From: Nocardioides iriomotensis
Lineage (GTDB): Bacteria > Actinomycetota > Actinomycetes > Propionibacteriales > Nocardioidaceae
Assembly (NCBI RefSeq): GCF_004168035.1
Contig: NZ_SDPU01000032.1
Span: 124,001 to 188,000, forward strand
Direction of reading: 5' to 3'
Length of the DNA: 64,000 bases
Shown: piece by piece, positions 1-64,000 of the stretch
Layout: the number at the start of each line of letters is the position of its first letter
How positions within the stretch are numbered: position 1 is the first letter of the stretch
Program-made: the position numbers and the translations under genes
Notes under the pieces: generated by a model
The model's database searches: none
What the model was told of the DNA's origin: nothing
What the model saw: only the letters and a program-made list of their open reading frames with translations

Positions 1-2
1 CG

Positions 3-1205
3 CAGGTCTTCTTCTACGGGATGTTCGTGCTGGTCGGGCAGGTGCTCAACTCCCGCGGCACCTTCGGCCCGATGATGTGGGCACCGATCGCCAACAACGT
101 GGTCGCGGTGCTGGTCCTGCTCGGCTACCTCGCCGTGTACGGCACCGCCCAGGGCGACGAGCTCACCGGCGGCTACACCCCCGGGCAGGAGGCGCTCCTC
201 GGTCTCGGCTCGACGTTGGGCATCGCCGTGCAGCTGCTCGTGCTTCTGCCCTGGCTGAAAAGAGCCGGCTACACCTACCGGCCCCGGTTCGACTTCCGCG
301 GCGTCGGGCTCGGCCACACCCTGCGGCTCGGCCTGTGGACCGTGCTGTTCGTGATCGTCAACCAGGTCGCCTACACCGTCGTGGTGCGGATCGCGTCCAA
401 CGGAGCCGCGACCGGCGGCACCGGCTACACCGTCTACTCGTTCGCCTTCGTCGCGATCATGGTCCCGCACTCGATCGCCACGGTGTCGCTCGCGACCGCG
501 ATGCTGCCGCGGCTGTCGAAGCACGCCGCCGACGGCGACCTCCCGGGCGTCGCCCGCACCGTGGCGGCGACGCTGCGTCAGGTGCTGGCGCTGATCGTGC
601 CGGTCGCCGCGCTGCTTCCGCTGATCTCCCACGACGCCGCCCGGCTGGTCTGGGGCCACGGCGCCGCGTCCGAGAGCTACGGCACCGTCGGTACGGCGAT
701 CGCGCTGTTCGCGCCCGGCCTGGTGCTCTTCACCAGCCACTACCTCCTGCTGCGCGGCTTCTACGCCCTGGAGCGGACACGCACGGTGTTCTGGGTGCAG
801 TGCGTCATCGCGGCGACGAACATCGGGCTGGCCCTGCTGCTCACCGCCGGCACCCCGCCCGCCGACACCGCCCCCGCCCTGGTGCTCGCGTACGGCGGCG
901 CGTACCTCGTCGGCGTCGCCGGCTCCTACCTCCTGCTGCGGCACGTGCTCGGCGGCCTCGACACCCCGAGGCTGGTGCGGTTCCTCGTCCGGCTCGTCCT
1001 CGCGGTCGCGCTGGCCGCCGCCGTCGGCTGGGCCGTGCGGCTCGGGGTCGACGCCGCCGTACCCGACGGGGACCTCCAGGCGGTCCTGTCTGTTGCTCTC
1101 GTCACGATCTCCGGCGCGGCCGTGTACCTGCTGGTCAGCCGGGTACTCCGCATCACCGAGGTGACCGCCGTGGTCGGTCTGCTGACCGCCCGGTTGGGCC
1201 GGTGA
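3..1205 (+). CDS. murJ: MurJ/MviN lipid II flippase, C-terminal part
   Basis: This reading frame is open from the window edge, so the N-terminus lies upstream. The product is a polytopic membrane protein with about ten hydrophobic segments and the loop style of the MOP-superfamily flippase MurJ, which moves lipid II across the membrane for peptidoglycan synthesis. It is followed by a pseudokinase, sigM, trxB, trxA and cwlM, which is the mviN-to-cwlM order of mycobacteria. It stops right after the last membrane helix, so it lacks the cytoplasmic kinase-like tail fused to mycobacterial MviN; that tail is a separate gene 81 bases downstream. Confidence 0.9.
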   Translation, partial: QVFFYGMFVLVGQVLNSRGTFGPMMWAPIANNVVAVLVLLGYLAVYGTAQGDELTGGYTPGQEALLGLGSTLGIAVQLLVLLPWLKRAGYTYRPRFDFRGVGLGHTLRLGLWTVLFVIVNQVAYTVVVRIASNGAATGGTGYTVYSFAFVAIMVPHSIATVSLATAMLPRLSKHAADGDLPGVARTVAATLRQVLALIVPVAALLPLISHDAARLVWGHGAASESYGTVGTAIALFAPGLVLFTSHYLLLRGFYALERTRTVFWVQCVIAATNIGLALLLTAGTPPADTAPALVLAYGGAYLVGVAGSYLLLRHVLGGLDTPRLVRFLVRLVLAVALAAAVGWAVRLGVDAAVPDGDLQAVLSVALVTISGAAVYLLVSRVLRITEVTAVVGLLTARLGR

Positions 1206-1285
1206 GACAGGCGCACGTGCACCCGTAGCATGGCGAGAGACCCACGAGGGCCGAGACAGCACGAGCGAGTGCGAAGGGAGGACGT

Positions 1286-3157
1286 GTGCCAGACACACCG
1301 GTGGGACCGGGCACCGTGCTCGCCGGGCGCTTCGTGCTCGAGGACCTCGTCGCCGACACCGAGGGCGCCCGGTTCTGGCGCGCCACCGACAAGATCCTCG
1401 CCCGCAGCGTCGCCGTGCACGTGATCGACTCCTCCGACCCGCGCGCCGCGGGCCTGCTGTCCGCCGCGCGGACGTCGGCCACCGTCACCGACGGCCACCT
1501 GCTCCGCGTGCTCGATGCCGCCACCGCCGACGACGTGACGTACGTCGTCAACGAGTGGGGCCACGGCATGTCGCTCGACCGGCTGCTGGCCGAGGGGCCG
1601 CTCAGCCCGCGCCGGGCGGCCTGGGTCGCCAAGGAGGTGGCCGAGGCGATCAGCACGGCCCACCGCGCCGGGATCGCCCACGGGCGGCTGCTGCCCGAGA
1701 ACGTCATGGTCACCGAGTCCGGCTCGGTGAAGCTGATCGGCTTCGTCGTCGACGCGGTCCTGCAGGGCCGCGACACCGCGACCGTGCGTGGCGAGCAGAC
1801 GCTCGAGGAGCACGAGGCCGACGTGGTCAACCTCGGCGCGCTCCTCTACGCCGGGCTCGTCGGCCGGTGGCCGGGCACCGACGGCTCGGTGATCCCGGCG
1901 GCACCCGTGGAGCACGGCCGGCCGCTCCGGCCCCGGCAGGTGCGCGCCGGCGTGCCGCGTCCGCTCGACGCGATCTGCGAGCGGGTCCTCGGCGGCAACG
2001 GCCACGGCGTCGTACCCCTGGAGACCGCGCACGAGGTGTACGCCGCCCTGTGCGACTACGTCGGCGACCCCACCGCCGCGCCGCTCGGCGACACCGGGCC
2101 GATGCCGGCGGTCGACGGGGACACGGGCGAGCAGCCCGGTGAGGCCACCCAGCTCTCCCCCGGGCCGCTCGTGGAGACCGGCGACGTGGCGGGTGCCAAC
2201 GGCGGCGACCCGGAGCGCACCCAGGTGGGCGTGCCCCGCTTCGACGACGACGCCGCCGACGCTGACGACCCCGACGGCCCGGCCGCCCCGTCCGGCGACG
2301 GGCCCGAGTCGACCCGGGTCGTCCGCACCGCGCCGCCGCCCCCGCCGCCGTTCCCGGAGCCGGAGGAGCGGCCGCTCTTCGCGTCCGACGCCCCGCGCCG
2401 CCCGCGCGACACCGACCCGCTGGCCAGCACGCCGGCGACGTACCGCACCGCCACCCACGCCACCATCCCGCCCGCCTGGGGCCCGGACGCCGACACCCCT
2501 CCCCCCGCCGGCGGCCGCCGCCGCGCCGACGTCGACGAGCCACCCGGCCGCAGCTGGCTCCGTCTCGCCGCCGCGCTCGCGGGTGTGCTGGTGCTGGTGC
2601 TCGCGATCGTGTTCGCGTTCAACCTCGGCCGCGGGTCCGTCCTGCCCGGCGGCGACGACGAGGCGCAGTCCGGTACGCAGACCGAGGGCGCCTCGAAGCA
2701 GACGCCCAAGCCCGTCGAGGTCGCCTCGGTCAGCGACTTCGACCCGCCGCCGGGCGGCAACGGCGAGGAGAACGCCGAGACCGCCCCCCTCGCCGTCGAC
2801 GGCAACCCGACCACGGCCTGGCGCACCAGCACCTACTACGACCCGCTCAGCCTGCAGAAGCCCGGCGTCGGCCTCCTGGTCGACCTGGGCAAGGCGGTCG
2901 ACGTCTCCGACGTCCAGCTCACCCTCATCGGTCAGGGCACCGACGTCGAGCTGCGGGCGGCTCCGGGCGCCGACGCGGCGCCGACGGCCCTGGCCCAGAC
3001 GGAGCGCGTCGCGGCGGCCGCCGGAGCCGGCACCGACGTGACGCTCGCACCGAAGCAGGCCGTCAAGACGCGGTTCCTGCTCGTCTGGCTCACCGACCTG
3101 CCCACCGTCGACGGCGGTTACCGCGGCGAGGTCGCTGAGATCGGCGTCCGCGCGTGA
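1286..3157 (+). CDS. membrane-anchored pseudokinase with discoidin-like C-terminal domain
   Basis: The 623-residue product starts at a GTG behind a GAAGGGAGG ribosome site. Residues ~5-260 have a protein-kinase fold that has lost its catalytic residues: the VAIK lysine is His45 (VAVHV), the HRD aspartate is replaced (HGRLLPEN from residue 132), and DFG reads GFV. A Pro/Asp/Gly-rich linker leads to one membrane helix (~430-450) and an outer F5/8 type C-like beta domain with AVDGNPTTAWR. In M. tuberculosis the equivalent pseudokinase is part of MviN and, when phosphorylated by PknB, binds FhaA. A similar scaffold role next to murJ is inferred here. Confidence 0.85.
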   Translation: MPDTPVGPGTVLAGRFVLEDLVADTEGARFWRATDKILARSVAVHVIDSSDPRAAGLLSAARTSATVTDGHLLRVLDAATADDVTYVVNEWGHGMSLDRLLAEGPLSPRRAAWVAKEVAEAISTAHRAGIAHGRLLPENVMVTESGSVKLIGFVVDAVLQGRDTATVRGEQTLEEHEADVVNLGALLYAGLVGRWPGTDGSVIPAAPVEHGRPLRPRQVRAGVPRPLDAICERVLGGNGHGVVPLETAHEVYAALCDYVGDPTAAPLGDTGPMPAVDGDTGEQPGEATQLSPGPLVETGDVAGANGGDPERTQVGVPRFDDDAADADDPDGPAAPSGDGPESTRVVRTAPPPPPPFPEPEERPLFASDAPRRPRDTDPLASTPATYRTATHATIPPAWGPDADTPPPAGGRRRADVDEPPGRSWLRLAAALAGVLVLVLAIVFAFNLGRGSVLPGGDDEAQSGTQTEGASKQTPKPVEVASVSDFDPPPGGNGEENAETAPLAVDGNPTTAWRTSTYYDPLSLQKPGVGLLVDLGKAVDVSDVQLTLIGQGTDVELRAAPGADAAPTALAQTERVAAAAGAGTDVTLAPKQAVKTRFLLVWLTDLPTVDGGYRGEVAEIGVRA

Positions 3158-3169
3158 CAGCCTGACCTC

Positions 3170-3907
3170 GTGACCGACGTCCCGCCCGAGCCCGACGACC
3201 GCGCCCTGGTCGCGGCGCACCTGGCGGGCGACCCCGAGGCGTTCGGCACCCTGTTCACCCGGCACCGCGACCGGCTCTGGGCGGTCGCGCTGCGCACCAC
3301 CGGCGACCCGGAGGAGGCCGCCGACGCGCTGCAGGACGCGATGGTGGCGGCGTTCCGGCGCGCCGACTCCTACCGCGGCGACGCGGCGGTCACCACGTGG
3401 CTGCACCGGATCGTCGTCAACGCCTGTCTCGACCGGCTCCGTCGCCGCAAGGTGCGCGTCGCCGACCCGCTGCCCGACGACGTCGACGAGCGCGGCGCGA
3501 CCCTCGCCGCCGGAGCGCCCGGGATTCTCGCCTCCGGCAGCCACGGCGAGACCGTGGACGACCCGGCGGAGGTCGTCGCCCGGCGCGAACGCGACGACGC
3601 GGTGCTCGCGGCGCTGGCGACGCTGTCCACCGAGCAGCGCGCGGCACTCGTGCTGGTCGACATGCAGGGGTACTCCGTCGAGGAGACCGCCCAGATCCTC
3701 GACTGCGCCCCCGGCACCGTGAAGAGCCGCTGCTCGCGCGGGCGCGCCCGCCTCGCGCCGATGCTCGCCGACCTGGCCCCGGGGAACCGGCCGGACCCAC
3801 CGCGCGTCCCATCCACGACCCCGGATCCCCCACCCGGCCCGGCCGCGCCTACGTCGGCGCAGTCCGCACGCCCCGGCGAGCCCCCTGAGGAGGTGAGCAC
3901 CTCGTGA
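3170..3907 (+). CDS. sigM: ECF sigma factor, SigM type
   Basis: The 245-residue product is an RNA polymerase sigma factor of the extracytoplasmic function group. Region 2 is around residues 25-95 (ALRTTGDPEEAADALQDAM, then WLHRIVVNACLDRLRR) and region 4 around 145-195 (LSTEQRAALVLVDMQGYS, then GTVKSRCSRGRARL). A proline-rich tail of about 50 residues follows, longer than usual. The downstream gene overlaps by four bases (GTGA) and encodes a single-pass membrane protein, the expected anti-sigma factor. Its position between the murJ region and trxB matches mycobacterial sigM. Confidence 0.88.
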   Translation: MTDVPPEPDDRALVAAHLAGDPEAFGTLFTRHRDRLWAVALRTTGDPEEAADALQDAMVAAFRRADSYRGDAAVTTWLHRIVVNACLDRLRRRKVRVADPLPDDVDERGATLAAGAPGILASGSHGETVDDPAEVVARRERDDAVLAALATLSTEQRAALVLVDMQGYSVEETAQILDCAPGTVKSRCSRGRARLAPMLADLAPGNRPDPPRVPSTTPDPPPGPAAPTSAQSARPGEPPEEVSTS

Positions 3908-4668
3908 CCGAGCACGACGACCAGCACGACGACCAGCACGACCCGGAGCAGGACCCTCGGCAGGACGAGGTACGCCGCCTTCTCGGCGAGCTGCCCGACC
4001 CCGGGCCCCTCCCGGCCGACGTGGCCGCCCGCCTCGACGACCGGCTCGCCGCCCTGGTCGCCGAGCGCGCCGGAGGCTCCGAGCACGCCGAGGTCACGGA
4101 CCTGGCGGCCGCCCGCGCCCGGCGGCGCCGGTGGCGCACCGCCCTGGTCGCCGCGGCAAGCGTGGCCGTGCTCGGGATCGGGATCGGGACCGTCGCCGAC
4201 GACCTGCTGCCCGGCGGCGGCTCGTCCGAGAGCGCCACCACCGCCGACGCCGGCGGCGACTCGATGATGCGGGAGGCCGCTCCCGACGCCCCCACCGACC
4301 AGGGCGGCGCGAAGACCTACTCCCAGGACAGCGACGGCGCCCCCGGGACCGAGAGCGGGGGTGCGGCCGCCGGCGCGCGGCGCGCCCCGGTCCGCAGCGC
4401 CACGCTCGACGAGGACCTCGCCCGGATCGCCGCCCGTGCCGACCAGCAGCGCGCGCTGACCGCGGACACCCCCGGCACCGCGTCGGCGCTCGCACCGTGC
4501 GCCGTACCCAGGCTGGCCGACGGTGACCAGGCCGTGCCGGTCCGCTTCGACGGCGACCCGGCGACGCTGGTCCTGCGGGCACCCTCGGGTGGGACGCGCG
4601 AGGCGCAGGTCTACGCCTGTGACACCGGTGACGCCCAGCTCGCGCAGGGCAGCGTCCCCGCCCGCTGA
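3904..4668 (+). CDS. membrane anti-sigma factor for the adjacent ECF sigma
   Basis: The 254-residue product starts at a GTG overlapping the sigma factor stop codon, which implies translational coupling. It has an acidic cytoplasmic N-terminus beginning with a DDQHDDQHD repeat, an ELPDPGPLPADVAARLD segment typical of sigma-binding regions, one membrane helix (~residues 79-98) and an outer domain of about 150 residues with two cysteines. No HxxxCxxC zinc anti-sigma motif is present. Position and topology match RsmA, the anti-SigM factor of mycobacteria. The function rests mainly on context and topology, since these proteins diverge quickly. Confidence 0.78.
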   Translation: MTEHDDQHDDQHDPEQDPRQDEVRRLLGELPDPGPLPADVAARLDDRLAALVAERAGGSEHAEVTDLAAARARRRRWRTALVAAASVAVLGIGIGTVADDLLPGGGSSESATTADAGGDSMMREAAPDAPTDQGGAKTYSQDSDGAPGTESGGAAAGARRAPVRSATLDEDLARIAARADQQRALTADTPGTASALAPCAVPRLADGDQAVPVRFDGDPATLVLRAPSGGTREAQVYACDTGDAQLAQGSVPAR

Positions 4669-4702
4669 TCCCCTGGCGACGCGCCGGGCGGACGTGCCCC
4701 GC

Positions 4703-4728
4703 GGAATGCTCGGCACCTAGGATTCGTT
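4703..4728 (+). promoter_or_regulatory. SigR/SigH-type promoter of trxB
   Basis: GGAAT (4703-4707) is followed after exactly 18 bases by GTT (4726-4728). This is the consensus of the thiol-oxidative-stress sigma factors SigR (Streptomyces) and SigH (mycobacteria). It lies 48 bases before the trxB start, and trxB is a classical member of that regulon. Confidence 0.75.
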
Positions 4729-4776
4729 GAACGCAGCAGACCGCCGCACCACCACTGCAGGGAGACCTGGACCCCC

Positions 4777-5817
4777 ATGTCCGACCAGTCCACCGTCACG
4801 TCCGACGTCCGCAACGTCATCATCGTCGGCTCCGGCCCCGCGGGTTACACCGCCGCCGTGTACGCCGCCCGCGCCAACCTGGCGCCCCTCGTCTTCGAGG
4901 GCTCCGTCACCGCCGGTGGCGCGCTGATGACCACCACCGACGTCGAGAACTTCCCCGGCTTCCGCGACGGGATCATGGGCCCCGAGCTCATGGACAACAT
5001 GCGCGCCCAGGCCGAGCGGTTCGGCGCGGAGCTGATCTCCGACGACGTCACCGCGATGGACCTCGACGGCGAGGTCAAGGTCGTCACCGACGGCGCCGGC
5101 ACCGAGCACCGCGCCCGGGCCGTGATCCTGGCGATGGGCTCCGGGTACCGCAAGCTCGGCCTGCCCGACGAGGACCGGCTCTCCGGCCACGGCGTGAGCT
5201 GGTGCGCGACGTGCGACGGCTTCTTCTTCCGTGAGCAGCACATCGCGGTCGTCGGTGGCGGCGACTCCGCCGTCGAGGAGGCGACCTTCCTGTCGCGGTT
5301 CGGCTCCCGGGTCACGCTGATCCACCGCCGCGACGAGCTGCGCGCCTCGAAGATCATGCAGGAGCGCGCCTTCGCCGACCCCAAGATCGACTTCGCCTGG
5401 AACTCCGAGGTCGCCGAGATCCACGGCGACGACAAGCTCACCGGGCTGACCCTGCGCGACACCGTCACCGGCGAGACCCGCGAGCTCGACGCGACCGGCC
5501 TGTTCATCGCGATCGGCCACGACCCGCGCTCGGAGCTGATCACCGGCCAGGTCAAGCTCGACGACGAGGGCTACGTGCTCGTCGACCAGCCGTCCACGCG
5601 GACCAACCTGACCGGCGTGTTCGCCAGCGGCGACCTGGTCGACCACCACTACCGCCAGGCGATCACCGCGGCCGGCAGCGGCTGCGCCGCCGCGCTCGAC
5701 GCCGAGCGGTACCTCGCCGCGCTCGACCACGCCGCCTCCACGGCCGGTACGTCGGACGCGACCGCCCGCGAGGCGGCCGCCGTCGTGGTCGAGACCGCGC
5801 AGACCGCCGGCGCCTGA
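4777..5817 (+). CDS. trxB: thioredoxin-disulfide reductase
   Basis: This 346-residue flavoenzyme uses NADPH to reduce oxidised thioredoxin. It has the N-terminal FAD motif [14 protein letters not shown], the redox pair Cys143-Ala-Thr-Cys146 (SWCATCDG), the NADPH-binding [10 protein letters not shown] and the C-terminal FAD motif [16 protein letters not shown]. Length and domain order fit low-molecular-weight bacterial TrxB, plus a C-terminal tail of about 25 residues. The ATG start follows a GGGAGA ribosome site. It precedes trxA, as in many Actinobacteria, and a SigR-type promoter lies upstream. Confidence 0.97.
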
Positions 5818-5851
5818 CGCCGCACCCACCGCCGATACGGACGCGAGGGTC

Positions 5852-5878
5852 GGGAAGAAACGTCCGACCCGTCGTGTT
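5852..5878 (+). promoter_or_regulatory. SigR/SigH-type promoter of trxA
   Basis: GGGAAG (5852-5857) is followed after 18 bases by GTT (5876-5878), the SigR/SigH pattern with one departure in the last base of GGAAT. It sits in the 112-base gap between trxB and trxA, 51 bases before the trxA start. trxA therefore probably has its own oxidative-stress promoter besides read-through from trxB. Confidence 0.65.
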
Positions 5879-5929
5879 CACTGACCAGACGACTCGTCCA
5901 AGACACCACCCCGACGAAAGAGGGCACCC

Positions 5930-6256
5930 GTGGCCAACATGCAAGCCGTGACCGACGCCGACTTCGAGACCGAGGTCCTCAAGTCCGACAAGCCCGTGCT
6001 GGTCGACTTCTGGGCGGAGTGGTGCGGCCCGTGCCGCCAGGTGGCCCCGATCCTCGACGAGATCCAGGCCGCCCACGGCGACAAGATCACGTTCGTGAAG
6101 ATGAACGTCGACGAGAACCCCGTCACGCCCGCGCAGTACCGCGTGACCGGCATCCCGACCCTCAACGTCTACCAGAACGGCGAGGTCGTGAAGCAGATCG
6201 TCGGCGCCAAGCCCAAGGCCGCCCTGCTCAACGAGCTCAGCGACTTCATCGGCTGA
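5930..6256 (+). CDS. trxA: thioredoxin
   Basis: This 108-residue single-domain thioredoxin is a general protein disulfide reductant, recycled by the upstream TrxB. It has the active site Trp-Cys32-Gly-Pro-Cys35 (FWAEWCGPC), the cis-proline region [16 protein letters not shown] and the usual full length. The GTG start at 5930 lies behind an AAAGAGGG ribosome site. A strong hairpin follows the stop, so transcription from the trx promoters probably ends here. Confidence 0.97.
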
Positions 6257-6275
6257 GCTCCGCGTGCCCGTCGGC

Positions 6276-6310
6276 GACGCCCGGTCCCTGCCTTCGCAGG
6301 GCCGGGCGTC
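6276..6310 (+). terminator. hairpin terminator after trxA
   Basis: A 15-pair stem with one bulged T has arms 6276-6291 and 6296-6310 around a CTTC loop, starting 20 bases after the trxA stop. There is no clear T-run, as is common in high-GC Actinobacteria. Confidence 0.75.
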
Positions 6311-6318
6311 GCTGCGTC

Positions 6319-6366
6319 ACCGGCATCGTCGCCGGCATCGTCACCGGCGTCGTCACGGGCGTCACC
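6319..6366. repeat. 12-base tandem repeat, four imperfect copies
   Basis: Units at 6319, 6331, 6343 and 6355 follow the pattern ACCGGCATCGTC with a few changes. The repeat is intergenic, directly after the trxA terminator and before cwlM. No function is evident; it may be a site of length variation. Confidence 0.7.
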
Positions 6367-6546
6367 GTGGCCGCGCCGACTTGACGATGTCTGGTCCGGC
6401 GGCAACCGTGGAGCCCGCTGGTGCGTCTGTTTGACCGAGGGTCCGCTCGGGGTACGAACCTTCGGGCCGTGCCCGCCTGCTCGACCCCGACCCGCCCGCG
6501 TCGTCCACCGACAGCCCGAGAGCCCCGAGAGACCGAGGGAGGCACG

Positions 6547-7746
6547 TTGACCGATCCCGCCCCTGCGTCCCCCCAGTCCCCTCAGTCCTCGGGGGCCGGC
6601 GCCCGGGTCTTCCGGGTCGGCGACACCGGTCCGGCCGTCGCGGAGATCCGGGCCCGTCTGGACCTCCTCGGGCTCGTCGGTGAGGACTCCGCCGCCCCCG
6701 CGACCTACGACGCCGCACTCGACCGCGCGGTCCGCGCCTTCCAGCAGCAGCGCGGCCTGTCCGTCGACGGGGTCGTCGGACCCCAGACCTACCGGATGCT
6801 CGAGGAGGCGCGCTGGCGGCTCGGCGACCGTCTGCTCACCCACGCGCCGGGCGCCGTGCTCTCCGGCGACGACGTGATCGCGCTGCAGCAGCGGCTGCTC
6901 GACCTCGGCTTCCAGGTCGGCAAGATCGACGGCCGCTTCGGCCGGCGGACCGAGCTGGCGGTCCGGGAGTTCCAGCGCAACGTCGGCGTGCCGCCCGACG
7001 GCACCTGCGGCCCGGCCACCCTCAAGGCCCTGACCCGGCTCGCCCCGATCGTGCGCGGCGGCCGCCCCAACGCGATGCGCGCCGAGGAGCGGATCCGCGA
7101 CGCCGGTCCGCAGCTGACCGGCAAGATCGTCGTGATCGATCCCTGCGTCGCCCGGATGCCCGAGGCCGTCAAGGAGCAGGACGCCGGCATCGCGGCCCGG
7201 GCCGAGACGCTCATCTCCGACCTCGCCAACCGCGTGGAGGGCCGCCTGGTCGCCACCGGGGTGCAGGCCTACCTGACCAAGCGCGCGGGGGCCGACGAGG
7301 CGACCGAGGTGGAGCGTGCCGAGTTCGCCAACCGCACCGACGCGCACCTGGTGATCTCGCTGCAGGTCGACGCGTCCAGCAATGCCGACGCGGCGGGCGT
7401 CTCGACGTACTTCTTCGGCCTCGACGCCCACCACGCCTGGTCGTCTGCCGGCGAGCGGTTCGCCAGCCTCGTGCAGCGCGAGATCGTCGCGCGCACCGAC
7501 CTGACCGACCTGCGCTCGCACGCCAAGAACTGGGACCTGCTGCGCCGCACCAAGATGCCCGCCGTGCGGATCGACGTCGGCTACCTCACCAACCCGGGCG
7601 ACGCCGCCCGCCTCGGCGACCCGGCGTTCCGCGACGTGGTGGCCGAGGCGATCGTGGTCGCGGTGCAGCGGATGTACCTGTCCCCCGAGACCGACACCCG
7701 CACCGGGTTCCTGCGCTTCGACGAGCTGCGCGCGGCCGTCCGCTGA
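6547..7746 (+). CDS. cwlM: CwlM-like peptidoglycan amidase homologue, zinc site lost
   Basis: The 399-residue product has two peptidoglycan-binding repeats (~residues 18-85 and ~95-165) and an amidase_3-like domain (~193-390). TTG 6547 behind a GAGGGAGG ribosome site is the best start; the reading frame extends further upstream but looks non-coding. No signal peptide is present, so the protein is cytoplasmic. The zinc ligands of active amidases are missing: the GHGG histidine region reads DPCVARM (198-204), the HANA motif reads QVDA (273-276), and the late Glu is Asp343. Mycobacterial CwlM is a cytoplasmic PknB substrate that stimulates MurA; a similar regulatory role is inferred. Confidence 0.88.
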   Translation: MTDPAPASPQSPQSSGAGARVFRVGDTGPAVAEIRARLDLLGLVGEDSAAPATYDAALDRAVRAFQQQRGLSVDGVVGPQTYRMLEEARWRLGDRLLTHAPGAVLSGDDVIALQQRLLDLGFQVGKIDGRFGRRTELAVREFQRNVGVPPDGTCGPATLKALTRLAPIVRGGRPNAMRAEERIRDAGPQLTGKIVVIDPCVARMPEAVKEQDAGIAARAETLISDLANRVEGRLVATGVQAYLTKRAGADEATEVERAEFANRTDAHLVISLQVDASSNADAAGVSTYFFGLDAHHAWSSAGERFASLVQREIVARTDLTDLRSHAKNWDLLRRTKMPAVRIDVGYLTNPGDAARLGDPAFRDVVAEAIVVAVQRMYLSPETDTRTGFLRFDELRAAVR

Positions 7747-7791
7747 GCCTCGCCCCGGGGCGGTCTCGGTCACCCGGGACGGAACGGGGTG

Positions 7792-8481
7792 TCAGTCCAG
7801 CTTCTCCCGGTGCGCGCCCCGGTTGCCGGCCGCGGGCTGCGGCGCCCGGCCCGGACGGACCGCCCCGAGCAGCTTCTCCAGCGCCGCCTCGACCTCGCCG
7901 CGCCAGGTGACCGCCGACTTCACCTCGAGCCGCATCCGCGGGAAGCGCGGGTGCGGTCGCTGGGTCTTGAACCCCACCGCCAGCAGGTAATCCGCCGGCA
8001 GGACGCAGCAGGTGTGCTCGACCCCGCCGCGCTTCGGCGCCCGGGTGTCGCCGAACGCCTCGACCGCGCGGATTCCGCCGCGTTTCACCAGGTCGCGGAC
8101 GACGCTCTGCATGAGCATCCGGCCGATCCCGCCGCCGGCGTACTCCGGCAGCACGAACGCCGTCGACAGCAGCACGGCGTCCTCGCTGATCGGCGCGGTC
8201 GGCATCGCCTCGGCGCCGGGGAGGTACGGCGCCGGGGCGAACACGATGAACCCGACCGCACGGTCGTCGACGTACGCCACCCGGCCGCACGACCCCCAGT
8301 CGAGCAGGACACCGGAGAGCCAGGCCTCCTTCTCGCTCTTGGCCTCGCCGGCGCGCAGCGCGCGCTCGCGGCGGACCGGGTCGAGCTCCCAGAACAGGCA
8401 CGACCGGACGTCGTCGGGCAGGTCGGCCAGCGTGTCGAGGGTCAGCCGGGCGAGCTGGCGTCCCGGGCGGATCAGTCCCAT
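7792..8481 (-). CDS. GNAT-family N-acetyltransferase
   Basis: The 229-residue product has the acetyl-CoA binding motif of the GNAT fold at ~residues 117-128 (PEYAGGGIGRML), preceded by the beta strand VLLSTAFVL. The ATG start has a GAGAGGGG ribosome site. The substrate is not predictable. The gene lies between cwlM and the parAB region in reverse orientation, the position of the uncharacterised Rv3916c in M. tuberculosis; whether the two are orthologous was not tested. The C-terminal ~35 residues are basic and probably disordered. Confidence 0.8.
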   Translation of the reverse strand: MGLIRPGRQLARLTLDTLADLPDDVRSCLFWELDPVRRERALRAGEAKSEKEAWLSGVLLDWGSCGRVAYVDDRAVGFIVFAPAPYLPGAEAMPTAPISEDAVLLSTAFVLPEYAGGGIGRMLMQSVVRDLVKRGGIRAVEAFGDTRAPKRGGVEHTCCVLPADYLLAVGFKTQRPHPRFPRMRLEVKSAVTWRGEVEAALEKLLGAVRPGRAPQPAAGNRGAHREKLD

Positions 8482-8548
8482 GTCGTGGCCCCTCTCGGAC
8501 GCGCCGTCAGGCGATGCTTCATCCTAGGACTGCACCGGAGGAGTAGTG

Positions 8549-9895
8549 ATGTCCGAGCAGACCAGACGCGAGATCGGCCGCGCCGAGAGCACCGGGCGCG
8601 GCGAGCCCGGACGCACCCGGCTGGACAGCTACGTCGACCGCTACGCCGCCCGCACCAACGGGATGACCGCCTCCGAGATCCGCGCCTTGTTCTCCGTCGC
8701 CAGCCGGCCCGAGGTGGTCTCGCTGGCCGGCGGGATGCCGAACATCTCAGGCCTCCCGCTCGACGTCGTCGGCCAGGCCATCCACGACCTGGTCCAGACC
8801 AATGGCGCCACCGCGATGCAGTACGGCTCCGGCCAGGGCGACCCGACGCTGCGCGAGCAGATCTGCGACGTGATGCGGCTCGAGGGCATCGAGGCGCACC
8901 CCGACGACGTCGTCGTCACGGTCGGCTCGCAGCAGGCCGTCGACCTGGTGACCCGGATCTTCTGCGACCCGGGCGACGTGGTGATCTGCGAGGCGCCGTC
9001 GTACGTCGGGGCGCTGGGCGTGTTCCGCGCCTACGAGTGCGACGTCGTGCACTGCGAGATGGACAGCGAGGGGCTCGTGCCCTCGGCGCTGCGTGACGCG
9101 ATCGCCACCGTGCAGGCACAGGGCCGCCGGATCAAGTTCCTCTACACGATCCCCAACTACCACAACCCCGCCGGCGTCACGCTGTCCGCGGAGCGGCGCA
9201 CCGAGATCCTCGAGATCTGTCGCGAGGCCGACGTGCTGGTGCTCGAGGACAACCCCTACGGCCTCCTGGGCTTCGACGGCGACCCGATCCCCGCGCTGCG
9301 GGCCGACGAGGCCGACGGGGTGATCTACCTCGGGTCGTTCTCCAAGACCTTCGCGCCGGGCTTCCGGGTCGGCTGGGTGCTCGCGCCGCACGCCGTCCGC
9401 GAGAAGCTCGTGCTGGCCCAGGAGTCCGCGACGCTGTGCCCGCCGGCGTTCTCGCAGATGGCGGTGTCGTCGTACCTCACCCACCACGACTGGCTCGGCC
9501 AGATCAAGCAGTTCCGCGAGATGTACCGCGAGCGGCGTGACGCGATGATCGGCGCGCTGGACGACCTGATGCCCGCGGCCGCCCGGTGGAACGTCCCGGC
9601 CGGCGGCTTCTACGTCTGGCTGACGCTCCCCGACGGGCTCGACGCCAAGGCGATGCTGCCGCGCGCGGTGACCGCGCGGGTGGCCTACGTGCCGGGCACC
9701 GCGTTCTTCGCGGACGGGTTCGGGGCACAGAGCATGCGGCTCTCCTTCTGCTACCCGACGGCCGAGCGGATCCGGGAGGGCGTGCGCCGGCTGACCGGCG
9801 TGATCGAGGAGGAGCTCGAGCTGCGCGAGACCTTCGGTGCGCCCTCCCGGCACCTCCAGCGCGGCTACGAAGCCCCCAACAGCGACCTGACCTGA
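8549..9895 (+). CDS. PLP-dependent aminotransferase, class I/II
   Basis: The product (448 residues from ATG 8549) is a fold-type I aminotransferase. Visible features are the substrate loop SLAGGMPNISGLP, the helix region YGSGQGDPTLREQI, the PLP-contacting NYHNPAGVTLS and the lysine loop GSFSKTFAPGFRVGW. Closest in style are 2-aminoadipate/aromatic aminotransferases of the LysN/MocR C-domain type, but there is no N-terminal GntR DNA-binding domain. A GTG one codon upstream is possible, but GGAGGAG (8537-8543) fits the ATG better. The ddl-like gene follows after 10 bases, suggesting a shared transcript and perhaps a D-amino-acid or cell-wall role. Confidence 0.88.
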   Translation: MSEQTRREIGRAESTGRGEPGRTRLDSYVDRYAARTNGMTASEIRALFSVASRPEVVSLAGGMPNISGLPLDVVGQAIHDLVQTNGATAMQYGSGQGDPTLREQICDVMRLEGIEAHPDDVVVTVGSQQAVDLVTRIFCDPGDVVICEAPSYVGALGVFRAYECDVVHCEMDSEGLVPSALRDAIATVQAQGRRIKFLYTIPNYHNPAGVTLSAERRTEILEICREADVLVLEDNPYGLLGFDGDPIPALRADEADGVIYLGSFSKTFAPGFRVGWVLAPHAVREKLVLAQESATLCPPAFSQMAVSSYLTHHDWLGQIKQFREMYRERRDAMIGALDDLMPAAARWNVPAGGFYVWLTLPDGLDAKAMLPRAVTARVAYVPGTAFFADGFGAQSMRLSFCYPTAERIREGVRRLTGVIEEELELRETFGAPSRHLQRGYEAPNSDLT

Positions 9896-9905
9896 GGAGC
9901 AGACG

Positions 9906-10895
9906 TTGGTCTCGACCCTTCGACAAGCTCAGGACGGCGCCGGATCGTCCACCCGGGTGCTGGTGCTCGCCGGTGGCCTCTCCCACGAGCGGGACGTGTC
10001 GATCCGTTCGGGCCGTCGCGTGGCCGAGGCGCTGCGCGACGCCGGCTTCGAGGTCGACGAGCGCGACGTCGACGCGGGCCTGCTCCCCTGGCTCGCGGAC
10101 CACACCCCCGACTGCGTCGTACCGCTGCTGCACGGCGAGACCGGCGAGGACGGCGCGCTGCGCGAGATCCTCGAGCTGGTCGGCCTGCCGTACGTCGGCG
10201 CCGGCCCCGCGGCCTCCCGGGTCGCCTTCGACAAGCCGGTCGCCAAGGTCGTCGCCCAGGGCGCCGGGCTGCACACGCCGCCGTCCGTCACGCTGCCGCA
10301 CGAGACGTTCCGCGAGCTCGGTGCGGCCATGGTGATGCACCTGCTGGTCGCGGCGCTCGGGCTGCCGCTGATCGTGAAGCCGGCCAAGGGTGGCTCCGCG
10401 CTCGGCTGCTCGGTCGTCCGGTCCGCCGACGACCTGCCCAGCGCGATGGTCGACGCGTTCGCCTACGGCGACACCGCGCTCGTCGAGCAGTGCATCGAGG
10501 GCGTCGAGGTCGCCGTGCCGGTCATCGACACCGGCGAGGGCCCGCGCGCGCTGCCGGTCGTCGAGGTCAAGCCGGACGGCGGCGTCTACGACTACACCGC
10601 GCGCTACACCGCCGGGAGCACGGAGTTCGTCGTGCCCGCGAAGATCGACGACGACCTCGCCGCCGAGTGCGCCCGGGTCGCCGAGACGATCCACGCCGCG
10701 CTGGGCCTGCGCGACCTCTCCCGCTCCGACCTGATGATCGACGCCGAGGGGCGGGTCTGGTTCCTGGAGGTCAACGTGGCCCCGGGACTGACCGAGACCT
10801 CCACGGTGCCGCTGTCCGTCCAGGCCGCCGGGCTCGACCTCGGCACCCTCGTCGGTGACCTGGTGCGCGCCGCGGTGGCCCGCCGCACCCCCTGA
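9906..10895 (+). CDS. D-alanine--D-alanine ligase family ATP-grasp enzyme
   Basis: The 329-residue product has the Ddl N-terminal motif VLAGGLSHERDVSIRSGRRV, the PLLHGETGEDGALREILEL segment, the ATP-grasp lysine region LIVKPAKGGSALG and the metal-binding end VWFLEVNVAPGLTETS. Ddl makes the D-Ala-D-Ala dipeptide for peptidoglycan. TTG 9906 sits six bases after GAGGAG and is the only start with a good ribosome site. Codons 2-11 are supplied by a dispersed palindromic repeat that has landed on the 5' end. Because many genomes carry the main ddl elsewhere, this may be a second ligase with another specificity. Confidence 0.85.
   Translation: MVSTLRQAQDGAGSSTRVLVLAGGLSHERDVSIRSGRRVAEALRDAGFEVDERDVDAGLLPWLADHTPDCVVPLLHGETGEDGALREILELVGLPYVGAGPAASRVAFDKPVAKVVAQGAGLHTPPSVTLPHETFRELGAAMVMHLLVAALGLPLIVKPAKGGSALGCSVVRSADDLPSAMVDAFAYGDTALVEQCIEGVEVAVPVIDTGEGPRALPVVEVKPDGGVYDYTARYTAGSTEFVVPAKIDDDLAAECARVAETIHAALGLRDLSRSDLMIDAEGRVWFLEVNVAPGLTETSTVPLSVQAAGLDLGTLVGDLVRAAVARRTP
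9908..9936. repeat. dispersed REP-like repeat at the 5' end of the ddl-like gene
   Basis: The core TCGACCCTTCGACAAGCTCA has the form of short repeats common in Nocardioides and related genomes. A shorter relative occurs at 47367-47390. Here the element lies inside a coding start and is translated. Confidence 0.55.
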
Positions 10896-10911
10896 CTGAC
10901 AGGATCGGCCG

Positions 10912-11691
10912 ATGCGCGACCTCACGTACCCGCCGATCATCGTCACGGCCAAGGTGGCGTTCCGCGCCCTCGGGCTGCGCTTCGACCTGACCGGCACCGA
11001 GCGGGTCCCCCGCACCGGCGGGGCCGTGCTGGCCTACAACCACGTCTCCTACGTCGACTTCGTGCTCGGCGGGTACGCCGCCCAGCCCTCGCACCGGCTG
11101 GTCCGGTTCATGGCCAAGCGCGAGCTGTTCGACCACCGGCTCACCGGGCCGCTGATGCGGTCGCTGCACCACATCGAGGTCGACCGCGCCGAGGGGACGG
11201 CGTCGTACGACGAGGGCGTGCGCTACCTCCGCGCCGGCGAGATCGTCGGCATCTTCCCCGAGGCCACCATCTCCCGGTCGTTCGAGATCAAGGAGCTCAA
11301 GACCGGTGCCGTGCGGATGGCGGCCGAGGCCGGTGTACCGGTCCTGCCGGTGGTGCTGTGGGGGACGCAGCGGATGTACACCAAGGACCACCCGCGCGAC
11401 TTCTCCCGCGGCAAGACCATCGCGATCCACGTCGGCGAGCCGCTGCACCCCACCGGCGCCGACCCGGTCGCCGAGACCGCCGAGCTGCACGCCGCGATGA
11501 GCGCGATGCTCGACGAGGCCGTCCGCGGCTACCCGGCCGCGGAGCAGCCGCCCGGCTCGTGGTGGCTGCCCGCGTCGTACGGCGGCAGCGCACCCACCCC
11601 CGACGAGGCCGCCCGGCTCGACGCCGAGGAGAAGGAGCGTCGCGCGGCCCGCCGGGCCGAGCGCGAGGCCCGCACGTTCCGCCCTGAGTGA
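10912..11691 (+). CDS. 1-acyl-sn-glycerol-3-phosphate acyltransferase (PlsC family)
   Basis: This 259-residue acyltransferase has the catalytic motif YNHVSYVDF (Asn-His-x4-Asp, ~residues 42-50) and the glycerol-phosphate binding FPEATISRS. It should add an acyl chain to a lysophospholipid at the inner membrane face. The ATG start is 16 bases after the ddl-like gene, so the two are probably co-transcribed. The last ~45 residues are charged and Arg/Glu-rich. A second, more distant acyltransferase is encoded at 48256-49329. Confidence 0.9.
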   Translation: MRDLTYPPIIVTAKVAFRALGLRFDLTGTERVPRTGGAVLAYNHVSYVDFVLGGYAAQPSHRLVRFMAKRELFDHRLTGPLMRSLHHIEVDRAEGTASYDEGVRYLRAGEIVGIFPEATISRSFEIKELKTGAVRMAAEAGVPVLPVVLWGTQRMYTKDHPRDFSRGKTIAIHVGEPLHPTGADPVAETAELHAAMSAMLDEAVRGYPAAEQPPGSWWLPASYGGSAPTPDEAARLDAEEKERRAARRAEREARTFRPE

Positions 11692-11735
11692 ACCGCTCTG
11701 GCGCGGCCCGCGGCGGCCGTGCTCTGCTGCGGCCC

Positions 11736-12806
11736 ATGAGCACCCTCCTCGTCCTCGGCGGCACCTCCTGGCTCGGCGGCGCGGTGGCGCGGCACGCCCG
11801 CGACGCCGGACACGACGTCACCTGCCTGGCCCGCGGCTCCTCCGGCTCCGTCCCCGACGGCGTCACCTGGGTGACCGGCGACCGCGACGACCCGGCCGCG
11901 GCGTACACCGAGGTCGCCTCGCGCGACAGGGACGCGGTCGTCGACGTGGCCCGGCAGCCGGTCCACGTGCGCGGCGCCCTCGACGCGCTCGCCGCCCGGG
12001 CCGGCCACTGGCTGTTCGTGTCCACCTGCAGCGTCTACGCCGACAACGGCACCCCCGGCGCCGACGAGTCGGCGGCCCTGCACGAGCCGTGGGTCGGGCC
12101 GGACCCGCTCGCCCTGGCTCCGGACGAGGAGTACGGCCCGGCGAAGGTCGCCTGCGAGCAGGCCGTCCTCGCCGCCAGGCCGGACGCGCTGGTCGCCCGA
12201 TCCGGGCTCATCGTGGGGTATGGCGACCGCAGCGACCGCTTCGGCTACTGGCCGGCCCGGTTCGCCCGCGCGGCCGGCTCCCCCCACCGAGACGTCGACG
12301 GCGAGGTGCTGCTCGCCCCCAGGGACCAGGCCCTGCAGGTGGTCGACGTCGAGGACTTCGCCGCCTGGCTCGTGCGCTGCGCCGCCGACCGCACCGGCGG
12401 CGTGGTGAACGCGATGAGCCCGTCGCTGACGTTGGGCGACCTGTACGACGCCTGCGCCGCGGCCCTCGACGGACCGCCTCCGGCCGCCGCGGAACCGTCC
12501 GACGGCTGGCTCCAGGGCCGGGAAGTCACCCCGTGGATGGGCCCGGACTCGCTGCCGCTGTGGCTGCCCCAGCCCGAGTACGCCGGTTTCATGACCCGCG
12601 ACGTCGCGGCCGCCGAGCAGGCCGGGCTGACCTTCCGCCCGCTCGCCGAGATCGTCCGCGCGAGTCTCGCCTGGGAGCGAGAACGCGGCCTGGACCGCGA
12701 TCGTCGGGCGGGTCTCACCCCGGCCTACGAGGCCGAGCTGGTCACCGCCTGGCGAGCGGAGGCGCCCGGGACGTCACCCGTGTCCGCGCCGGTGCCGACG
12801 GCCTGA
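11736..12806 (+). CDS. NAD-dependent epimerase/dehydratase family protein
   Basis: The product (356 residues from ATG 11736) is a short-chain Rossmann protein with the nucleotide motif LGGTSWLGG at its N-terminus and the isomerase-like segment ALDALAARAGHWLFVSTCSVY. The usual YxxxK appears as YGPAK. It resembles atypical SDRs annotated as reductases or epimerases; the substrate is unknown. An in-frame GTG at 11688 overlapping the previous stop would add 16 residues, but the Rossmann strand begins directly at the ATG. Neither start has a clear ribosome site. Confidence 0.8.
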   Translation: MSTLLVLGGTSWLGGAVARHARDAGHDVTCLARGSSGSVPDGVTWVTGDRDDPAAAYTEVASRDRDAVVDVARQPVHVRGALDALAARAGHWLFVSTCSVYADNGTPGADESAALHEPWVGPDPLALAPDEEYGPAKVACEQAVLAARPDALVARSGLIVGYGDRSDRFGYWPARFARAAGSPHRDVDGEVLLAPRDQALQVVDVEDFAAWLVRCAADRTGGVVNAMSPSLTLGDLYDACAAALDGPPPAAAEPSDGWLQGREVTPWMGPDSLPLWLPQPEYAGFMTRDVAAAEQAGLTFRPLAEIVRASLAWERERGLDRDRRAGLTPAYEAELVTAWRAEAPGTSPVSAPVPTA

Positions 12807-12878
12807 CGCACCCCTCCGAGGGTGAAACCGCAGGTCAGCGGCGTGCAGCCGGGTCGACTTGTCTCTTTGTCGACAAAT

Positions 12879-12904
12879 CGACAGATCGACCAATCAATCT
12901 GTCG
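12879..12904 (-). terminator. stem-loop at the end of parB
   Basis: Arms CGACAGAT (12879-12886) and ATCTGTCG (12897-12904) form a perfect 8-pair stem that contains the parB stop codon in its loop. It is AT-rich for this genome and lies where the leftward rpmH-to-parB transcript should end. The next bases include the palindrome TTGTCGACAA (12867-12876). Confidence 0.5.
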
Positions 12905-13961
12905 ACGGTGACGAGCCCGCGTTCGGGTCCATGATGGCGACGATCCGCTCGAGGTCCGGGATCGAGGCGAACTCGACCGTGATCTTCCCCTTCGACCGGC
13001 CCAGGTCGACCTTGACCCGGGTCTCCAGCCGGTCGCTCAGCCGCTCCGCGAGGTCGGCCAACGCGGGGGCCGTCGGCTTGTTCCGGCGGACGGCCGGACG
13101 CGCCCCGGACCCGAGGTCGCCGACCGTCACGATCTCCTCCAGGCCGCGCACGGAGATGCCCTCCGCGACGACCCGGCCGGCGAGCCGGTCCTGGATGTCG
13201 GCGTTGTCGACGGCCAGCAGGGCGCGGGCGTGCCCGGCGGACAGGACCCCGGCAGCGACCCGGCGCTGCACGGCCGGGGAGAGCTTGAGCAGGCGCAGCG
13301 TGTTGCTGATCTGCGGGCGGCTGCGACCGATCCGGCCGGCAAGCTCCTCGTGGGTGCAGCCGAAGTCGTCGAGCAGCTGCTGGTACGCGGCCGCCTCCTC
13401 GAGCGGGTTCAGCTGCGACCGGTGCAGGTTCTCGAGCAGGGCGTCGCGCAGCAGGTCGTCGTCGCTGGTGTCGCGGACGATCGCGGGGATGACGTCGAGC
13501 CCGGCCTCCTGCGTCGCCCGCCAGCGGCGCTCGCCCATGATCAGCTCGTAGCGCGGCTCGCCGTCCCGATCGCCCACCGCCCGGACCACGACGGGCTGGA
13601 GCAGCCCGATCTCCTTGATGGAGTGCACCAGCTCGGCCATCGCGTCCTCGTCGAAGACCTGGCGGGGCTGACGCGGGTTGGGGCTGATCGCGGTGACCGG
13701 CAGCTCCGCGAAGTGCGCTCCCACGACCGGGGTCAGTCCCTGGCCGTCCGTCGTCGGTGGGGGGACGGAGTCGGAGATGCCGGAGCTCCCGTCGGGAGCG
13801 GAAGCAGCCAGCAAGCGCGACGAGTCGGACGTGTCGGACATGTGCCCATTGCCCGACGGCGCGCCGGCCGCGCCGGCCGGGGGCGGGCCGGCGGGGGCGG
13901 TCGGGATGAGCGACCCGAGTCCGCGGCCGAGTCCACGACGCTGCTGGGGCTTCTGGTTCAT
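12894..13961 (-). CDS. parB: chromosome partitioning protein ParB
   Basis: The 355-residue product begins [20 protein letters not shown], the usual ParB start that contacts ParA. It has the CTP-binding/clamp boxes [14 protein letters not shown] and [14 protein letters not shown], the helix-turn-helix [16 protein letters not shown] that reads parS, and a C-terminal dimerisation domain ([16 protein letters not shown]). ParB loads at parS, spreads, and positions the origin together with ParA and SMC. The ATG overlaps the parA stop by four bases. Confidence 0.97.
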
Positions 13962-15319
13962 CGGGCCTCTCCCTGGTTCGCGATGGTCGACGCGGCGGCG
14001 GCGGCCTCCGGCTCGACGCGGAAGGCCATCTCCCGCGCGGCCTCGAGATAGCTCAGCGCCCCGGGCGAGCTGGGGTCGTACGTCATGACGGTCTGGCCGT
14101 AGCTCGGTGCCTCCGAGATCCGCACGGACCGCGGGATCGCGGTGCGCAGCACCTGGTCGCCGAAGTGGCCGCGGACCTCCTCGGCGACGCCGGCGGACAG
14201 CCGGGTGCGGGCGTCGTACATGGTCAGCACGATCGTGGAGACGTCGAGACCGGGGTTCAGGTGCGCCTTCACCATCTCGACGGTCTCGAGCAGCTGGCCG
14301 AGTCCCTCCAACGCGTAGTACTCCGCCTGGATCGGGATCAGCATCTCGTCGCCGGCCACGAGCGCGTTCAGCGTGAGCAGGCCGAGCGACGGCGGGCAGT
14401 CGATCAGCACGTAGTCGAAGCGGTCCTCGGTGTCGGCAAGGATCTGCGGGTGGGCGTGCAGGGCCTTCCGCAGCCGACTCTCGCGCGCCACCATGCTGAC
14501 CAGCTCGATCTCCGCGCCGGCCAGGTCGATCGTCGCGGGCACGACGAAGAGGTGCTCGATCTCCGGGCTCGGCTGGACGATCTCAGCAAGGTCGGTGCCG
14601 TCGACGATCGCGTCGTAGGTCGAGAGGGTCCCCCGGTGGTGGTCGATGGACAGCGCTGTCGAGGCGTTGCCCTGAGGGTCCAGGTCGACGACGAGGACCC
14701 GGAGCCCGCCCTGCGCCAGCGCCGCCGCCATGTTGACCGTCGTCGTGGTCTTGCCGACGCCGCCCTTCTGGTTGGCGACGACCATCACGCGCGTCTGTGG
14801 CGGGCGCGGCAGTGGTCCGCGCAGGTGCAGGCCGGCCCGCACCATCAGCTCCTGCTCGACCGTGCGGGCCAGCGGGGTGGAGTCGTCCAGGGCGCTGGCA
14901 CCCAGGGCGTAGTCGCCCGCGGTGCGGTACGCGGCCCCCGGTGCCGGCGCCGGACCGAAGCGCGACGGCTCGGGCGACGAGGGCGCGGTCGGGAGGGAAG
15001 GTGTCACGGGCTTCTCCTGGTCAACCGGGGGCGCTGCCGAGATGGTTTCACGTGAAACCGCCGCCTCGGTGTCCGCGGTGTCCGCCGTCATGGCCGCCGC
15101 CAGAGGCTCTGTTTCACGTGAAACATCCGACGGCGCCGCCAACTCATGCACGGTCTGTGGATCAATCTGTGGATTCTGTGGGTATCTCGGCCAGCCGAGC
15201 GTGGGGACGGTCTGCGAGACCCCGGTGGCGTCCGTCGATGAGCCGCGAAGAGCCGGCCATCCGAGACCGCTGACCGTCGGGACCGAGCCGTCCGAGCTGG
15301 AACTGTGGAGCGGGGTCAC
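13958..15319 (-). CDS. parA: chromosome partitioning ATPase ParA with long N-terminal extension
   Basis: The product (453 residues) starts at GTG 15319, which has a GAAAGGG ribosome site. The reading frame stays open further back, but that part is the shadow of rsmG. The ParA/MinD ATPase has the deviant Walker [13 protein letters not shown], the switch [14 protein letters not shown] and [13 protein letters not shown]. ParA moves ParB-parS complexes over the nucleoid. Ahead of the ATPase lie about 180 low-complexity residues with two LGWP motifs ([20 protein letters not shown]) and two VSRET pentapeptides that are translated parS sites. Confidence 0.95.
15044..15059. promoter_or_regulatory. 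parS site 1 (inside parA)
   Basis: GGTTTCACGTGAAACC is a perfect 16-base palindrome with the 14-base parS core GTTTCACGTGAAAC. It is translated as VSRET in ParA. ParB is encoded just downstream. Confidence 0.93.
15110..15125. promoter_or_regulatory. parS site 2 (inside parA)
   Basis: TGTTTCACGTGAAACA is the exact 16-base parS consensus, 66 bases from site 1. It is also in frame to give VSRET in ParA. Confidence 0.95.
15156..15185. promoter_or_regulatory. cluster of DnaA-box-like motifs near parS
   Basis: TGTGGATCA (15156), TGTGGATTC (15168) and TGTGGGTAT (15177) have one, two and two or more departures from the DnaA box TGTGGATAA and sit 12 and 9 bases apart inside the parA 5' end. Binding is speculative. 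Confidence 0.3.
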
Positions 15320-15393
15320 ACGCACCCTTTCGGTGGCAGGACGGGGAAGGTCGGTGGAGGCGCGCCGGCTGTGGGCGGACGCGAGGTCCCAAC

Positions 15394-16062
15394 CTAGTCG
15401 CGGACCGGAGCCGCTTCCACCCGTACGACGATGGTCGGGGGATCGACGACGCCGATTCCCAGCGTGTGGACGGAGGCCGGCCCCGCCCCCAGCGTGCGCA
15501 GCTGCTTCCGCGCGTCGTCGATCTCCTCCTGGGCGCTGGACCCCTTCATCGCCATGACGGCGCCCCGGGGGTGAGCGAGGGGCAGCGACCACCGGAGCAG
15601 CTTCGGCAGCGGGGCCACCGCGCGGGACGTCACCACGTCGAAGCGGCGGACACCGTGCAGCTCCTCGGCTCGCGCCCGCACGACCTCGACGTGGCCGAGA
15701 CCCAGGGTCGTCACCACCTCGTCGAGGAAGGTGGTGCGCCGCAGCAGTGGCTCGACGAGCGTCACCGTGAGGTCGGGCCGCGCGATGGCCAGCACCAGAC
15801 CGGGCAGACCGGCTCCGCTGCCGATGTCGCAGACGGTGGAGCGCTCGGAGACGAGCTCGCCCAGCACCGCGCAGTTCAGAAGGTGCCGCTCCCACAGCCG
15901 GGGAGTCTCCCGGGGACCGATCAGGCCGCGGATCACGCCGTCGTGGGCGAGCAGCTCCGCGAAGCGCTCCGCCGTCGGGAGCCCGGCAGCGAACACCCCC
16001 CGGGCCTCGGCCGGCGCCGAAGGAGCGGGGGGTGTTTCACGTGAAACGTCGTCCGAGGTCAC
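15394..16062 (-). CDS. rsmG: 16S rRNA (guanine-527-N7)-methyltransferase
   Basis: The 222-residue product is RsmG/GidB, which methylates N7 of G527 in 16S rRNA; its loss gives low-level streptomycin resistance in several bacteria. The SAM-binding core is visible: LVSERSTVCDIGSGAGLPGL, followed by VTSRAVAPLPKLL. The GTG start overlaps the jag stop (GTGA). Residues 6-10 (VSRET) are encoded by parS site 3. The order ParB-ParA-RsmG-Jag-YidC is standard for actinobacterial origins. Confidence 0.96.
   Translation of the reverse strand: MTSDDVSRETPPAPSAPAEARGVFAAGLPTAERFAELLAHDGVIRGLIGPRETPRLWERHLLNCAVLGELVSERSTVCDIGSGAGLPGLVLAIARPDLTVTLVEPLLRRTTFLDEVVTTLGLGHVEVVRARAEELHGVRRFDVVTSRAVAPLPKLLRWSLPLAHPRGAVMAMKGSSAQEEIDDARKQLRTLGAGPASVHTLGIGVVDPPTIVVRVEAAPVRD
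16033..16048. promoter_or_regulatory. parS site 3 (inside rsmG)
   Basis: TGTTTCACGTGAAACG carries the full 14-base core with one end base off consensus. It is translated as VSRET near the RsmG N-terminus, about 0.9 kb from the other two sites. Confidence 0.93.
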
Positions 16063-16670
16063 GACTGTGGCAGCACCACGACGTACCGCCGGGGCTCCTC
16101 GCCCTCGGACTCCGACGTCAGTCCGGCGGCGGCCACGGCGTCGTGCACGACCTTGCGCTCGAACGGCGACATCGGCGTCAGCGCCTGCCGCTCGCCGGAG
16201 TCCTTGACGGTGGCGACCGTGTCCGCGGCGAGCTTCTCCAGGCGGGCCCGCTTGTCCGCGCGGTGCCCACCGATGTCGAGCATCAGCCGCGAGCGCTCGC
16301 CGGTCTCCCGGTACACCGCCAGCCGGGTCAGCTCCTGCAGCGCCTCCAGCACCTCGCCGTCGCGGCCGACGAGCAGGGAGAGGTCGCCGCCCACAATCGA
16401 CACCGAGGCGCGATCGCCCTCGACGTCCATGTCCAGGTCGCCGTCCAGGTCGGCGATGTCGAGCAGTTCCTCGAGGTAGTCCGCGGCGATCTCGCCCTCG
16501 GTCTCCAGCAGATCCTCAGGGCTGCTCGTCGACGAGGCCTCGCCCGAGGGCTCGGTCCCGTCGGTGTCCAGGTCGCTGGCGTCGTTGGCGTCAACGGCCT
16601 CGTCGGTGTTGTCGGCGTCGGGCGTCTCGGTGACGTCGTCGGTGTCGGTCACGGGGGTCTGGTCGCTCAC
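16059..16670 (-). CDS. jag: Jag/KhpB-like RNA-binding protein (KH and R3H domains)
   Basis: The 203-residue product starts at a GTG. The first ~85 residues are an acidic low-complexity tail instead of the Jag_N domain seen in Firmicutes. A KH-type domain follows (~90-140, IVGGDLSLLVGRDGEVLEAL), then an R3H domain (~150-200, SGERQALTPMSPFERKVVHD) that binds single-stranded nucleic acid. The gene lies between yidC and rsmG as in most Actinobacteria. It may link RNA binding to membrane protein insertion or cell-wall growth. Confidence 0.92.
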   Translation of the reverse strand: MSDQTPVTDTDDVTETPDADNTDEAVDANDASDLDTDGTEPSGEASSTSSPEDLLETEGEIAADYLEELLDIADLDGDLDMDVEGDRASVSIVGGDLSLLVGRDGEVLEALQELTRLAVYRETGERSRLMLDIGGHRADKRARLEKLAADTVATVKDSGERQALTPMSPFERKVVHDAVAAAGLTSESEGEEPRRYVVVLPQS

Positions 16671-16747
16671 GGCGTGCTCCTTGCTGAATCAGGTGAATCA
16701 GGCGCGTCAGGTCGGTCGGTCGGATCCGTCGGGTCGGGCGGGCGAGC

Positions 16748-17776
16748 TCACGCCTGCGACGGCCCCGGTTCCTCGTCGCCGGGCTTCGGCTGCGGGTCCT
16801 GGCTGCGGGGGGTGCCCCCCTGCTTCTTGCGCTGGCTGCGCGACTGCTTACGGGGCTGCTGCCGCTGCACCGGCGGCGCGGGCTTCTCCTCGACCTCCGG
16901 TGCCGGGGACTCCTCGACCACTCCGCCGTGCCGCTCCGCCTTGCGCTGCGCCTTGTGGGCGTCGCGCTCCTTCTTCGCGGCCTCGGCGGGCGTGCCCGGC
17001 GCGGGGTTGTTCCGGATGACGTAGAACTGCTGGCACATCGTCCACAGGTTGGAGGTGGTCCAGTAGAAGAGGACACCGATCGGGAACGCGATGCCACCGA
17101 CGGCGAACACCAGCGGGAGGACGTAGAGCAGCATCTTCTGCTGCTGGGCGTACGGCCCGGACATCGCGTCCGCCGGCATGTTCTTGCTCATCAGCTGACG
17201 CTGGGTGAGGAAGGTCGTCGCGGTCATCGCGATCACCAGGAAGGCGGCCAGCACGCGCACGCTGAGCTCGTCGGTCGACACGAACGTGTCGGAGATCTTC
17301 GCGCCCAGGAAGACCGCGTCGCCGAACTGCTTGTTCAGCGTCTCCGTCATGAAGCCGCGCTCCTGCGACGGGTCCTTCGCGGCCTGGTCGATGAGCCGGA
17401 AGAGGGCGAGGAAGATCGGCATCTGCAGCAGGATCGGCAGGCACGAGGCGAACGGGTTGGTGCCCGTCTCCTTGTACAGCTTCATCGTCTCCTGGGCGAG
17501 ACGCTCCCGGTCGTGGCCGTACTTCTTCTGCAGCTCCCGCACCTTCGGCTGGATGAGCTGCATGTTGCGGCTGGACTTGATCTGCTTGACGAACAGCGGG
17601 ATCAGCGCCGCCCGGATCACCAGGGTCAGGCCGATGATCGACAGCACCCAGGCCAGACCGGTCTCGGGACCGAAGATCCCGCCCCACAGCCGGTGGAAGG
17701 CCAGCAGCACGAACGACGTCACGTAGTACAGCGGCGTCATGATGAAGCTGCCGAGGGCTTGGAAGAGGTCGATCAC
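16748..17776 (-). CDS. yidC: membrane protein insertase YidC
   Basis: The 342-residue product is the Oxa1/YidC insertase, which folds proteins into the cytoplasmic membrane with or without SecYEG. It shows the conserved 60KD_IMP core: LTLVIRAALIPLFVKQIKSS, the cytoplasmic coiled loop, and membrane segments near residues 5-30, 110-130, 165-190 and 215-255. The C-terminal ~60 residues are strongly basic (KQSRSQRKKQ), as in ribosome-binding tails. The GTG start directly abuts the yidD stop, so translation is probably coupled. Confidence 0.96.
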   Translation of the reverse strand: MIDLFQALGSFIMTPLYYVTSFVLLAFHRLWGGIFGPETGLAWVLSIIGLTLVIRAALIPLFVKQIKSSRNMQLIQPKVRELQKKYGHDRERLAQETMKLYKETGTNPFASCLPILLQMPIFLALFRLIDQAAKDPSQERGFMTETLNKQFGDAVFLGAKISDTFVSTDELSVRVLAAFLVIAMTATTFLTQRQLMSKNMPADAMSGPYAQQQKMLLYVLPLVFAVGGIAFPIGVLFYWTTSNLWTMCQQFYVIRNNPAPGTPAEAAKKERDAHKAQRKAERHGGVVEESPAPEVEEKPAPPVQRQQPRKQSRSQRKKQGGTPRSQDPQPKPGDEEPGPSQA

Positions 17777-18037
17777 TCAGGCTCCTGGGGCGTGGTGGGT
17801 GGCAGTGCTGCCGGGCGTGCCGGGCGAACCCGGCACCGGGTCGTAGCCGCCGGCTGCCCACGGGTGGCAACGGGCGAGTCGGCGGATCGCGAGCCAGCTC
17901 CCTCGCACGCTGCCGTGCAGGGTCACCGCCTCGAGCGCGTACGCCGAGCAGGACGGGTGGTACCGGCAGACCTGGCCGTACAGCGGGCTGATCAACAGCC
18001 GGTACAGCTTGAGGAAGCCGATGAGCAGATACTTCAT
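17777..18037 (-). CDS. yidD: membrane protein insertion efficiency factor YidD
   Basis: The 86-residue product has the complete YidD signature: [20 protein letters not shown], the adjacent SAYALEAV and the later [16 protein letters not shown]. YidD is an amphipathic membrane-associated protein that aids YidC-dependent insertion. The gene lies between rnpA and yidC, the universal arrangement. Its ATG overlaps the rnpA stop by four bases. Confidence 0.96.
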
Positions 18038-18492
18038 GCCGACCGCCCGCCCGCGGGATCGACCGGGTCGCCCAGGACAGCCGGGACGGCCGGGTCGCCC
18101 GGGTCGGCCGCGGTCAGGGGGGCCGGGGAGGACACGGTGGAGGAACGACCGAGCAGCCGGTCGAGTGCCCGGTCCAGGTCGGCGCCCAGTTCGGCGTACG
18201 ACGCGGTCGCCGCCGCCGGCAGCGCCCGGACCACGAGCACAGCAGAGCCCGGCAGCGACGCGTGTCGCTCCCGGGCGAGGTGACGGAGGCGGCGTTTCAC
18301 CTGGTTGCGGACGACCGCGCCCCCGACGGCCTTGCTGACCACGAAGCCGACCTGGGCGGGGACCGCCTGGTCGTCCTGGTCAGCGACAGCCACGAGGTGG
18401 AGCACCATCGTCCGGCTGCCCGCCCGGCGGCCGTGACGGACCGTCCGGGAGAAGCCGCGGCTCGAGGTGAGTCGCTGTGCCCGGGTCAGCAC
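18034..18492 (-). CDS. rnpA: ribonuclease P protein component
   Basis: The product (152 residues from GTG 18492) is the protein subunit of RNase P, which helps the catalytic RNA mature tRNA 5' ends. It begins [19 protein letters not shown] and contains the basic RNR motif [19 protein letters not shown]. The reading frame extends 29 codons further upstream, but homologues start near this GTG. Twenty-five bases separate it from rpmH, with which it is transcribed. Confidence 0.93.
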
Positions 18493-18517
18493 CGGTCGGG
18501 CAGCACGGTCGGCCGGA

Positions 18518-18655
18518 TCAGACCGACAGGCTCTTGCGGCCCTTGCGGCGGCGCGACGAGAGGATCGCGCGGCCGGCACGGGTACGCATCCGCAGGCGGA
18601 AGCCGTGCACCTTGTGACGGCGACGGTTGTTCGGCTGGTACGTGCGCTTGCTCAC
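18518..18655 (-). CDS. rpmH: 50S ribosomal protein L34
   Basis: This 45-residue basic protein matches L34 along its whole length, from [19 protein letters not shown] to the tail [10 protein letters not shown]. It starts at GTG 18655. It is the first gene of the leftward rpmH-rnpA-yidD-yidC cluster and faces away from dnaA across the origin-side spacer. Confidence 0.97.
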
Positions 18656-18796
18656 GAGCGTGTCTCCGGTGTGTCGGGTGTGCGGTTCCCGGGTCTGACG
18701 TGGGAACCATGGTTGGGTCTGTGGGTCGAACGCGATCCTGGCGGAACGGCGGCAGAGTGGGCATGCGACACCGGTCGAGTCCGCTTCGACCTCCCA

Positions 18797-18826
18797 ACGG
18801 TACGGGCTGCCCCGGAACAGGGTCAA
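18797..18826 (-). promoter_or_regulatory. promoter of rpmH
   Basis: On the minus strand TTGACC (18821-18826) and TACCGT (18797-18802) are separated by 18 bases, a good vegetative promoter. It leaves a leader of about 135 bases before rpmH. Confidence 0.6.
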
Positions 18827-18901
18827 ACTGATCCACCCGCACGCGCGAGACCGCGGTGCCCGGTTCTCCACGGCGGTTCTCCCCGACCTGTGGACAACCG
18901 C

Positions 18902-18931
18902 TTGATCCACAGGCTCGGCGCTTGTTAGCGT
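18902..18931 (+). promoter_or_regulatory. promoter of dnaA overlapping a DnaA box
   Basis: TTGATC (18902-18907) and TAGCGT (18926-18931) are 18 bases apart, with TG one base before the -10 (extended -10). The -35 overlaps the DnaA-box-like TGATCCACA, and a perfect box lies just upstream, as expected for DnaA autoregulation. The leader would be about 230 bases. Confidence 0.5.
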
Positions 18932-19165
18932 GCGGGCCGTCCCGAGTTCCCCACGGTGGACGCCCTCGCAACCCACGACCGGTTCACCAGGTCGTGAGCG
19001 GCCCGGAGGTCGGCCGGTCGAAAACCGTCGCTGACCTGCACGGATGTGGCCCTCCGAGGCACGTCCACGGTCTCGGCCCGATCTCCGCCCGCAGCGGCGC
19101 CGTCGGATGCACAACCTGTGGACAAAGATGTGGACCACCCGCAGCACCAGGATGGGGAGAACCGC

Positions 19166-20728
19166 GTGGACGACTCGACCGCCCGCCCGCCGACGGGCCA
19201 GACCGACCAGGAGACCGCGACCGGCGCGTCGGCGCCGGACCTGAGCACGGTGTGGCGGACGCTCATCGACGACCTGCCGCCGAGCCAGCGGGCCTGGCTC
19301 GCCGCGAGCCGGCCGGTGACCCTCCACGAGCACACCGCGATCGTCGCGGTCGCCGACGACTTCACCCGCAACCAGCTCGAGGGCCGGCTGCGCACCAGGC
19401 TCGAGGACGCCCTCGGCCACGCCTTCGGCACCCAGGTCCGGATCGCCGTCACCGTCGACCCCGAGCTCGAGGCCGCCTCGCCGCACCCGGCGACACCCCC
19501 GTCGCCGGTCGCGTCGGCCGCGGGCGGCCGCGACGCGGGCGACGGCGGCGCCCCGGCCCCGCTCGGTGACGAGCTCGACACGGGCTACGACACGGGGTCG
19601 ATCAATCCATCCATCGACTTGTCGACAAATCCACTCGACGTGCCGACGCCGTTCGGCGCCACTGCGCCCAAGCCGGCGGGCACCGCTCTGGAGACCCGCC
19701 TCAACCCGAAGTACGTCTTCGAGACCTTCGTCATCGGCTCGTCCAACCGGTTCGCGCACGCCGCGGCGGTCGCGGTGGCGGAGGCGCCGGGCAAGGCCTA
19801 CAACCCGCTGCTCATCTACGGCGACAGCGGCCTGGGCAAGACCCACCTGCTGCACGCGATCGGCCACTACGTCCGCAGCCTGTTCAACGGCGCCCGGGTC
19901 CGCTACGTGAGCTCGGAGGAGTTCACCAACGAGTTCATCAACGCGATCCGCGACGACAAGGCGGCGATGTTCCAGCGCCGCTACCGCGACGTCGACGTCC
20001 TGCTGATCGACGACATCCAGTTCCTGGAGGGGAAGATCCAGACGCAGGAGGAGTTCTTCCACACGTTCAACACCCTCCACAACGCCAACAAGCAGATCGT
20101 CATCACCTCCGACCGCGCCCCCAAGCGGCTCGAGGCGCTCGAGGACCGGCTCCGCAACCGGTTCGAGTGGGGACTCATCACCGACGTCCAGCCGCCGGAC
20201 CTCGAGACCCGGATCGCGATCCTCCGCAAGAAGGCCGCGACCGAGCGGATGACCGCGCCGCCCGACGTGCTGGAGTTCATCGCCTCCAAGATCCAGACCA
20301 ACATCCGCGAGCTCGAGGGCGCCCTGATCCGGGTCACGGCGTTCGCCAGCCTCAACCGCCAGCCGGTCGACCTGACCCTGGCCGAGATCGTGCTCAAGGA
20401 CCTGATCCCCGAGGGCGGCGAGCCGGAGATCAGCGCGGCGCTGATCATCGCCCAGACCGCGGCGTACTTCGGCCTCTCCATCGACGACCTGTGCGGCTCG
20501 AGCCGCAGCCGCGTGCTGGTCACCGGCCGGCAGATCGCGATGTACCTGTGCCGCGAGCTCACCGACCTGTCGCTGCCGAAGATCGGCCAGCAGTTCGGCG
20601 GCCGCGACCACACCACCGTGATGCACGCCGACAAGAAGATCCGGCAGCTGCTCGCCGAGCGACGCTCCGTCTACAACCAGGTCACCGAGCTGACCAACCG
20701 GATCAAGCAGCAGGCCCGCCAGTCGTGA
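19166..20728 (+). CDS. dnaA: chromosomal replication initiator DnaA
   Basis: The product (520 residues from GTG 19166, with GGGGAGA upstream) is DnaA. Domain I is at ~20-110, a variable domain II runs to ~165, domain III is the AAA+ ATPase with Walker [12 protein letters not shown] and Walker [10 protein letters not shown], and domain IV is the DNA-binding end with [15 protein letters not shown]. It opens the origin after binding DnaA boxes. Domain II is encoded partly by an AT-richer stretch (19600-19635) containing the palindrome TTGTCGACAA, which also occurs after parB. A longer frame from 19046 runs through DnaA boxes and is rejected. Confidence 0.97.
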
Positions 20729-21188
20729 CGCGGGGCCCGTCGGCACCCTCAGGGTGTGGAGCGCGGTGTGAAGAATTGTCATTCCGTCGTGCACGCCCTG
20801 TGGACACACAGGTGTACGACGGTCGGCGGCGCCCGACGAACCACAAGCCTCCCCAGCCGCACCGGGTTTCGTCCACACCCCGGCGGGACGACAAATCGAC
20901 CGCTGACCAGCAGGAACCCCTGTTTTCCACAGTATCCACCGTGCCTGTGAACACGATGGGACTACAGATGGTTCCGACCTGGACCAACTCCGAGACCCGG
21001 CCCGATCTGGGGACAACCGGTCCGCAGGCCCTCCCGGTGCCCCGTCCCCGGACGGATCGGACGAATCACAACTTCCGTACTCCCTATGTGCGGCACTCGC
21101 TGCGCGTGGCAGGATGCTCACCCCGAGGACTCCTCGGCCCCGTTCTCGTAGTTCCCGCCGACCACCCCGGCGCAGGAGGCGATCACCC
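20729..21188. other. oriC candidate, dnaA-dnaN spacer
   Basis: The 460-base spacer is the classical actinobacterial origin position. Motifs with one departure from TTGTCCACA/TTATCCACA are TGTGGACAC (20799), TCGTCCACA (20869), TTTTCCACA (20923) and TGGGGACAA (21008); a weaker one is GTATCCACC (20932). Relatively AT-rich stretches occur at ~20770-20790, ~20920-20960 and ~21060-21085 and could include the unwinding element. The spacer has fewer and weaker boxes than Streptomyces origins. Confidence 0.8.
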
Positions 21189-22331
21189 GTGAAGTTCCGC
21201 GTCGAGCGCGACGTGCTGGCCGATGCCGTCGCGTGGGCGGCTCGCAGCCTGCCGGTCCGGCCGAGCGCCCCCGTGCTGGCCGGCCTCCTCATCGAGACCA
21301 CCAGCGACGGCCTGCAGCTCAGCACGTTCGACTACGAGACCTCGGCACGTGCGACCGTGCCCGCCGACGTCTCCGAGGAGGGCAAGGCGCTGGTCTCCGG
21401 CCGCCTGCTCGCCGACATCTGCCGCAGCCTGCCCGCCAAGCCGGTCGAGATGACGATCGAGGGCGCGAAGGTGTCCCTCACCTGCGGCAGCGCACGGTTC
21501 AGCCTGCAGACGATGCCGGTCGAGGAGTACCCCACGCTCCCCGACATGCCCGAGGCCACCGGCACCGTGCCGAGCGACCTGTTCGCCAACGCGGTCAGCC
21601 AGGCCGTCACGGCCGCCGGCCGCGACGACATGCTCCCGGTGCTCACCGGTGTGCGACTCGAGATCGACGGCTCCGACCTGTCCCTGCTGGCCACCGACCG
21701 GTTCCGGCTCTCGCTGCGCGAGCTCGGCTGGGACCCCGGTGCCACCGACGTGAGCGCCGCCGCGCTGGTGCCGGCCAAGGTGCTCGCCGACACCGCGAAG
21801 TCGCTGACCTCCGGTGCCGAGGTGACGATCGCGCTCGCGACGTCGGGCGCCGGCGAGGGCATCATCGGCTTCGAGGGCTCGGCCGGCGGCGGCGTCCGCC
21901 GCACCACCACCCGGCTCCTCGACGGCGAGTTCCCCAAGGTGCGCACGCTCTTCCCGACCGAGCAGCAGACGATCGCGCGGGTCGACCGGGCCACCCTCGT
22001 CGAGGCGGTCAAGCGCGTCTCGCTCGTCGCCGAGCGCAACACCGCGGTCCAGCTCGCCTTCACCTCCGGCCAGCTCACCCTCGACGCCGGCAGCGGCGAC
22101 GAGGCGCTGGCGACCGAGCAGATCGACGCCGACGTCAAGGGCGCCGACATCACCACCGGCTTCAACCCGCAGTTCCTGCTCGACGGCCTGACCGCCATGG
22201 AGTCCCCGGTGGTCGAGCTCGCGTTCACCCAGGCGTCGAAGCCGGCGGTGATCGTGGGCGTCGACGGGCCGGATGGCGAGGCCGACCTGGCCTTCCGCTA
22301 CCTGCTGATGCCGCGCCGCCTGCTCTCCTGA
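21189..22331 (+). CDS. dnaN: DNA polymerase III beta subunit (sliding clamp)
   Basis: The product (380 residues from GTG 21189 behind AGGAGG) is the ring-shaped clamp that tethers polymerase to DNA. It starts [20 protein letters not shown] and has the three repeated clamp domains, with typical segments [30 protein letters not shown] and the C-terminal hydrophobic-pocket region YLLMPRRL. Codons upstream of GTG 21189 look non-coding. It follows the oriC spacer in the canonical order. Confidence 0.97.
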
Positions 22332-22389
22332 CCCGCGGCGTAGGCTCGCCCGGTACTCACTGCACCAGCTCGCGCGCGGGAGGAAAGCC

Positions 22390-23289
22390 ATGGAGATCGG
22401 CCTGATCGGGCTCGGCAAGATGGGCGGCAACATGCGGGAGCGGATCCGCCGCGCCGGCCACACCGTCGTCGGCTTCGACCGCAACCCCGACGTCAGCGAC
22501 GTCGACAGCCTCGAGGCACTCGTCGAGGCGCTTCCCTCCCCCAAGGTCGTCTGGGTGATGGTCCCCGCGGGCGACCCGACCCGGGCCACCGTCGAGCAGC
22601 TCAAGGACCTCCTCGGCGAGGGCGACATCGTCATCGACGGCGGCAACTCCCGGTGGACCGACGACCAGCGGCACGGCGACCTGCTGGCGGAGAAGGGCAT
22701 CGGCTTCGTCGACTGCGGCGTCTCCGGCGGCGTGTGGGGTCTCGAGAACGGCTACGCGCTGATGGCCGGCGGCGACCCGGCGCACATCAAGACGGTCCAG
22801 CCGGTGTTCGACGCGCTCAAGCCGGAGGGCGAGTTCGGCTGGGTGCACGCCGGCAAGGTCGGCGCCGGGCACTTCTCCAAGATGGTGCACAACGGCATCG
22901 AGTACGCCGTGATGCAGGCGTACGCCGAGGGCTGGGAGCTGCTCGAGAAGGTCGAGATGGTCGACAACGTCACCGAGGTCTTCCGCTCCTGGCGCGAGGG
23001 AACGGTCATCCGGTCCTGGCTGCTCGACCTGCTCGTCGCCGCGCTCGACGAGGACCAGCACCTCGACGAGATCCGCGGCTACGCCGACGACTCCGGCGAG
23101 GGACGCTGGACCGTCGAGGCCGGCATCGAGAACGCCGTCGCCACCCCGGCGATCACCGCCGCGCTGTACGCCCGGTTCGTGTCCCGCCAGGACGACAGCC
23201 CCGCGATGAAGGCCGTCGCCGCGATGCGCAACCAGTTCGGCGGGCACGCCACCCACACCGCGGCGCCGCCCGGCGGCGACGCGAGCTGA
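22390..23289 (+). CDS. gnd: 6-phosphogluconate dehydrogenase, decarboxylating (short type)
   Basis: This 299-residue enzyme of the pentose phosphate pathway oxidises 6-phosphogluconate to ribulose 5-phosphate. It has the Rossmann start [17 protein letters not shown], the substrate motif [29 protein letters not shown] and the catalytic lysine region [17 protein letters not shown]. It is the short form, lacking the C-terminal repeat of the ~470-residue enzyme. Location between dnaN and recF is conserved in many Actinobacteria. Cofactor choice was not determined. Confidence 0.94.
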
Positions 23290-23309
23290 CGCGGGCTCCG
23301 GCAGCACTC

Positions 23310-24458
23310 GTGCACGTCGTCCGTCTCTCCCTGCACGACTTCCGGTCGTACGCCGAGGCCGAGGTCGCCCTCGAGCCGGGCGTGACGTCGTTCGTCGGCC
23401 GCAACGGGCAGGGCAAGACCAACCTGGTCGAGGCGGTCGACTACATCGCCCGGCTGTCCTCGCACCGGGTGAGCAGCGACGCCCCGCTCGTCCGGCACGG
23501 CGCCGACCAGGCCGTCGTCCGCGCCGCGGTCGTCCGGGACGGCCGGGAGGCGCTGCTGGAGATCGAGATCAACCCCGGCCGGTCCAACCGCGCCCGGATC
23601 AACCGGGCCCCGCTCCCCCGCGCCCGCGAGATGCTCGGCCTGGTCCGCACCGTCCTGTTCAGCCCCGAGGACCTGACCCTGGTCAAGGGCGACCCCTCCG
23701 ACCGGCGCCGGTTCCTCGACGACCTGCTCGTGCTCCGGGCACCGCGGTACGCCGGGGTGCGCGCCGACTACGACCGGGTGCTGCGGCAGCGCAACGCCCT
23801 GCTCAAGAACGCCCGCGACCGCGGCGGCCGCCGCGGGCCTGACGAGCACTTCGACAGCACCCTCGAGGTCTGGAACCAGCAGCTCGCCACGCTCGGCGCC
23901 GAGCTGCTCACCGCGCGGCTCGTCCTCGTCGACGACCTCGGCCCCCTCGTCGGCCGCGCCTACGAGGCCGTCGCCCAGACGAAGAACTGGGCCAGCCGCG
24001 ACGACGCGAACCTGGAGTACCGGGCGTCCTTCGAGCTGCCCGAGACCCGCGACCGGGTCGTCGTGCGGGACGCGCTGCTCGCCGAGCTCGAGCGCCGCAA
24101 GGCCGACGAGGTCCAGCGCGGGGTGAGCCTGGTCGGGCCACACCGCGACGAGCTGTACCTCGGCCTCGGACCACTGCCGGTGAAGGGCTACGCCTCCCAC
24201 GGGGAGTCCTGGTCGTTCGCGCTGGCGCTGCGGCTGGCCTCCTACGACCTGCTGCGCAGCGAGGGCGACGACCCGATCCTGATCCTCGACGACGTGTTCG
24301 CCGAGCTCGACACCGAGCGTCGCGAACGCCTGGCCGAGCTGGTCGCCGGCGCCGAGCAGGTCCTGGTCACCGCGGCGGTCGCCGCCGACGTGCCCGCCGC
24401 GTTGCGGGGCCGCCGCGTCGACGTGGTCGACGGGAAGGTGGCGGCCCGTGCCGACTGA
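23310..24458 (+). CDS. recF: DNA replication and repair protein RecF
   Basis: The product (382 residues from GTG 23310) is the SMC-like ATPase RecF, which helps load RecA at gapped DNA. It has Walker [17 protein letters not shown], the signature region [18 protein letters not shown] and Walker [14 protein letters not shown]. The frame is open far upstream, but the first RecF residues ([15 protein letters not shown]) sit just after this GTG. Its last codons overlap the next gene by 11 bases. Confidence 0.95.
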
Positions 24459-25044
24459 GCCCCACGACCCCACTCCCCAGGAGCCACCCGGCGAGACAAC
24501 CTCGCCGGGCGACGACCACCGGGACACCGGCCTGGACCTGGCCCGCTCGATCGCCCGCGGACTGGCCGGCACGGGCGGACCCGCCAAGCGGCGCCGCCCC
24601 GCCGGGAGCCGGCGCGGCCGGCCCCGCCGTACAGACCCGTCGGCCAGCGGCGCGCACCCCGACGACCGCGACCCCCAGCTGCTCGACCACACCATCGGCC
24701 GGCTCATCGCCGACCAGGGCTGGGGCACCGACGTCCGGGTGCACGGCGTCTTCAGCCGCTGGGAGCACCTGGTCGGCCGCGAGGTCGCCCAGCACTGCCG
24801 GCCCGAGTCGTTCACCCCCGGCGACCGCGCCGACGGCGGCGGCACCCTGGTGATCCGCACCGACTCCACCGCGTGGGCCACCCAGATGAAGCTGCTCGCG
24901 CCCACCGTGCTGACCCGTCTCAACGACGAGCTCGGCGACGGCACCGTCACCCTGATCGACGTGCTCGGTCCGCACGTGCCGAGCTGGAAGAAGGGCCTGC
25001 GCTCGGTCAAGGGTGGCCGCGGCCCGCGCGACACCTACGGCTGA
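24448..25044 (+). CDS. DUF721 / DciA-like protein
   Basis: The 198-residue product belongs to the DUF721 family found between recF and gyrB in Actinobacteria (Rv0004 in M. tuberculosis). That family is related to DciA, the ancestral loader or operator of the replicative helicase DnaB. Residues ~1-75 are charged and disordered; the folded part (~75-185) contains [34 protein letters not shown] and the terminal [20 protein letters not shown]. The GTG start overlaps the recF end. A helicase-loading role fits its place beside the origin but is inferred from the family. Confidence 0.9.
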
Positions 25045-27453
<2,409 letters not shown>

Positions 27454-27498
27454 TCCGGAACCCCCCGCACCCCGTCGTACGACGAAGAAAGCTGACCT

Positions 27499-30227
<2,729 letters not shown>

Positions 30228-30228
<1 letters not shown>

Positions 30229-30848
30229 TGGCTGACCGCCGTGGCGACGACACTCCACTCGCCCCACGACGCTCGCTCGGAACCCCGGGTCGCAGCACGG
30301 CCGACGACGAGTCCCGGCGTCCGCTGAGCGAGCGGGTCTCCGCCGCCGTGTCCGCCGCGAGCAGCGCGGTGCAGCAGGCCGCGTCCCCGTCCGGGCCGAG
30401 CACCCGGACGACGACCCCGTCGCGACCGGGACCGGTGCCCGGCCGTCCCGCGGCGTCCTCGCCCCGGCCCGGGCGGACCCGTCGTGCCCGGCTGCGGCTG
30501 GTGCACCTCGACCCGTGGTCGGTGATGAAGACGTCGTTCCTGCTGTCGATCGCCTTCGGCATCGTCACCGTGGTGTCGGTCGCGGTCGTCTGGGCGGTGC
30601 TCGGCGCGGCCGGCGTGTGGGACTCGATCAACTCCACCGTCACCGACGTGCTGGGCGGCGAGTCGGCGTCGACGTTCGACATCCAGAACTACGTCGGCAC
30701 CAGTCGCGTGCTCGGCTTCACGATGATCGTCGCGGTCGTCGACGTCATCCTGATCACGGCCATCGCGACCCTGGGCGCGTTCCTCTACAACCTCGCCGCG
30801 GCACTGCTCGGCGGGCTCGAGGTCACCCTCGCCGAGGACGACCACTGA
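30228..30848 (+). CDS. DUF3566 membrane protein
   Basis: The 206-residue product has a disordered basic/proline-rich N-terminus of ~90 residues, then a DUF3566 domain with two or three membrane segments (~100-125 and ~160-190; LVHLDPWSVMKTSFLLSIAF, then IVAVVDVILITAIATLGAFL). The family sits directly after gyrA in Actinobacteria (Rv0007). Its role is unknown. The ATG overlaps the gyrA stop (TGATG), so it is coupled to gyrase expression. Confidence 0.9.
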
Positions 30849-30862
30849 GCGTCGGCCTCGGT

Positions 30863-30892
30863 TTGGGCGGCGCCGAGACGATGCGGTAATCT
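30863..30892 (+). promoter_or_regulatory. promoter of tRNA-Ile
   Basis: TTGGGC (30863-30868) and TAATCT (30887-30892) are 18 bases apart, 60 bases before the tRNA. This is a reasonable stable-RNA promoter. Confidence 0.5.
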
Positions 30893-30952
30893 CTCCCGTC
30901 GGCGCGACCGACCCGCGAGATCCTCATCCGCGGCACGTCGCGCGCTGCATGC

Positions 30953-31026
30953 GGGCCTATAGCTCAGACGGTTAGAGCGCTTCCCTGATAAGGAAGAGGT
31001 CAGAGGTTCAAGTCCTCTTAGGCCCA
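30953..31026 (+). tRNA. tRNA-Ile (GAT anticodon)
   Basis: A full cloverleaf is visible: acceptor GGGCCTA/TAGGCCC, anticodon arm CTTCC-CTGATAA-GGAAG with anticodon GAT, and T arm AGAGG-TTCAAGT-CCTCT. The discriminator base is A. The 3' CCA is not fully encoded (the genome reads ACCG). Its place after gyrA is conserved in Actinobacteria. Confidence 0.98.
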
Positions 31027-31032
31027 CCGATC

Positions 31033-31069
31033 CGAACCCCCGCTGACGCGCGTCGTCCGCGGGGGTTCG
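31033..31069 (+). terminator. hairpin terminator after tRNA-Ile
   Basis: Perfect 11-base arms CGAACCCCCGC (31033-31043) and GCGGGGGTTCG (31059-31069) form a stem seven bases after the tRNA. It may also serve the convergent small gene on the other strand. Confidence 0.8.
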
Positions 31070-31088
31070 TCGTTCCGGGCTCGGCGCC

Positions 31089-31259
31089 TCAGCCGAGCAG
31101 CAGCCAGGCCAGGCCGGCGGCGACCAGCAGCGCGACCACCACGAGCAGCGGGGCGACCCAGGAGCGTGCGGTCTCCCCGTCGCGCTCCTCCGCGCGGTCG
31201 ACGAAGGCCTGGAACATCTCCGTGGGCGCGCCGGGATCGAGATCGTCGTCGGTAGGCAT
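31089..31259 (-). CDS. small single-pass membrane protein, hypothetical
   Basis: This 56-residue frame begins MPTDDDLDPGAPTEMFQAFV, continues with a charged segment, and ends in one strong membrane helix (WVAPLLVVVALLVAAGLAWL). The acidic start, charged middle and tail anchor look like a real tail-anchored protein. It ends 20 bases from the tRNA-Ile terminator and begins 44 bases from the diguanylate cyclase stop, in the same direction, so it may be cotranscribed. No family was recognised. Confidence 0.6.
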   Translation of the reverse strand: MPTDDDLDPGAPTEMFQAFVDRAEERDGETARSWVAPLLVVVALLVAAGLAWLLLG

Positions 31260-31303
31260 GGTCCAGCAACTTACACGAACGACCCGACCCGGTCGCCGGT
31301 TGA

Positions 31304-32935
31304 TCAGACCGGTGTCTCCTCGACCGCCTCGCCCTCGCGCGGCACGGCGGCACCCGGCACAGTCGGTGAGCCGGAGAGCACGGCGCGGGCCTTGCCGGAC
31401 GTCTTCGCGGTGTACATCGCCTGGTCGGCGGTGCGCAGCAGCCAGTGCGCGACGGCGCCCCTCTCGGAGCCGACCGAGTCGTCGGGCGGCGTGAGCAGCA
31501 CGGGTACGGCGAGCCGGTCCTCGGCGCGGTTGCGCGGCTGGGACGTCGGCGGCGGGGTGGCCCAGTGCTGGGTCACCCCCACGCTCATCGTCACCTTGAC
31601 CTCGTGGCCGCCGAGGAAGAACGGGCGGCGCATCTGCTCCACCACCCGGGTGGCGATCCGCTCGGCGTCGTTGGGGTTGTCGAGCAGCATCGCGAACTCG
31701 TCGCCACCGAGTCGGGCCACCGTGTCCTCGCCGCGGACGCAGCCGAGCAGCCGCTCGGCGACCAGCTGCAGCAGCAGGTCTCCGGCGTCGTGGCCGTGCA
31801 CGTCGTTGACCTGCTTGAAGTCGTCGAGGTCGCAGAACAGCAGACCCAGCTCGGCGGTCGGCCGCTGCAGCGCGTGGTCGAGACGGTCGGTGAACAGCGC
31901 GCGGTTCGGCAGTCCGGTCAGGTGGTCGTGCAGCGCCTGGTGCTCGAGCAGGTCGTGCGCGCGACCGAGCTCGACGAAGAGTCGCCGGTTCTCGGCCATC
32001 GCGAGGAACTGCCGCGCCAGCACGAAGACCACGAGGCTCGCGGCGAGAAGCACGTCGACCAACGGGTCCTCGGGTGTGCGGACCAGGTCGAGCGCCACGG
32101 CGATGCCGGCGGCGCCGAACGGCAGGTACGGCAGGGCGGCCGCGACGAGCGACTGGTCGTGCTCGTCGGCGTACGCCGTACTCCCGCGGCGGGCGATGCC
32201 GTGCTGCCCGAGCGCGGCCGCTCCGACGAGCAGGAAGCCGAACACCCAGCCACTGCTCACCACGTCGGCCGACGTGTAGGAGCCGATCGACACCAGGTAG
32301 AGGTAGGCACTGTCCGCGAGGGCCAGCGCGCCGAGGCCGAGCGCGAGCACGACGAGAACGTCGCGCTCCTCACGGCGGCCGCGGGCGACGGCGAGGAGGA
32401 CGAGCGTGCCGAGGATGACGTCCCCGATCGGGTAGGCCATCGAGAGGCCGGTCGACAGCCAGTCGCTGCCGCCCTCGGCGACGACCGAGCCCAGGCTGGT
32501 GACCCACGAGAGCACGAGCAGCGACAGCGCGATGATCGCGCCGTCGAGCACGTCGCGGGCGCGGGCCGCGAGGGTGCTCTGGCTGCCGAGCCACAGCAGC
32601 AGCCCGACGCCCGAGGCGATCGGGAAGATCAGGAAGCCGACGTCCGACAGCGAGGGGAACGGGACCTCGGTGCCGGTCACCTCGTAGCAGGTCCACACCA
32701 CCTGGCCGGCCGCCCAGGCGCCGACGCCCAGGGACAGCCAGCGCCAGGCACGCGGGTGCCGGTCGTCGCTGCGGGAAGCGACCCAGCACAGGACGCTCGC
32801 GGCGGTGACAGCGGCGAGCTGGCCGAGGTTGCTGATCAGGGTGATCGCCTCGTCGCCCAGGCCGGGCAGGCGCAGCGATCCGACGAACAGGAGGCCCAGG
32901 ACCCCGGCCAGGGCAGCGCAGAACCAGGTACGCAT
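31304..32935 (-). CDS. membrane diguanylate cyclase (GGDEF domain)
   Basis: The 543-residue product has eight to ten N-terminal membrane helices (~1-310), a short coiled linker (REFLAMAENRRLFVELGRAHD-like region) and a GGDEF domain (~345-525). The active-site loop RLGGDEFAML is intact at residues 410-414, so it should make cyclic di-GMP from GTP. The inhibitory I-site RGED (401-404) lies five residues ahead, which predicts product feedback. The GGDEF domain carries an insertion of about 35 Pro/Asn-rich residues before the final helix. The signal sensed by the membrane part is unknown. Confidence 0.93.
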   Translation of the reverse strand: MRTWFCAALAGVLGLLFVGSLRLPGLGDEAITLISNLGQLAAVTAASVLCWVASRSDDRHPRAWRWLSLGVGAWAAGQVVWTCYEVTGTEVPFPSLSDVGFLIFPIASGVGLLLWLGSQSTLAARARDVLDGAIIALSLLVLSWVTSLGSVVAEGGSDWLSTGLSMAYPIGDVILGTLVLLAVARGRREERDVLVVLALGLGALALADSAYLYLVSIGSYTSADVVSSGWVFGFLLVGAAALGQHGIARRGSTAYADEHDQSLVAAALPYLPFGAAGIAVALDLVRTPEDPLVDVLLAASLVVFVLARQFLAMAENRRLFVELGRAHDLLEHQALHDHLTGLPNRALFTDRLDHALQRPTAELGLLFCDLDDFKQVNDVHGHDAGDLLLQLVAERLLGCVRGEDTVARLGGDEFAMLLDNPNDAERIATRVVEQMRRPFFLGGHEVKVTMSVGVTQHWATPPPTSQPRNRAEDRLAVPVLLTPPDDSVGSERGAVAHWLLRTADQAMYTAKTSGKARAVLSGSPTVPGAAVPREGEAVEETPV

Positions 32936-33101
32936 CGGCGTTCCTCCCCGTCGGCCGGTGCAAGGCGGGGTCGTCAGACGGCGGCTGCCGGGTCCCCGAT
33001 GGTGCGAGTCAGGAGTTCGAGGATAGGGTGACGCGGCTCGCGCGCGTGGTCACTTCCCGCGAGTCCTTGACGACTCCGCGTCCGGTCTAGCCCACCCTGG
33101 T

Positions 33102-33110
33102 TGCTAGGCT
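33102..33110 (+). promoter_or_regulatory. extended -10 promoter before DLW-39
   Basis: TGCTAGGCT fits the extended -10 pattern TGnTAnnnT, about 53 bases before the start codon. A TTGACG at 33067 is too far away to be its -35. Confidence 0.35.
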
Positions 33111-33162
33111 TCACCCTCGGTCCGACGGGGTCAGGACGTTGTCGAGGACGAGAGGTTCCACC

Positions 33163-33291
33163 GTGAAGAAGCTGCTGTTCATCGCGCTCGCCGCCGCAGG
33201 TGCGGTGCTCGCCAACCGGAAGCTCAAGGCCGGCCAGCAGGAGCAGGCGCTCTGGGCCGAGGCGACCGACAGCGTCACCAAGCAGTCCTGA
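33163..33291 (+). CDS. DLW-39 family small protein
   Basis: This 42-residue product starts at GTG 33163 behind a GAGAGG ribosome site. It has a short hydrophobic N-terminus (KKLLFIALAAAGAVLANRKL) and the family tail LWAEATDS. DLW-39 proteins are named for their Asp-Leu-Trp motif and length and lie near gyrA and tRNA-Ala in Actinobacteria; here the motif reads ALW. The function is unknown and the protein probably sits at the membrane. Confidence 0.85.
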   Translation: MKKLLFIALAAAGAVLANRKLKAGQQEQALWAEATDSVTKQS

Positions 33292-33324
33292 TCCACACCC
33301 CGTCCCGCGCACGCGGGGCACTCG

Positions 33325-33400
33325 GGGGCCATGGCGCAATTGGTAGCGCACCTGCTTTGCAAGCAGGGGGTTAGGGGTTCGAGTCCCCTTGGCTCCACCA
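33325..33400 (+). tRNA. tRNA-Ala (TGC anticodon)
   Basis: The cloverleaf is complete: acceptor GGGGCCA/TGGCTCC (one G-U pair), anticodon arm CCTGC-TTTGCAA-GCAGG with anticodon TGC, T arm AGGGG-TTCGAGT-CCCCT and encoded CCA. Its 3' half is partly repeated at 34747-34781. Confidence 0.98.
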
Positions 33401-33452
33401 CAGGTCAGTCGCCGGCGCCTCGCCAGGGTCGCCCGAGTCACGGCGAGGACCG

Positions 33453-33899
33453 TCAGGACCGCACGAGGCGCAAGGTCGGCGTCGCCGGGGCGTTTGAGTG
33501 TCCGGACGGGACCTCCGCGCGGAGACTGAACCAGACTGACTTTCCCTCAGCGTGCTCCGCAACACCCCAGTCGGTGGACAAGACGTCCACGATGACCAGC
33601 CCTCGCCCACCGTCCGCGCCGAGCCGTTCGACGCCCGGCGCCACGGCGGTGGTGTCACCGGCCCCGTCGATCACGTCCACGCGCAAGGTGTCGCCGTCGA
33701 TCTCGGCCATGACAACGCAGCCGGTGCGTGCGTGCAGCACCGCGTTGGTCACGAGCTCGCTGACCAACAGCGAGGCGTTGTCACTGAGGTCGCCCACGTC
33801 GCAGGTCGCGCAGACGCCCTCGATCCACCGGCGGGCGCGGGCAGGACCATCGAGCCCCACCCCCAGCTCGATCCTCTCGCGCACCATGCCTCCAGCCAT
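33453..33899 (-). CDS. anti-sigma-type ATP-binding protein (HATPase_c, RsbW-like)
   Basis: The product (148 residues; a start at 33887 or 33884 is also possible) is a single GHKL ATPase domain of the RsbW/SpoIIAB kind. It shows the N box LVSELVTNAVLHA, G1 VDVIDGAGD and G2 GGRGLVIVDVL. Such proteins bind a sigma factor or phosphorylate a STAS antagonist. It lies just after tRNA-Ala, within 3 kb of a STAS protein and a second HATPase, suggesting a local partner-switching network. No sigma factor gene is adjacent. Confidence 0.85.
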   Translation of the reverse strand: MAGGMVRERIELGVGLDGPARARRWIEGVCATCDVGDLSDNASLLVSELVTNAVLHARTGCVVMAEIDGDTLRVDVIDGAGDTTAVAPGVERLGADGGRGLVIVDVLSTDWGVAEHAEGKSVWFSLRAEVPSGHSNAPATPTLRLVRS

Positions 33900-34082
33900 C
33901 TGCCCCGGCAGACGGACCTTCGAGGAAACTCTCCGCCCCTCCAGTACCCACCCACAAGCCTGCTAATCAGAGCCGGAATCTGTGGGGACTCCCGGAAGCG
34001 CACTAGGATCCCGATGTCACTACCAGGGCTCCTGCGACTGTCGAGGCAGAGAAGGGCTCCACTCCCGCGAGGGGAGGCTTCC

Positions 34083-34706
34083 ATGACCGAAGAACGAGAC
34101 CGGATCGCCGACGAACGAGACCAGATCGCGGACGAACGAGACCGGATCGCGGACGAACGGGAGCCGCTCGTACCGGACGGCGGATCCGGCATCGACGCCG
34201 TGCAGCTGGACCGATGGCAGCGGGCGTTCGAGGAGCGAGATGCGGCCGATCGGCGCCGGGTCGAGGCCGGGCAGCTGCGCGACGAAGCGGCGGAAGATCG
34301 GGCGAACGGCGGCGGCCTTGCCGACGAGCCTGAGGCAGACGAACGCGAGCATGCCGCCAACCGGCGCGAGCGCGAGGCGAACCGGCGAGAGCGAGCGCTC
34401 GACCACCAGGATCGCGACGACCTCCTGCGGGTGGTCGGCCCCGACCTCGTCGAGGTCGTGGAGGCGTCCATCAGGATGCTGCTCGAACGCGCGGACCAGC
34501 GCGACGTGCGCGCCGAAGCACGAGACAGAGCGGCCGAACGCCGCGACGCGGCCGCCGAGGTCGCGGGACGTGAGCCGGACCGTGCGCGATGGGATCGGGG
34601 GCTGGCCGCCGTGGACCGGATCCTCAGCGGTGAGGACCGCGACGAGGCAGCGGCTGACCGTGCCGAGCTCATCGCCATCATCAGGACCCTCCTCGCAAGA
34701 GGTTGA
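34083..34706 (+). CDS. repetitive charged coiled-coil protein (IADERD repeats)
   Basis: The product (207 residues) starts at ATG 34083 six bases after GGGGAGG; an in-frame ATG at 34014 lacks a ribosome site. It opens with three heptads of the form ERDxIAD and continues with Arg/Glu/Asp-rich helix (RREREANRRERALDHQDRDD, later RAEARDRAAERRDAAAEV). Two less charged segments (DDLLRVVGPDLVEVVEASIR and the C-terminal ELIAIIRTLLARG) may be packing helices. It has no membrane segment or signal peptide and no recognised family. Similar repeats occur in actinobacterial signalling proteins; function unknown. Confidence 0.7.
   Translation: MTEERDRIADERDQIADERDRIADEREPLVPDGGSGIDAVQLDRWQRAFEERDAADRRRVEAGQLRDEAAEDRANGGGLADEPEADEREHAANRREREANRRERALDHQDRDDLLRVVGPDLVEVVEASIRMLLERADQRDVRAEARDRAAERRDAAAEVAGREPDRARWDRGLAAVDRILSGEDRDEAAADRAELIAIIRTLLARG
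34092..34161 (+). repeat. 21-base tandem repeat in a coding region
   Basis: Three 21-base units (34092, 34113, 34134) plus a partial fourth encode the ERDxIAD heptads. They differ by only one or two bases, pointing to recent expansion. Confidence 0.85.
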
Positions 34707-34746
34707 GGCGCGATCGTTCGCGACGCTCACGTCAGCCGATGGGCAC

Positions 34747-34781
34747 GCAGGGGTGAGGGGTTCGAGTCCCTGTGGCTCCAC
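34747..34781 (+). repeat. partial duplicate of the tRNA-Ala 3' end (att-like)
   Basis: GCAGGGG, AGGGGTTCGAGTCCC and TGGCTCCAC occur here in the same order as at the tRNA-Ala 3' end (33366-33398). Several mismatches fall in the T stem, and the 5' two thirds of a tRNA are absent. This is what integration at a tRNA leaves behind; the interval 33401-34746 would be the insert. Confidence 0.7.
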
Positions 34782-34786
34782 TCCCT

Positions 34787-35728
34787 CTACATCGCGGTCA
34801 GGACGATGCTGCAGCCACCGGACGGGCCGTTGGTGATGAACAGGTCGTCGACCAGCTGCCGCGCCACCCACAGCCCCATCGGCTGACGCTCCCCGGGATG
34901 ACGCAGGCCGGTCAGCGGGTCCAGGTCTCCCGGTCCGCAGTCCTCGACCCGACAGGTCAGCAACGCCACGTCCGCCCACAGCGTCACGGACACGGGAGGG
35001 GCACCGTGGACGAGGCCGTTCGCAGCGACCTCGTGCACCGCCATGAGGAACTGCTCGACCGTGTCGGAGGACACGGCGCTGGCATCGCGCGCAGCGGCCA
35101 GGAGCAGGTGGCGAGCCGGCGTCAGGTCGTTCAGGTCGTCGATCGTCGCCGTCGCGGACGGTCGCCAGGTCGGCAGGGTCGGAACCCGGGCGAGCGGGCT
35201 GGCCAGGAACGCCGCGGGGTCGACGTACTCCCCGTTGGGGCGGCTGGTCGGGCCGGCGCCGAACGAGGCGTGCGTGGCCCGGACGGCCTCGATCACGGGG
35301 GCCGGCGTCGTCCTGGTGTCGTAGGTGCACAACGCGCGGAACGGGTAGGCGGCGAGGGCTTCGTCGACGCTGGACTCGTAGCGGTTCCAGGCGCCCTGCG
35401 CCGCGTGGTCCCGGCCCAGTGGAACCGTGCCGGTCACCCAGAGCTCCGTCGTCTCCGGTAGCTCTGCCAACCGCCGCTGGTAGCTGAACAGTGTCCTCGA
35501 AGGCTCCAGGTAGAGCTCCTCGTCGAACCCGTACTCGAGCCGTGGCGCGTCTCCGAGCGCCCGGCGCATCAATGCGACCCGGTCCCGGGTGCCGTGGACC
35601 AGCACCTGACCGCCGGACTCGAGCCCCTCGGCAACGAACGCCTGGGTGCCCTCGACCAGCCCGTCGTCGGTGGAGTGCAGCAGGAGACCGTGGCTGTAGT
35701 CGGGGTGCGCGCCGGCCAGGGGTGTCAT
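34787..35728 (-). CDS. MEDS-domain anti-sigma-type ATPase
   Basis: The product (313 residues from ATG 35728) has an N-terminal MEDS (DcmR-like sensory) domain at ~10-180 (DYSHGLLLHSTDDGLVEGTQ, later FRALCTYDTR) and a C-terminal GHKL ATPase at ~200-313 with N box VHEVAANGLVHGAP, G1 VEDCGPGDLDP and G2 LWVARQLVDDLFI. This is the build of RsbA-like sensor/anti-sigma proteins. Its ATG overlaps the stop of the upstream MEDS-STAS gene (ATGA), so the pair is made together. MEDS domains are proposed to sense small organic compounds; the ligand here is unknown. Confidence 0.85.
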   Translation of the reverse strand: MTPLAGAHPDYSHGLLLHSTDDGLVEGTQAFVAEGLESGGQVLVHGTRDRVALMRRALGDAPRLEYGFDEELYLEPSRTLFSYQRRLAELPETTELWVTGTVPLGRDHAAQGAWNRYESSVDEALAAYPFRALCTYDTRTTPAPVIEAVRATHASFGAGPTSRPNGEYVDPAAFLASPLARVPTLPTWRPSATATIDDLNDLTPARHLLLAAARDASAVSSDTVEQFLMAVHEVAANGLVHGAPPVSVTLWADVALLTCRVEDCGPGDLDPLTGLRHPGERQPMGLWVARQLVDDLFITNGPSGGCSIVLTAM

Positions 35729-36540
35729 CCGGGCGCCTCCATCAAGAGTCCTGGTTCGTGTCCGACGCCGAACAGCTGCAAGAGACGGTCCACCTGCGGC
35801 TGTGCGCCCCGCAACCGGACCTGGCCGCCGCGCCGGCGATAAGGCTCCGTCCCGCCCACCAGCGTGCGGATCCCGCCGATGTCGACGAAGTAGAGCCCGC
35901 TCAGGTCCAGGACGAAGAGCGGGCACGGCGTCCCGGTCGTTGCGGCCAGCAGCACCGAGCGAAGGATGTCCCGGTTGGAGATGTCGAGCTCGCCCGACAC
36001 GGCGAGGCCGGCCTCCTCGAGCGGTGCCGTCTGGAGCAGCTCCTCCCGCATCCCGGCACCGTGGGCCGTGCTGACGGAGCCGATCCGGTCCAGGGACTCG
36101 CGAGCCGGGTACTGGCACATCACGGACACCGGCCGCGACCTGCACACCTCGTCCGTCGCCCGCTCGATCTCGGCCTGTCGGCCTTGTGGCATCACGCCCC
36201 AGGTGGCCGTCGCGTCCGCCGACCAGCGGACGGAGGGGTACCGGTGCAGCGCCTCCTCGATGGCACGTTCCTGCCACGCGAGATCGTGGACTCCTTGGTC
36301 GGCCGGGACGACCTCGATCTGGCCGCTGGCCATCGCGTCGACGGCGTCCGGCTGGTCCAGGAGCAGCGCTGCCAGCGATCGGGCGAGCGACACGTCCTCA
36401 CGCTCGACGTAGAAGATCTTCGCGCCGACGTCCAGGCCGCGCCGGACCCACGCCGCCACCCCGAGACGTCGCTGCGGCTCACCTTCGTAAACGAGGAGGA
36501 GATGACCGTCCCAACCCGGTCGCCACCCGACGGGATCCAC
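35725..36540 (-). CDS. MEDS-STAS protein, anti-sigma antagonist type
   Basis: The 271-residue product has a MEDS domain (~10-160; HLLLVYEGEPQRRLGVAAWV, MCQYPARESLD) and a STAS domain (~170-265; SGELDISNRD, FVLDLSGLYFVDIGGIRTL). STAS antagonists normally carry a phosphorylated Ser in a DSSG motif; here it reads Asp220-Ile-Gly-Gly, so the usual phosphosite is missing. The GTG start has no ribosome site but lies six bases after a -10 hexamer, consistent with a leaderless mRNA. It is coupled to the downstream MEDS-ATPase, its probable partner. Confidence 0.82.
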   Translation of the reverse strand: MDPVGWRPGWDGHLLLVYEGEPQRRLGVAAWVRRGLDVGAKIFYVEREDVSLARSLAALLLDQPDAVDAMASGQIEVVPADQGVHDLAWQERAIEEALHRYPSVRWSADATATWGVMPQGRQAEIERATDEVCRSRPVSVMCQYPARESLDRIGSVSTAHGAGMREELLQTAPLEEAGLAVSGELDISNRDILRSVLLAATTGTPCPLFVLDLSGLYFVDIGGIRTLVGGTEPYRRRGGQVRLRGAQPQVDRLLQLFGVGHEPGLLMEAPG

Positions 36541-36546
36541 GAAGGA

Positions 36547-36552
36547 AATCTA
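36547..36552 (-). promoter_or_regulatory. leaderless -10 element of the MEDS-STAS gene
   Basis: TAGATT on the minus strand ends six bases before the GTG start, so transcription should begin at or next to the start codon. No ribosome site is present. Confidence 0.55.
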
Positions 36553-36631
36553 CGCCGCTTCCGACCGCCGGCTCCGTCCGATCCGCACGCTGTCTGGACA
36601 GCAGCCGCCGCCGTTTCGGGAGGCACGGCAC

Positions 36632-36674
36632 GCCCCCGCTCACGGACATGTGGGGGCACCGGGAGCGGGGGCGC
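36632..36674. terminator. strong hairpin between divergent operons
   Basis: Perfect 11-base arms CGCCCCCGCTC (36632-36642) and GAGCGGGGGCG (36664-36674) enclose a 21-base loop. It looks like a bidirectional terminator, but no gene ends here. It may insulate the two promoters or be left from a lost gene. Confidence 0.5.
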
Positions 36675-36971
36675 GGTTCGGGTCCATGCCGGTGTTGGGG
36701 TGGCCAGGACCCGGCTCAGGGGTGTGGGCATCCGTTTCGGATAGCTGGGATTCGCGGCCGTGGACTCGACCGAACGTTCGTCGGGGACGACGCTCCTGGG
36801 GTCGGCGGGGTGCGCGTCGGCGGCGCAGGAGTGGCCTTGCCGCCCAGGTTAGGCGAATCACTTGCGGTGTCCAACGGTCAGTTCCCTGTACCGCCTCGAA
36901 CCGCTCACCGACCGGCTGGGAGCAGGCGTTGACGTGCCCGCAAGACCGGTGCAACAGTGATGTCACAAAGA

Positions 36972-36981
36972 TCGTATACGA
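36972..36981. promoter_or_regulatory. candidate GntR/FCD operator before the ABC operon
   Basis: TCGTATACGA is a perfect 10-base palindrome with the GTATAC core common in operators of FCD-type GntR regulators. It lies 40 bases before the first gene of an operon whose last gene is such a regulator, a natural autoregulatory arrangement. Confidence 0.5.
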
Positions 36982-37021
36982 AATGACGAGTACGGAGCCG
37001 CCTCCCGCAAGGAGATGAACC

Positions 37022-38695
37022 GTGACGACCAGGCAGTCTCGGATGCCGTCGACACACCCACCCAGAGCCGTCAGGACCGCACTCCTTCCACTTGTCGTGG
37101 CGGGGATGCTGCTGCTCGGCGCGTGCTACCCGGTGCAGCCGCGCGCGGCGTCGCCCGACCGTGAGGACGTCACGACGGTCAGCGCGGAAGGCGACCAGGT
37201 CCGCGAGGGAGGTGACCTGGTGATGGGCCTCTCGGCCGACCCCGACGTGCTCGACCCGACGACGTCGTCGTCCCTCTACACGCGCTACGTCATGAGCTCG
37301 ATCTGCGAGAAGCTCTACGACATCGACGCCGAGGGCTCGATCGTGCCGCAGCTGGCGACCGACCTGCCGGAGATCGAGGACCAGGGTCGCACCGTGCGGA
37401 TCCCGCTGCGCGACGGCGTCGAGTTCGCCGACGGCACGCCCTTCGACGCTGAGGCGGTACGGCGCAGCCTGGAGCGACACCTCACCCAGGAGGACTCGGC
37501 CCGGGCCGCCGAGATGGGCCCGATCGAGGACATCGAGGCGGTCGACGACAGCACCGTCGAGCTGCACTACGAGACGCCGTTCTCCCCGATCACCGCCAGC
37601 CTCGCCGACCGCGCCGGGATGATCATGAGCCCGAAGGCGCTCGACGACCTCGGCGACGACTTCGGCAACAACCCGGTCTGCGTGGGACCGTTCAAGTTCG
37701 TCGAGCGGGTGCCGGCGACGTCGATCGTGGTGGAGAAGGACCCGCGCTACTACGCCGCGGACGAGGTCCACCTCGACACGATCACCTACCGGATCATGAC
37801 CGACGCCAACATTCGGGCCGCCAACCTGCAGTCAGGCGACGTGCAGGTGGTCGACTCGGTGTCGCCGACGACGATCGACACCCTGCGCCGCGAGCCCGGG
37901 ATCGGGCTGCTGCAGACCGGCTCGCTCGGCTACCAGGCGATCACCTTCAACGTCGGCAACACCGACGGCGTCGGCGAACCACCGGGGAAGGTGGACTCAC
38001 CGATGGCCGGAGACCCGCGGCTGCGCCAGGCGTTCGAGCTGTCGCTGGACCGCGAGGCCCTGGTGAACTCCGTGTTCAGCAACTGGTTCGAGCCGGCGTG
38101 CTCGCCGATCTCGCCGGACACCGAGTTCGCCACCGAGGCGAGCAACGCCTGCCCGCCGTACGATCCGAAGAAGTCCCGCGCGCTGCTCGAGCGGGCCGGG
38201 GTGCACACGCCGGTGAAGCTGACCATGAAGGTCACCAACACTCCGGACACGCTGCGGCTCGCGCAGGCGATCCAGGGCAGCGTCTCCGCGGGCGGTTTCG
38301 ACGTCGAGATCGAGCCGGTGGAGTACACCACGCTGCTCGACAACCAGAGCAACGGTGACTTCCAGGTGCTCCAGCTCGGCTGGTCCGGGCGCATCGACCC
38401 GCACGGCAACATGTACGCCTTCCTCGCCACCGGCCAGTCCTCCAACTACTCCGGCTACAGCAACGAGGAGGTCGACGACCTCCTGACCGAGGCGGCCGAG
38501 CAGGTCGACATGGACCAGCGCGCGAGGACGTACGGCGAGGTCGTCACCCAGGTGCAGAAGGACGACCCGCTCATCTATCTCTACCGCCAGCGCAACCTCA
38601 CCGCCTACTCCGACGACCTCACCGGTGTGAGCACCTTCGCCGACGGCGTCGTCCGGCTCAGCCGCGCCGGCTTCGTGGAAGGGGACCAGGACTGA
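37022..38695 (+). CDS. ABC importer substrate-binding lipoprotein, peptide/opine/nickel family
   Basis: The 557-residue product starts at GTG 37022 behind AAGGAGA. It has a lipoprotein signal peptide ending in the lipobox LLLGAC (Cys ~36) and a SBP_bac_5 (DppA/OppA) fold, with the family segments DVLDPTTSSSLYTRYVMSSI, VRIPLRDGVEFADGTPFDA and the hinge region DPRLRQAFELSLDREALV. It should bind short peptides or related compounds outside the membrane and pass them to the two permeases encoded next. A GntR-type operator candidate lies upstream. Confidence 0.93.
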   Translation: MTTRQSRMPSTHPPRAVRTALLPLVVAGMLLLGACYPVQPRAASPDREDVTTVSAEGDQVREGGDLVMGLSADPDVLDPTTSSSLYTRYVMSSICEKLYDIDAEGSIVPQLATDLPEIEDQGRTVRIPLRDGVEFADGTPFDAEAVRRSLERHLTQEDSARAAEMGPIEDIEAVDDSTVELHYETPFSPITASLADRAGMIMSPKALDDLGDDFGNNPVCVGPFKFVERVPATSIVVEKDPRYYAADEVHLDTITYRIMTDANIRAANLQSGDVQVVDSVSPTTIDTLRREPGIGLLQTGSLGYQAITFNVGNTDGVGEPPGKVDSPMAGDPRLRQAFELSLDREALVNSVFSNWFEPACSPISPDTEFATEASNACPPYDPKKSRALLERAGVHTPVKLTMKVTNTPDTLRLAQAIQGSVSAGGFDVEIEPVEYTTLLDNQSNGDFQVLQLGWSGRIDPHGNMYAFLATGQSSNYSGYSNEEVDDLLTEAAEQVDMDQRARTYGEVVTQVQKDDPLIYLYRQRNLTAYSDDLTGVSTFADGVVRLSRAGFVEGDQD

Positions 38696-39651
38696 TGGCC
38701 ACCTACCTGCTCAACCGGCTCTGGCAGTCGCTGGCGACGCTCTTCCTCGCCTCGGTCGTCGTCTTCGTCGGCGTGCGGGCCCTGCCCGGCGACCCCGCGC
38801 TCGCCCTCGCAGGCGAGGAGGCCGACCCCGCCACCCTCGCCGCCGTGCGCGCCGACCTCGGGCTCGACCAGCCGCTCGTCGCGCAGTACGGCGCCTTCGT
38901 GAAGAACCTCCTCCAGGGCGACCTCGGCACCTCCATCGCGACCGGCGTGCCGGTCACCGACCTGATCGCGACGACGCTGCCGGTCACGCTCTGGCTCAGC
39001 CTGTACGCCGTCACCATCGCGATCGTCGTCGGCATCGGCGCCGGCGTCGCGGCGGCCGTGCACCGCGGCCGCTGGCCCGAGTGGTTCGCCAACGGGTTCA
39101 CCCTGGTCGGCCTGTCGGTGCCCAGCTTCTGGCTCGGCATCCTGGCGATCCTCTACCTCGCGGTCGGGCTGCGCTGGTTCCCCGCCTCCGGGTACGTCGC
39201 CGTGAGCGAGGAGCCCCTGCGCGGGCTCTACTACCTGACCCTCCCGGCCGTCGTGCTCGGCACCGCGCTCGCGGCCGTCGTGATGCGGCAGACCCGGTCG
39301 TCGATGCTCGACACCCTCTCGGCCGACTACGTCCGCACCGCCCGGGCCAAGGGACTGCGCAACCGGCACGTGCTGACCCGGTTCGCGCTGCGCAACTCCC
39401 TGATCGTCGTCGTCACGATCATCGGCCTGCAGCTCGGCGGTCTCGTCTCCGGTGCGGTCGTCACCGAGCGGATCTTCGGCCTGCCGGGCTTCGGCAAGCT
39501 CACGCTCGACAGCGTGTTCACCCGCGACTACCCGGTGATCCAGGCGGTCGTGATCATCACGACGTTCGCCTACATCGTCATCAACCTGGCGATCGACCTC
39601 CTCTACTCACTGATCAACCCCCGGATCCGGGTCGGAGGGAGCACCCGATGA
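38695..39651 (+). CDS. ABC importer permease, DppB/GsiC type
   Basis: The 318-residue membrane protein has six helices and the DppB-family start YLLNRLWQSLATLFLASVVV with the GDLGTSIATGVPV motif. The EAA loop (YVRTARAKGLRNRHVLTRFA) contacts the ATPase. It starts at an ATG overlapping the lipoprotein stop by one base. Together with the next permease it forms the channel of the importer. Confidence 0.93.
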   Translation: MATYLLNRLWQSLATLFLASVVVFVGVRALPGDPALALAGEEADPATLAAVRADLGLDQPLVAQYGAFVKNLLQGDLGTSIATGVPVTDLIATTLPVTLWLSLYAVTIAIVVGIGAGVAAAVHRGRWPEWFANGFTLVGLSVPSFWLGILAILYLAVGLRWFPASGYVAVSEEPLRGLYYLTLPAVVLGTALAAVVMRQTRSSMLDTLSADYVRTARAKGLRNRHVLTRFALRNSLIVVVTIIGLQLGGLVSGAVVTERIFGLPGFGKLTLDSVFTRDYPVIQAVVIITTFAYIVINLAIDLLYSLINPRIRVGGSTR

Positions 39652-40535
39652 GCGAAGCGACCCCCGTCACCCAGACCGCCGAGATCGACCTGGGCGGCCA
39701 GCGCGGCCAGGTGCTGCGCCAGATCGCGCGCAACCCGCTCGGCGTCGTCGGCGGACTGCTGCTGCTCGCCGTCGTGCTCACCGCGGTGCTCGCGCCCCTG
39801 CTCGCGCCGTACTCCCCGGAGCAGGTCCACTTCGACACCCCGTTCCAGCGCGCCTTCACCGTCGGCTTCCCGCTGGGCACCGACGACCTGGGCCGCGACA
39901 TCCTGTCGCGGATCGTCTACGGCACCCGCGTCTCCCTGCTGGTCGGGGCGCTCGCCGTGCTGCTCGCGGTCGTGGTCGGCACCCCGCTCGGCCTCCTCGC
40001 CGGGTACGTCGGATGGGTGGACGTGATCGTCTCCCGGCTGACCGACCTGACCCTGGCGTTCCCGTTCCTGATCATCGCCGTCGGGCTCGCGGCCATCAAC
40101 GGACCCAGCGTCGGCAACGCCGCCGTCGCGCTCGGCATCGCCCAGGTGCCGACGATGGTGCGCGTCGTGCGGGCGGAGACGCTGCGGCACAAGGAGCTCG
40201 AGTTCGTCCTGGCGGCGCGCAGCCTCGACGCCGGTGGCGGCCGGATCCTCGGCCAGCACATCCTGCCCAACGCGCTGTCGGCGGTGATCGTGCAGGCGAC
40301 TGTGATCATGCCGGTCGCGGTCATCGGCGAGGCCCTGCTGTCCTTCCTCGGCCTCGGCATCCAGCCGCCCACGCCGAGCCTCGGGATCATGCTGTCCGAC
40401 GCGCAGCAGTACATCTTCCGTGCGCCCACCGCGGCCGTCTTCCCCGGCCTCGCGATCGCGGTGATCTGCCTCGGCTTCAACCTCTTCGGCGACGCGCTCC
40501 GCGACGCCCTCGACCCCACGACCAGGAAGCGGTGA
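39648..40535 (+). CDS. ABC importer permease, DppC/GsiD type
   Basis: The product (295 residues from ATG 39648) is the second channel subunit. It has an N-terminal OppC_N helix (ARNPLGVVGGLLLLAVVLTA), the family motif FPLGTDDLGRDILSRIVYGTR and the EAA loop FVLAARSLDAGGGRILGQHI. The ATG overlaps the previous stop by four bases. The frame is open further upstream, but that part is the shadow of the first permease. Confidence 0.93.
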   Translation: MSEATPVTQTAEIDLGGQRGQVLRQIARNPLGVVGGLLLLAVVLTAVLAPLLAPYSPEQVHFDTPFQRAFTVGFPLGTDDLGRDILSRIVYGTRVSLLVGALAVLLAVVVGTPLGLLAGYVGWVDVIVSRLTDLTLAFPFLIIAVGLAAINGPSVGNAAVALGIAQVPTMVRVVRAETLRHKELEFVLAARSLDAGGGRILGQHILPNALSAVIVQATVIMPVAVIGEALLSFLGLGIQPPTPSLGIMLSDAQQYIFRAPTAAVFPGLAIAVICLGFNLFGDALRDALDPTTRKR

Positions 40536-42340
40536 CCGTGAACCGTCGGACGGCCTTCGTCCCTCCCCCGCAGCACACCACGCGGCCCACGCTGCGCGGC
40601 CGGTTCGGAATGTCCGCCTCGACGCACTGGCTGGCGAGCTCGTCGGCGCAGGCCGTGCTCGAACGCGGCGGCAACGCCTTCGACGCCGCGGTCGCCGGCG
40701 CGTTCGTGCTGCACGTCGTGGAGCCGCACCTCAACGGACCGGGCGGCGACATGACCGGCCTCATCGCCACCGCCGACGACCCACGCCCGAAGGTGCTCGT
40801 CGGGCAGGGCGTCGCCCCGGCCGGAGCGACCATCGAGCACTACCGCGGCGAGGGCCTCGACCTGGTGCCCGGCGCCGGCGCGCTGGCCGCCGCCGTCCCC
40901 GGCTCGGTGGACGCCTGGCTGCTGCTGCTCCGCGACCACGGCACCTGGGAGCTGGCCGACGTCCTGGCCTTCGCGATCGAGTACGCCGAGGAGGGGCACC
41001 AGATCTCGCCGCGGGTCGCGCACACGATCGCGCAGATGGCCGCCCTGTTCCGCGAGCACTGGCCCAGCTCCGCCGAGCTCTGGCTGCCCGGCGACTCGGT
41101 GCCCGAGGACGGCGCCGTGCTGCGGCTTCCGGCGTACGCCGCCACCCTGCGCCGGCTGGTGAAGGAGGCGTCGGGCGCCGCCGACCGGGCCGGCCGCATC
41201 GACGCCGCCCGCAGCGCCTGGGGCACCGGCTTCGTCGCCGAGGCGGTCGAGGAGTTCGTGCGCACCCCGCACCGGCACGCCGACGGCGGCGACCACGCCG
41301 GCGTCATCACGCGCGCCGACATGGCGGGGTGGAGCGCGTCGTACGAGGAGCCCGTCACGCTCGACTTCCACGGCGTCACCGTCTGCAAGATCGGCCCGTG
41401 GGGGCAGGGCCCCGCGCTCCTGCAGACGCTGGCGATCCTGGCCGGCTTCGAGCCGCACGAGATCGACCCGTCCACCGCCGACGGTGCGCACCGCGTGCTC
41501 GAGGCGCTCAAGCTCGCGCTCGCCGACCGGGACGCCCACTACGGCGACGCGGACGTCGCGCTCGACGTGCTGCTCTCCGAGGAGTACGCCGCGGCACGGC
41601 GTGCGCTGATCGGGCCGGAGGCCTCGCACGAGTTCCGGCCCGGCGACGTCGGCGGAGCCCCGGCGTACCGCCCACCCCTGATCACCGAGTACCTCGGGCC
41701 CGAGGCCGGCGCCGCCGCCGGCGAGCCCACGGTCAGCGTCGCAGGGGCGACGCGCGGCGACACCTGCCACATCGACGTCGTGGACCGGTGGGGCAACTTC
41801 GTGTCGGCCACCCCGTCCGGCGGCTGGCTACAGTCGTCGCCGACCATCCCCGAGCTCGGCTTCTGCCTCGGCAGCCGGCTGCAGATGACCTGGCTCGACG
41901 AGCGCTCGCCCTCGGCCCTGCGCCCCGGCCGCCGGCCGCGCACGACGCTCACCCCGACCCTGCTGCTGAAGGACGGACGGCCGTGGTGCGCGCTCGGGAC
42001 CCCGGGCGGCGACCAGCAGGAGCAGTGGCAGCTGCTCTACCTGCTGCGCGTGCTGGTCGGCGGGTACACCCCGCAGCAGGCGATCGACGCGCCGGCGCTG
42101 CACACCACCTCGATGCCGAGCTCGTTCTGGCCGCGCACGTGGACCCCGGGCGGCGCCGTCGTCGAGGACCGCCTCGGCGACGAGGTGATATCCGCCCTCG
42201 AGCAGCGCGGCCACGTCGTCACCCGCAGCGGCGACTGGTCGCTCGGCCGGCTCTCCGCCGTCACCCGCGACCCCGACACCGGCCTCCTGGAGGCCGCCGC
42301 CAACCCGAGAGGAGCGCAGGGCTATGCCGTCGGCCGCTAG
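40532..42340 (+). CDS. gamma-glutamyltransferase family protein, cytoplasmic
   Basis: The product (602 residues from GTG 40532; GTG 40538 is also possible) is an N-terminal-nucleophile hydrolase of the gamma-glutamyltransferase family. The large-subunit start GNAFDAAVAGAFVLHVVEPH is typical, and the autoprocessing/nucleophile Thr411 lies in RGDTCHIDVVDRWGNFVSAT. A glycine motif TPGGDQQEQWQL follows. There is no signal peptide, so it should act in the cytoplasm on compounds brought in by the surrounding ABC importer. Glutathione or other gamma-glutamyl peptides are the likeliest substrates, but some family members are acylases or cephalosporin acylases. Confidence 0.88.
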   Translation: MTVNRRTAFVPPPQHTTRPTLRGRFGMSASTHWLASSSAQAVLERGGNAFDAAVAGAFVLHVVEPHLNGPGGDMTGLIATADDPRPKVLVGQGVAPAGATIEHYRGEGLDLVPGAGALAAAVPGSVDAWLLLLRDHGTWELADVLAFAIEYAEEGHQISPRVAHTIAQMAALFREHWPSSAELWLPGDSVPEDGAVLRLPAYAATLRRLVKEASGAADRAGRIDAARSAWGTGFVAEAVEEFVRTPHRHADGGDHAGVITRADMAGWSASYEEPVTLDFHGVTVCKIGPWGQGPALLQTLAILAGFEPHEIDPSTADGAHRVLEALKLALADRDAHYGDADVALDVLLSEEYAAARRALIGPEASHEFRPGDVGGAPAYRPPLITEYLGPEAGAAAGEPTVSVAGATRGDTCHIDVVDRWGNFVSATPSGGWLQSSPTIPELGFCLGSRLQMTWLDERSPSALRPGRRPRTTLTPTLLLKDGRPWCALGTPGGDQQEQWQLLYLLRVLVGGYTPQQAIDAPALHTTSMPSSFWPRTWTPGGAVVEDRLGDEVISALEQRGHVVTRSGDWSLGRLSAVTRDPDTGLLEAAANPRGAQGYAVGR

Positions 42341-43955
42341 CACACCGCTGCTGAGGATCACCGACCTCGAGGTCAGCTACCACGGGACCCCCGTGCTGCA
42401 CGGCATCGACCTCACCGTCGCCGAGGGCGAGCGCGTCGCGCTCGTCGGCGAGTCCGGCTCGGGCAAGTCCACGACCGCCGCCGCGGTCATCGACCTGCTG
42501 CCCGCGGGCGGCGCGGTCACGCGAGGACGCATCGAGTACCGCGGCGACGACGTCACCCACGCCGACGACAAGCGGATGCGCCGCCTGCGTGGGCGCCAGG
42601 TCGGGCTGGTCCCGCAGGACCCGATGTCGAACCTCAACCCCGCCACGCGGGTGGGCAAGCAGATCGCCGAGACCCTGGTCGCGCACGGGGTCGCCTCCGG
42701 CCGCGAGGCCAGGAAGCGCGCGGTCGAGCTGATGGGCGAGGCCGGGATCCCCGACGCCGACAAGCGCAGCAAGCAGTACCCCCACGAGTTCTCCGGCGGC
42801 ATGCGCCAGCGGGTCCTGATCGCGATCGCCCTCGCCTGCGAGCCCGACCTGCTGGTCGCCGACGAGCCGACCTCCGCCCTCGACGTCACGGTGCAGCGCC
42901 GGATCCTCGACCACCTCGAGACGCTGCGCAGCCGCCGCGGTACGTCGATGCTGCTGGTCACCCACGACCTCGGGCTCGCCGCGGACCGCGCGGACCGGGT
43001 CGTGGTGATGCAGCACGGGAGGATCGTCGAGGACGGTCCGGCCCACGAGCTGCTGCGCGACCCGCAGCACGAGTACACCCGGCGGCTGGTCGCCGCGGCG
43101 CCCTCGGTGTCCACCGCCACCCGCACCGGCGCGGTTGCGACCAGCGACGAGGATCCCCAGCAGGACAAGGGATTGGAGCCGATCCTCGTCGCCGAGCACC
43201 TCACCAAGGAGTACTCCGTCCGTGGCCGGCGCGAGCGCCTCACCGCGGTCGACGACGTCTCGTTCGCCGTGCGGGCGGGCACCACGACGGCCGTCGTCGG
43301 GGAGTCCGGCTCGGGCAAGACGACGGTCGCGCGGATGGTGCTCGGTCTCGAGACACCGACGTCCGGCGAGGTCCGTGTAGCCGGCGAGCACGTCGCCACC
43401 GCCAAGGGTGCGCAGCGCCGCGCGATCCGTCGGGCGATGCAGCCGGTGTTCCAGGACCCCTACGCGTCGCTCAACCCGATGTTCACCGTCGAGCACATCG
43501 TCGACGAGCCGCTGCGCGTCTTCGACGTCGGCGACCGACGCAGCCGCCGGGCCCGGGTCGCCGAGCTGCTCGACCACGTCGCCCTCCCGCGTGACCTGGC
43601 GCAGCGGCACCCCAACGAGCTGTCCGGCGGGCAGCGCCAGCGCGTCGCGATCGCGCGAGCGCTCGCCCTCGACCCGCGGCTCGTCGTGTGCGACGAGGCG
43701 GTGTCGGCGCTCGACGTGCTGGTTCAGGACCAGATCCTGACCCTGCTCGGCGACCTGCAGCGCGACCTCGGCCTGTCCTACCTCTTCATCACCCACGACC
43801 TGGCCGTCGTCCGTCTCGTCGCCCACGACGTGCTGGTCATGCAGCAGGGCAAGGTCGTCGAGGCCGGCACCGTCGACGACGTCTTCGAACGGCCCGGCTC
43901 CGACTACACCCGGGAGCTCCTCGCCGCCATCCCCGGCGCGGACGTCTTCACGTGA
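42324..43955 (+). CDS. fused double ATP-binding protein of the importer (DppD-DppF / GsiA type)
   Basis: The 543-residue product contains two ABC ATPase domains. Domain 1 (~8-255) has Walker A GESGSGKST, signature FSGGMRQRV and Walker B LLVADEPTSALD. Domain 2 (~285-535) has Walker A GESGSGKTT, signature LSGGQRQRV and LVVCDEAVSALD. In the second Walker B the usual DEP reads DEA. E. coli GsiA of the glutathione importer is fused in the same way. The ATG overlaps the previous gene by 17 bases. Confidence 0.93.
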   Translation: MPSAASTPLLRITDLEVSYHGTPVLHGIDLTVAEGERVALVGESGSGKSTTAAAVIDLLPAGGAVTRGRIEYRGDDVTHADDKRMRRLRGRQVGLVPQDPMSNLNPATRVGKQIAETLVAHGVASGREARKRAVELMGEAGIPDADKRSKQYPHEFSGGMRQRVLIAIALACEPDLLVADEPTSALDVTVQRRILDHLETLRSRRGTSMLLVTHDLGLAADRADRVVVMQHGRIVEDGPAHELLRDPQHEYTRRLVAAAPSVSTATRTGAVATSDEDPQQDKGLEPILVAEHLTKEYSVRGRRERLTAVDDVSFAVRAGTTTAVVGESGSGKTTVARMVLGLETPTSGEVRVAGEHVATAKGAQRRAIRRAMQPVFQDPYASLNPMFTVEHIVDEPLRVFDVGDRRSRRARVAELLDHVALPRDLAQRHPNELSGGQRQRVAIARALALDPRLVVCDEAVSALDVLVQDQILTLLGDLQRDLGLSYLFITHDLAVVRLVAHDVLVMQQGKVVEAGTVDDVFERPGSDYTRELLAAIPGADVFT

Positions 43956-43962
43956 GCGCGCC

Positions 43963-44658
43963 GTGAACGCGAGCGGTCACGGGGGCCGACGCGCCGACGA
44001 GGTGCTGCGCTCGCTGCGTGCCGAGATCGTCGCGGGCACCTACCCGGCCGGGTCCCGGCTCAAGGAGCCGACGCTCTGCGAGGCCTACGGCGTCTCCCGG
44101 GTGCCGGTGCGCGAGGCGCTCAAGCAGCTCGAGGCGGAGGGCTTCGTCACCAGCGTTGCCTACGCCGGCGTGCGCGTCGCACACATCGACCGGTCCGAGG
44201 CGGTCGACCTGTTCACCGTGCGCACCACCATCGAGGAGCTGACGGTACGGCGGTGCGCGGAACGGTTCCGGGCGGAGCGGGACGACCCGGAGGTGCACGA
44301 GTTCGGGAGCCGGCTCGACACGCTTGTCGAGGCCGGTCTCGGCGGTCTCGGCGACCCGGACCGCTCCGACCTGCCGCCGCTCAACACGGAGTTCCACCTG
44401 GCGCTGGCGGAGTTCAGCGGCAACGCGTCGCTGCTCGCGCTGTTCCGGCAGATCGCCGCCAAGATCGAGTGGCTCTACGGCATGGACGTCCAGGTCCGCG
44501 GCGAGCACTCCTGGGACGAGCACGCCGAGATCGCCGCCGCCGTCCAGGCCGGCAAGGTCGCCGCGGCCGGCCGGCTGATGAAGCGGCACGTCCAGAACTC
44601 CCTGGACGGCTACCTGAAGCGGCACACCCCCGACGCCACGTCGATCCCTGGAAAGTGA
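43963..44658 (+). CDS. GntR-family regulator, FCD subfamily
   Basis: The 231-residue product has an N-terminal winged helix (~10-75; LRAEIVAGTYPAGSRLKEPT, VSRVPVREALKQLEAEGF) and an all-helical FCD ligand domain (~90-220) with metal/ligand positions in NTEFHLALAEFSGN and DEHAEIAAAV and a late His in LMKRHVQNSL. It starts eight bases after the ATPase gene and is probably the last gene of the importer operon. It is the likely reader of the TCGTATACGA palindrome ahead of that operon. Confidence 0.92.
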   Translation: MNASGHGGRRADEVLRSLRAEIVAGTYPAGSRLKEPTLCEAYGVSRVPVREALKQLEAEGFVTSVAYAGVRVAHIDRSEAVDLFTVRTTIEELTVRRCAERFRAERDDPEVHEFGSRLDTLVEAGLGGLGDPDRSDLPPLNTEFHLALAEFSGNASLLALFRQIAAKIEWLYGMDVQVRGEHSWDEHAEIAAAVQAGKVAAAGRLMKRHVQNSLDGYLKRHTPDATSIPGK

Positions 44659-44665
44659 GTCCTGC

Positions 44666-45415
44666 TTGAACCACCGGTCCGACCGCGCCGACGGTCTGTC
44701 CACGTCCCTCATGCTGGTGCTGTCCTTCGGCACCGGGATGCTCGACGCTGCCACCTACCTCGGCCTGCACCAGGTGTTCACGGCCAACATGACCGGCAAC
44801 GTGGTCTTCGTCGGCCTCGGCCTGGCGAACGCCGACGACGTGCCGCTGCTCCGCGCGACCCTCGCTCTCGTCGGGTTCGTCGTCGGCGCCACCACCGCAG
44901 GCCTGCTCCAGCGCGGACGCAAGGCCTGGCCGAACTCCGACGGCGTCGCGGCCACGGTGCTGATCGTCGCCGCGGTCGTGGTCGGCACGAGCGCGGTCGT
45001 CCTGCACACCGGTGACCTCGGGGAGATCGGCCTCGACCTGCTGACCGGCGCGCTCGGCTGGGCGATGGGCGCGCAGGCGGTCGCGGCCCGGCGCGTGGCC
45101 GTCGGCGACGTGTCGACCGTCGTGGTCACCTCGACCCTGGCCGGCCTGTTCGCCGAGGCCGTCTGGTCCGGCAACACCGCCGGTCACGCGGCGACCCTGC
45201 GACGCGCCGGTGCCGTCGTCACGATGATGGGCGGCGCCGTCGCCGGTGCCTTCCTGCTGACGGCGACGAGCATCGCGCTCGCGGTCGCGGTCCCGGCGGT
45301 GCTGCTGCTCGTCGTCGGGCTGGTGACGCTGACCCGGGTGCTACTGCGCCGCCGCCAGCCGGTCGAACATGACGGCGTCGTGGGCGCAGAAGACCGTGAC
45401 GCCGTCCGGTCCTGA
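44666..45415 (+). CDS. DUF1275 (YoaK-like) membrane protein
   Basis: The 249-residue product starts at TTG 44666 and has about six membrane helices. It carries the family features [20 protein letters not shown], the NMTGN motif and the repeat-like [19 protein letters not shown]. The function of this widespread family is unknown. Seven bases separate it from the GntR gene, so it may belong to the importer operon. Its last 25 codons overlap the convergent metallo-hydrolase gene, and the tail there looks like a read-through of that gene's complement. Confidence 0.88.
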
Positions 45416-46168
45416 CGTCTCGCTGCGCGCGACGAGGTCGCGCAGCCGCTCCTGGTTCGCCAGCCGGGCGGTCTTGTCCATCTGCACCAGGGTCTGGAAC
45501 ACCCGGAGCCCGCTGGGGCACGACGGCGGCCGCTCCACCTCGCCGTGGAAGAAGAAAGCGTCGCCCGCGTGAAGCAGCCAGCCGTCGTCGCCCGGCCGGC
45601 GCACGGCGACCGCGGAGTGACCGCGGGTGTGACCGCGCAGCGGCAGCATCAGCACGTCGTCGCCGACCACCGGGATCGCGGTGAAGCCGTGCCAGGCCTC
45701 GCCGCCGCTGCCGTGCTCGGTCCAGCGCGGCCCGTGCGCCCACTGCTGCTCGACGTACCGGCCCTTCTCCTTCGGGCTCCGGCGGGCGCGGGCCGCGTCG
45801 AGCTCGTCGCGCATGACGTGCACGCGGGCGTCGGGGAAGTCCGAGAGCCCGCCGGCGTGGTCGAGGTCGAGGTGCGTGAGCACCACGTCGGTCACGTCGG
45901 CGGCGGAGAACCCGAGACCCTCGACCTGGGCCACCGCCGGCTCCGCCGGGTCGAGCGCCGCCCCGAGCACCGCGCGGGTCGGGCCGAGCCGTTTGGGGTC
46001 GGCCAGGTCGCCGGTGCCGAACCCGGTGTCGACGAGGACCAGACCGTCGGGCCGTTCGACCAGCAGGCAGTGCGCGACCATCCGCTCGGGCATCACCCGA
46101 AGCCTGCCGAGCGGGGGTCGGAACGAGGCGCAGTCGAGGTGGTGCACGCGGGAGACCGAGGAGCTCAC
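45341..46168 (-). CDS. metallo-beta-lactamase fold hydrolase
   Basis: The 275-residue product has the zinc motif [10 protein letters not shown] (HxHxDH form HLDLDH), the start [12 protein letters not shown], the second-metal segment [13 protein letters not shown] and [13 protein letters not shown]. This arrangement is typical of AHL-lactonase-like and general MBL-fold hydrolases; the substrate is not predictable. It is convergent with the DUF1275 gene, overlapping by 75 bases, and divergent from the SURF1 gene 29 bases away. Confidence 0.9.
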
Positions 46169-46185
46169 GCCCGCATCGTGACACG

Positions 46186-46191
46186 TACGCT
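46186..46191 (+). promoter_or_regulatory. leaderless -10 element of the SURF1 gene
   Basis: TACGCT ends six bases before the GTG start. With only 29 bases between divergent genes and no ribosome site, a leaderless mRNA is the simplest reading. Confidence 0.5.
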
Positions 46192-46197
46192 CGACGT

Positions 46198-47001
46198 GTG
46201 CCCTCCCCCGTCCGGACGCTGACGTCGCCGCGCATGCTCGCGCTGCACGCGCTCGGCGTCGCGGCGGTGACGGTCGCCGTGCTCCTCGGGATCTGGCAGT
46301 ACGACGCGTGGCAGGCGGGCCGCGCGCTGGCCGCCCGCGACCTGGCGGACGCGCCGGCGGTGGCGCTCGACAGCGTCCTCGGCCCGGACGACCCCTACCC
46401 GGGCGACAAGGTCGGGCAGCCCGTCGAGCTGACGGGTCGCTGGCTCCCCGACAGCACGGTCGAGGTGCTGGACAAGGCGCTCGACGGGCGGCCCGGCCGG
46501 TGGCTGGTCACCCCCGTGGCGGTCTGTGGGGCCGGAGCCGACTGTGCGAGCGCGCCCGCGATCCTCGTCGTGCGCGGCTTCCTCCCCGACGGGTCCGACG
46601 CCCCGACCGCACCCTCCGGGCAGGTCGACCTGACCGGTTGGCTGCAGCCCGGCGAGGGCGAGGGCCTGCCCGATCGCGACCCGACCGACGCGCAGCTCCC
46701 CGAGCTGCGGATCGCGAGCGCGGTGCAGCACGTCGACACCGACCTCTACGGCGGCTACGTCATCACCGACGAGCCCGTGCCCGGGCTCGAGCCGGTGACC
46801 CCGGCCGCGCTGCCGAAGCCCGACTCGTTCACTTCCCTGCGCAACCTGTTCTACGCCGGCGAGTGGTGGGTGTTCGCCGGCTTCGCCGTGTTCCTCTGGT
46901 GGCGCTGGGCCCGCGACGAGCTCGAGCGGGTGGCGGCGGCCACAGAAGAGGACGACGCCGACGAGCCCGCGCCGACCCCTGAGATAGCGTCGGCCCCGTG
47001 A
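46198..47001 (+). CDS. SURF1 family protein
   Basis: The 267-residue product has two membrane helices flanking an outer domain, the SURF1 topology: an N-terminal helix (LHALGVAAVTVAVLLGIWQY with WQ after it), the motif VELTGRWLPDSTVEV, and a C-terminal helix (WWVFAGFAVFLWWRWARDE). SURF1 proteins assist cytochrome c oxidase assembly. It heads a four-gene set in which each start overlaps the previous stop by four bases. Confidence 0.88.
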   Translation: MPSPVRTLTSPRMLALHALGVAAVTVAVLLGIWQYDAWQAGRALAARDLADAPAVALDSVLGPDDPYPGDKVGQPVELTGRWLPDSTVEVLDKALDGRPGRWLVTPVAVCGAGADCASAPAILVVRGFLPDGSDAPTAPSGQVDLTGWLQPGEGEGLPDRDPTDAQLPELRIASAVQHVDTDLYGGYVITDEPVPGLEPVTPAALPKPDSFTSLRNLFYAGEWWVFAGFAVFLWWRWARDELERVAAATEEDDADEPAPTPEIASAP

Positions 47002-47435
47002 AGGCTGCCCTGCTCCGCTACCGGGTGATGGCCACCGTCGTCGGTGTCCTGCTCGTCGTGCTGATCCTCATCGGTGTCCCGCTCGCCAACTTCGACGGCA
47101 CGTCCATGTGGCACGTCTTCCCCAGCACGCCGGCGGTCTGGCCCGAGGGCAGCGGCGCCCACCAGCTCGGCGAGGCGATCACGACGTACCTCGGCATCGC
47201 CCACGGCTGGCTCTACATGATCTTCCTGGTCACCGCGTTCCTGCTCTCGCGCAAGGCGCGCTGGTCGGTGCCGTTCACGGTCGTCACGCTCGCCTGCGGC
47301 ACCATCCCGCTGGTCAGCTTCTGGGCCGAGCGCCGTGCCACCCGGCAGGTCCGGGCGCAGCTCGCCGAGGTCTCGACACGCTCGACCGGCCGGGACGACA
47401 CCTCGACCGCCCGGGACGTCCCGACCGCGCGATGA
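46998..47435 (+). CDS. DUF3817 membrane protein
   Basis: The 145-residue product has three membrane helices (RVMATVVGVLLVVLILIGVP, GWLYMIFLVTAFLLSRKA, VTLACGTIPLVSFWAE) and the DUF3817 layout with the conserved histidine region GIAHGWLYM. Its function is unknown. The last ~22 residues (VSTRSTGRDDTSTARDVPTA) are encoded by a dispersed-repeat-like sequence and probably do not belong to the fold. It overlaps SURF1 and the patatin gene by four bases on each side. Confidence 0.88.
   Translation: MKAALLRYRVMATVVGVLLVVLILIGVPLANFDGTSMWHVFPSTPAVWPEGSGAHQLGEAITTYLGIAHGWLYMIFLVTAFLLSRKARWSVPFTVVTLACGTIPLVSFWAERRATRQVRAQLAEVSTRSTGRDDTSTARDVPTAR
47367..47420. repeat. REP-like repeat in the DUF3817 3' end
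   Basis: GAGGTCTCGACACGCTCGAC (47367-47386) resembles the repeat at 9908-9936. It is followed by two near copies of an 18-base unit starting CTCGACCGSCCGGGACG (47381 and 47402). Confidence 0.5.
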
Positions 47436-48259
47436 CCGGCCGGACCGCGTTCGTCCTCGGCGGTGGAGGGCTGCTCGGCGCGGTCGAGGTCGGGATGCTG
47501 CGGGCGCTGTTCGAGGCCGGGGTCCGGCCCGACCTGGTGCTCGGCACGTCCGTCGGGGCGCTCAACGGAGCCCTCGTCGCCGCCGACCCCGGCGACGGCG
47601 TGATCGACCGGCTCGTCGGGCTGTGGCAGAGCGCCGTCGAGAACCGCGAGGTCTGGGGAGACGGCGCCGTCCGGCAGGTGACCCGCGCCGTGCGCACCGG
47701 CACCCACCTGCACTCGGCCCGGCCGCTGCGCGAGCGGCTGCACGCGGAGCTTGGGGACCGCACGTTCGCCGACCTCGCGATCGAGCTCCAGGTCTGCGCC
47801 GCCTCGATCGAGCGGGCCGCCGAGCACTGGTTCACCACCGGTCGCGTCGTCGACGCGGTGGTCGCCAGCGCGGCCGTGCCCGGGCTGCTGCGCCCGGCCG
47901 TCGTCGACGGCGAGCACTACCTCGACGGCGGGATCGTGAACTCCATCCCCGTCGGCCGGGCCGTCGAGCAGGGCGCCGACCGGGTCTTCGTGCTGCAGGT
48001 CGGGCGGGTCGACCGGCCGCTGACCGCACCGCGCAAGCCGTGGGACGTCGCCCGGGTGTCGTTCGAGATCGCCCGCCGGCACCGCTTCAACCGCGAGATG
48101 GCCGCGCTGCCGGAGCACGTGACCGCGCACGTGCTGCCGACCGGCGGCGCCGGGCCCAAGGACGACAACCTGCTGTCGTACCGCGACTTCCGCGGCGTCG
48201 TACGACGGATCGACGCGGCGTACCGCGCCTCCGTCACCTACCTGGAGCACAGCCTGTGA
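47432..48259 (+). CDS. patatin-like phospholipase
   Basis: The product (275 residues from ATG 47432) has the patatin catalytic set: the oxyanion loop LGGGGLLGAVEVGM, the nucleophile elbow GTSVG (Ser ~41) and the dyad Asp in YLDGGIVNSIP (~167). The usual DGG/DGA form is intact, so it is probably an active lipid acyl hydrolase. No signal peptide is seen. It sits directly before an acyltransferase gene with a four-base overlap, suggesting a deacylation/reacylation pair. Confidence 0.92.
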   Translation: MTGRTAFVLGGGGLLGAVEVGMLRALFEAGVRPDLVLGTSVGALNGALVAADPGDGVIDRLVGLWQSAVENREVWGDGAVRQVTRAVRTGTHLHSARPLRERLHAELGDRTFADLAIELQVCAASIERAAEHWFTTGRVVDAVVASAAVPGLLRPAVVDGEHYLDGGIVNSIPVGRAVEQGADRVFVLQVGRVDRPLTAPRKPWDVARVSFEIARRHRFNREMAALPEHVTAHVLPTGGAGPKDDNLLSYRDFRGVVRRIDAAYRASVTYLEHSL

Positions 48260-49329
48260 GGCCCCGGGTGACCGCGGCCGGGCTGTTCCGCCGCGTCGTG
48301 CTGGGGCCACTGGTCATCGTGCTCACGGTGGTGCTGCTGACCGTGATGCCGCTGTGGCTGCTCCTCGCGATCGTGCTGTCGCCGATCGTGCCGGGCCGGC
48401 TGAGGCCGCTGCGGCTGATGTCGATCGCGATGCTCCACCTGGTGCTCGAGAGCATCCTGCTGGTCGAGCTCTTCGGGCTCTGGATCGCCTCCGGGTTCGG
48501 GCTGCTCATCCGCCGGCCGTTCTTCGAGCGGATCCACTACGACCTCGTCCAGACCTACCTCGTGGTGTTCTACCGCGAGGCCCGCCGCGTGCTGCGGCTG
48601 AAGATCGTCACCGAGGGACCGGCGCCGGACGCCTACCCGGGCGAGCCGCTGCTGGTCTGCTGCCGGCACGCCGGTCCGGGCGACTCGTTCACGCTGATGT
48701 ACGCGCTGATGCACTGGTACGGCCGCGAGCCGCGCGTGGTCCTCAAGGACACCCTGCAGTGGGACCCGGCCATCGACGTGATCCTCAACCGGCTCCCGAG
48801 CCGGTTCGTGTCACCCGGCAAGTCGGAGGGAGGGTCGCCCGGCGAGACCCTGGAGCAGCAGGTCGGGGAGCTGGCCCGCAACCTCGATCACAACGACGCG
48901 TTCGTGATCTTCCCGGAGGGCGGCAACTTCACCCCGCAGCGGCGGCAGCGTGCGATCGACAAGCTGCGCCGGCTCGGGCTGGAGGCGATGGCGGCGCGGG
49001 CCGAGCGGATGGAGAACGTCCTCGCGCCCCGGCCCGGCGGCCTGCTCGCCGCGCTCGACGCCGCACCCGACGCCGACGTGGTGCTGGTCGCGCACACCGG
49101 GCTCGACCACATGCAGACCGTCGCCGACATCTGGCGCGAGATCCCGATGGACAAGCAGCTCATCATGCGCTGGTGGCGGGTGCCGCGCGCGGAGATCCCC
49201 GCCGGCCGCGAGGAGCGGATCGACTGGCTGTTCTCGTGGTGGGAGCGGATCGACGACTGGATCGACGAGCACCGCCCGGTCGACCTGCCCCGGTCGTACG
49301 GACGGAGGCGGGACGCCGGGCGGCGGTGA
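48256..49329 (+). CDS. PlsC-like membrane acyltransferase
   Basis: The product (357 residues from GTG 48256 overlapping the patatin stop) has two N-terminal membrane helices (~12-50 and ~55-85). Its acyltransferase domain has CCRHAGPGDSF (His-x4-Asp) and FVIFPEGGNFTP. The spacing is that of glycerolipid acyltransferases, but the sequence around the motif is unusual, and residues 130-180 (WYGREPRVVLKDTLQWDPAI) recall larger lysophospholipid acyltransferases. It ends WWERIDDWIDEHRPVDLPRS. It is the last gene of the operon. Confidence 0.87.
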   Translation: MRPRVTAAGLFRRVVLGPLVIVLTVVLLTVMPLWLLLAIVLSPIVPGRLRPLRLMSIAMLHLVLESILLVELFGLWIASGFGLLIRRPFFERIHYDLVQTYLVVFYREARRVLRLKIVTEGPAPDAYPGEPLLVCCRHAGPGDSFTLMYALMHWYGREPRVVLKDTLQWDPAIDVILNRLPSRFVSPGKSEGGSPGETLEQQVGELARNLDHNDAFVIFPEGGNFTPQRRQRAIDKLRRLGLEAMAARAERMENVLAPRPGGLLAALDAAPDADVVLVAHTGLDHMQTVADIWREIPMDKQLIMRWWRVPRAEIPAGREERIDWLFSWWERIDDWIDEHRPVDLPRSYGRRRDAGRR

Positions 49330-49356
49330 AGCGGGGAGCGACCTGGGTCGCCGGGG

Positions 49357-49965
49357 TCAGTTGTTCTTGACGTCGATCGTCTCGGCCGGGTTGTCCGGCG
49401 TCGTGGCCTCGTGCGGCTCGGCGGCCGCGTCCGCCTTGGCGACGTCGGGCGAGGAACCGCCCTGGTCGTCGCCCTCGCCCTCGGCCCGGTGCGCACCGGC
49501 CGCGGACGCGGGCGGGGTCGGCGCCGGGGCCGGCGTGTAGTTGGACTCCCAGGTCGTCGACGACGGCCGGTCGGAGAGCTTCTTCGCGACGAACGCGATG
49601 GCGCCGCCGAGGCCGAGGATGACGAGGAAGTTGCGGAAGCGGTGCGTCTCCTTGGGCGCCTCGACCTCGCCCTTGAGCGCGGCCACGGCAGCCTTGCCGC
49701 GCTTGCCGGCCTCGCCGCGGACCTCCTCGGTCGCCTCGTTGGCGGCCGCGATCGCGGCGGCGATGGCCGGGATGACCTCGGTGTTGATCCGGTCCCGGGC
49801 GTCGTGGACGGCCGGCGCGGCCTTCTCGCGCGCTTCGGCAATCACCGGGCCCGCCTTGTCCTTCGCCGTCTCCACGGCGTGCTCGACCTGGGGCCCGATC
49901 TTGTCGACGATGTCGGTCGCCAAGTCGTTCGCGTGGTCAAGGAGTGTCTTGGACTTCTTCGGCAT
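49357..49965 (-). CDS. single-pass membrane protein with apolipoprotein-like helix, hypothetical
   Basis: The product (202 residues from ATG 49965, AGAGGGG upstream) has a long amphipathic Ala/Glu/Lys helix (~5-110; DIVDKIGPQVEHAVETAKDK), one membrane helix (~125-140, FLVILGLGGAIAFVAKKL) and an acidic, Pro/Ala-rich C-terminus. Such proteins are common in Actinobacteria near the origin and are often called hypothetical or YtxH-like. The role is unknown. It is convergent with the acyltransferase gene and divergent from ppiA. Confidence 0.75.
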   Translation of the reverse strand: MPKKSKTLLDHANDLATDIVDKIGPQVEHAVETAKDKAGPVIAEAREKAAPAVHDARDRINTEVIPAIAAAIAAANEATEEVRGEAGKRGKAAVAALKGEVEAPKETHRFRNFLVILGLGGAIAFVAKKLSDRPSSTTWESNYTPAPAPTPPASAAGAHRAEGEGDDQGGSSPDVAKADAAAEPHEATTPDNPAETIDVKNN

Positions 49966-50113
49966 GGCGGGGTGGCCCCTCTCGTTCACGCGTTGGCTGT
50001 CGCCCACACTGTTCCCGTGGTGCTGCCGATCATGCCCGGTGAGCGGACAGGCATCAAACCCTCGCGTCCATGCACCGTGCGGCCGTCTTGCCGCGGCGTG
50101 GGAGGATCGGGCC

Positions 50114-50635
50114 GTGACCGAGACTTACGCGACCCTGAAGACCAACCACGGCGACATCGTGGTGCACCTGTTCCCCAACCACGCCCCCAAGACCGTCGAG
50201 AACTTCGTCGGCCTGGCCGAGGGCACCCAGGAGTACGTCGACCCCGAGTCGGGCGAGCGCACGACCGGCAGGTTCTACGACGGGCTCGGCTTCCACCGGA
50301 TCATCCCGAACTTCATGATCCAGGGCGGCTGCCCGCTCGGCACCGGCACCGGCGGTCCCGGCTACACGTTCAAGGACGAGTTCCACCCGGAGCTGCAGTT
50401 CGACCGCCCGTACCTCCTCGCGATGGCCAACGCCGGCCCGGGCACCAACGGCTCGCAGTTCTTCATCACCACCGTGCCGACCGACTGGCTGAACAACCGC
50501 CACACCATCTTCGGTGAGGTCGAGGACGCCGACAGCCAGCGCGTCGTCGACGCCATCGGCGGCGCCAAGACCGGCCCCGGCGACCGCCCGGTCGAGCCCG
50601 TCGTCATCGAGAACGTCCAGGTGGAGCGCCGCTGA
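50114..50635 (+). CDS. ppiA: peptidyl-prolyl cis-trans isomerase, cyclophilin type
   Basis: The product (173 residues from GTG 50114 behind GGGAGGA) is a compact cyclophilin that catalyses proline isomerisation. It has LFPNHAPKTVENFVGLAEG, the catalytic FHRIIPNFMIQGG, the peptide-binding MANAGPGTNGSQFFIT and the late NNRHTIFGEV. No signal peptide is present, so it is cytoplasmic. The ppiA-rhomboid-crgA order is conserved in actinobacterial origin regions. Confidence 0.96.
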   Translation: MTETYATLKTNHGDIVVHLFPNHAPKTVENFVGLAEGTQEYVDPESGERTTGRFYDGLGFHRIIPNFMIQGGCPLGTGTGGPGYTFKDEFHPELQFDRPYLLAMANAGPGTNGSQFFITTVPTDWLNNRHTIFGEVEDADSQRVVDAIGGAKTGPGDRPVEPVVIENVQVERR

Positions 50636-51528
50636 GCACGCCCGAGCAGACCGGGGCCGCCCCCGAGCGCGCCCCGGTCTGCTACCGCCACACCGACCGC
50701 GAGGCGCACATCCGCTGCCAGCGGTGCGACCGGCCGATCTGCCCGGACTGCATGCGCTCGGCCGCGGTCGGCTTCCAGTGCCCGACCTGCGTCTCCGAGG
50801 GCGCCCGGTCGACACGCTCCGGGCGCGCGGCGTACGGCGGGCAGCGGTCCACCAACCCGGCACTGACGTCGTACGTCCTGATCGGCGTCAACCTGCTGGT
50901 GTTCCTGCTCATCCAGGTCACCGGCGGGAGCAGCAGCCCGTGGCTGTACCACCTCGCGCTGCTCCCCTCGCGCGGCTTCGCCGTCATCGGTGGCCAGCCG
51001 CAGTTCTTCGACGGCGTCGCCACCGGCGCGTGGTGGCAGCCCGTCACGTCGATGTTCACCCACCTCGAGATCTGGCACATCGCGTTCAACATGCTCGCGC
51101 TCTACGTCCTCGGGCCGCAGCTCGAGGCCGTGATGGGCCGGGTGCGGTTCCTGGCGATCTACCTGCTGTCCGGGCTGAGCGGCAGCGCGATGGTCTACTG
51201 GTTCAGCGGCGTCAACACCCCGACCATCGGCGCCTCCGGTGCGCTGTTCGGGCTGATGGCTGCGCTGCTCGTCGTCGCCTTCAAGGCACACGGCCAGGTC
51301 CAGCAGATCCTGATGTGGATCGGCCTCAACTTCCTGATCACCGCGGTGTTCCGGTCGTTCATCTCCTGGCAGGGCCACCTCGGCGGCTTCCTCGGCGGCC
51401 TCGCGCTGGCGGCGGCGTTCGTCTACGCGCCCCGCGAGCACCGCTCGCTCGTCCAGACCCTCGCGTCGGCCGGGCTGCTGGTGGTGCTCCTGGCCGCGTT
51501 CGCCGGCCGCACCGTCGTCCTGGCCTGA
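50632..51528 (+). CDS. rhomboid family intramembrane protease with N-terminal zinc ribbon
   Basis: The frame encodes an N-terminal B-box-like zinc ribbon (CYRHTDREAHIRCQRCDRPI, then CPDC and CPTC) followed by six membrane helices. The catalytic Ser202 (IGASGALFG) and His249 (WQGHLGG) are intact. The first ATG (50752) would cut off half the zinc ribbon, and no ATG, GTG or TTG lies upstream in frame near it. A CTG at 50632 overlapping the ppiA stop (CTGA) gives an N-terminus LSTPEQTGAAPERAPVCYRH and is the best start, though an unusual one. The N-terminal zinc ribbon plus rhomboid build is common in Actinobacteria. Confidence 0.88.
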   Translation: MSTPEQTGAAPERAPVCYRHTDREAHIRCQRCDRPICPDCMRSAAVGFQCPTCVSEGARSTRSGRAAYGGQRSTNPALTSYVLIGVNLLVFLLIQVTGGSSSPWLYHLALLPSRGFAVIGGQPQFFDGVATGAWWQPVTSMFTHLEIWHIAFNMLALYVLGPQLEAVMGRVRFLAIYLLSGLSGSAMVYWFSGVNTPTIGASGALFGLMAALLVVAFKAHGQVQQILMWIGLNFLITAVFRSFISWQGHLGGFLGGLALAAAFVYAPREHRSLVQTLASAGLLVVLLAAFAGRTVVLA

Positions 51529-51617
51529 AGTCGACGTAGCCCCGCTACGCCCGCCGCCGGAGGGCCCGAGCGGTTTCGTCGCGCACCCTCGGGGGTATCA
51601 ACCGTGCGTCGCCCCAC

Positions 51618-51649
51618 ATATCCACACTGTGCACAACCCCTGTGGATGA
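51618..51649. promoter_or_regulatory. pair of DnaA-box-like motifs before crgA
   Basis: ATATCCACA (51618-51626) and TGTGGATGA (51641-51649) each differ at one base from the DnaA box and face each other. They lie in the 205-base spacer between the convergent rhomboid and crgA genes, 30 kb from oriC. Confidence 0.4.
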
Positions 51650-51733
51650 ATCACACGGTTGTCATTCGTGTGCACAGACGCGTCCACACCCTGGTGACAA
51701 CGTGGCTGCGGCGGACCGTCAGGGCCCGGCGGC

Positions 51734-52171
51734 TCACTCCCAGCGGGTGGCGTACACGAACCCGACGGCCATGAAGCCGATCCCGACGACCAGGTTGTAC
51801 TGGCCGAGGCTGCTCATCAGCGGGATCGCGAGGTCGTTGCCGGTCATGTAGTAGACGACGATCCAGACCAGGCCGATCAGGAAGCACCCGAGCATCCCGA
51901 CCACCACGCCGCGGCCGCGGCCCAGCGGCGTCGCCGGGTTGGCGGCGAGCGCGAGGCCCAGGAAGATCAGCACGAACCCGATCAGGAAGTTCCAGCGCAT
52001 CAGGTCGCCCATCCAGGTCAGCTGCTCGCCGTCCTGGGCGACGTTGAGGTAGACGACCATCCACGCCACCCCCACGGCGACCAGCAGCGCGGCCACGACC
52101 GTCCGGACGACGGAGATGCCGTCCTGGGTGTCGACCTCGGCGGGCTTGTTGCGGGCGGGGCGCTGCGACAC
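51734..52171 (-). CDS. crgA: CrgA-like cell division protein with internal duplication
   Basis: The 145-residue product has two CrgA-like halves. Residues ~22-79 (VVAALLVAVGVAWMVVYL, then RWNFLIGFVLIFLGLAL) and ~88-144 (VVVGMLGCFLIGLVWIVVYY, then QYNLVVGIGFMAVGFVYATR) align along their length, each with two membrane helices and a central WN/YN...IG motif. CrgA is normally about 90 residues with one such unit and recruits FtsI and other division proteins. The GTG start has an AGGAG ribosome site. Position after ppiA and rhomboid supports crgA. Confidence 0.88.
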   Translation of the reverse strand: MSQRPARNKPAEVDTQDGISVVRTVVAALLVAVGVAWMVVYLNVAQDGEQLTWMGDLMRWNFLIGFVLIFLGLALAANPATPLGRGRGVVVGMLGCFLIGLVWIVVYYMTGNDLAIPLMSSLGQYNLVVGIGFMAVGFVYATRWE

Positions 52172-52284
52172 GCGGGTGCTCCTAGTCGTACGACGGTGCT
52201 TGGGAGTGGTGCGACCGCCCTGGCGGGCTGGCTGCCTGGGCTAGCGTAGTCGTGACCGTTCCCGCGCACGAAAGGCGCTCCGTC

Positions 52285-53124
52285 GTGCCCGACCACACCG
52301 GCCCGACTCCGCACCGGGCCGGCTGGCGCGCCCGCATCCGTGCGGTGGTGGCCTCCGGGGGCCGGCTGCGCGGCGGCGGGTCCTCGTGGTGGCGGGGTGC
52401 GGCGCCCCTGGTCTTCGTGGTCGCGGGCGCGCTGTTCGTGACCAGCTGGGTGAGCGCGGGCGGGCAGGACCTGCGCGCCGGCCGGTACGACGACCTGCCG
52501 GGCCTCGCCGCGGCGGAGGCCCGCCAGCTCGAGGGGCTGCGCGCCCAGCAGGAGAAGCTCGCCGCCGAGGTCGACGGGCTCACCGACGGGCTGTCCGACT
52601 CGATCGGCGCCCGCGAGGCCCAGCGCGAGGCCCGCGCCGCCCAGCGGCCGGCCGGGCTCGACCCCGCCCGCGGTGCCGGCGTGACGATCACGCTCGACGA
52701 CGCCCCGGACGCGGTCGCCGACAGCGTCACCGACAACGTCAACAACCTCGTCGTGCACCAGCAGGACATCCAGGCCGTGGTCAACGCGCTCTGGGCCGGC
52801 GGCGCCACGGCGATGACGATCCAGGACCAGCGCGTGGTGTCCACGACCGGCATCCGCTGCGTCGGCAACACCGTCGTCCTGCACGACGTGCCCTACGCCC
52901 CGCCGTACGTCATCCGGGCGGTCGGGCCGACCTCCGAGATGCTCAGCAGCGTCAACCAGAGCCCCTACATCGGCTTCTACCTGCAGGCGGTCGCGGCCTA
53001 CCAGCTCGGCTGGGACGTGCAGGTCGACCCCGACCTGCAGCTGCCCGGCTACAGCGGCTCGATCGAGCTCGACTACGCCCGGCCGGCCGGGGGCACCGGG
53101 GACCTTCCCGACGACCGGACCTGA
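52285..53124 (+). CDS. DUF881 family protein
   Basis: The product (279 residues from GTG 52285) has one N-terminal membrane helix (~42-62, GAAPLVFVVAGALFVTSWVS), a coiled-coil (~80-115, RQLEGLRAQQEKLAAEVDGL) and an outer DUF881 domain with GAGVTITLDDAP, VNALWAGGATAMTIQDQRVV and YIGFYLQAVAAYQLGWDV. The family is conserved near crgA and the PknB region in Actinobacteria and may act in cell-wall assembly or division. GTG 52252, just after a -10-like TAGCGT, would add 11 residues; GAAAGG favours 52285. Confidence 0.88.
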   Translation: MPDHTGPTPHRAGWRARIRAVVASGGRLRGGGSSWWRGAAPLVFVVAGALFVTSWVSAGGQDLRAGRYDDLPGLAAAEARQLEGLRAQQEKLAAEVDGLTDGLSDSIGAREAQREARAAQRPAGLDPARGAGVTITLDDAPDAVADSVTDNVNNLVVHQQDIQAVVNALWAGGATAMTIQDQRVVSTTGIRCVGNTVVLHDVPYAPPYVIRAVGPTSEMLSSVNQSPYIGFYLQAVAAYQLGWDVQVDPDLQLPGYSGSIELDYARPAGGTGDLPDDRT

Positions 53125-53219
53125 CCGGCTGCCTCACTGGGTGTGTCCCCATTGGCGGCTGCGCGCCGAGCATCCGCGTCTACAGGTTCTCCGATGAGCC
53201 CGGTAGGGCTGTCTGCGAG

Positions 53220-53945
53220 TCAGGACGGCAGAGGGCGACGGATGAACCACTCGGTCGAAAGAAGCTCCTCGCGGGCCGCCGGTGACAAACGGGCGACGAG
53301 CCCTGGAAGGGCGCCTCGATCGACTTCCGAGCGGTGGGCCAGGATTGCGGCCACCTTCTGTTCCAGCAAAGGCGAAACGTCCACTCGGTCTGTGACCTTC
53401 TCGTCCGGAGTGGCGTACACGGCACCTCGGGCACCGATGACCTTCTCGATCTCTTTCACCGACGAACGCGGATGGGTCGTCAAGTACACGGCGCTCGGCG
53501 CCCACGGATGGCCCGCATCGGGGTACACGTCCAGCCCGGCTGCCTCGGCGGCCAGCATGGTCACGCGATGGGTGTGCACATGATCGGGATGGCCGGTCAG
53601 ACCGCCATAAGCGTCGAAGGTCACCAGGGCTTCCGGACGGAACTCGCGGATCTGCATGACCAGCCGACGTACGGCTTCGTCAAGCGGCGCGTCGCACCAG
53701 CGGGGGCAGCCCAGGGCAGACTCCGGGACCTTCGCGTCGGCGTATCCGAGCATCCTCGGCTCACCTGCACCAAGGATCCGTAGCGCATCAGCCAACTCGG
53801 CTACTCGTTGCGTGGTCGGAGCCCACGTGGCAGTGACCACGGCAGTCCTCGCCCCCGCTGCGGCATGTCGAGCCAGGATGCCGCCCGCGGCCAGTGACTC
53901 GTCATCGGGATGCCCGAACACGGCAAGCAGGCTCGGCAACTTCAC
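53220..53945 (-). CDS. PIG-L family N-deacetylase
   Basis: The product (241 residues from GTG 53945 with AGGAAGG upstream) has the LmbE/PIG-L zinc motif at its start (AVFGHPDDES) and the second metal segment LTGHPDHVHTHR. Members remove acetyl groups from N-acetylglucosaminyl compounds such as mycothiol precursors (MshB) and their conjugates (Mca). Those two are longer, so this is a distinct member and its substrate is open. It is convergent with the DUF881 gene. The insert between DUF881 and pknB begins here. Confidence 0.9.
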   Translation of the reverse strand: MKLPSLLAVFGHPDDESLAAGGILARHAAAGARTAVVTATWAPTTQRVAELADALRILGAGEPRMLGYADAKVPESALGCPRWCDAPLDEAVRRLVMQIREFRPEALVTFDAYGGLTGHPDHVHTHRVTMLAAEAAGLDVYPDAGHPWAPSAVYLTTHPRSSVKEIEKVIGARGAVYATPDEKVTDRVDVSPLLEQKVAAILAHRSEVDRGALPGLVARLSPAAREELLSTEWFIRRPLPS

Positions 53946-54063
53946 GAGGACGACCTTCCTGACGGGGCCCCAGACCGGCCCAGTATGGGTGTCTCGTCTG
54001 GTCGCACCCACGACGAAACGCGTTGACGTGCCGAACTCCGCGAGGTGCCAGGACCGACGCCGC

Positions 54064-54333
54064 TCACGCGGGCAGTGGCGAGCATCGGTCGGTCGCGTCG
54101 AGACCGTGAGAGGTGGCGGAGGGTGGTCGCGATGCAGGGCTCTTCTGCGTCGGTGAGGACCGGTCGCGCACGAACACCTCGAACACGCCATCCGGCGCTG
54201 GGTCCCGCGCCGGAAGGGCCAGGTTGTCATCGGTGGAGGTGTACACGACCGCAGTGCCGTCGTCGCTCAGGGACAGCAGGCCCAGGCTCCCCGACCCGCG
54301 GTCTCCCTCTGAGCGGTTGCCGTTGCCCTGGCG
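54064..54333 (-). pseudogene. decayed beta-propeller (TolB/PD40-like) fragment
   Basis: In one minus-strand frame the segment LSLSDDGTAVVYTSTDDN and the later FEVFVRDR form a single clear propeller blade of the kind found in secreted WD40-like/TolB proteins. The frame is closed by a stop at 54334-54336, has no proper start, and the residues after the blade (from SSPTQKSPASRPPSA on) lose family character before a stop at 54064. A full protein would need several such blades. It is read as a remnant of a larger gene. Confidence 0.55.
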
Positions 54334-54478
54334 TCAGGACAGTGACCCGATGGTCGGAGCAATCGCCCGAAGTCACAACCGGAACAACCAAGGAAATCTG
54401 CCCCGACACGGCCGACAAACGTTCCAATACCGGCGCAACCAGGCGATGTGGTGTTGGCTGTCCCAGCCCGCCCGCCAG

Positions 54479-54492
54479 GTGACCCAGGTCAC
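54479..54492. promoter_or_regulatory. inverted repeat before the subtilase gene
   Basis: GTGACCCAGGTCAC is a 6-2-6 perfect inverted repeat 47 bases before the start codon. It is placed as an operator would be. The surrounding 54350-54450 stretch is AT-richer than the rest of the window. Confidence 0.45.
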
Positions 54493-54539
54493 GCCTGACG
54501 AGCGGCAATCGCGTTTCTCAACCATTGAGGGGACCCCTT

Positions 54540-57500
54540 TTGTCTGAATCCCAGCACCGGGGCCGTGGGCGCATCACGCTCGCGGCCCTCGCGGCCTGCA
54601 CCCTCCTGACCGGAGGCATCGCAGCACCCGCCGTGGCGGTTACACAGCCCAAGCCGCCCAAGGCCGCCAAGAGCGGCAAGCACGACCAGCTCGGCGCCCA
54701 CGACCGCGAGCTGCTCACCAAGGCCGAGGCCAGGGGCGAGAAGACCGTCACCGTCATGTTCGTCGCCGGCAAGTCCGAGGCGGCCAAGGCCCGCCGGGAC
54801 ATCCGGGCGCTCGGCGGGTCCATCCGCTACTCGGCCGACAAGCTTGGCTACTTCAGCGCCCAGGTGCCCATCGCGCAGGTGGAGAAGGCGGCGGCGCTTG
54901 ACTCAGTGGTCGCAGCCGACCTGGACGAGACCATCCCGCTGCCCGATGTCGACCCCAAGGGCTCGGCTGCGGCCGCCTCCGCCGCTGGTCCGGGCAAGGA
55001 CACGCCCGACAACAACCCGTACATGCCGACCAACGAGACCGGTGCGGTCGCCTTCAAGGCGGCGCACAAAGCGTGGGACGGCCGCGGGATCACCATCGGC
55101 ATCCTCGACAGCGGCATCGACCTGGCGCACCCGGCGCTGCAGACCACCAGCACCGGGCAGCGCAAGATCGTCGACTGGTTCACGGCGACGGCCCCCTCCG
55201 AGGGCGACGGCACCTGGCGCGCCATGCTCACGACGGTGACCCCGACCGATGGGACCTTCTCGGCATCGGGGGTGACTTGGAAGTCGCCCAACGGGGCGTT
55301 CAAGTTCAACCGCTTCACGGAAGCGACCACGAACATCGCCGGCGGCGAGGTCCTGGGTGACGTCAACCGGGACGGGGACACGACGGACCGCTGGGGCATC
55401 CTCTATGACGAGACGAACCACGACATCATCGTCGACAGCGACCAGGACGGGGACTTCCGCAACAACCCCGTGATGCACCCCTTCCGGCAGAACCAGCAGG
55501 TCGGCACGTTCGGCACGGACAAGCCCGGAACCGACGTGGTCGAGGCGATGCCGTTCACGGTCGACTACCGCGAGGACGTCTCCCTGAAGCCGTTCGGCCT
55601 GCCTGGCACTGCCGACTTCGTCGACATCGGGATCGTCTCCGGTGCCCACGGCTCGCACGTGGCCGGGATCACCGCGGCGAACGACATGTTCGGCGGCCGG
55701 ATGGACGGCGCCGCACCGGGTGCCCAGCTCGTGTCGGCCCGCGCCTGCGCCTTCGGACCTGGCTGCACCGCCGCGGCGCTGACCGACGGCATGGCCGAGC
55801 TGGCCTCCAACCGTGGCGTCGACATCATCAACATGTCGATCGGCGGTCTGCCCGCCCTCAACGACGGCAACAACGCCCGCGCGGAGCTGTACAACCGGAT
55901 CGTCAACGACCTCGGCGTGCAGATCGTCCTCTCGGCCGGCAACTCCGGCAACGCGCTGAACACCGTCGGCGACCCGGCGGTCTCCACGGACGCGGTCGCC
56001 GTGGGCGCTGAGATCTCGAAGGCCACCTGGAAGGCCAACTACGGCTCGGACGTGCGCTTCGACCGGGGCATGCTGACCTTCTCCTCGGGTGGTCCCCGGG
56101 AGGACGGCGGGTTCAAGCCGAACATCACGGCTCCTGGCTCGGCCATCTCCACCACCCCCACCTGGCAGCCCGGCGGTCCGGTCGCGGAGGCGGGCTACCC
56201 GCTGCCGGCCGGCTACTCCATGTTCAACGGCACCTCGATGGCCTCCCCCCAGGCAGCTGGAGCCATGGCACTGCTGCTGTCGGCCGCGAAGCAGGAGAGC
56301 ATCCTCAACCGCGACCCCGGCGCACTCCGCCAGGCCGTGTACTCGACCGCGGAGTACAACCCCGGCGTCCCCGCGTTCCTGCAGGGTCACGGCCAGATCA
56401 ACGTCCCCGCGGCGTGGGACCTGTTCCGGCAGGGGCTGACTCCGGACGCGTTCACCGCGTCCGCGCCGGTGTGCACCGAGGTCTGGAAGCTCCTCGGTGA
56501 GACCACCGGCACTGGCATCTACAACCGCTGCGCTGCCGACGCCGGTGGTCAGGCGCCCGGCTCGAGCAAGACCTACCCGGTCACCATCACCCGGACCTCG
56601 GGCAAGGCGAAGTCGGGCACGTATGCCCTGTCGCTGCGCGGCAACGACGGCACGTTCTCGCTGTCGCAGAGCACCGTGACCCTGCCGCTGAACCAGCCGG
56701 TGACGGTGCAGGTCACGGCGACGCCGGCGGCGGGAGCGCACACCGCGCTGCTGCGGGTGGACGACGCCAAGACCAAGGGCCTGGACTTCGCGGTGATGAA
56801 CGCGGTGGTGGCGGGCACCGAGCTGGCTGCGCCGTCGTACACCTGGTCGCAGTCCGGCACCGCGCAGCGCAACGAGGCGTCCCGCTACTACCTGACAGTG
56901 CCTGAGGGCACGAAGGCGCTCCAGGTGAAGCTGTCGGGCATCGCCGCCGGCAGCCAGACTCGATTCCTGGCGTTCCACCCCTACGGCGTCGGCGTGGACT
57001 CGACGGCGAGCACCGCGTGCTACACCAACTTCCTGAACGGCAACGGCTGCAACCCGACCACCCGGTCGTACGCCGACCCGGCGCCGGGCGTCTGGGAGCT
57101 GCTGGTGGAGTCGCGGCGCACGTCACCGCTGCAGGAGAACCCGTGGACGCTGGATGCCACGCTCCTCGGTGTGACCGTGAACCCGGAGACCACGACGCTC
57201 GAAAGCGTGCAGAAGGGTGTTCCCACGCCGATCTCTTGGAACGTGTCCAACGACTTCGGGCCGGTCACGGCGGGCGCGAAGGGCGGCCCGCTCGGCTCGG
57301 CGAAGTCGTCGACCGAGACCATCGCCAATCACGCCACCAAGACGTTCACGGTGGAGGTGCCGGCCGACGCCTCCAAGCTGGACGTCAAGATCGGCAACAC
57401 CAGTGACGCCGGGGCCGACCTCGACCTGTTCGTGTCCGGCCCGGGCGGGAACAAGCAGTCCGCAGACGGCGACTCCGAGGAAGCGGTCAGCTACGCCAAC

Positions 57501-57788
57501 CCGGCTCCCGGGACCTACACGGTCACGGTGGACGCGTACGACGTCCCGGCAGGGACGACGTCCTACGACTACCTCGACGTCTTCTTCGCCGGGGCACTCG
57601 GAACGGTCAGCGTCGACGAGGCGCCGTTCAGCCTCGCCAATGGCGAGTCGCACACCGTCACCGGCACGGTGACCGCGAACCAGCTCGCCGCCGAGGGTCG
57701 CTCACTGTTGGGAGCGATGAACGTCGTCAGCGACAGCGGGGCGTTGCTCGGCACCGGAACGGTCACCGCCAAGCGGGTCACCGAGTAG
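54540..57788 (+). CDS. secreted S8 family serine peptidase (subtilase)
   Basis: The product (1082 residues from TTG 54540 after GAGGGGA) has a Sec signal peptide (ITLAALAACTLLTGGIAAPA), an I9-type propeptide (~55-125), and a subtilisin catalytic domain with Asp190 (GILDSGIDLAHP), His370 (GAHGSHVAG), the oxyanion Asn in LSAGNSGN and Ser566 (FNGTSMASPQ). The Asp-His spacing of 180 is wide and holds an insertion. C-terminal beta domains follow, including a PPC-like one (GNTSDAGADLDLFVSGPGG). A TTG at 54525 would add five residues but leaves no room for the ribosome site. It lies in an accessory insert, with a terminator downstream. Confidence 0.93.
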   Translation: MSESQHRGRGRITLAALAACTLLTGGIAAPAVAVTQPKPPKAAKSGKHDQLGAHDRELLTKAEARGEKTVTVMFVAGKSEAAKARRDIRALGGSIRYSADKLGYFSAQVPIAQVEKAAALDSVVAADLDETIPLPDVDPKGSAAAASAAGPGKDTPDNNPYMPTNETGAVAFKAAHKAWDGRGITIGILDSGIDLAHPALQTTSTGQRKIVDWFTATAPSEGDGTWRAMLTTVTPTDGTFSASGVTWKSPNGAFKFNRFTEATTNIAGGEVLGDVNRDGDTTDRWGILYDETNHDIIVDSDQDGDFRNNPVMHPFRQNQQVGTFGTDKPGTDVVEAMPFTVDYREDVSLKPFGLPGTADFVDIGIVSGAHGSHVAGITAANDMFGGRMDGAAPGAQLVSARACAFGPGCTAAALTDGMAELASNRGVDIINMSIGGLPALNDGNNARAELYNRIVNDLGVQIVLSAGNSGNALNTVGDPAVSTDAVAVGAEISKATWKANYGSDVRFDRGMLTFSSGGPREDGGFKPNITAPGSAISTTPTWQPGGPVAEAGYPLPAGYSMFNGTSMASPQAAGAMALLLSAAKQESILNRDPGALRQAVYSTAEYNPGVPAFLQGHGQINVPAAWDLFRQGLTPDAFTASAPVCTEVWKLLGETTGTGIYNRCAADAGGQAPGSSKTYPVTITRTSGKAKSGTYALSLRGNDGTFSLSQSTVTLPLNQPVTVQVTATPAAGAHTALLRVDDAKTKGLDFAVMNAVVAGTELAAPSYTWSQSGTAQRNEASRYYLTVPEGTKALQVKLSGIAAGSQTRFLAFHPYGVGVDSTASTACYTNFLNGNGCNPTTRSYADPAPGVWELLVESRRTSPLQENPWTLDATLLGVTVNPETTTLESVQKGVPTPISWNVSNDFGPVTAGAKGGPLGSAKSSTETIANHATKTFTVEVPADASKLDVKIGNTSDAGADLDLFVSGPGGNKQSADGDSEEAVSYANPAPGTYTVTVDAYDVPAGTTSYDYLDVFFAGALGTVSVDEAPFSLANGESHTVTGTVTANQLAAEGRSLLGAMNVVSDSGALLGTGTVTAKRVTE

Positions 57789-57800
57789 CGACAGCAGGAC

Positions 57801-57841
57801 GACGAAGCCCCGCCGGGACGACATCCTGGTGGGGCTTCGTC
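57801..57841 (+). terminator. hairpin terminator after the subtilase gene
   Basis: Perfect 11-base arms GACGAAGCCCC (57801-57811) and GGGGCTTCGTC (57831-57841) flank a 19-base loop, 12 bases after the stop. It can also serve the convergent pknB transcript. Confidence 0.85.
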
Positions 57842-57971
57842 GCGTGCGCGCCGAATCCGGGAAAATGTGCCGCCTCCCTGCGGCTTCGGTCACGGCGACA
57901 TTGCCCGCGCCGGTGCGGTTCGAGCTGACCCGTGGCGACCGACCTCGCCACGGCAAGAGGGACACCCACTG

Positions 57972-59750
<1,779 letters not shown>

Positions 59751-59754
59751 TGCC

Positions 59755-61164
59755 TCAGTCCTTGTCCTTCTTGGGTCCCTTGCCCTTGCTGTGCCCGGGT
59801 GCCTCGTGCGTCGGCTTCGGCGCCGGCCCCGCCACGGTCAACGTCACCTCGGTGCCCTCCTCGAGCGTGCCGACAGGGGCGACGTCGAGGACCGTGTCCG
59901 GCGTCAGCGAGCCGTCGTTCTCGACCCGCTGCTCCTTGACCTTGAGGCCGAGGTCCTCGAGCGCGGCCTTCGCCGTGTCCTTGGGCTGGCCGCGGTAGTC
60001 GTCGGCGTCCACCTCCACGGTCGACGGCGCGGGCTCCTGCGTGGCGGAGGGGGTGGCCGACGGGCTGGTCGATGCGCTCGTCCCGCCGGGGCCGCTGTCG
60101 CTGCCGGACCGGTCGGGGTCGTCGGCGGACCCCCCCAGCAGCGCGACCAGCAGCACGACGGCCAGGACCGCGGCCGCGGCGAGTACCCATGGCAGCCAGG
60201 CCGGGGCACGGCGCCGTCGGGTGGCGGCGGTGGGGGTCGCGGGCGCGGCCGGAGGCACGGCCATCACCCGGGTCGCGGTCGGGTCGGCGTCGACGGCGGC
60301 TGCGGCGGGAGCCGGCGCGGCGACCGTCTCGGTGCCGCGCAGGGCGCCGGCGAAGGCGCTCATCGTCGCGAACCGCTGGGCCGGGTCCTTGGCGAGCGCC
60401 ACCGCGGTCGCCTGCCGGAGGTGGTCGGGCACCCCGTCGGGCAGCGGCGGCGGCTCCTCGCGCAGGTGCGCGATCGCCGTACCGACCGGGTTGGCGGAGT
60501 CGAACGGGCGCCGCCCGGCCAGGCACTCGTAGAGCACGATCCCGAGGGAGTAGATGTCGCTGGCCTCGGTGGCGGGCTTGCCCTCGGCCTGTTCCGGGGA
60601 GAGGTACGCCGGGGTGCCGAGCACCTGGCCGGTCTGGGTGACCGCGGCGCCGCTGATCGCGCGCGCGATGCCGAAGTCGGTGATCTTGACCCGGCCCTCG
60701 GGGGTGACGAGCAGGTTGGCGGGCTTCATGTCCCGGTGCACGATGCCGAGCGCGTGCGCGGCGGCGACCGCGTCGGCGGCCTGCGCGACCAGGTCGGCGG
60801 CGGTCCCCGGGTCCATCGGGGTGCCCTTGCGGAGCAGGGCGGAGAGCGGCTGGCCCGGGACCAGCTCCATGACGAGGTAGGGCCGCGGGACGCCGGTGCC
60901 GTCGGCCATCTGCTCGGGCGGCAGCTCGCCGAAGTCGAACACCGCCGCGACGCCGGGGTGGTGCAGGGACGCGGCGTGCCGGGCCTCGGCCTGGAAGCGG
61001 GTGCGGAACGTCGGGTCGTCGGCGTACTCGTGCTTGAGGATCTTCAGCGCGACCTCGCGGTGGAGGACGGTGTCGGTCGCCCGCCACACCTCGCCCATGC
61101 CACCGGTGGCGATCCGGGCGTCGAGGCGGTAGCGAGGCGCGGCGTCGTGCGGGGCCTGCGTCAC
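59755..61164 (-). CDS. pknA: Ser/Thr protein kinase, PknA type, with one PASTA domain
   Basis: The 469-residue product has an active kinase domain (~12-270) with VALKIL, HRDMKPANLLV and ITDFGIARA, a membrane helix (~318-340, WLPWVLAAAAVLAVVLLVAL) and an outer part ending in a PASTA-like domain (~388-450). M. tuberculosis PknA has no PASTA domain, so this one may sense ligand itself. It starts at a GTG overlapping the pbpA stop by four bases, and four bases separate it from pknB. The tail is Lys/Gly-rich (GHSKGKGPKKDKD). Confidence 0.93.
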   Translation of the reverse strand: MTQAPHDAAPRYRLDARIATGGMGEVWRATDTVLHREVALKILKHEYADDPTFRTRFQAEARHAASLHHPGVAAVFDFGELPPEQMADGTGVPRPYLVMELVPGQPLSALLRKGTPMDPGTAADLVAQAADAVAAAHALGIVHRDMKPANLLVTPEGRVKITDFGIARAISGAAVTQTGQVLGTPAYLSPEQAEGKPATEASDIYSLGIVLYECLAGRRPFDSANPVGTAIAHLREEPPPLPDGVPDHLRQATAVALAKDPAQRFATMSAFAGALRGTETVAAPAPAAAAVDADPTATRVMAVPPAAPATPTAATRRRRAPAWLPWVLAAAAVLAVVLLVALLGGSADDPDRSGSDSGPGGTSASTSPSATPSATQEPAPSTVEVDADDYRGQPKDTAKAALEDLGLKVKEQRVENDGSLTPDTVLDVAPVGTLEEGTEVTLTVAGPAPKPTHEAPGHSKGKGPKKDKD

Positions 61165-62627
61165 TTGTTCATCACCGCCTCCATCACCGACTTGGCGATG
61201 GGGGCGGCGAGGCCGCCGCCGGAGATCAGGTCGTTGGCGACGCCGGCGTCCTCGACGAGCACGGCGACGGCGACCTCGGGGTTGTCGGCGGGGGCGAAGG
61301 AGACGAACCAGGCGTAGTTGGGCCGGTCGGCCTGGCTCTGCGCCGTACCGGTCTTGCCGGCGACCTTGATGCCGGGCATCGCCGCCGGGGACGCGGTGCC
61401 GTTGTCGACGGTCTCGACCATCATCTGGGTCAGGTCGCGCGCGGTCGTCGAGCTCATCGCGTCACGGAACGGCTCGGGGTTGGTCTTGTCGAGGACCGAC
61501 AGGTCGGGGGCGCGGACCTCGTCGACGAGGTAGGGGCGCATGACGGTGCCGCCGTTGGCGATGCCGGCCGCCACCATCGCCATCTGCAGCGGCGTGGCGG
61601 CCACTTCGTACTGGCCGATGGCGGAGTACGCCGTCAGCGGGTCGTCCACGTCGCCGGCCGGGAAGCGGCTCTCGGCCTGGCGGGTGAGGTCGTCGAGGTA
61701 CACGTCCCCGAAGCCGAACTTCTCGGACTGCTCGCGCAGCGCCTCGTCGCCGAGCTGCATGCCGATCGAGCCGAACGACGTGTTGCAGGACTGGGCGAGC
61801 GCCTGTGTGAGCGTGATCTTGGTGGTGCCGCAGATGCCGGTGGCGTAGTTGGGCAGGTCGTTGTCGGTCTGCGGCAGGTCGAGGCTGTCGCCACCCTTGA
61901 CCAGCGAGTCGGGCCGGTACTGGCCACTCTCGAGCGCGGCCGCGGCCGTGACCAGCTTGAACGTCGAGCCCGGGGGGTAGATCTCCTGGGTCGCCCGGTT
62001 GAGCAGCGGCTTGTTCTCCGCCGCCAGCAGCCGCTCCCGGTTCTCCTGCACCTTGCTGAAGTCGTGCGACGACAGCGCCTCGGGGTTGTAGGTGGGGTTG
62101 GAGACCATCGCGAGGATCTTGCCGGTCGTCGGCTCGAGCGCGACGACCGCGCCCTCGGCCTGCTTGCCGAGCGCGCGCAGCCCGGCGAACGCGGCGTCCT
62201 GCGCGGCCGGGTCGACGGTCAGCTTCACCGAGCCGCCCTTGGGCTGGGTGTTGCCGATCAGGTCGACCACCCGGTTGACGAACAGGCGCGGGTCGGAGCC
62301 CGACAGGATCTCGTTCTGCGTGCTCTCCACCGCGTCGCGGCCGTAGGTGTAGGAGTAGTAGCCCGTCAGGTGGGCGTACTTGAACGGTTGCGGGTAGGTG
62401 CGGAGGTACTTGTAGGCGTCGTCGACCGGCACGCTCTCGGCGACGGCCTGGCCGCCGGCGATGATCGCGCCGCGCTTGCGGGAGTACTCCGCGTCGCGGA
62501 CGCGCTTGTTGTCGTCGCGGGAGTTGAGGTCGCCGGCCTGGACGTACTGCAGCAGCGTGGAGTTCAGCAGCAGGCCGACGAAGAGCAGCATGCAGACGAT
62601 GGACATCGTGCGGATGGGTTTGTTCAT
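61161..62627 (-). CDS. pbpA: class B penicillin-binding protein, PbpA type
   Basis: The product (488 residues from ATG 62627 with AGGAGA upstream) is a peptidoglycan transpeptidase anchored by one N-terminal helix (RTMSIVCMLLFVGLLLNSTL). The catalytic motifs are SxxK in PPGSTFKLV, SxN in AQSCNTSFG and KTG in VAGKTGTAQ. It works with the RodA glycan polymerase encoded upstream in the same direction. The reading frame continues before the ATG, but that part lies in a repeat-rich spacer and is not coding. Confidence 0.95.
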   Translation of the reverse strand: MNKPIRTMSIVCMLLFVGLLLNSTLLQYVQAGDLNSRDDNKRVRDAEYSRKRGAIIAGGQAVAESVPVDDAYKYLRTYPQPFKYAHLTGYYSYTYGRDAVESTQNEILSGSDPRLFVNRVVDLIGNTQPKGGSVKLTVDPAAQDAAFAGLRALGKQAEGAVVALEPTTGKILAMVSNPTYNPEALSSHDFSKVQENRERLLAAENKPLLNRATQEIYPPGSTFKLVTAAAALESGQYRPDSLVKGGDSLDLPQTDNDLPNYATGICGTTKITLTQALAQSCNTSFGSIGMQLGDEALREQSEKFGFGDVYLDDLTRQAESRFPAGDVDDPLTAYSAIGQYEVAATPLQMAMVAAGIANGGTVMRPYLVDEVRAPDLSVLDKTNPEPFRDAMSSTTARDLTQMMVETVDNGTASPAAMPGIKVAGKTGTAQSQADRPNYAWFVSFAPADNPEVAVAVLVEDAGVANDLISGGGLAAPIAKSVMEAVMNK

Positions 62628-62738
62628 AGGTACGTCTCCTGGCCCCCGGCCGTCGCGAGCGTCGGCATGTCGAGTGCCTCGGAAGGCGGAGGAGCGAAGG
62701 CGGCGCGAAGCGCCGTCGAGTCGAGTCTTTGTCGGGGT

Positions 62739-62777
62739 CCCCGCGAGAGCGCGAGCTTGCGAGCGTCTCTCGTGGGG
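62739..62777. repeat. hairpin repeat in the rodA-pbpA spacer
   Basis: Arms CCCCGCGAGAG (62739-62749) and CTCTCGTGGGG (62767-62777) form an 11-pair stem with one G-U. It lies in a 217-base spacer full of GCGAG/GCGAAGCGC words. The neighbouring genes usually abut in Actinobacteria, so the spacer looks like an inserted intergenic repeat. Confidence 0.6.
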
Positions 62778-62844
62778 TGGCACTGAACGCCGCGAGGCGC
62801 CGACAGGTCGGCGCGCAGCAGGCCATGGGGCTGGGAGTCGTGCC

Positions 62845-64000
62845 TCATAGCTTGACCACTTGGGTGGAGTCGTCCATCCCGTCGTCGGCGCCGTCGCCGT
62901 CGCCGGCGAGGTCGGGGAGCGGCCGTCGGGCCTGGTCGGAGATCCGGAGCAGCAGGCCGACGATGAACCAGTTGGCGACCAGCGACGACCCGCCGTAGGA
63001 GAGGAAGGGGGTGGTGAGTCCGGTGAGCGGGATCAGCTTGGTGACGCCGCCGATGACCACGAACACCTGGAGCGCGAACACCACGCCGAGGCCGGTCGCG
63101 ATGAGCTTGCCGAACGCGTCACGCGCGACGAGCGCGGTGCGGAGGGCGCGCTCGACGATCAGGCCGTAGAGCACGATCACCGCCATCACGCCGGTGAGGC
63201 CGAGCTCCTCGCCGATGGAGGCGACGATGAAGTCGGAGTAGGAGAACGGGATCAGGGTCGGGTCGCCCTGGCCGAGGCCGCGGCCGATGAGGCCGCCCCA
63301 GGCCATGCCGTACATGCCCTGCACGATCTGGTAGCTGTTCACGTCGGGGTCGAACGGGTTGAGCCACGCGTCGACACGGGCCTGGACGTGCGAGAAGAGC
63401 AGGAAGCCGGCGTAGGCGCCGCCCGCGAACAGGGTGGTGCCCACGACGAGCCAGCCGGGCCGCTCGGTGGCGACGTAGAGCATCACCAGGAAGAGGCCGA
63501 AGAACAGCAGCGACGAGCCCAGGTCGCGCTGGAAGACGAGCACGCCGAGGCTGATCAGCCACATCACCAGGATCGGGCCGAGGTCCCGCCCGCGGGGCAG
63601 GTCGATGCCGACGACGCGGCGGCCGGCGAGGGCGAGGGCGTCGCGGTGCAGGACGAGGTAGCCGGCGAAGAAGATCACCAGCATCACCTTGGCGACCTCG
63701 CCCGGTTGGAAGCTGAACCCCAGGAGGTTGATCCAGATGCGGGCGCCGTTGCGGGTCACGCCGATCACGGGCAGCAGCGGCATGATCAGCAGCACGATCG
63801 CGGCGAAGCCGGACGTGTAGGTGAACGCCTGGAGGCGGCGGTGGTCGCGGACCACGAGCAGCACCCCGATGAACAGCGCGACACCGAGCGTCATCCAGAT
63901 CAGCTGGTCGGAGGAGAACGTGTTGGCGTCGTCGTCGGCGGCCAGGTTGGCCAGGTCGATCCGGTAGATGATCGCGAGGCCGAGGCCGTTGAGGGCGGCG
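62845..64000 (-). CDS. rodA: RodA/FtsW-type peptidoglycan polymerase, N-terminus outside window
   Basis: The frame is open to the window end (last full codon at 63997-63999), so the N-terminal part is missing. About 385 residues of a polytopic SEDS-family glycosyltransferase are visible, with the conserved GFSFQPGEVAKVMLVIFFAG, the QRDLGSSLLFFGLFLVM region and the late LIPLTGLTTPFLSYGGSSLV. The C-terminal tail is short and acidic. It polymerises lipid II, with PbpA as cognate transpeptidase. The rodA-pbpA-pknA-pknB order is standard for Actinobacteria. Confidence 0.95.
   Translation of the reverse strand, partial: AALNGLGLAIIYRIDLANLAADDDANTFSSDQLIWMTLGVALFIGVLLVVRDHRRLQAFTYTSGFAAIVLLIMPLLPVIGVTRNGARIWINLLGFSFQPGEVAKVMLVIFFAGYLVLHRDALALAGRRVVGIDLPRGRDLGPILVMWLISLGVLVFQRDLGSSLLFFGLFLVMLYVATERPGWLVVGTTLFAGGAYAGFLLFSHVQARVDAWLNPFDPDVNSYQIVQGMYGMAWGGLIGRGLGQGDPTLIPFSYSDFIVASIGEELGLTGVMAVIVLYGLIVERALRTALVARDAFGKLIATGLGVVFALQVFVVIGGVTKLIPLTGLTTPFLSYGGSSLVANWFIVGLLLRISDQARRPLPDLAGDGDGADDGMDDSTQVVKL

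Follow-up and report, generated by a model that had tools for sequence, protein, structure and literature searches.

Gene content and arrangement of the operon

As summarized in Table 1, a compact series of genes was found in the window, by which we mean the whole 64,000-nucleotide stretch of Nocardioides iriomotensis DNA analysed here. The six genes named in an earlier note, which encode a lipoprotein, two permeases, an enzyme of the GGT family, a fused ATPase and a GntR/FCD regulator, were all found on the plus strand, and the view that they form a co-directional operon for import and hydrolysis, with a dedicated regulator, was supported. The junctions from the lipoprotein gene to the regulator gene consisted of a 1-bp overlap, a 4-bp overlap, a 2-bp gap, a 17-bp overlap and a 7-bp gap; the description of the genes as packed with overlaps thus held in substance (three overlaps), although two of the five junctions are small gaps. 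The proposed extent of the operon was correct for these six genes but overlooked the DUF1275 gene, which starts 7 bp past the stop codon of the regulator gene and is probably the last gene of the operon.

Table 1. Features of the operon and their positions in the window
Feature	Position	Strand	Evidence
Probable operator, palindrome TCGTATACGA	36972-36981		Comparison across loci
SBP_bac_5 (family-5) lipoprotein (SBP)	37022-38695	+	PF00496 (E 2.3e-79); lipobox LLLGAC
ABC permease, DppB/GsiC-like	38695-39651	+	PF00528 (BPD_transp_1), PF19300
ABC permease, DppC/GsiD-like	39648-40535	+	PF00528, OppC_N
Ntn-hydrolase, LmbA2991-type (GGT superfamily), predicted cytoplasmic	40538-42340, start GTG	+	PF01019
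Fused double ABC ATPase, DppD-DppF type	42324-43955	+	Two ABC_tran stretches, one oligo_HPY
GntR-family regulator with FCD ligand domain	43963-44658	+	PF00392, PF07729
DUF1275 (YoaK-type) membrane protein	44666-45415	+	PF06912 (E 4.1e-32)

The enzyme had been described as lacking a signal peptide, and its N-terminus, VNRRTAFVPPPQHTTRPTLRG, was indeed without a hydrophobic leader. The DUF1275 gene was the only one of its family found in the genome. All the components of the operon are from known families, and no account of this gene combination was found in the open literature. A search for non-coding RNA around the operon (28000-46500, Rfam gathering threshold) revealed two tRNAs and nothing else.

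Among the NCBIfam models, GsiB scored highest for the SBP, and the fused ATPase and both permeases each had Gsi models within their top three. Nevertheless, every Gsi equivalog cut-off was missed (GsiA, 467.6 against 1077; GsiB, 173.8 against 594; GsiC, 296.6 against 463; GsiD, 246.8 against 484). The operon and iaaA-gsiABCD of Escherichia coli have in common a family-5 SBP, two permeases, a fused ATPase and an Ntn-hydrolase gene, whereas their gene orders differ and the Ntn partner in E. coli, IaaA, is an isoaspartyl dipeptidase unlike the LmbA2991-type enzyme. The proposed mirroring of the gsi locus was thus reduced to a generic likeness. The fused ATPase was also rejected as a mark of gsi, since the ATPase genes were separate in several relatives (L138, L139, L143, L157, L158 and L166) and the fusion is therefore not diagnostic. 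The 33 aligned operon-linked SBPs shared a GWSGR(I/V/P)DP block. The best PDB matches of the SBP were mixed, including 5u4o, GsiB (1uqw), AgaA (6hlx), and peptide and nickel binders, and a ligand was accordingly not assigned.

Relationship of the enzyme to LmbA2991 and canonical GGT

The best PDB matches of the enzyme were 6J3A (E 4.6e-206) and 6J3I (E 2.1e-205), which bear the titles "Structure of LmbA2991HD" and "LmbA2991T421A". Since these titles, together with T421 and the length of 617 in the PDB entry, fit D420/T421 and the 420+197 amino acids of LmbA2991 (PMC5519988), 6J3A was identified as LmbA2991 from Streptomyces lincolnensis. The two proteins were identical at 347 of 574 aligned positions (56% by BLASTP), and the AlphaFold model of the enzyme (pTM 0.89) gave a TM score of 0.90. 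They also share the GDTCH self-cleavage motif and a Q/R/M/T/T pocket set, and LmbA2991 was the nearest characterised relative among PDB chains by both sequence and fold. From these comparisons, the enzyme is placed in the LmbA2991-type subfamily. Self-cleavage is predicted to occur between D408 and the nucleophile T409, with D and T found in 159 of 159 aligned rows, repeats of the same genome being included among the rows. The structural neighbour ranked after LmbA2991 was 2NLZ, titled cephalosporin acylase. HpxW (PDB 5HFT), an oxamate amidohydrolase, is from the enzyme's superfamily, with 30% identity across 326 columns, but appeared far below LmbA2991, at place 47, in a ranking that disfavours split two-chain structures.

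LmbA2991 is a GGT homologue that hydrolyses a C-C bond and is 48.4% identical to LmbA; its intrinsic role has been called unclear, and the actinobacterial GGT homologues are described as awaiting a function (Zhong et al., 2017; PMC5519988). LmbA and Ant6, C-C hydrolases of lincomycin and anthramycin biosynthesis, share this GGT-homologue lineage with the enzyme; they belong to antibiotic gene clusters, and their substrate is a pyrroline derived from L-DOPA.

The enzyme scored 239.3 against the GGT equivalog TIGR00066, below the cut-off of 357.85, while E. coli GGT (EcGGT) scored 786.3 and two proteins of the same genome, C15 and C29, scored 422 and 289.9, respectively; the paralogue C15, which passed the cut-off, also retained the main gamma-glutamyl pocket residues. 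The nucleophile Thr and the oxyanion Gly-Gly were retained in all 111 aligned family members, the window's enzyme included (T409 and G490-G491, as in canonical GGT). In contrast, the residues to which PMC8062742 assigns gamma-glutamyl pocket roles in EcGGT were replaced: R114 by Q (110/111), Q430 by R (111/111), D433 by M (109/111), S462 by T (109/111) and S463 by T (111/111), the enzyme itself having Q90, M450 and T469-T470 at the positions of Arg114, Asp433 and Ser462-Ser463. The same source lists several extremophile GGTs in which the Arg and the Ser pair are likewise missing, and an R109S mutant of BlGGT that retains 85% activity; the pocket changes taken alone are thus compatible with gamma-glutamyl chemistry. 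LmbA and Ant6 are stated to have no gamma-glutamyl transfer or hydrolysis activity (PMC6085292). Overall, the enzyme and E. coli Ggt share the fold and the catalytic Thr and Gly-Gly at 27.5% identity (145/527), but the enzyme differs in its replaced pocket, its lack of a signal peptide and its score below the equivalog cut-off. Judged from the sequence, its substrate is probably not a gamma-glutamyl compound.

Conserved linkage and the probable operator

Gene presence in the related loci was judged by tblastn, and the label GntR was given, irrespective of orthology, to every GntR hit with 30% or more identity in the vicinity of the enzyme. Of the 80 loci of related enzymes, 27 had the six genes on one strand in identical order, a layout beyond chance. 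The ABC transporter, GntR and DUF1275 occurred together in 22 of the 80 loci, the transporter and GntR without DUF1275 in 5, and GntR with DUF1275 in 12; DUF1275 alone occurred in 3, GntR alone in 1 and the transporter alone in 1 (on a 3.6-kb contig), and all three were absent in 36. DUF1275 lay divergently upstream in 36 of 80 loci; a 37th, L039, was counted among the 22 by virtue of a short downstream match. The seven loci nearest to LmbA2991 (L150-L156, 74-87% identical to 6J3A), which are probably from Streptomyces, had no ABC transporter, GntR or DUF1275 gene beside the enzyme, unlike the locus studied here. Together with the 36 loci without these partners, they indicated that an LmbA2991-type enzyme is able to work outside such operons.

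The adjacency of ABC genes to the enzyme extended to further classes within this phylum (L157, L158 and L166). The SBP-permease-permease series preceded the enzyme, with separate ATPases, in L138, L139, L143 and L166, and the arrangement was different in L157 and L158. Along the tree, from which 7 of 118 records without a full-length called protein were left out (L040, L045, L050, L055, L061, L079 and L137), the presence of the transporter changed 24 times. GntR and the transporter changed in the same direction in 7.3 of 10 independent pairs and in the opposite direction in none (median p 0.016, range 0.004-0.06), while the association of GntR with DUF1275 was not significant after correction for relatedness (same direction in 4.1 pairs, opposite in 0; median p 0.125).

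The palindrome TCGTATACGA ends 40 bases ahead of the first start codon. With at most one mismatch, it matched twice in the 64-kb window against 0.25 expected, a number reached in 2 of 100 shuffles. It occurred once in the 4.71-Mb genome, as did a reversed control pattern; its rarity is therefore not probative by itself, and the case for an operator is carried by the comparison across loci. Among the records with a GntR gene close by, 38 of 43 carried GTATAC ahead of the operon and the other 5 lacked the box, compared with 3 carriers among the 75 records without such a gene. Within the 80-locus set, the figures were 35/40 and 3/40, the box of L002 being present outside the counted stretch, and those for the 8-mer [TC]GTATAC[AG] were 32/40 and 3/40, against 11 background occurrences across 1.32 Mb of these loci. 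When the tree was taken into account (10 independent pairs), the box tracked GntR in 6-7 pairs and opposed it in none (median p 0.016). L143 carried one box 5' of the SBP gene and a second between GntR and DUF1275, and GTATAC was found nowhere in the upstream stretch of L166. The regulator itself combines a GntR HTH with an FCD domain, as in FadR-type regulators. Operators of FadR-type regulators follow the palindromic consensus TnGT..ACnA, and by the comparative evidence a palindrome of this kind is linked to the regulator here. The earlier proposal that the palindrome serves as an operator was thus borne out as a comparative prediction, and TCGTATACGA is the probable operator of the GntR/FCD regulator. 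None of the PDB matches of the regulator names a ligand.

Proposed function of the operon and its alternatives

The gene content, the enzyme subfamily, the conserved linkage and the association of the box with the regulator are established by these sequence comparisons. We consider it likely that the operon constitutes a substrate-inducible regulon for import and cleavage, centred on an LmbA2991-type acyl hydrolase. In the proposed mechanism, the lipoprotein and the Dpp-type ABC transporter would import a small peptide-like or amino-acid-like compound, and the cytoplasmic Ntn-hydrolase, presumably activated by self-cleavage at D408/T409, would attack the acyl group with its new N-terminal threonine to form an acyl-enzyme that is then hydrolysed. 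The FCD regulator may sense the compound or its product, leading to induction, and would control the operon together with DUF1275 through the GTATAC palindromes, probably as a repressor, while the DUF1275 membrane protein may move the substrate or the product. The operon ties an LmbA2991-type enzyme to a transporter, to a DUF1275 protein and to a regulator whose likely operator is mapped, and through these links the natural substrate can be approached via the ligand of the lipoprotein and the compound that releases the regulator. DUF1275, a family of membrane proteins with no known function, also gains a gene context here, and the locus cautions against labelling LmbA2991-type genes as glutathione hydrolases.

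The earlier interpretation as an import-and-cleavage operon for glutathione or gamma-glutamyl dipeptides is very unlikely. It could draw on the PF01019 membership of the enzyme, on the ranks of the Gsi models and on the pairing in E. coli of the long gsiA ATPase gene with the Ntn-hydrolase gene iaaA, but the Gsi and GGT equivalog cut-offs were all missed, the replacements in the gamma-glutamyl pocket are conserved, LmbA and Ant6 lack the activity as stated above, and the genome encodes a separate GGT passing the cut-off (C15) as well as the mycothiol enzyme MshC, with no glutathione synthetase GshB over the cut-off. These cut-offs, together with the pocket residues and the genomic context, led to its rejection. 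That the enzyme merely adjoins the transporter by accident is also very unlikely: the partnerless loci and the differing arrangements in L157 and L158 would fit, but the SBP-permease-permease series lay 5' of the enzyme in a single order in 27 of 27 six-gene loci and likewise in the four loci with separate ATPases, the reading frames overlap, and GntR and the transporter changed together in the independent pairs. General scavenging of peptides or N-acyl amino acids, with an aminopeptidase- or acylase-like enzyme acting on imported di- or tripeptides, is a tenable though not a probable alternative. The Dpp type of the transporter and the structural neighbour 2NLZ are in line with it, as are an aminopeptidase P gene overlapping the enzyme gene in L149, an acetamidase/formamidase gene adjoining it in L166 and two genes off in L161, and an amidase gene two genes off on the opposite strand in L008; these neighbours, however, vary by lineage, and each may therefore be accidental.

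A further reading, which appears unlikely, is that the operon takes up an oxalyl conjugate, either an N-oxalyl amino acid or a C-oxalyl compound of the meta-cleavage type, and cleaves it through an oxalyl-Thr intermediate, with the amine or carbon product being used and the oxalate handled by DUF1275. HpxW, an oxamate hydrolase, would be in keeping with it, and an MFS gene lay 5' of the enzyme in 12 Arthrobacter loci; the one such MFS protein scanned matched the oxalate/formate family below the cut-off but was nearest to an L-lactate transporter model (304.5 against a cut-off of 320). No oxalyl-CoA decarboxylase over the cut-off was found in the genome (219 against 739), and oxalate degradation by this genome itself was rejected on that ground; no oxalate genes were seen among the neighbours that were scanned. 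C-C hydrolysis by LmbA2991 and by Ant6 gives one and the same product, oxalic acid is an identified co-product of the Ant6 reaction, and an oxalyl-Thr intermediate has been proposed for both, but LmbA2991 was assayed on a substrate from a different pathway and converted about 37% as much of it as Ant6 did (PMC5519988). A DUF1275 gene is also found in the uctB-oxc-uctC-duf1275 region of Acetobacter aceti (PMC3720670). We regard as slightly more doubtful still the broader proposal that the operon represents the physiological role of the LmbA2991 family, as a dedicated regulon for the import of natural oxalyl conjugates, their cleavage through an oxalyl-threonine enzyme intermediate and the disposal of oxalate via DUF1275. 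If true, DUF1275 would be a transporter of oxalate (or a small carboxylate), and the catabolic LmbA2991 family would be the source from which the lincosamide and pyrrolobenzodiazepine pathways drew their C-C-cleaving LmbA enzymes.

Operon enzyme and the glutathione question

The six co-directional genes that an earlier note had read as a gamma-glutamyl/glutathione import-and-cleavage operon were all found, in the order family-5 solute-binding lipoprotein (SBP), two Dpp-type permeases, PF01019 enzyme, fused double ATPase and GntR/FCD regulator, and the enzyme indeed carries no signal peptide. The DUF1275 gene that follows them is the sole DUF1275 match within the N. iriomotensis genome. Each part of the operon is a member of a known family.

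Features of the operon and its flanks
Feature	Position	Strand	Remark
tRNA-Ile and tRNA-Ala genes	30953-33400		2.3 kb apart
Two overlapping MEDS frames	34787-36540	-	one with STAS, one with HATPase_c_2
Palindrome TCGTATACGA	36972-36981	.	40 bases 5' of first start codon
Operon of six head-to-tail genes	37022-44658	+	as in the earlier note
PF01019 (GGT superfamily) enzyme	start GTG 40538	+	600 aa, leader peptide absent
DUF1275, seventh gene	44666-45415	+	7 bp after regulator
Metallo-beta-lactamase-fold protein	45341-46168	-	adjoins SURF1 gene

The proposed glutathione or gamma-glutamyl role itself was not borne out. The operon enzyme scored 239.3 with the curated GGT equivalog model, below the cut-off of 357.85; the controls, a PF01019 protein of the same genome (contig C15) and E. 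coli GGT, scored 422 and 786.3, respectively, and the third PF01019 protein of the genome (contig C29) also fell below the cut-off with 289.9. By alignment, Arg114, Gln430, Asp433, Ser462 and Ser463 of E. coli GGT were replaced by Gln90, Arg447, Met450, Thr469 and Thr470, which were conserved in 110, 111, 109, 109 and 111 of 111 sequences (one per locus, the window's own enzyme counted), respectively, and the nucleophile and oxyanion glycines were retained in 111/111. These five sites read Arg, Glu, Asp, Ser and Ser in the C15 protein and Arg, Glu, Asn, Gly and Asn in the C29 protein. The replacements call for caution, since passages of PMC8062742 describe the absence of the Arg and Ser-Ser from some extremophile GGTs and a GGT Arg-to-Ser mutant retaining 85% activity. 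In the genome, the mycothiol gene MshC was matched above cut-off (592.8 vs 485.1), and no glutathione synthetase match exceeded its cut-off (best 25.3 vs 299.05). The claimed likeness to E. coli gsi is generic: models of this glutathione importer ranked fairly well for the transporter components, yet the scores lay far under their cut-offs, and the gene order and Ntn partner of gsi are unlike those of the operon. Given the equivalog score, the pocket replacements, MshC without a glutathione synthetase above cut-off and the missed Gsi cut-offs, the enzyme is, as judged from sequence, probably not a glutathione hydrolase.

The top PDB match was 6J3A/6J3I, titled 'Structure of LmbA2991HD' and 'Structure of LmbA2991T421A' after a GGT homologue of Streptomyces lincolnensis; the 6J3A chain has Thr421 and a length of 617, in agreement with LmbA2991 in passages of PMC5519988. 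Identity to 6J3A extended over 347 of 574 aligned positions with MAFFT (56% with BLASTP), and that to E. coli GGT over 145 of 527. The structural comparison with GGT and acylases recommended in the earlier note, for which an AlphaFold model was used (mean pLDDT 81.9, pTM 0.89), placed 6J3A first (TM 0.90), 2NLZ (titled cephalosporin acylase) second and GGT precursor forms third; the superfamily member HpxW (5HFT) took place 47 in this ranking, which penalises structures split into two chains. According to passages of PMC5519988, LmbA2991 and Ant6, the C-C hydrolase of anthramycin biosynthesis, give an identical C-C hydrolysis product, with LmbA2991 conversion being about 37% of that of Ant6; oxalic acid was identified as the co-product of the Ant6 reaction, an oxalyl-Thr intermediate was put forward, and the intrinsic role of LmbA2991 was called unclear. 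A later reply stated that gamma-glutamyl transfer and hydrolysis activity is absent from Ant6 and LmbA, its lincomycin counterpart (PMC6085292).

Distribution of the gene set and the predicted operator

Among the best 80 of at least 557 confirmed relatives (one scan), ABC, GntR and DUF1275 genes occurred together in 22 loci, GntR and DUF1275 without ABC in 12, ABC and GntR without DUF1275 in five, DUF1275 alone in three, GntR alone in one and ABC alone in one (a 3.6-kb contig); all were absent from 36. Of this best 80 of at least 557, 27 loci contained the complete six-gene set, always on one strand and in identical order, and DUF1275 was upstream and divergent in 36, locus L039 having a short downstream match only. 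Outside the 80, L138, L139, L143 and L166 carry SBP-permease-permease-ATPase-ATPase-enzyme operons with separate ATPases, which in L143, of the same genus, are followed by an opposite-strand GntR and then DUF1275; in L157 and L158 the transporter genes share the enzyme's strand in a different order. The seven loci nearest LmbA2991 (L150-L156, 74-87% identical to 6J3A), probably from Streptomyces, lack transporter, regulator and DUF1275 genes beside the enzyme. At E <= 1e-100, enzyme relatives were present in 21 of 39 genomes searched, its own counted, and in one of six others of the genus, and thus the operon unit is patchy; in a phylum sample, 33 of 396 genomes (its own counted) had a match at E <= 1e-60.

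An MFS gene lies directly 5' of the enzyme in L079 (6322-7824) and 11 other Arthrobacter loci without the ABC operon, as if one transporter had been swapped for the other; the one scanned was of the lactate/oxalate-formate kind, with scores below cut-offs. The contig L032 (WNZI01000035.1), under the title Vibrio cholerae strain 35D, has a locus of Arthrobacter type that shares 80-85% DNA identity with loci of Arthrobacter agilis, A. cheniae and A. bussei; this public genome is probably contaminated or mislabelled.

The palindrome, which had been proposed as an operator, occurs once in the 4,713,567-bp genome, as does its reversed control pattern, so that copy number alone carries no evidence; the window holds a single GTATAC. 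In the 80 loci, the best of at least 557 relatives, the box [TC]GTATAC[AG] was found no more than 350 bp upstream of the operon in 32/40 loci with GntR vs 3/40 without (bare GTATAC, 35/40 vs 3/40), against a background of 11 copies of the 8-mer in the remaining 1.32 Mb of the same loci (0.003 per 350 bp). The three exceptions (L004, L009 and L057) all have a divergent DUF1275. Over 118 records (the 80 loci, 37 further and the window), the counts for GTATAC were 38/43 vs 3/75, the GntR loci without box being L037, L045, L059, L064 and L140. On a FastTree enzyme tree of 111 of the 118 records, ten independent pairs on supported branches differed in GntR: the box tracked GntR in 6-7 and never ran against it (median p 0.016, range 0.016-0.031), ABC tracked it in a mean of 7.3, again without an opposing pair (p 0.004-0.06, median 0.016), and DUF1275 showed no significant association (4.1 same, 0 opposite; median p 0.125). 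L143 has one box 5' of SBP and a second between GntR and DUF1275. This association with GntR across loci and tree pairs makes the palindrome a well-supported predicted operator.

Possible function and flanking genes

Regulators of the operon's class bind small carboxylates. The reading to which we commit is that a peptide-like compound, not of the gamma-glutamyl kind, is taken up and undergoes acyl cleavage: the peptide-type transporter would import it, cleavage would occur in the cytoplasm, and the regulator would control both. In a bold version, the compound would be an oxalyl conjugate, with three hints of oxalyl chemistry, namely the LmbA2991/Ant6 reaction, the oxamate activity of HpxW and a duf1275 region of Acetobacter aceti. 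The latter has the arrangement uctB-oxc-uctC-duf1275 in a passage of PMC3720670. No oxalyl-CoA decarboxylase exceeded its cut-off in the N. iriomotensis genome; any oxalate formed would thus need export or another use. Excerpts from the literature relate DUF1275 distantly to the MFS in TCDB (PMC7778945), and place some members near a metallo-amidohydrolase gene, with amide transport or product export suggested (PMC12316277). Of the peptide/amide hints, an aminopeptidase P gene and the enzyme gene share 4 bp in a single genome (L149:6998-10209), possibly hinting at peptide substrates, and an acetamidase/formamidase adjoins the enzyme in L166. No account of this regulon, or of an LmbA-type enzyme linked to a transporter, came up in a search of the open literature, most subscription journals being outside its scope.

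The MEDS frames beside the operon are perhaps an anti-sigma or sensor pair, the true start of the longer one probably lying further in. Around the tRNA genes, no rRNA match reached the Rfam gathering threshold in 28000-46500. The metallo-beta-lactamase-fold protein resembles AHL lactonases, with scores far under their cut-offs. A second MshC-model match of the genome (L182, G000:C10:57471-58682), below cut-off, contains one in-frame TAG, and a 478-residue open stretch is present in one frame.
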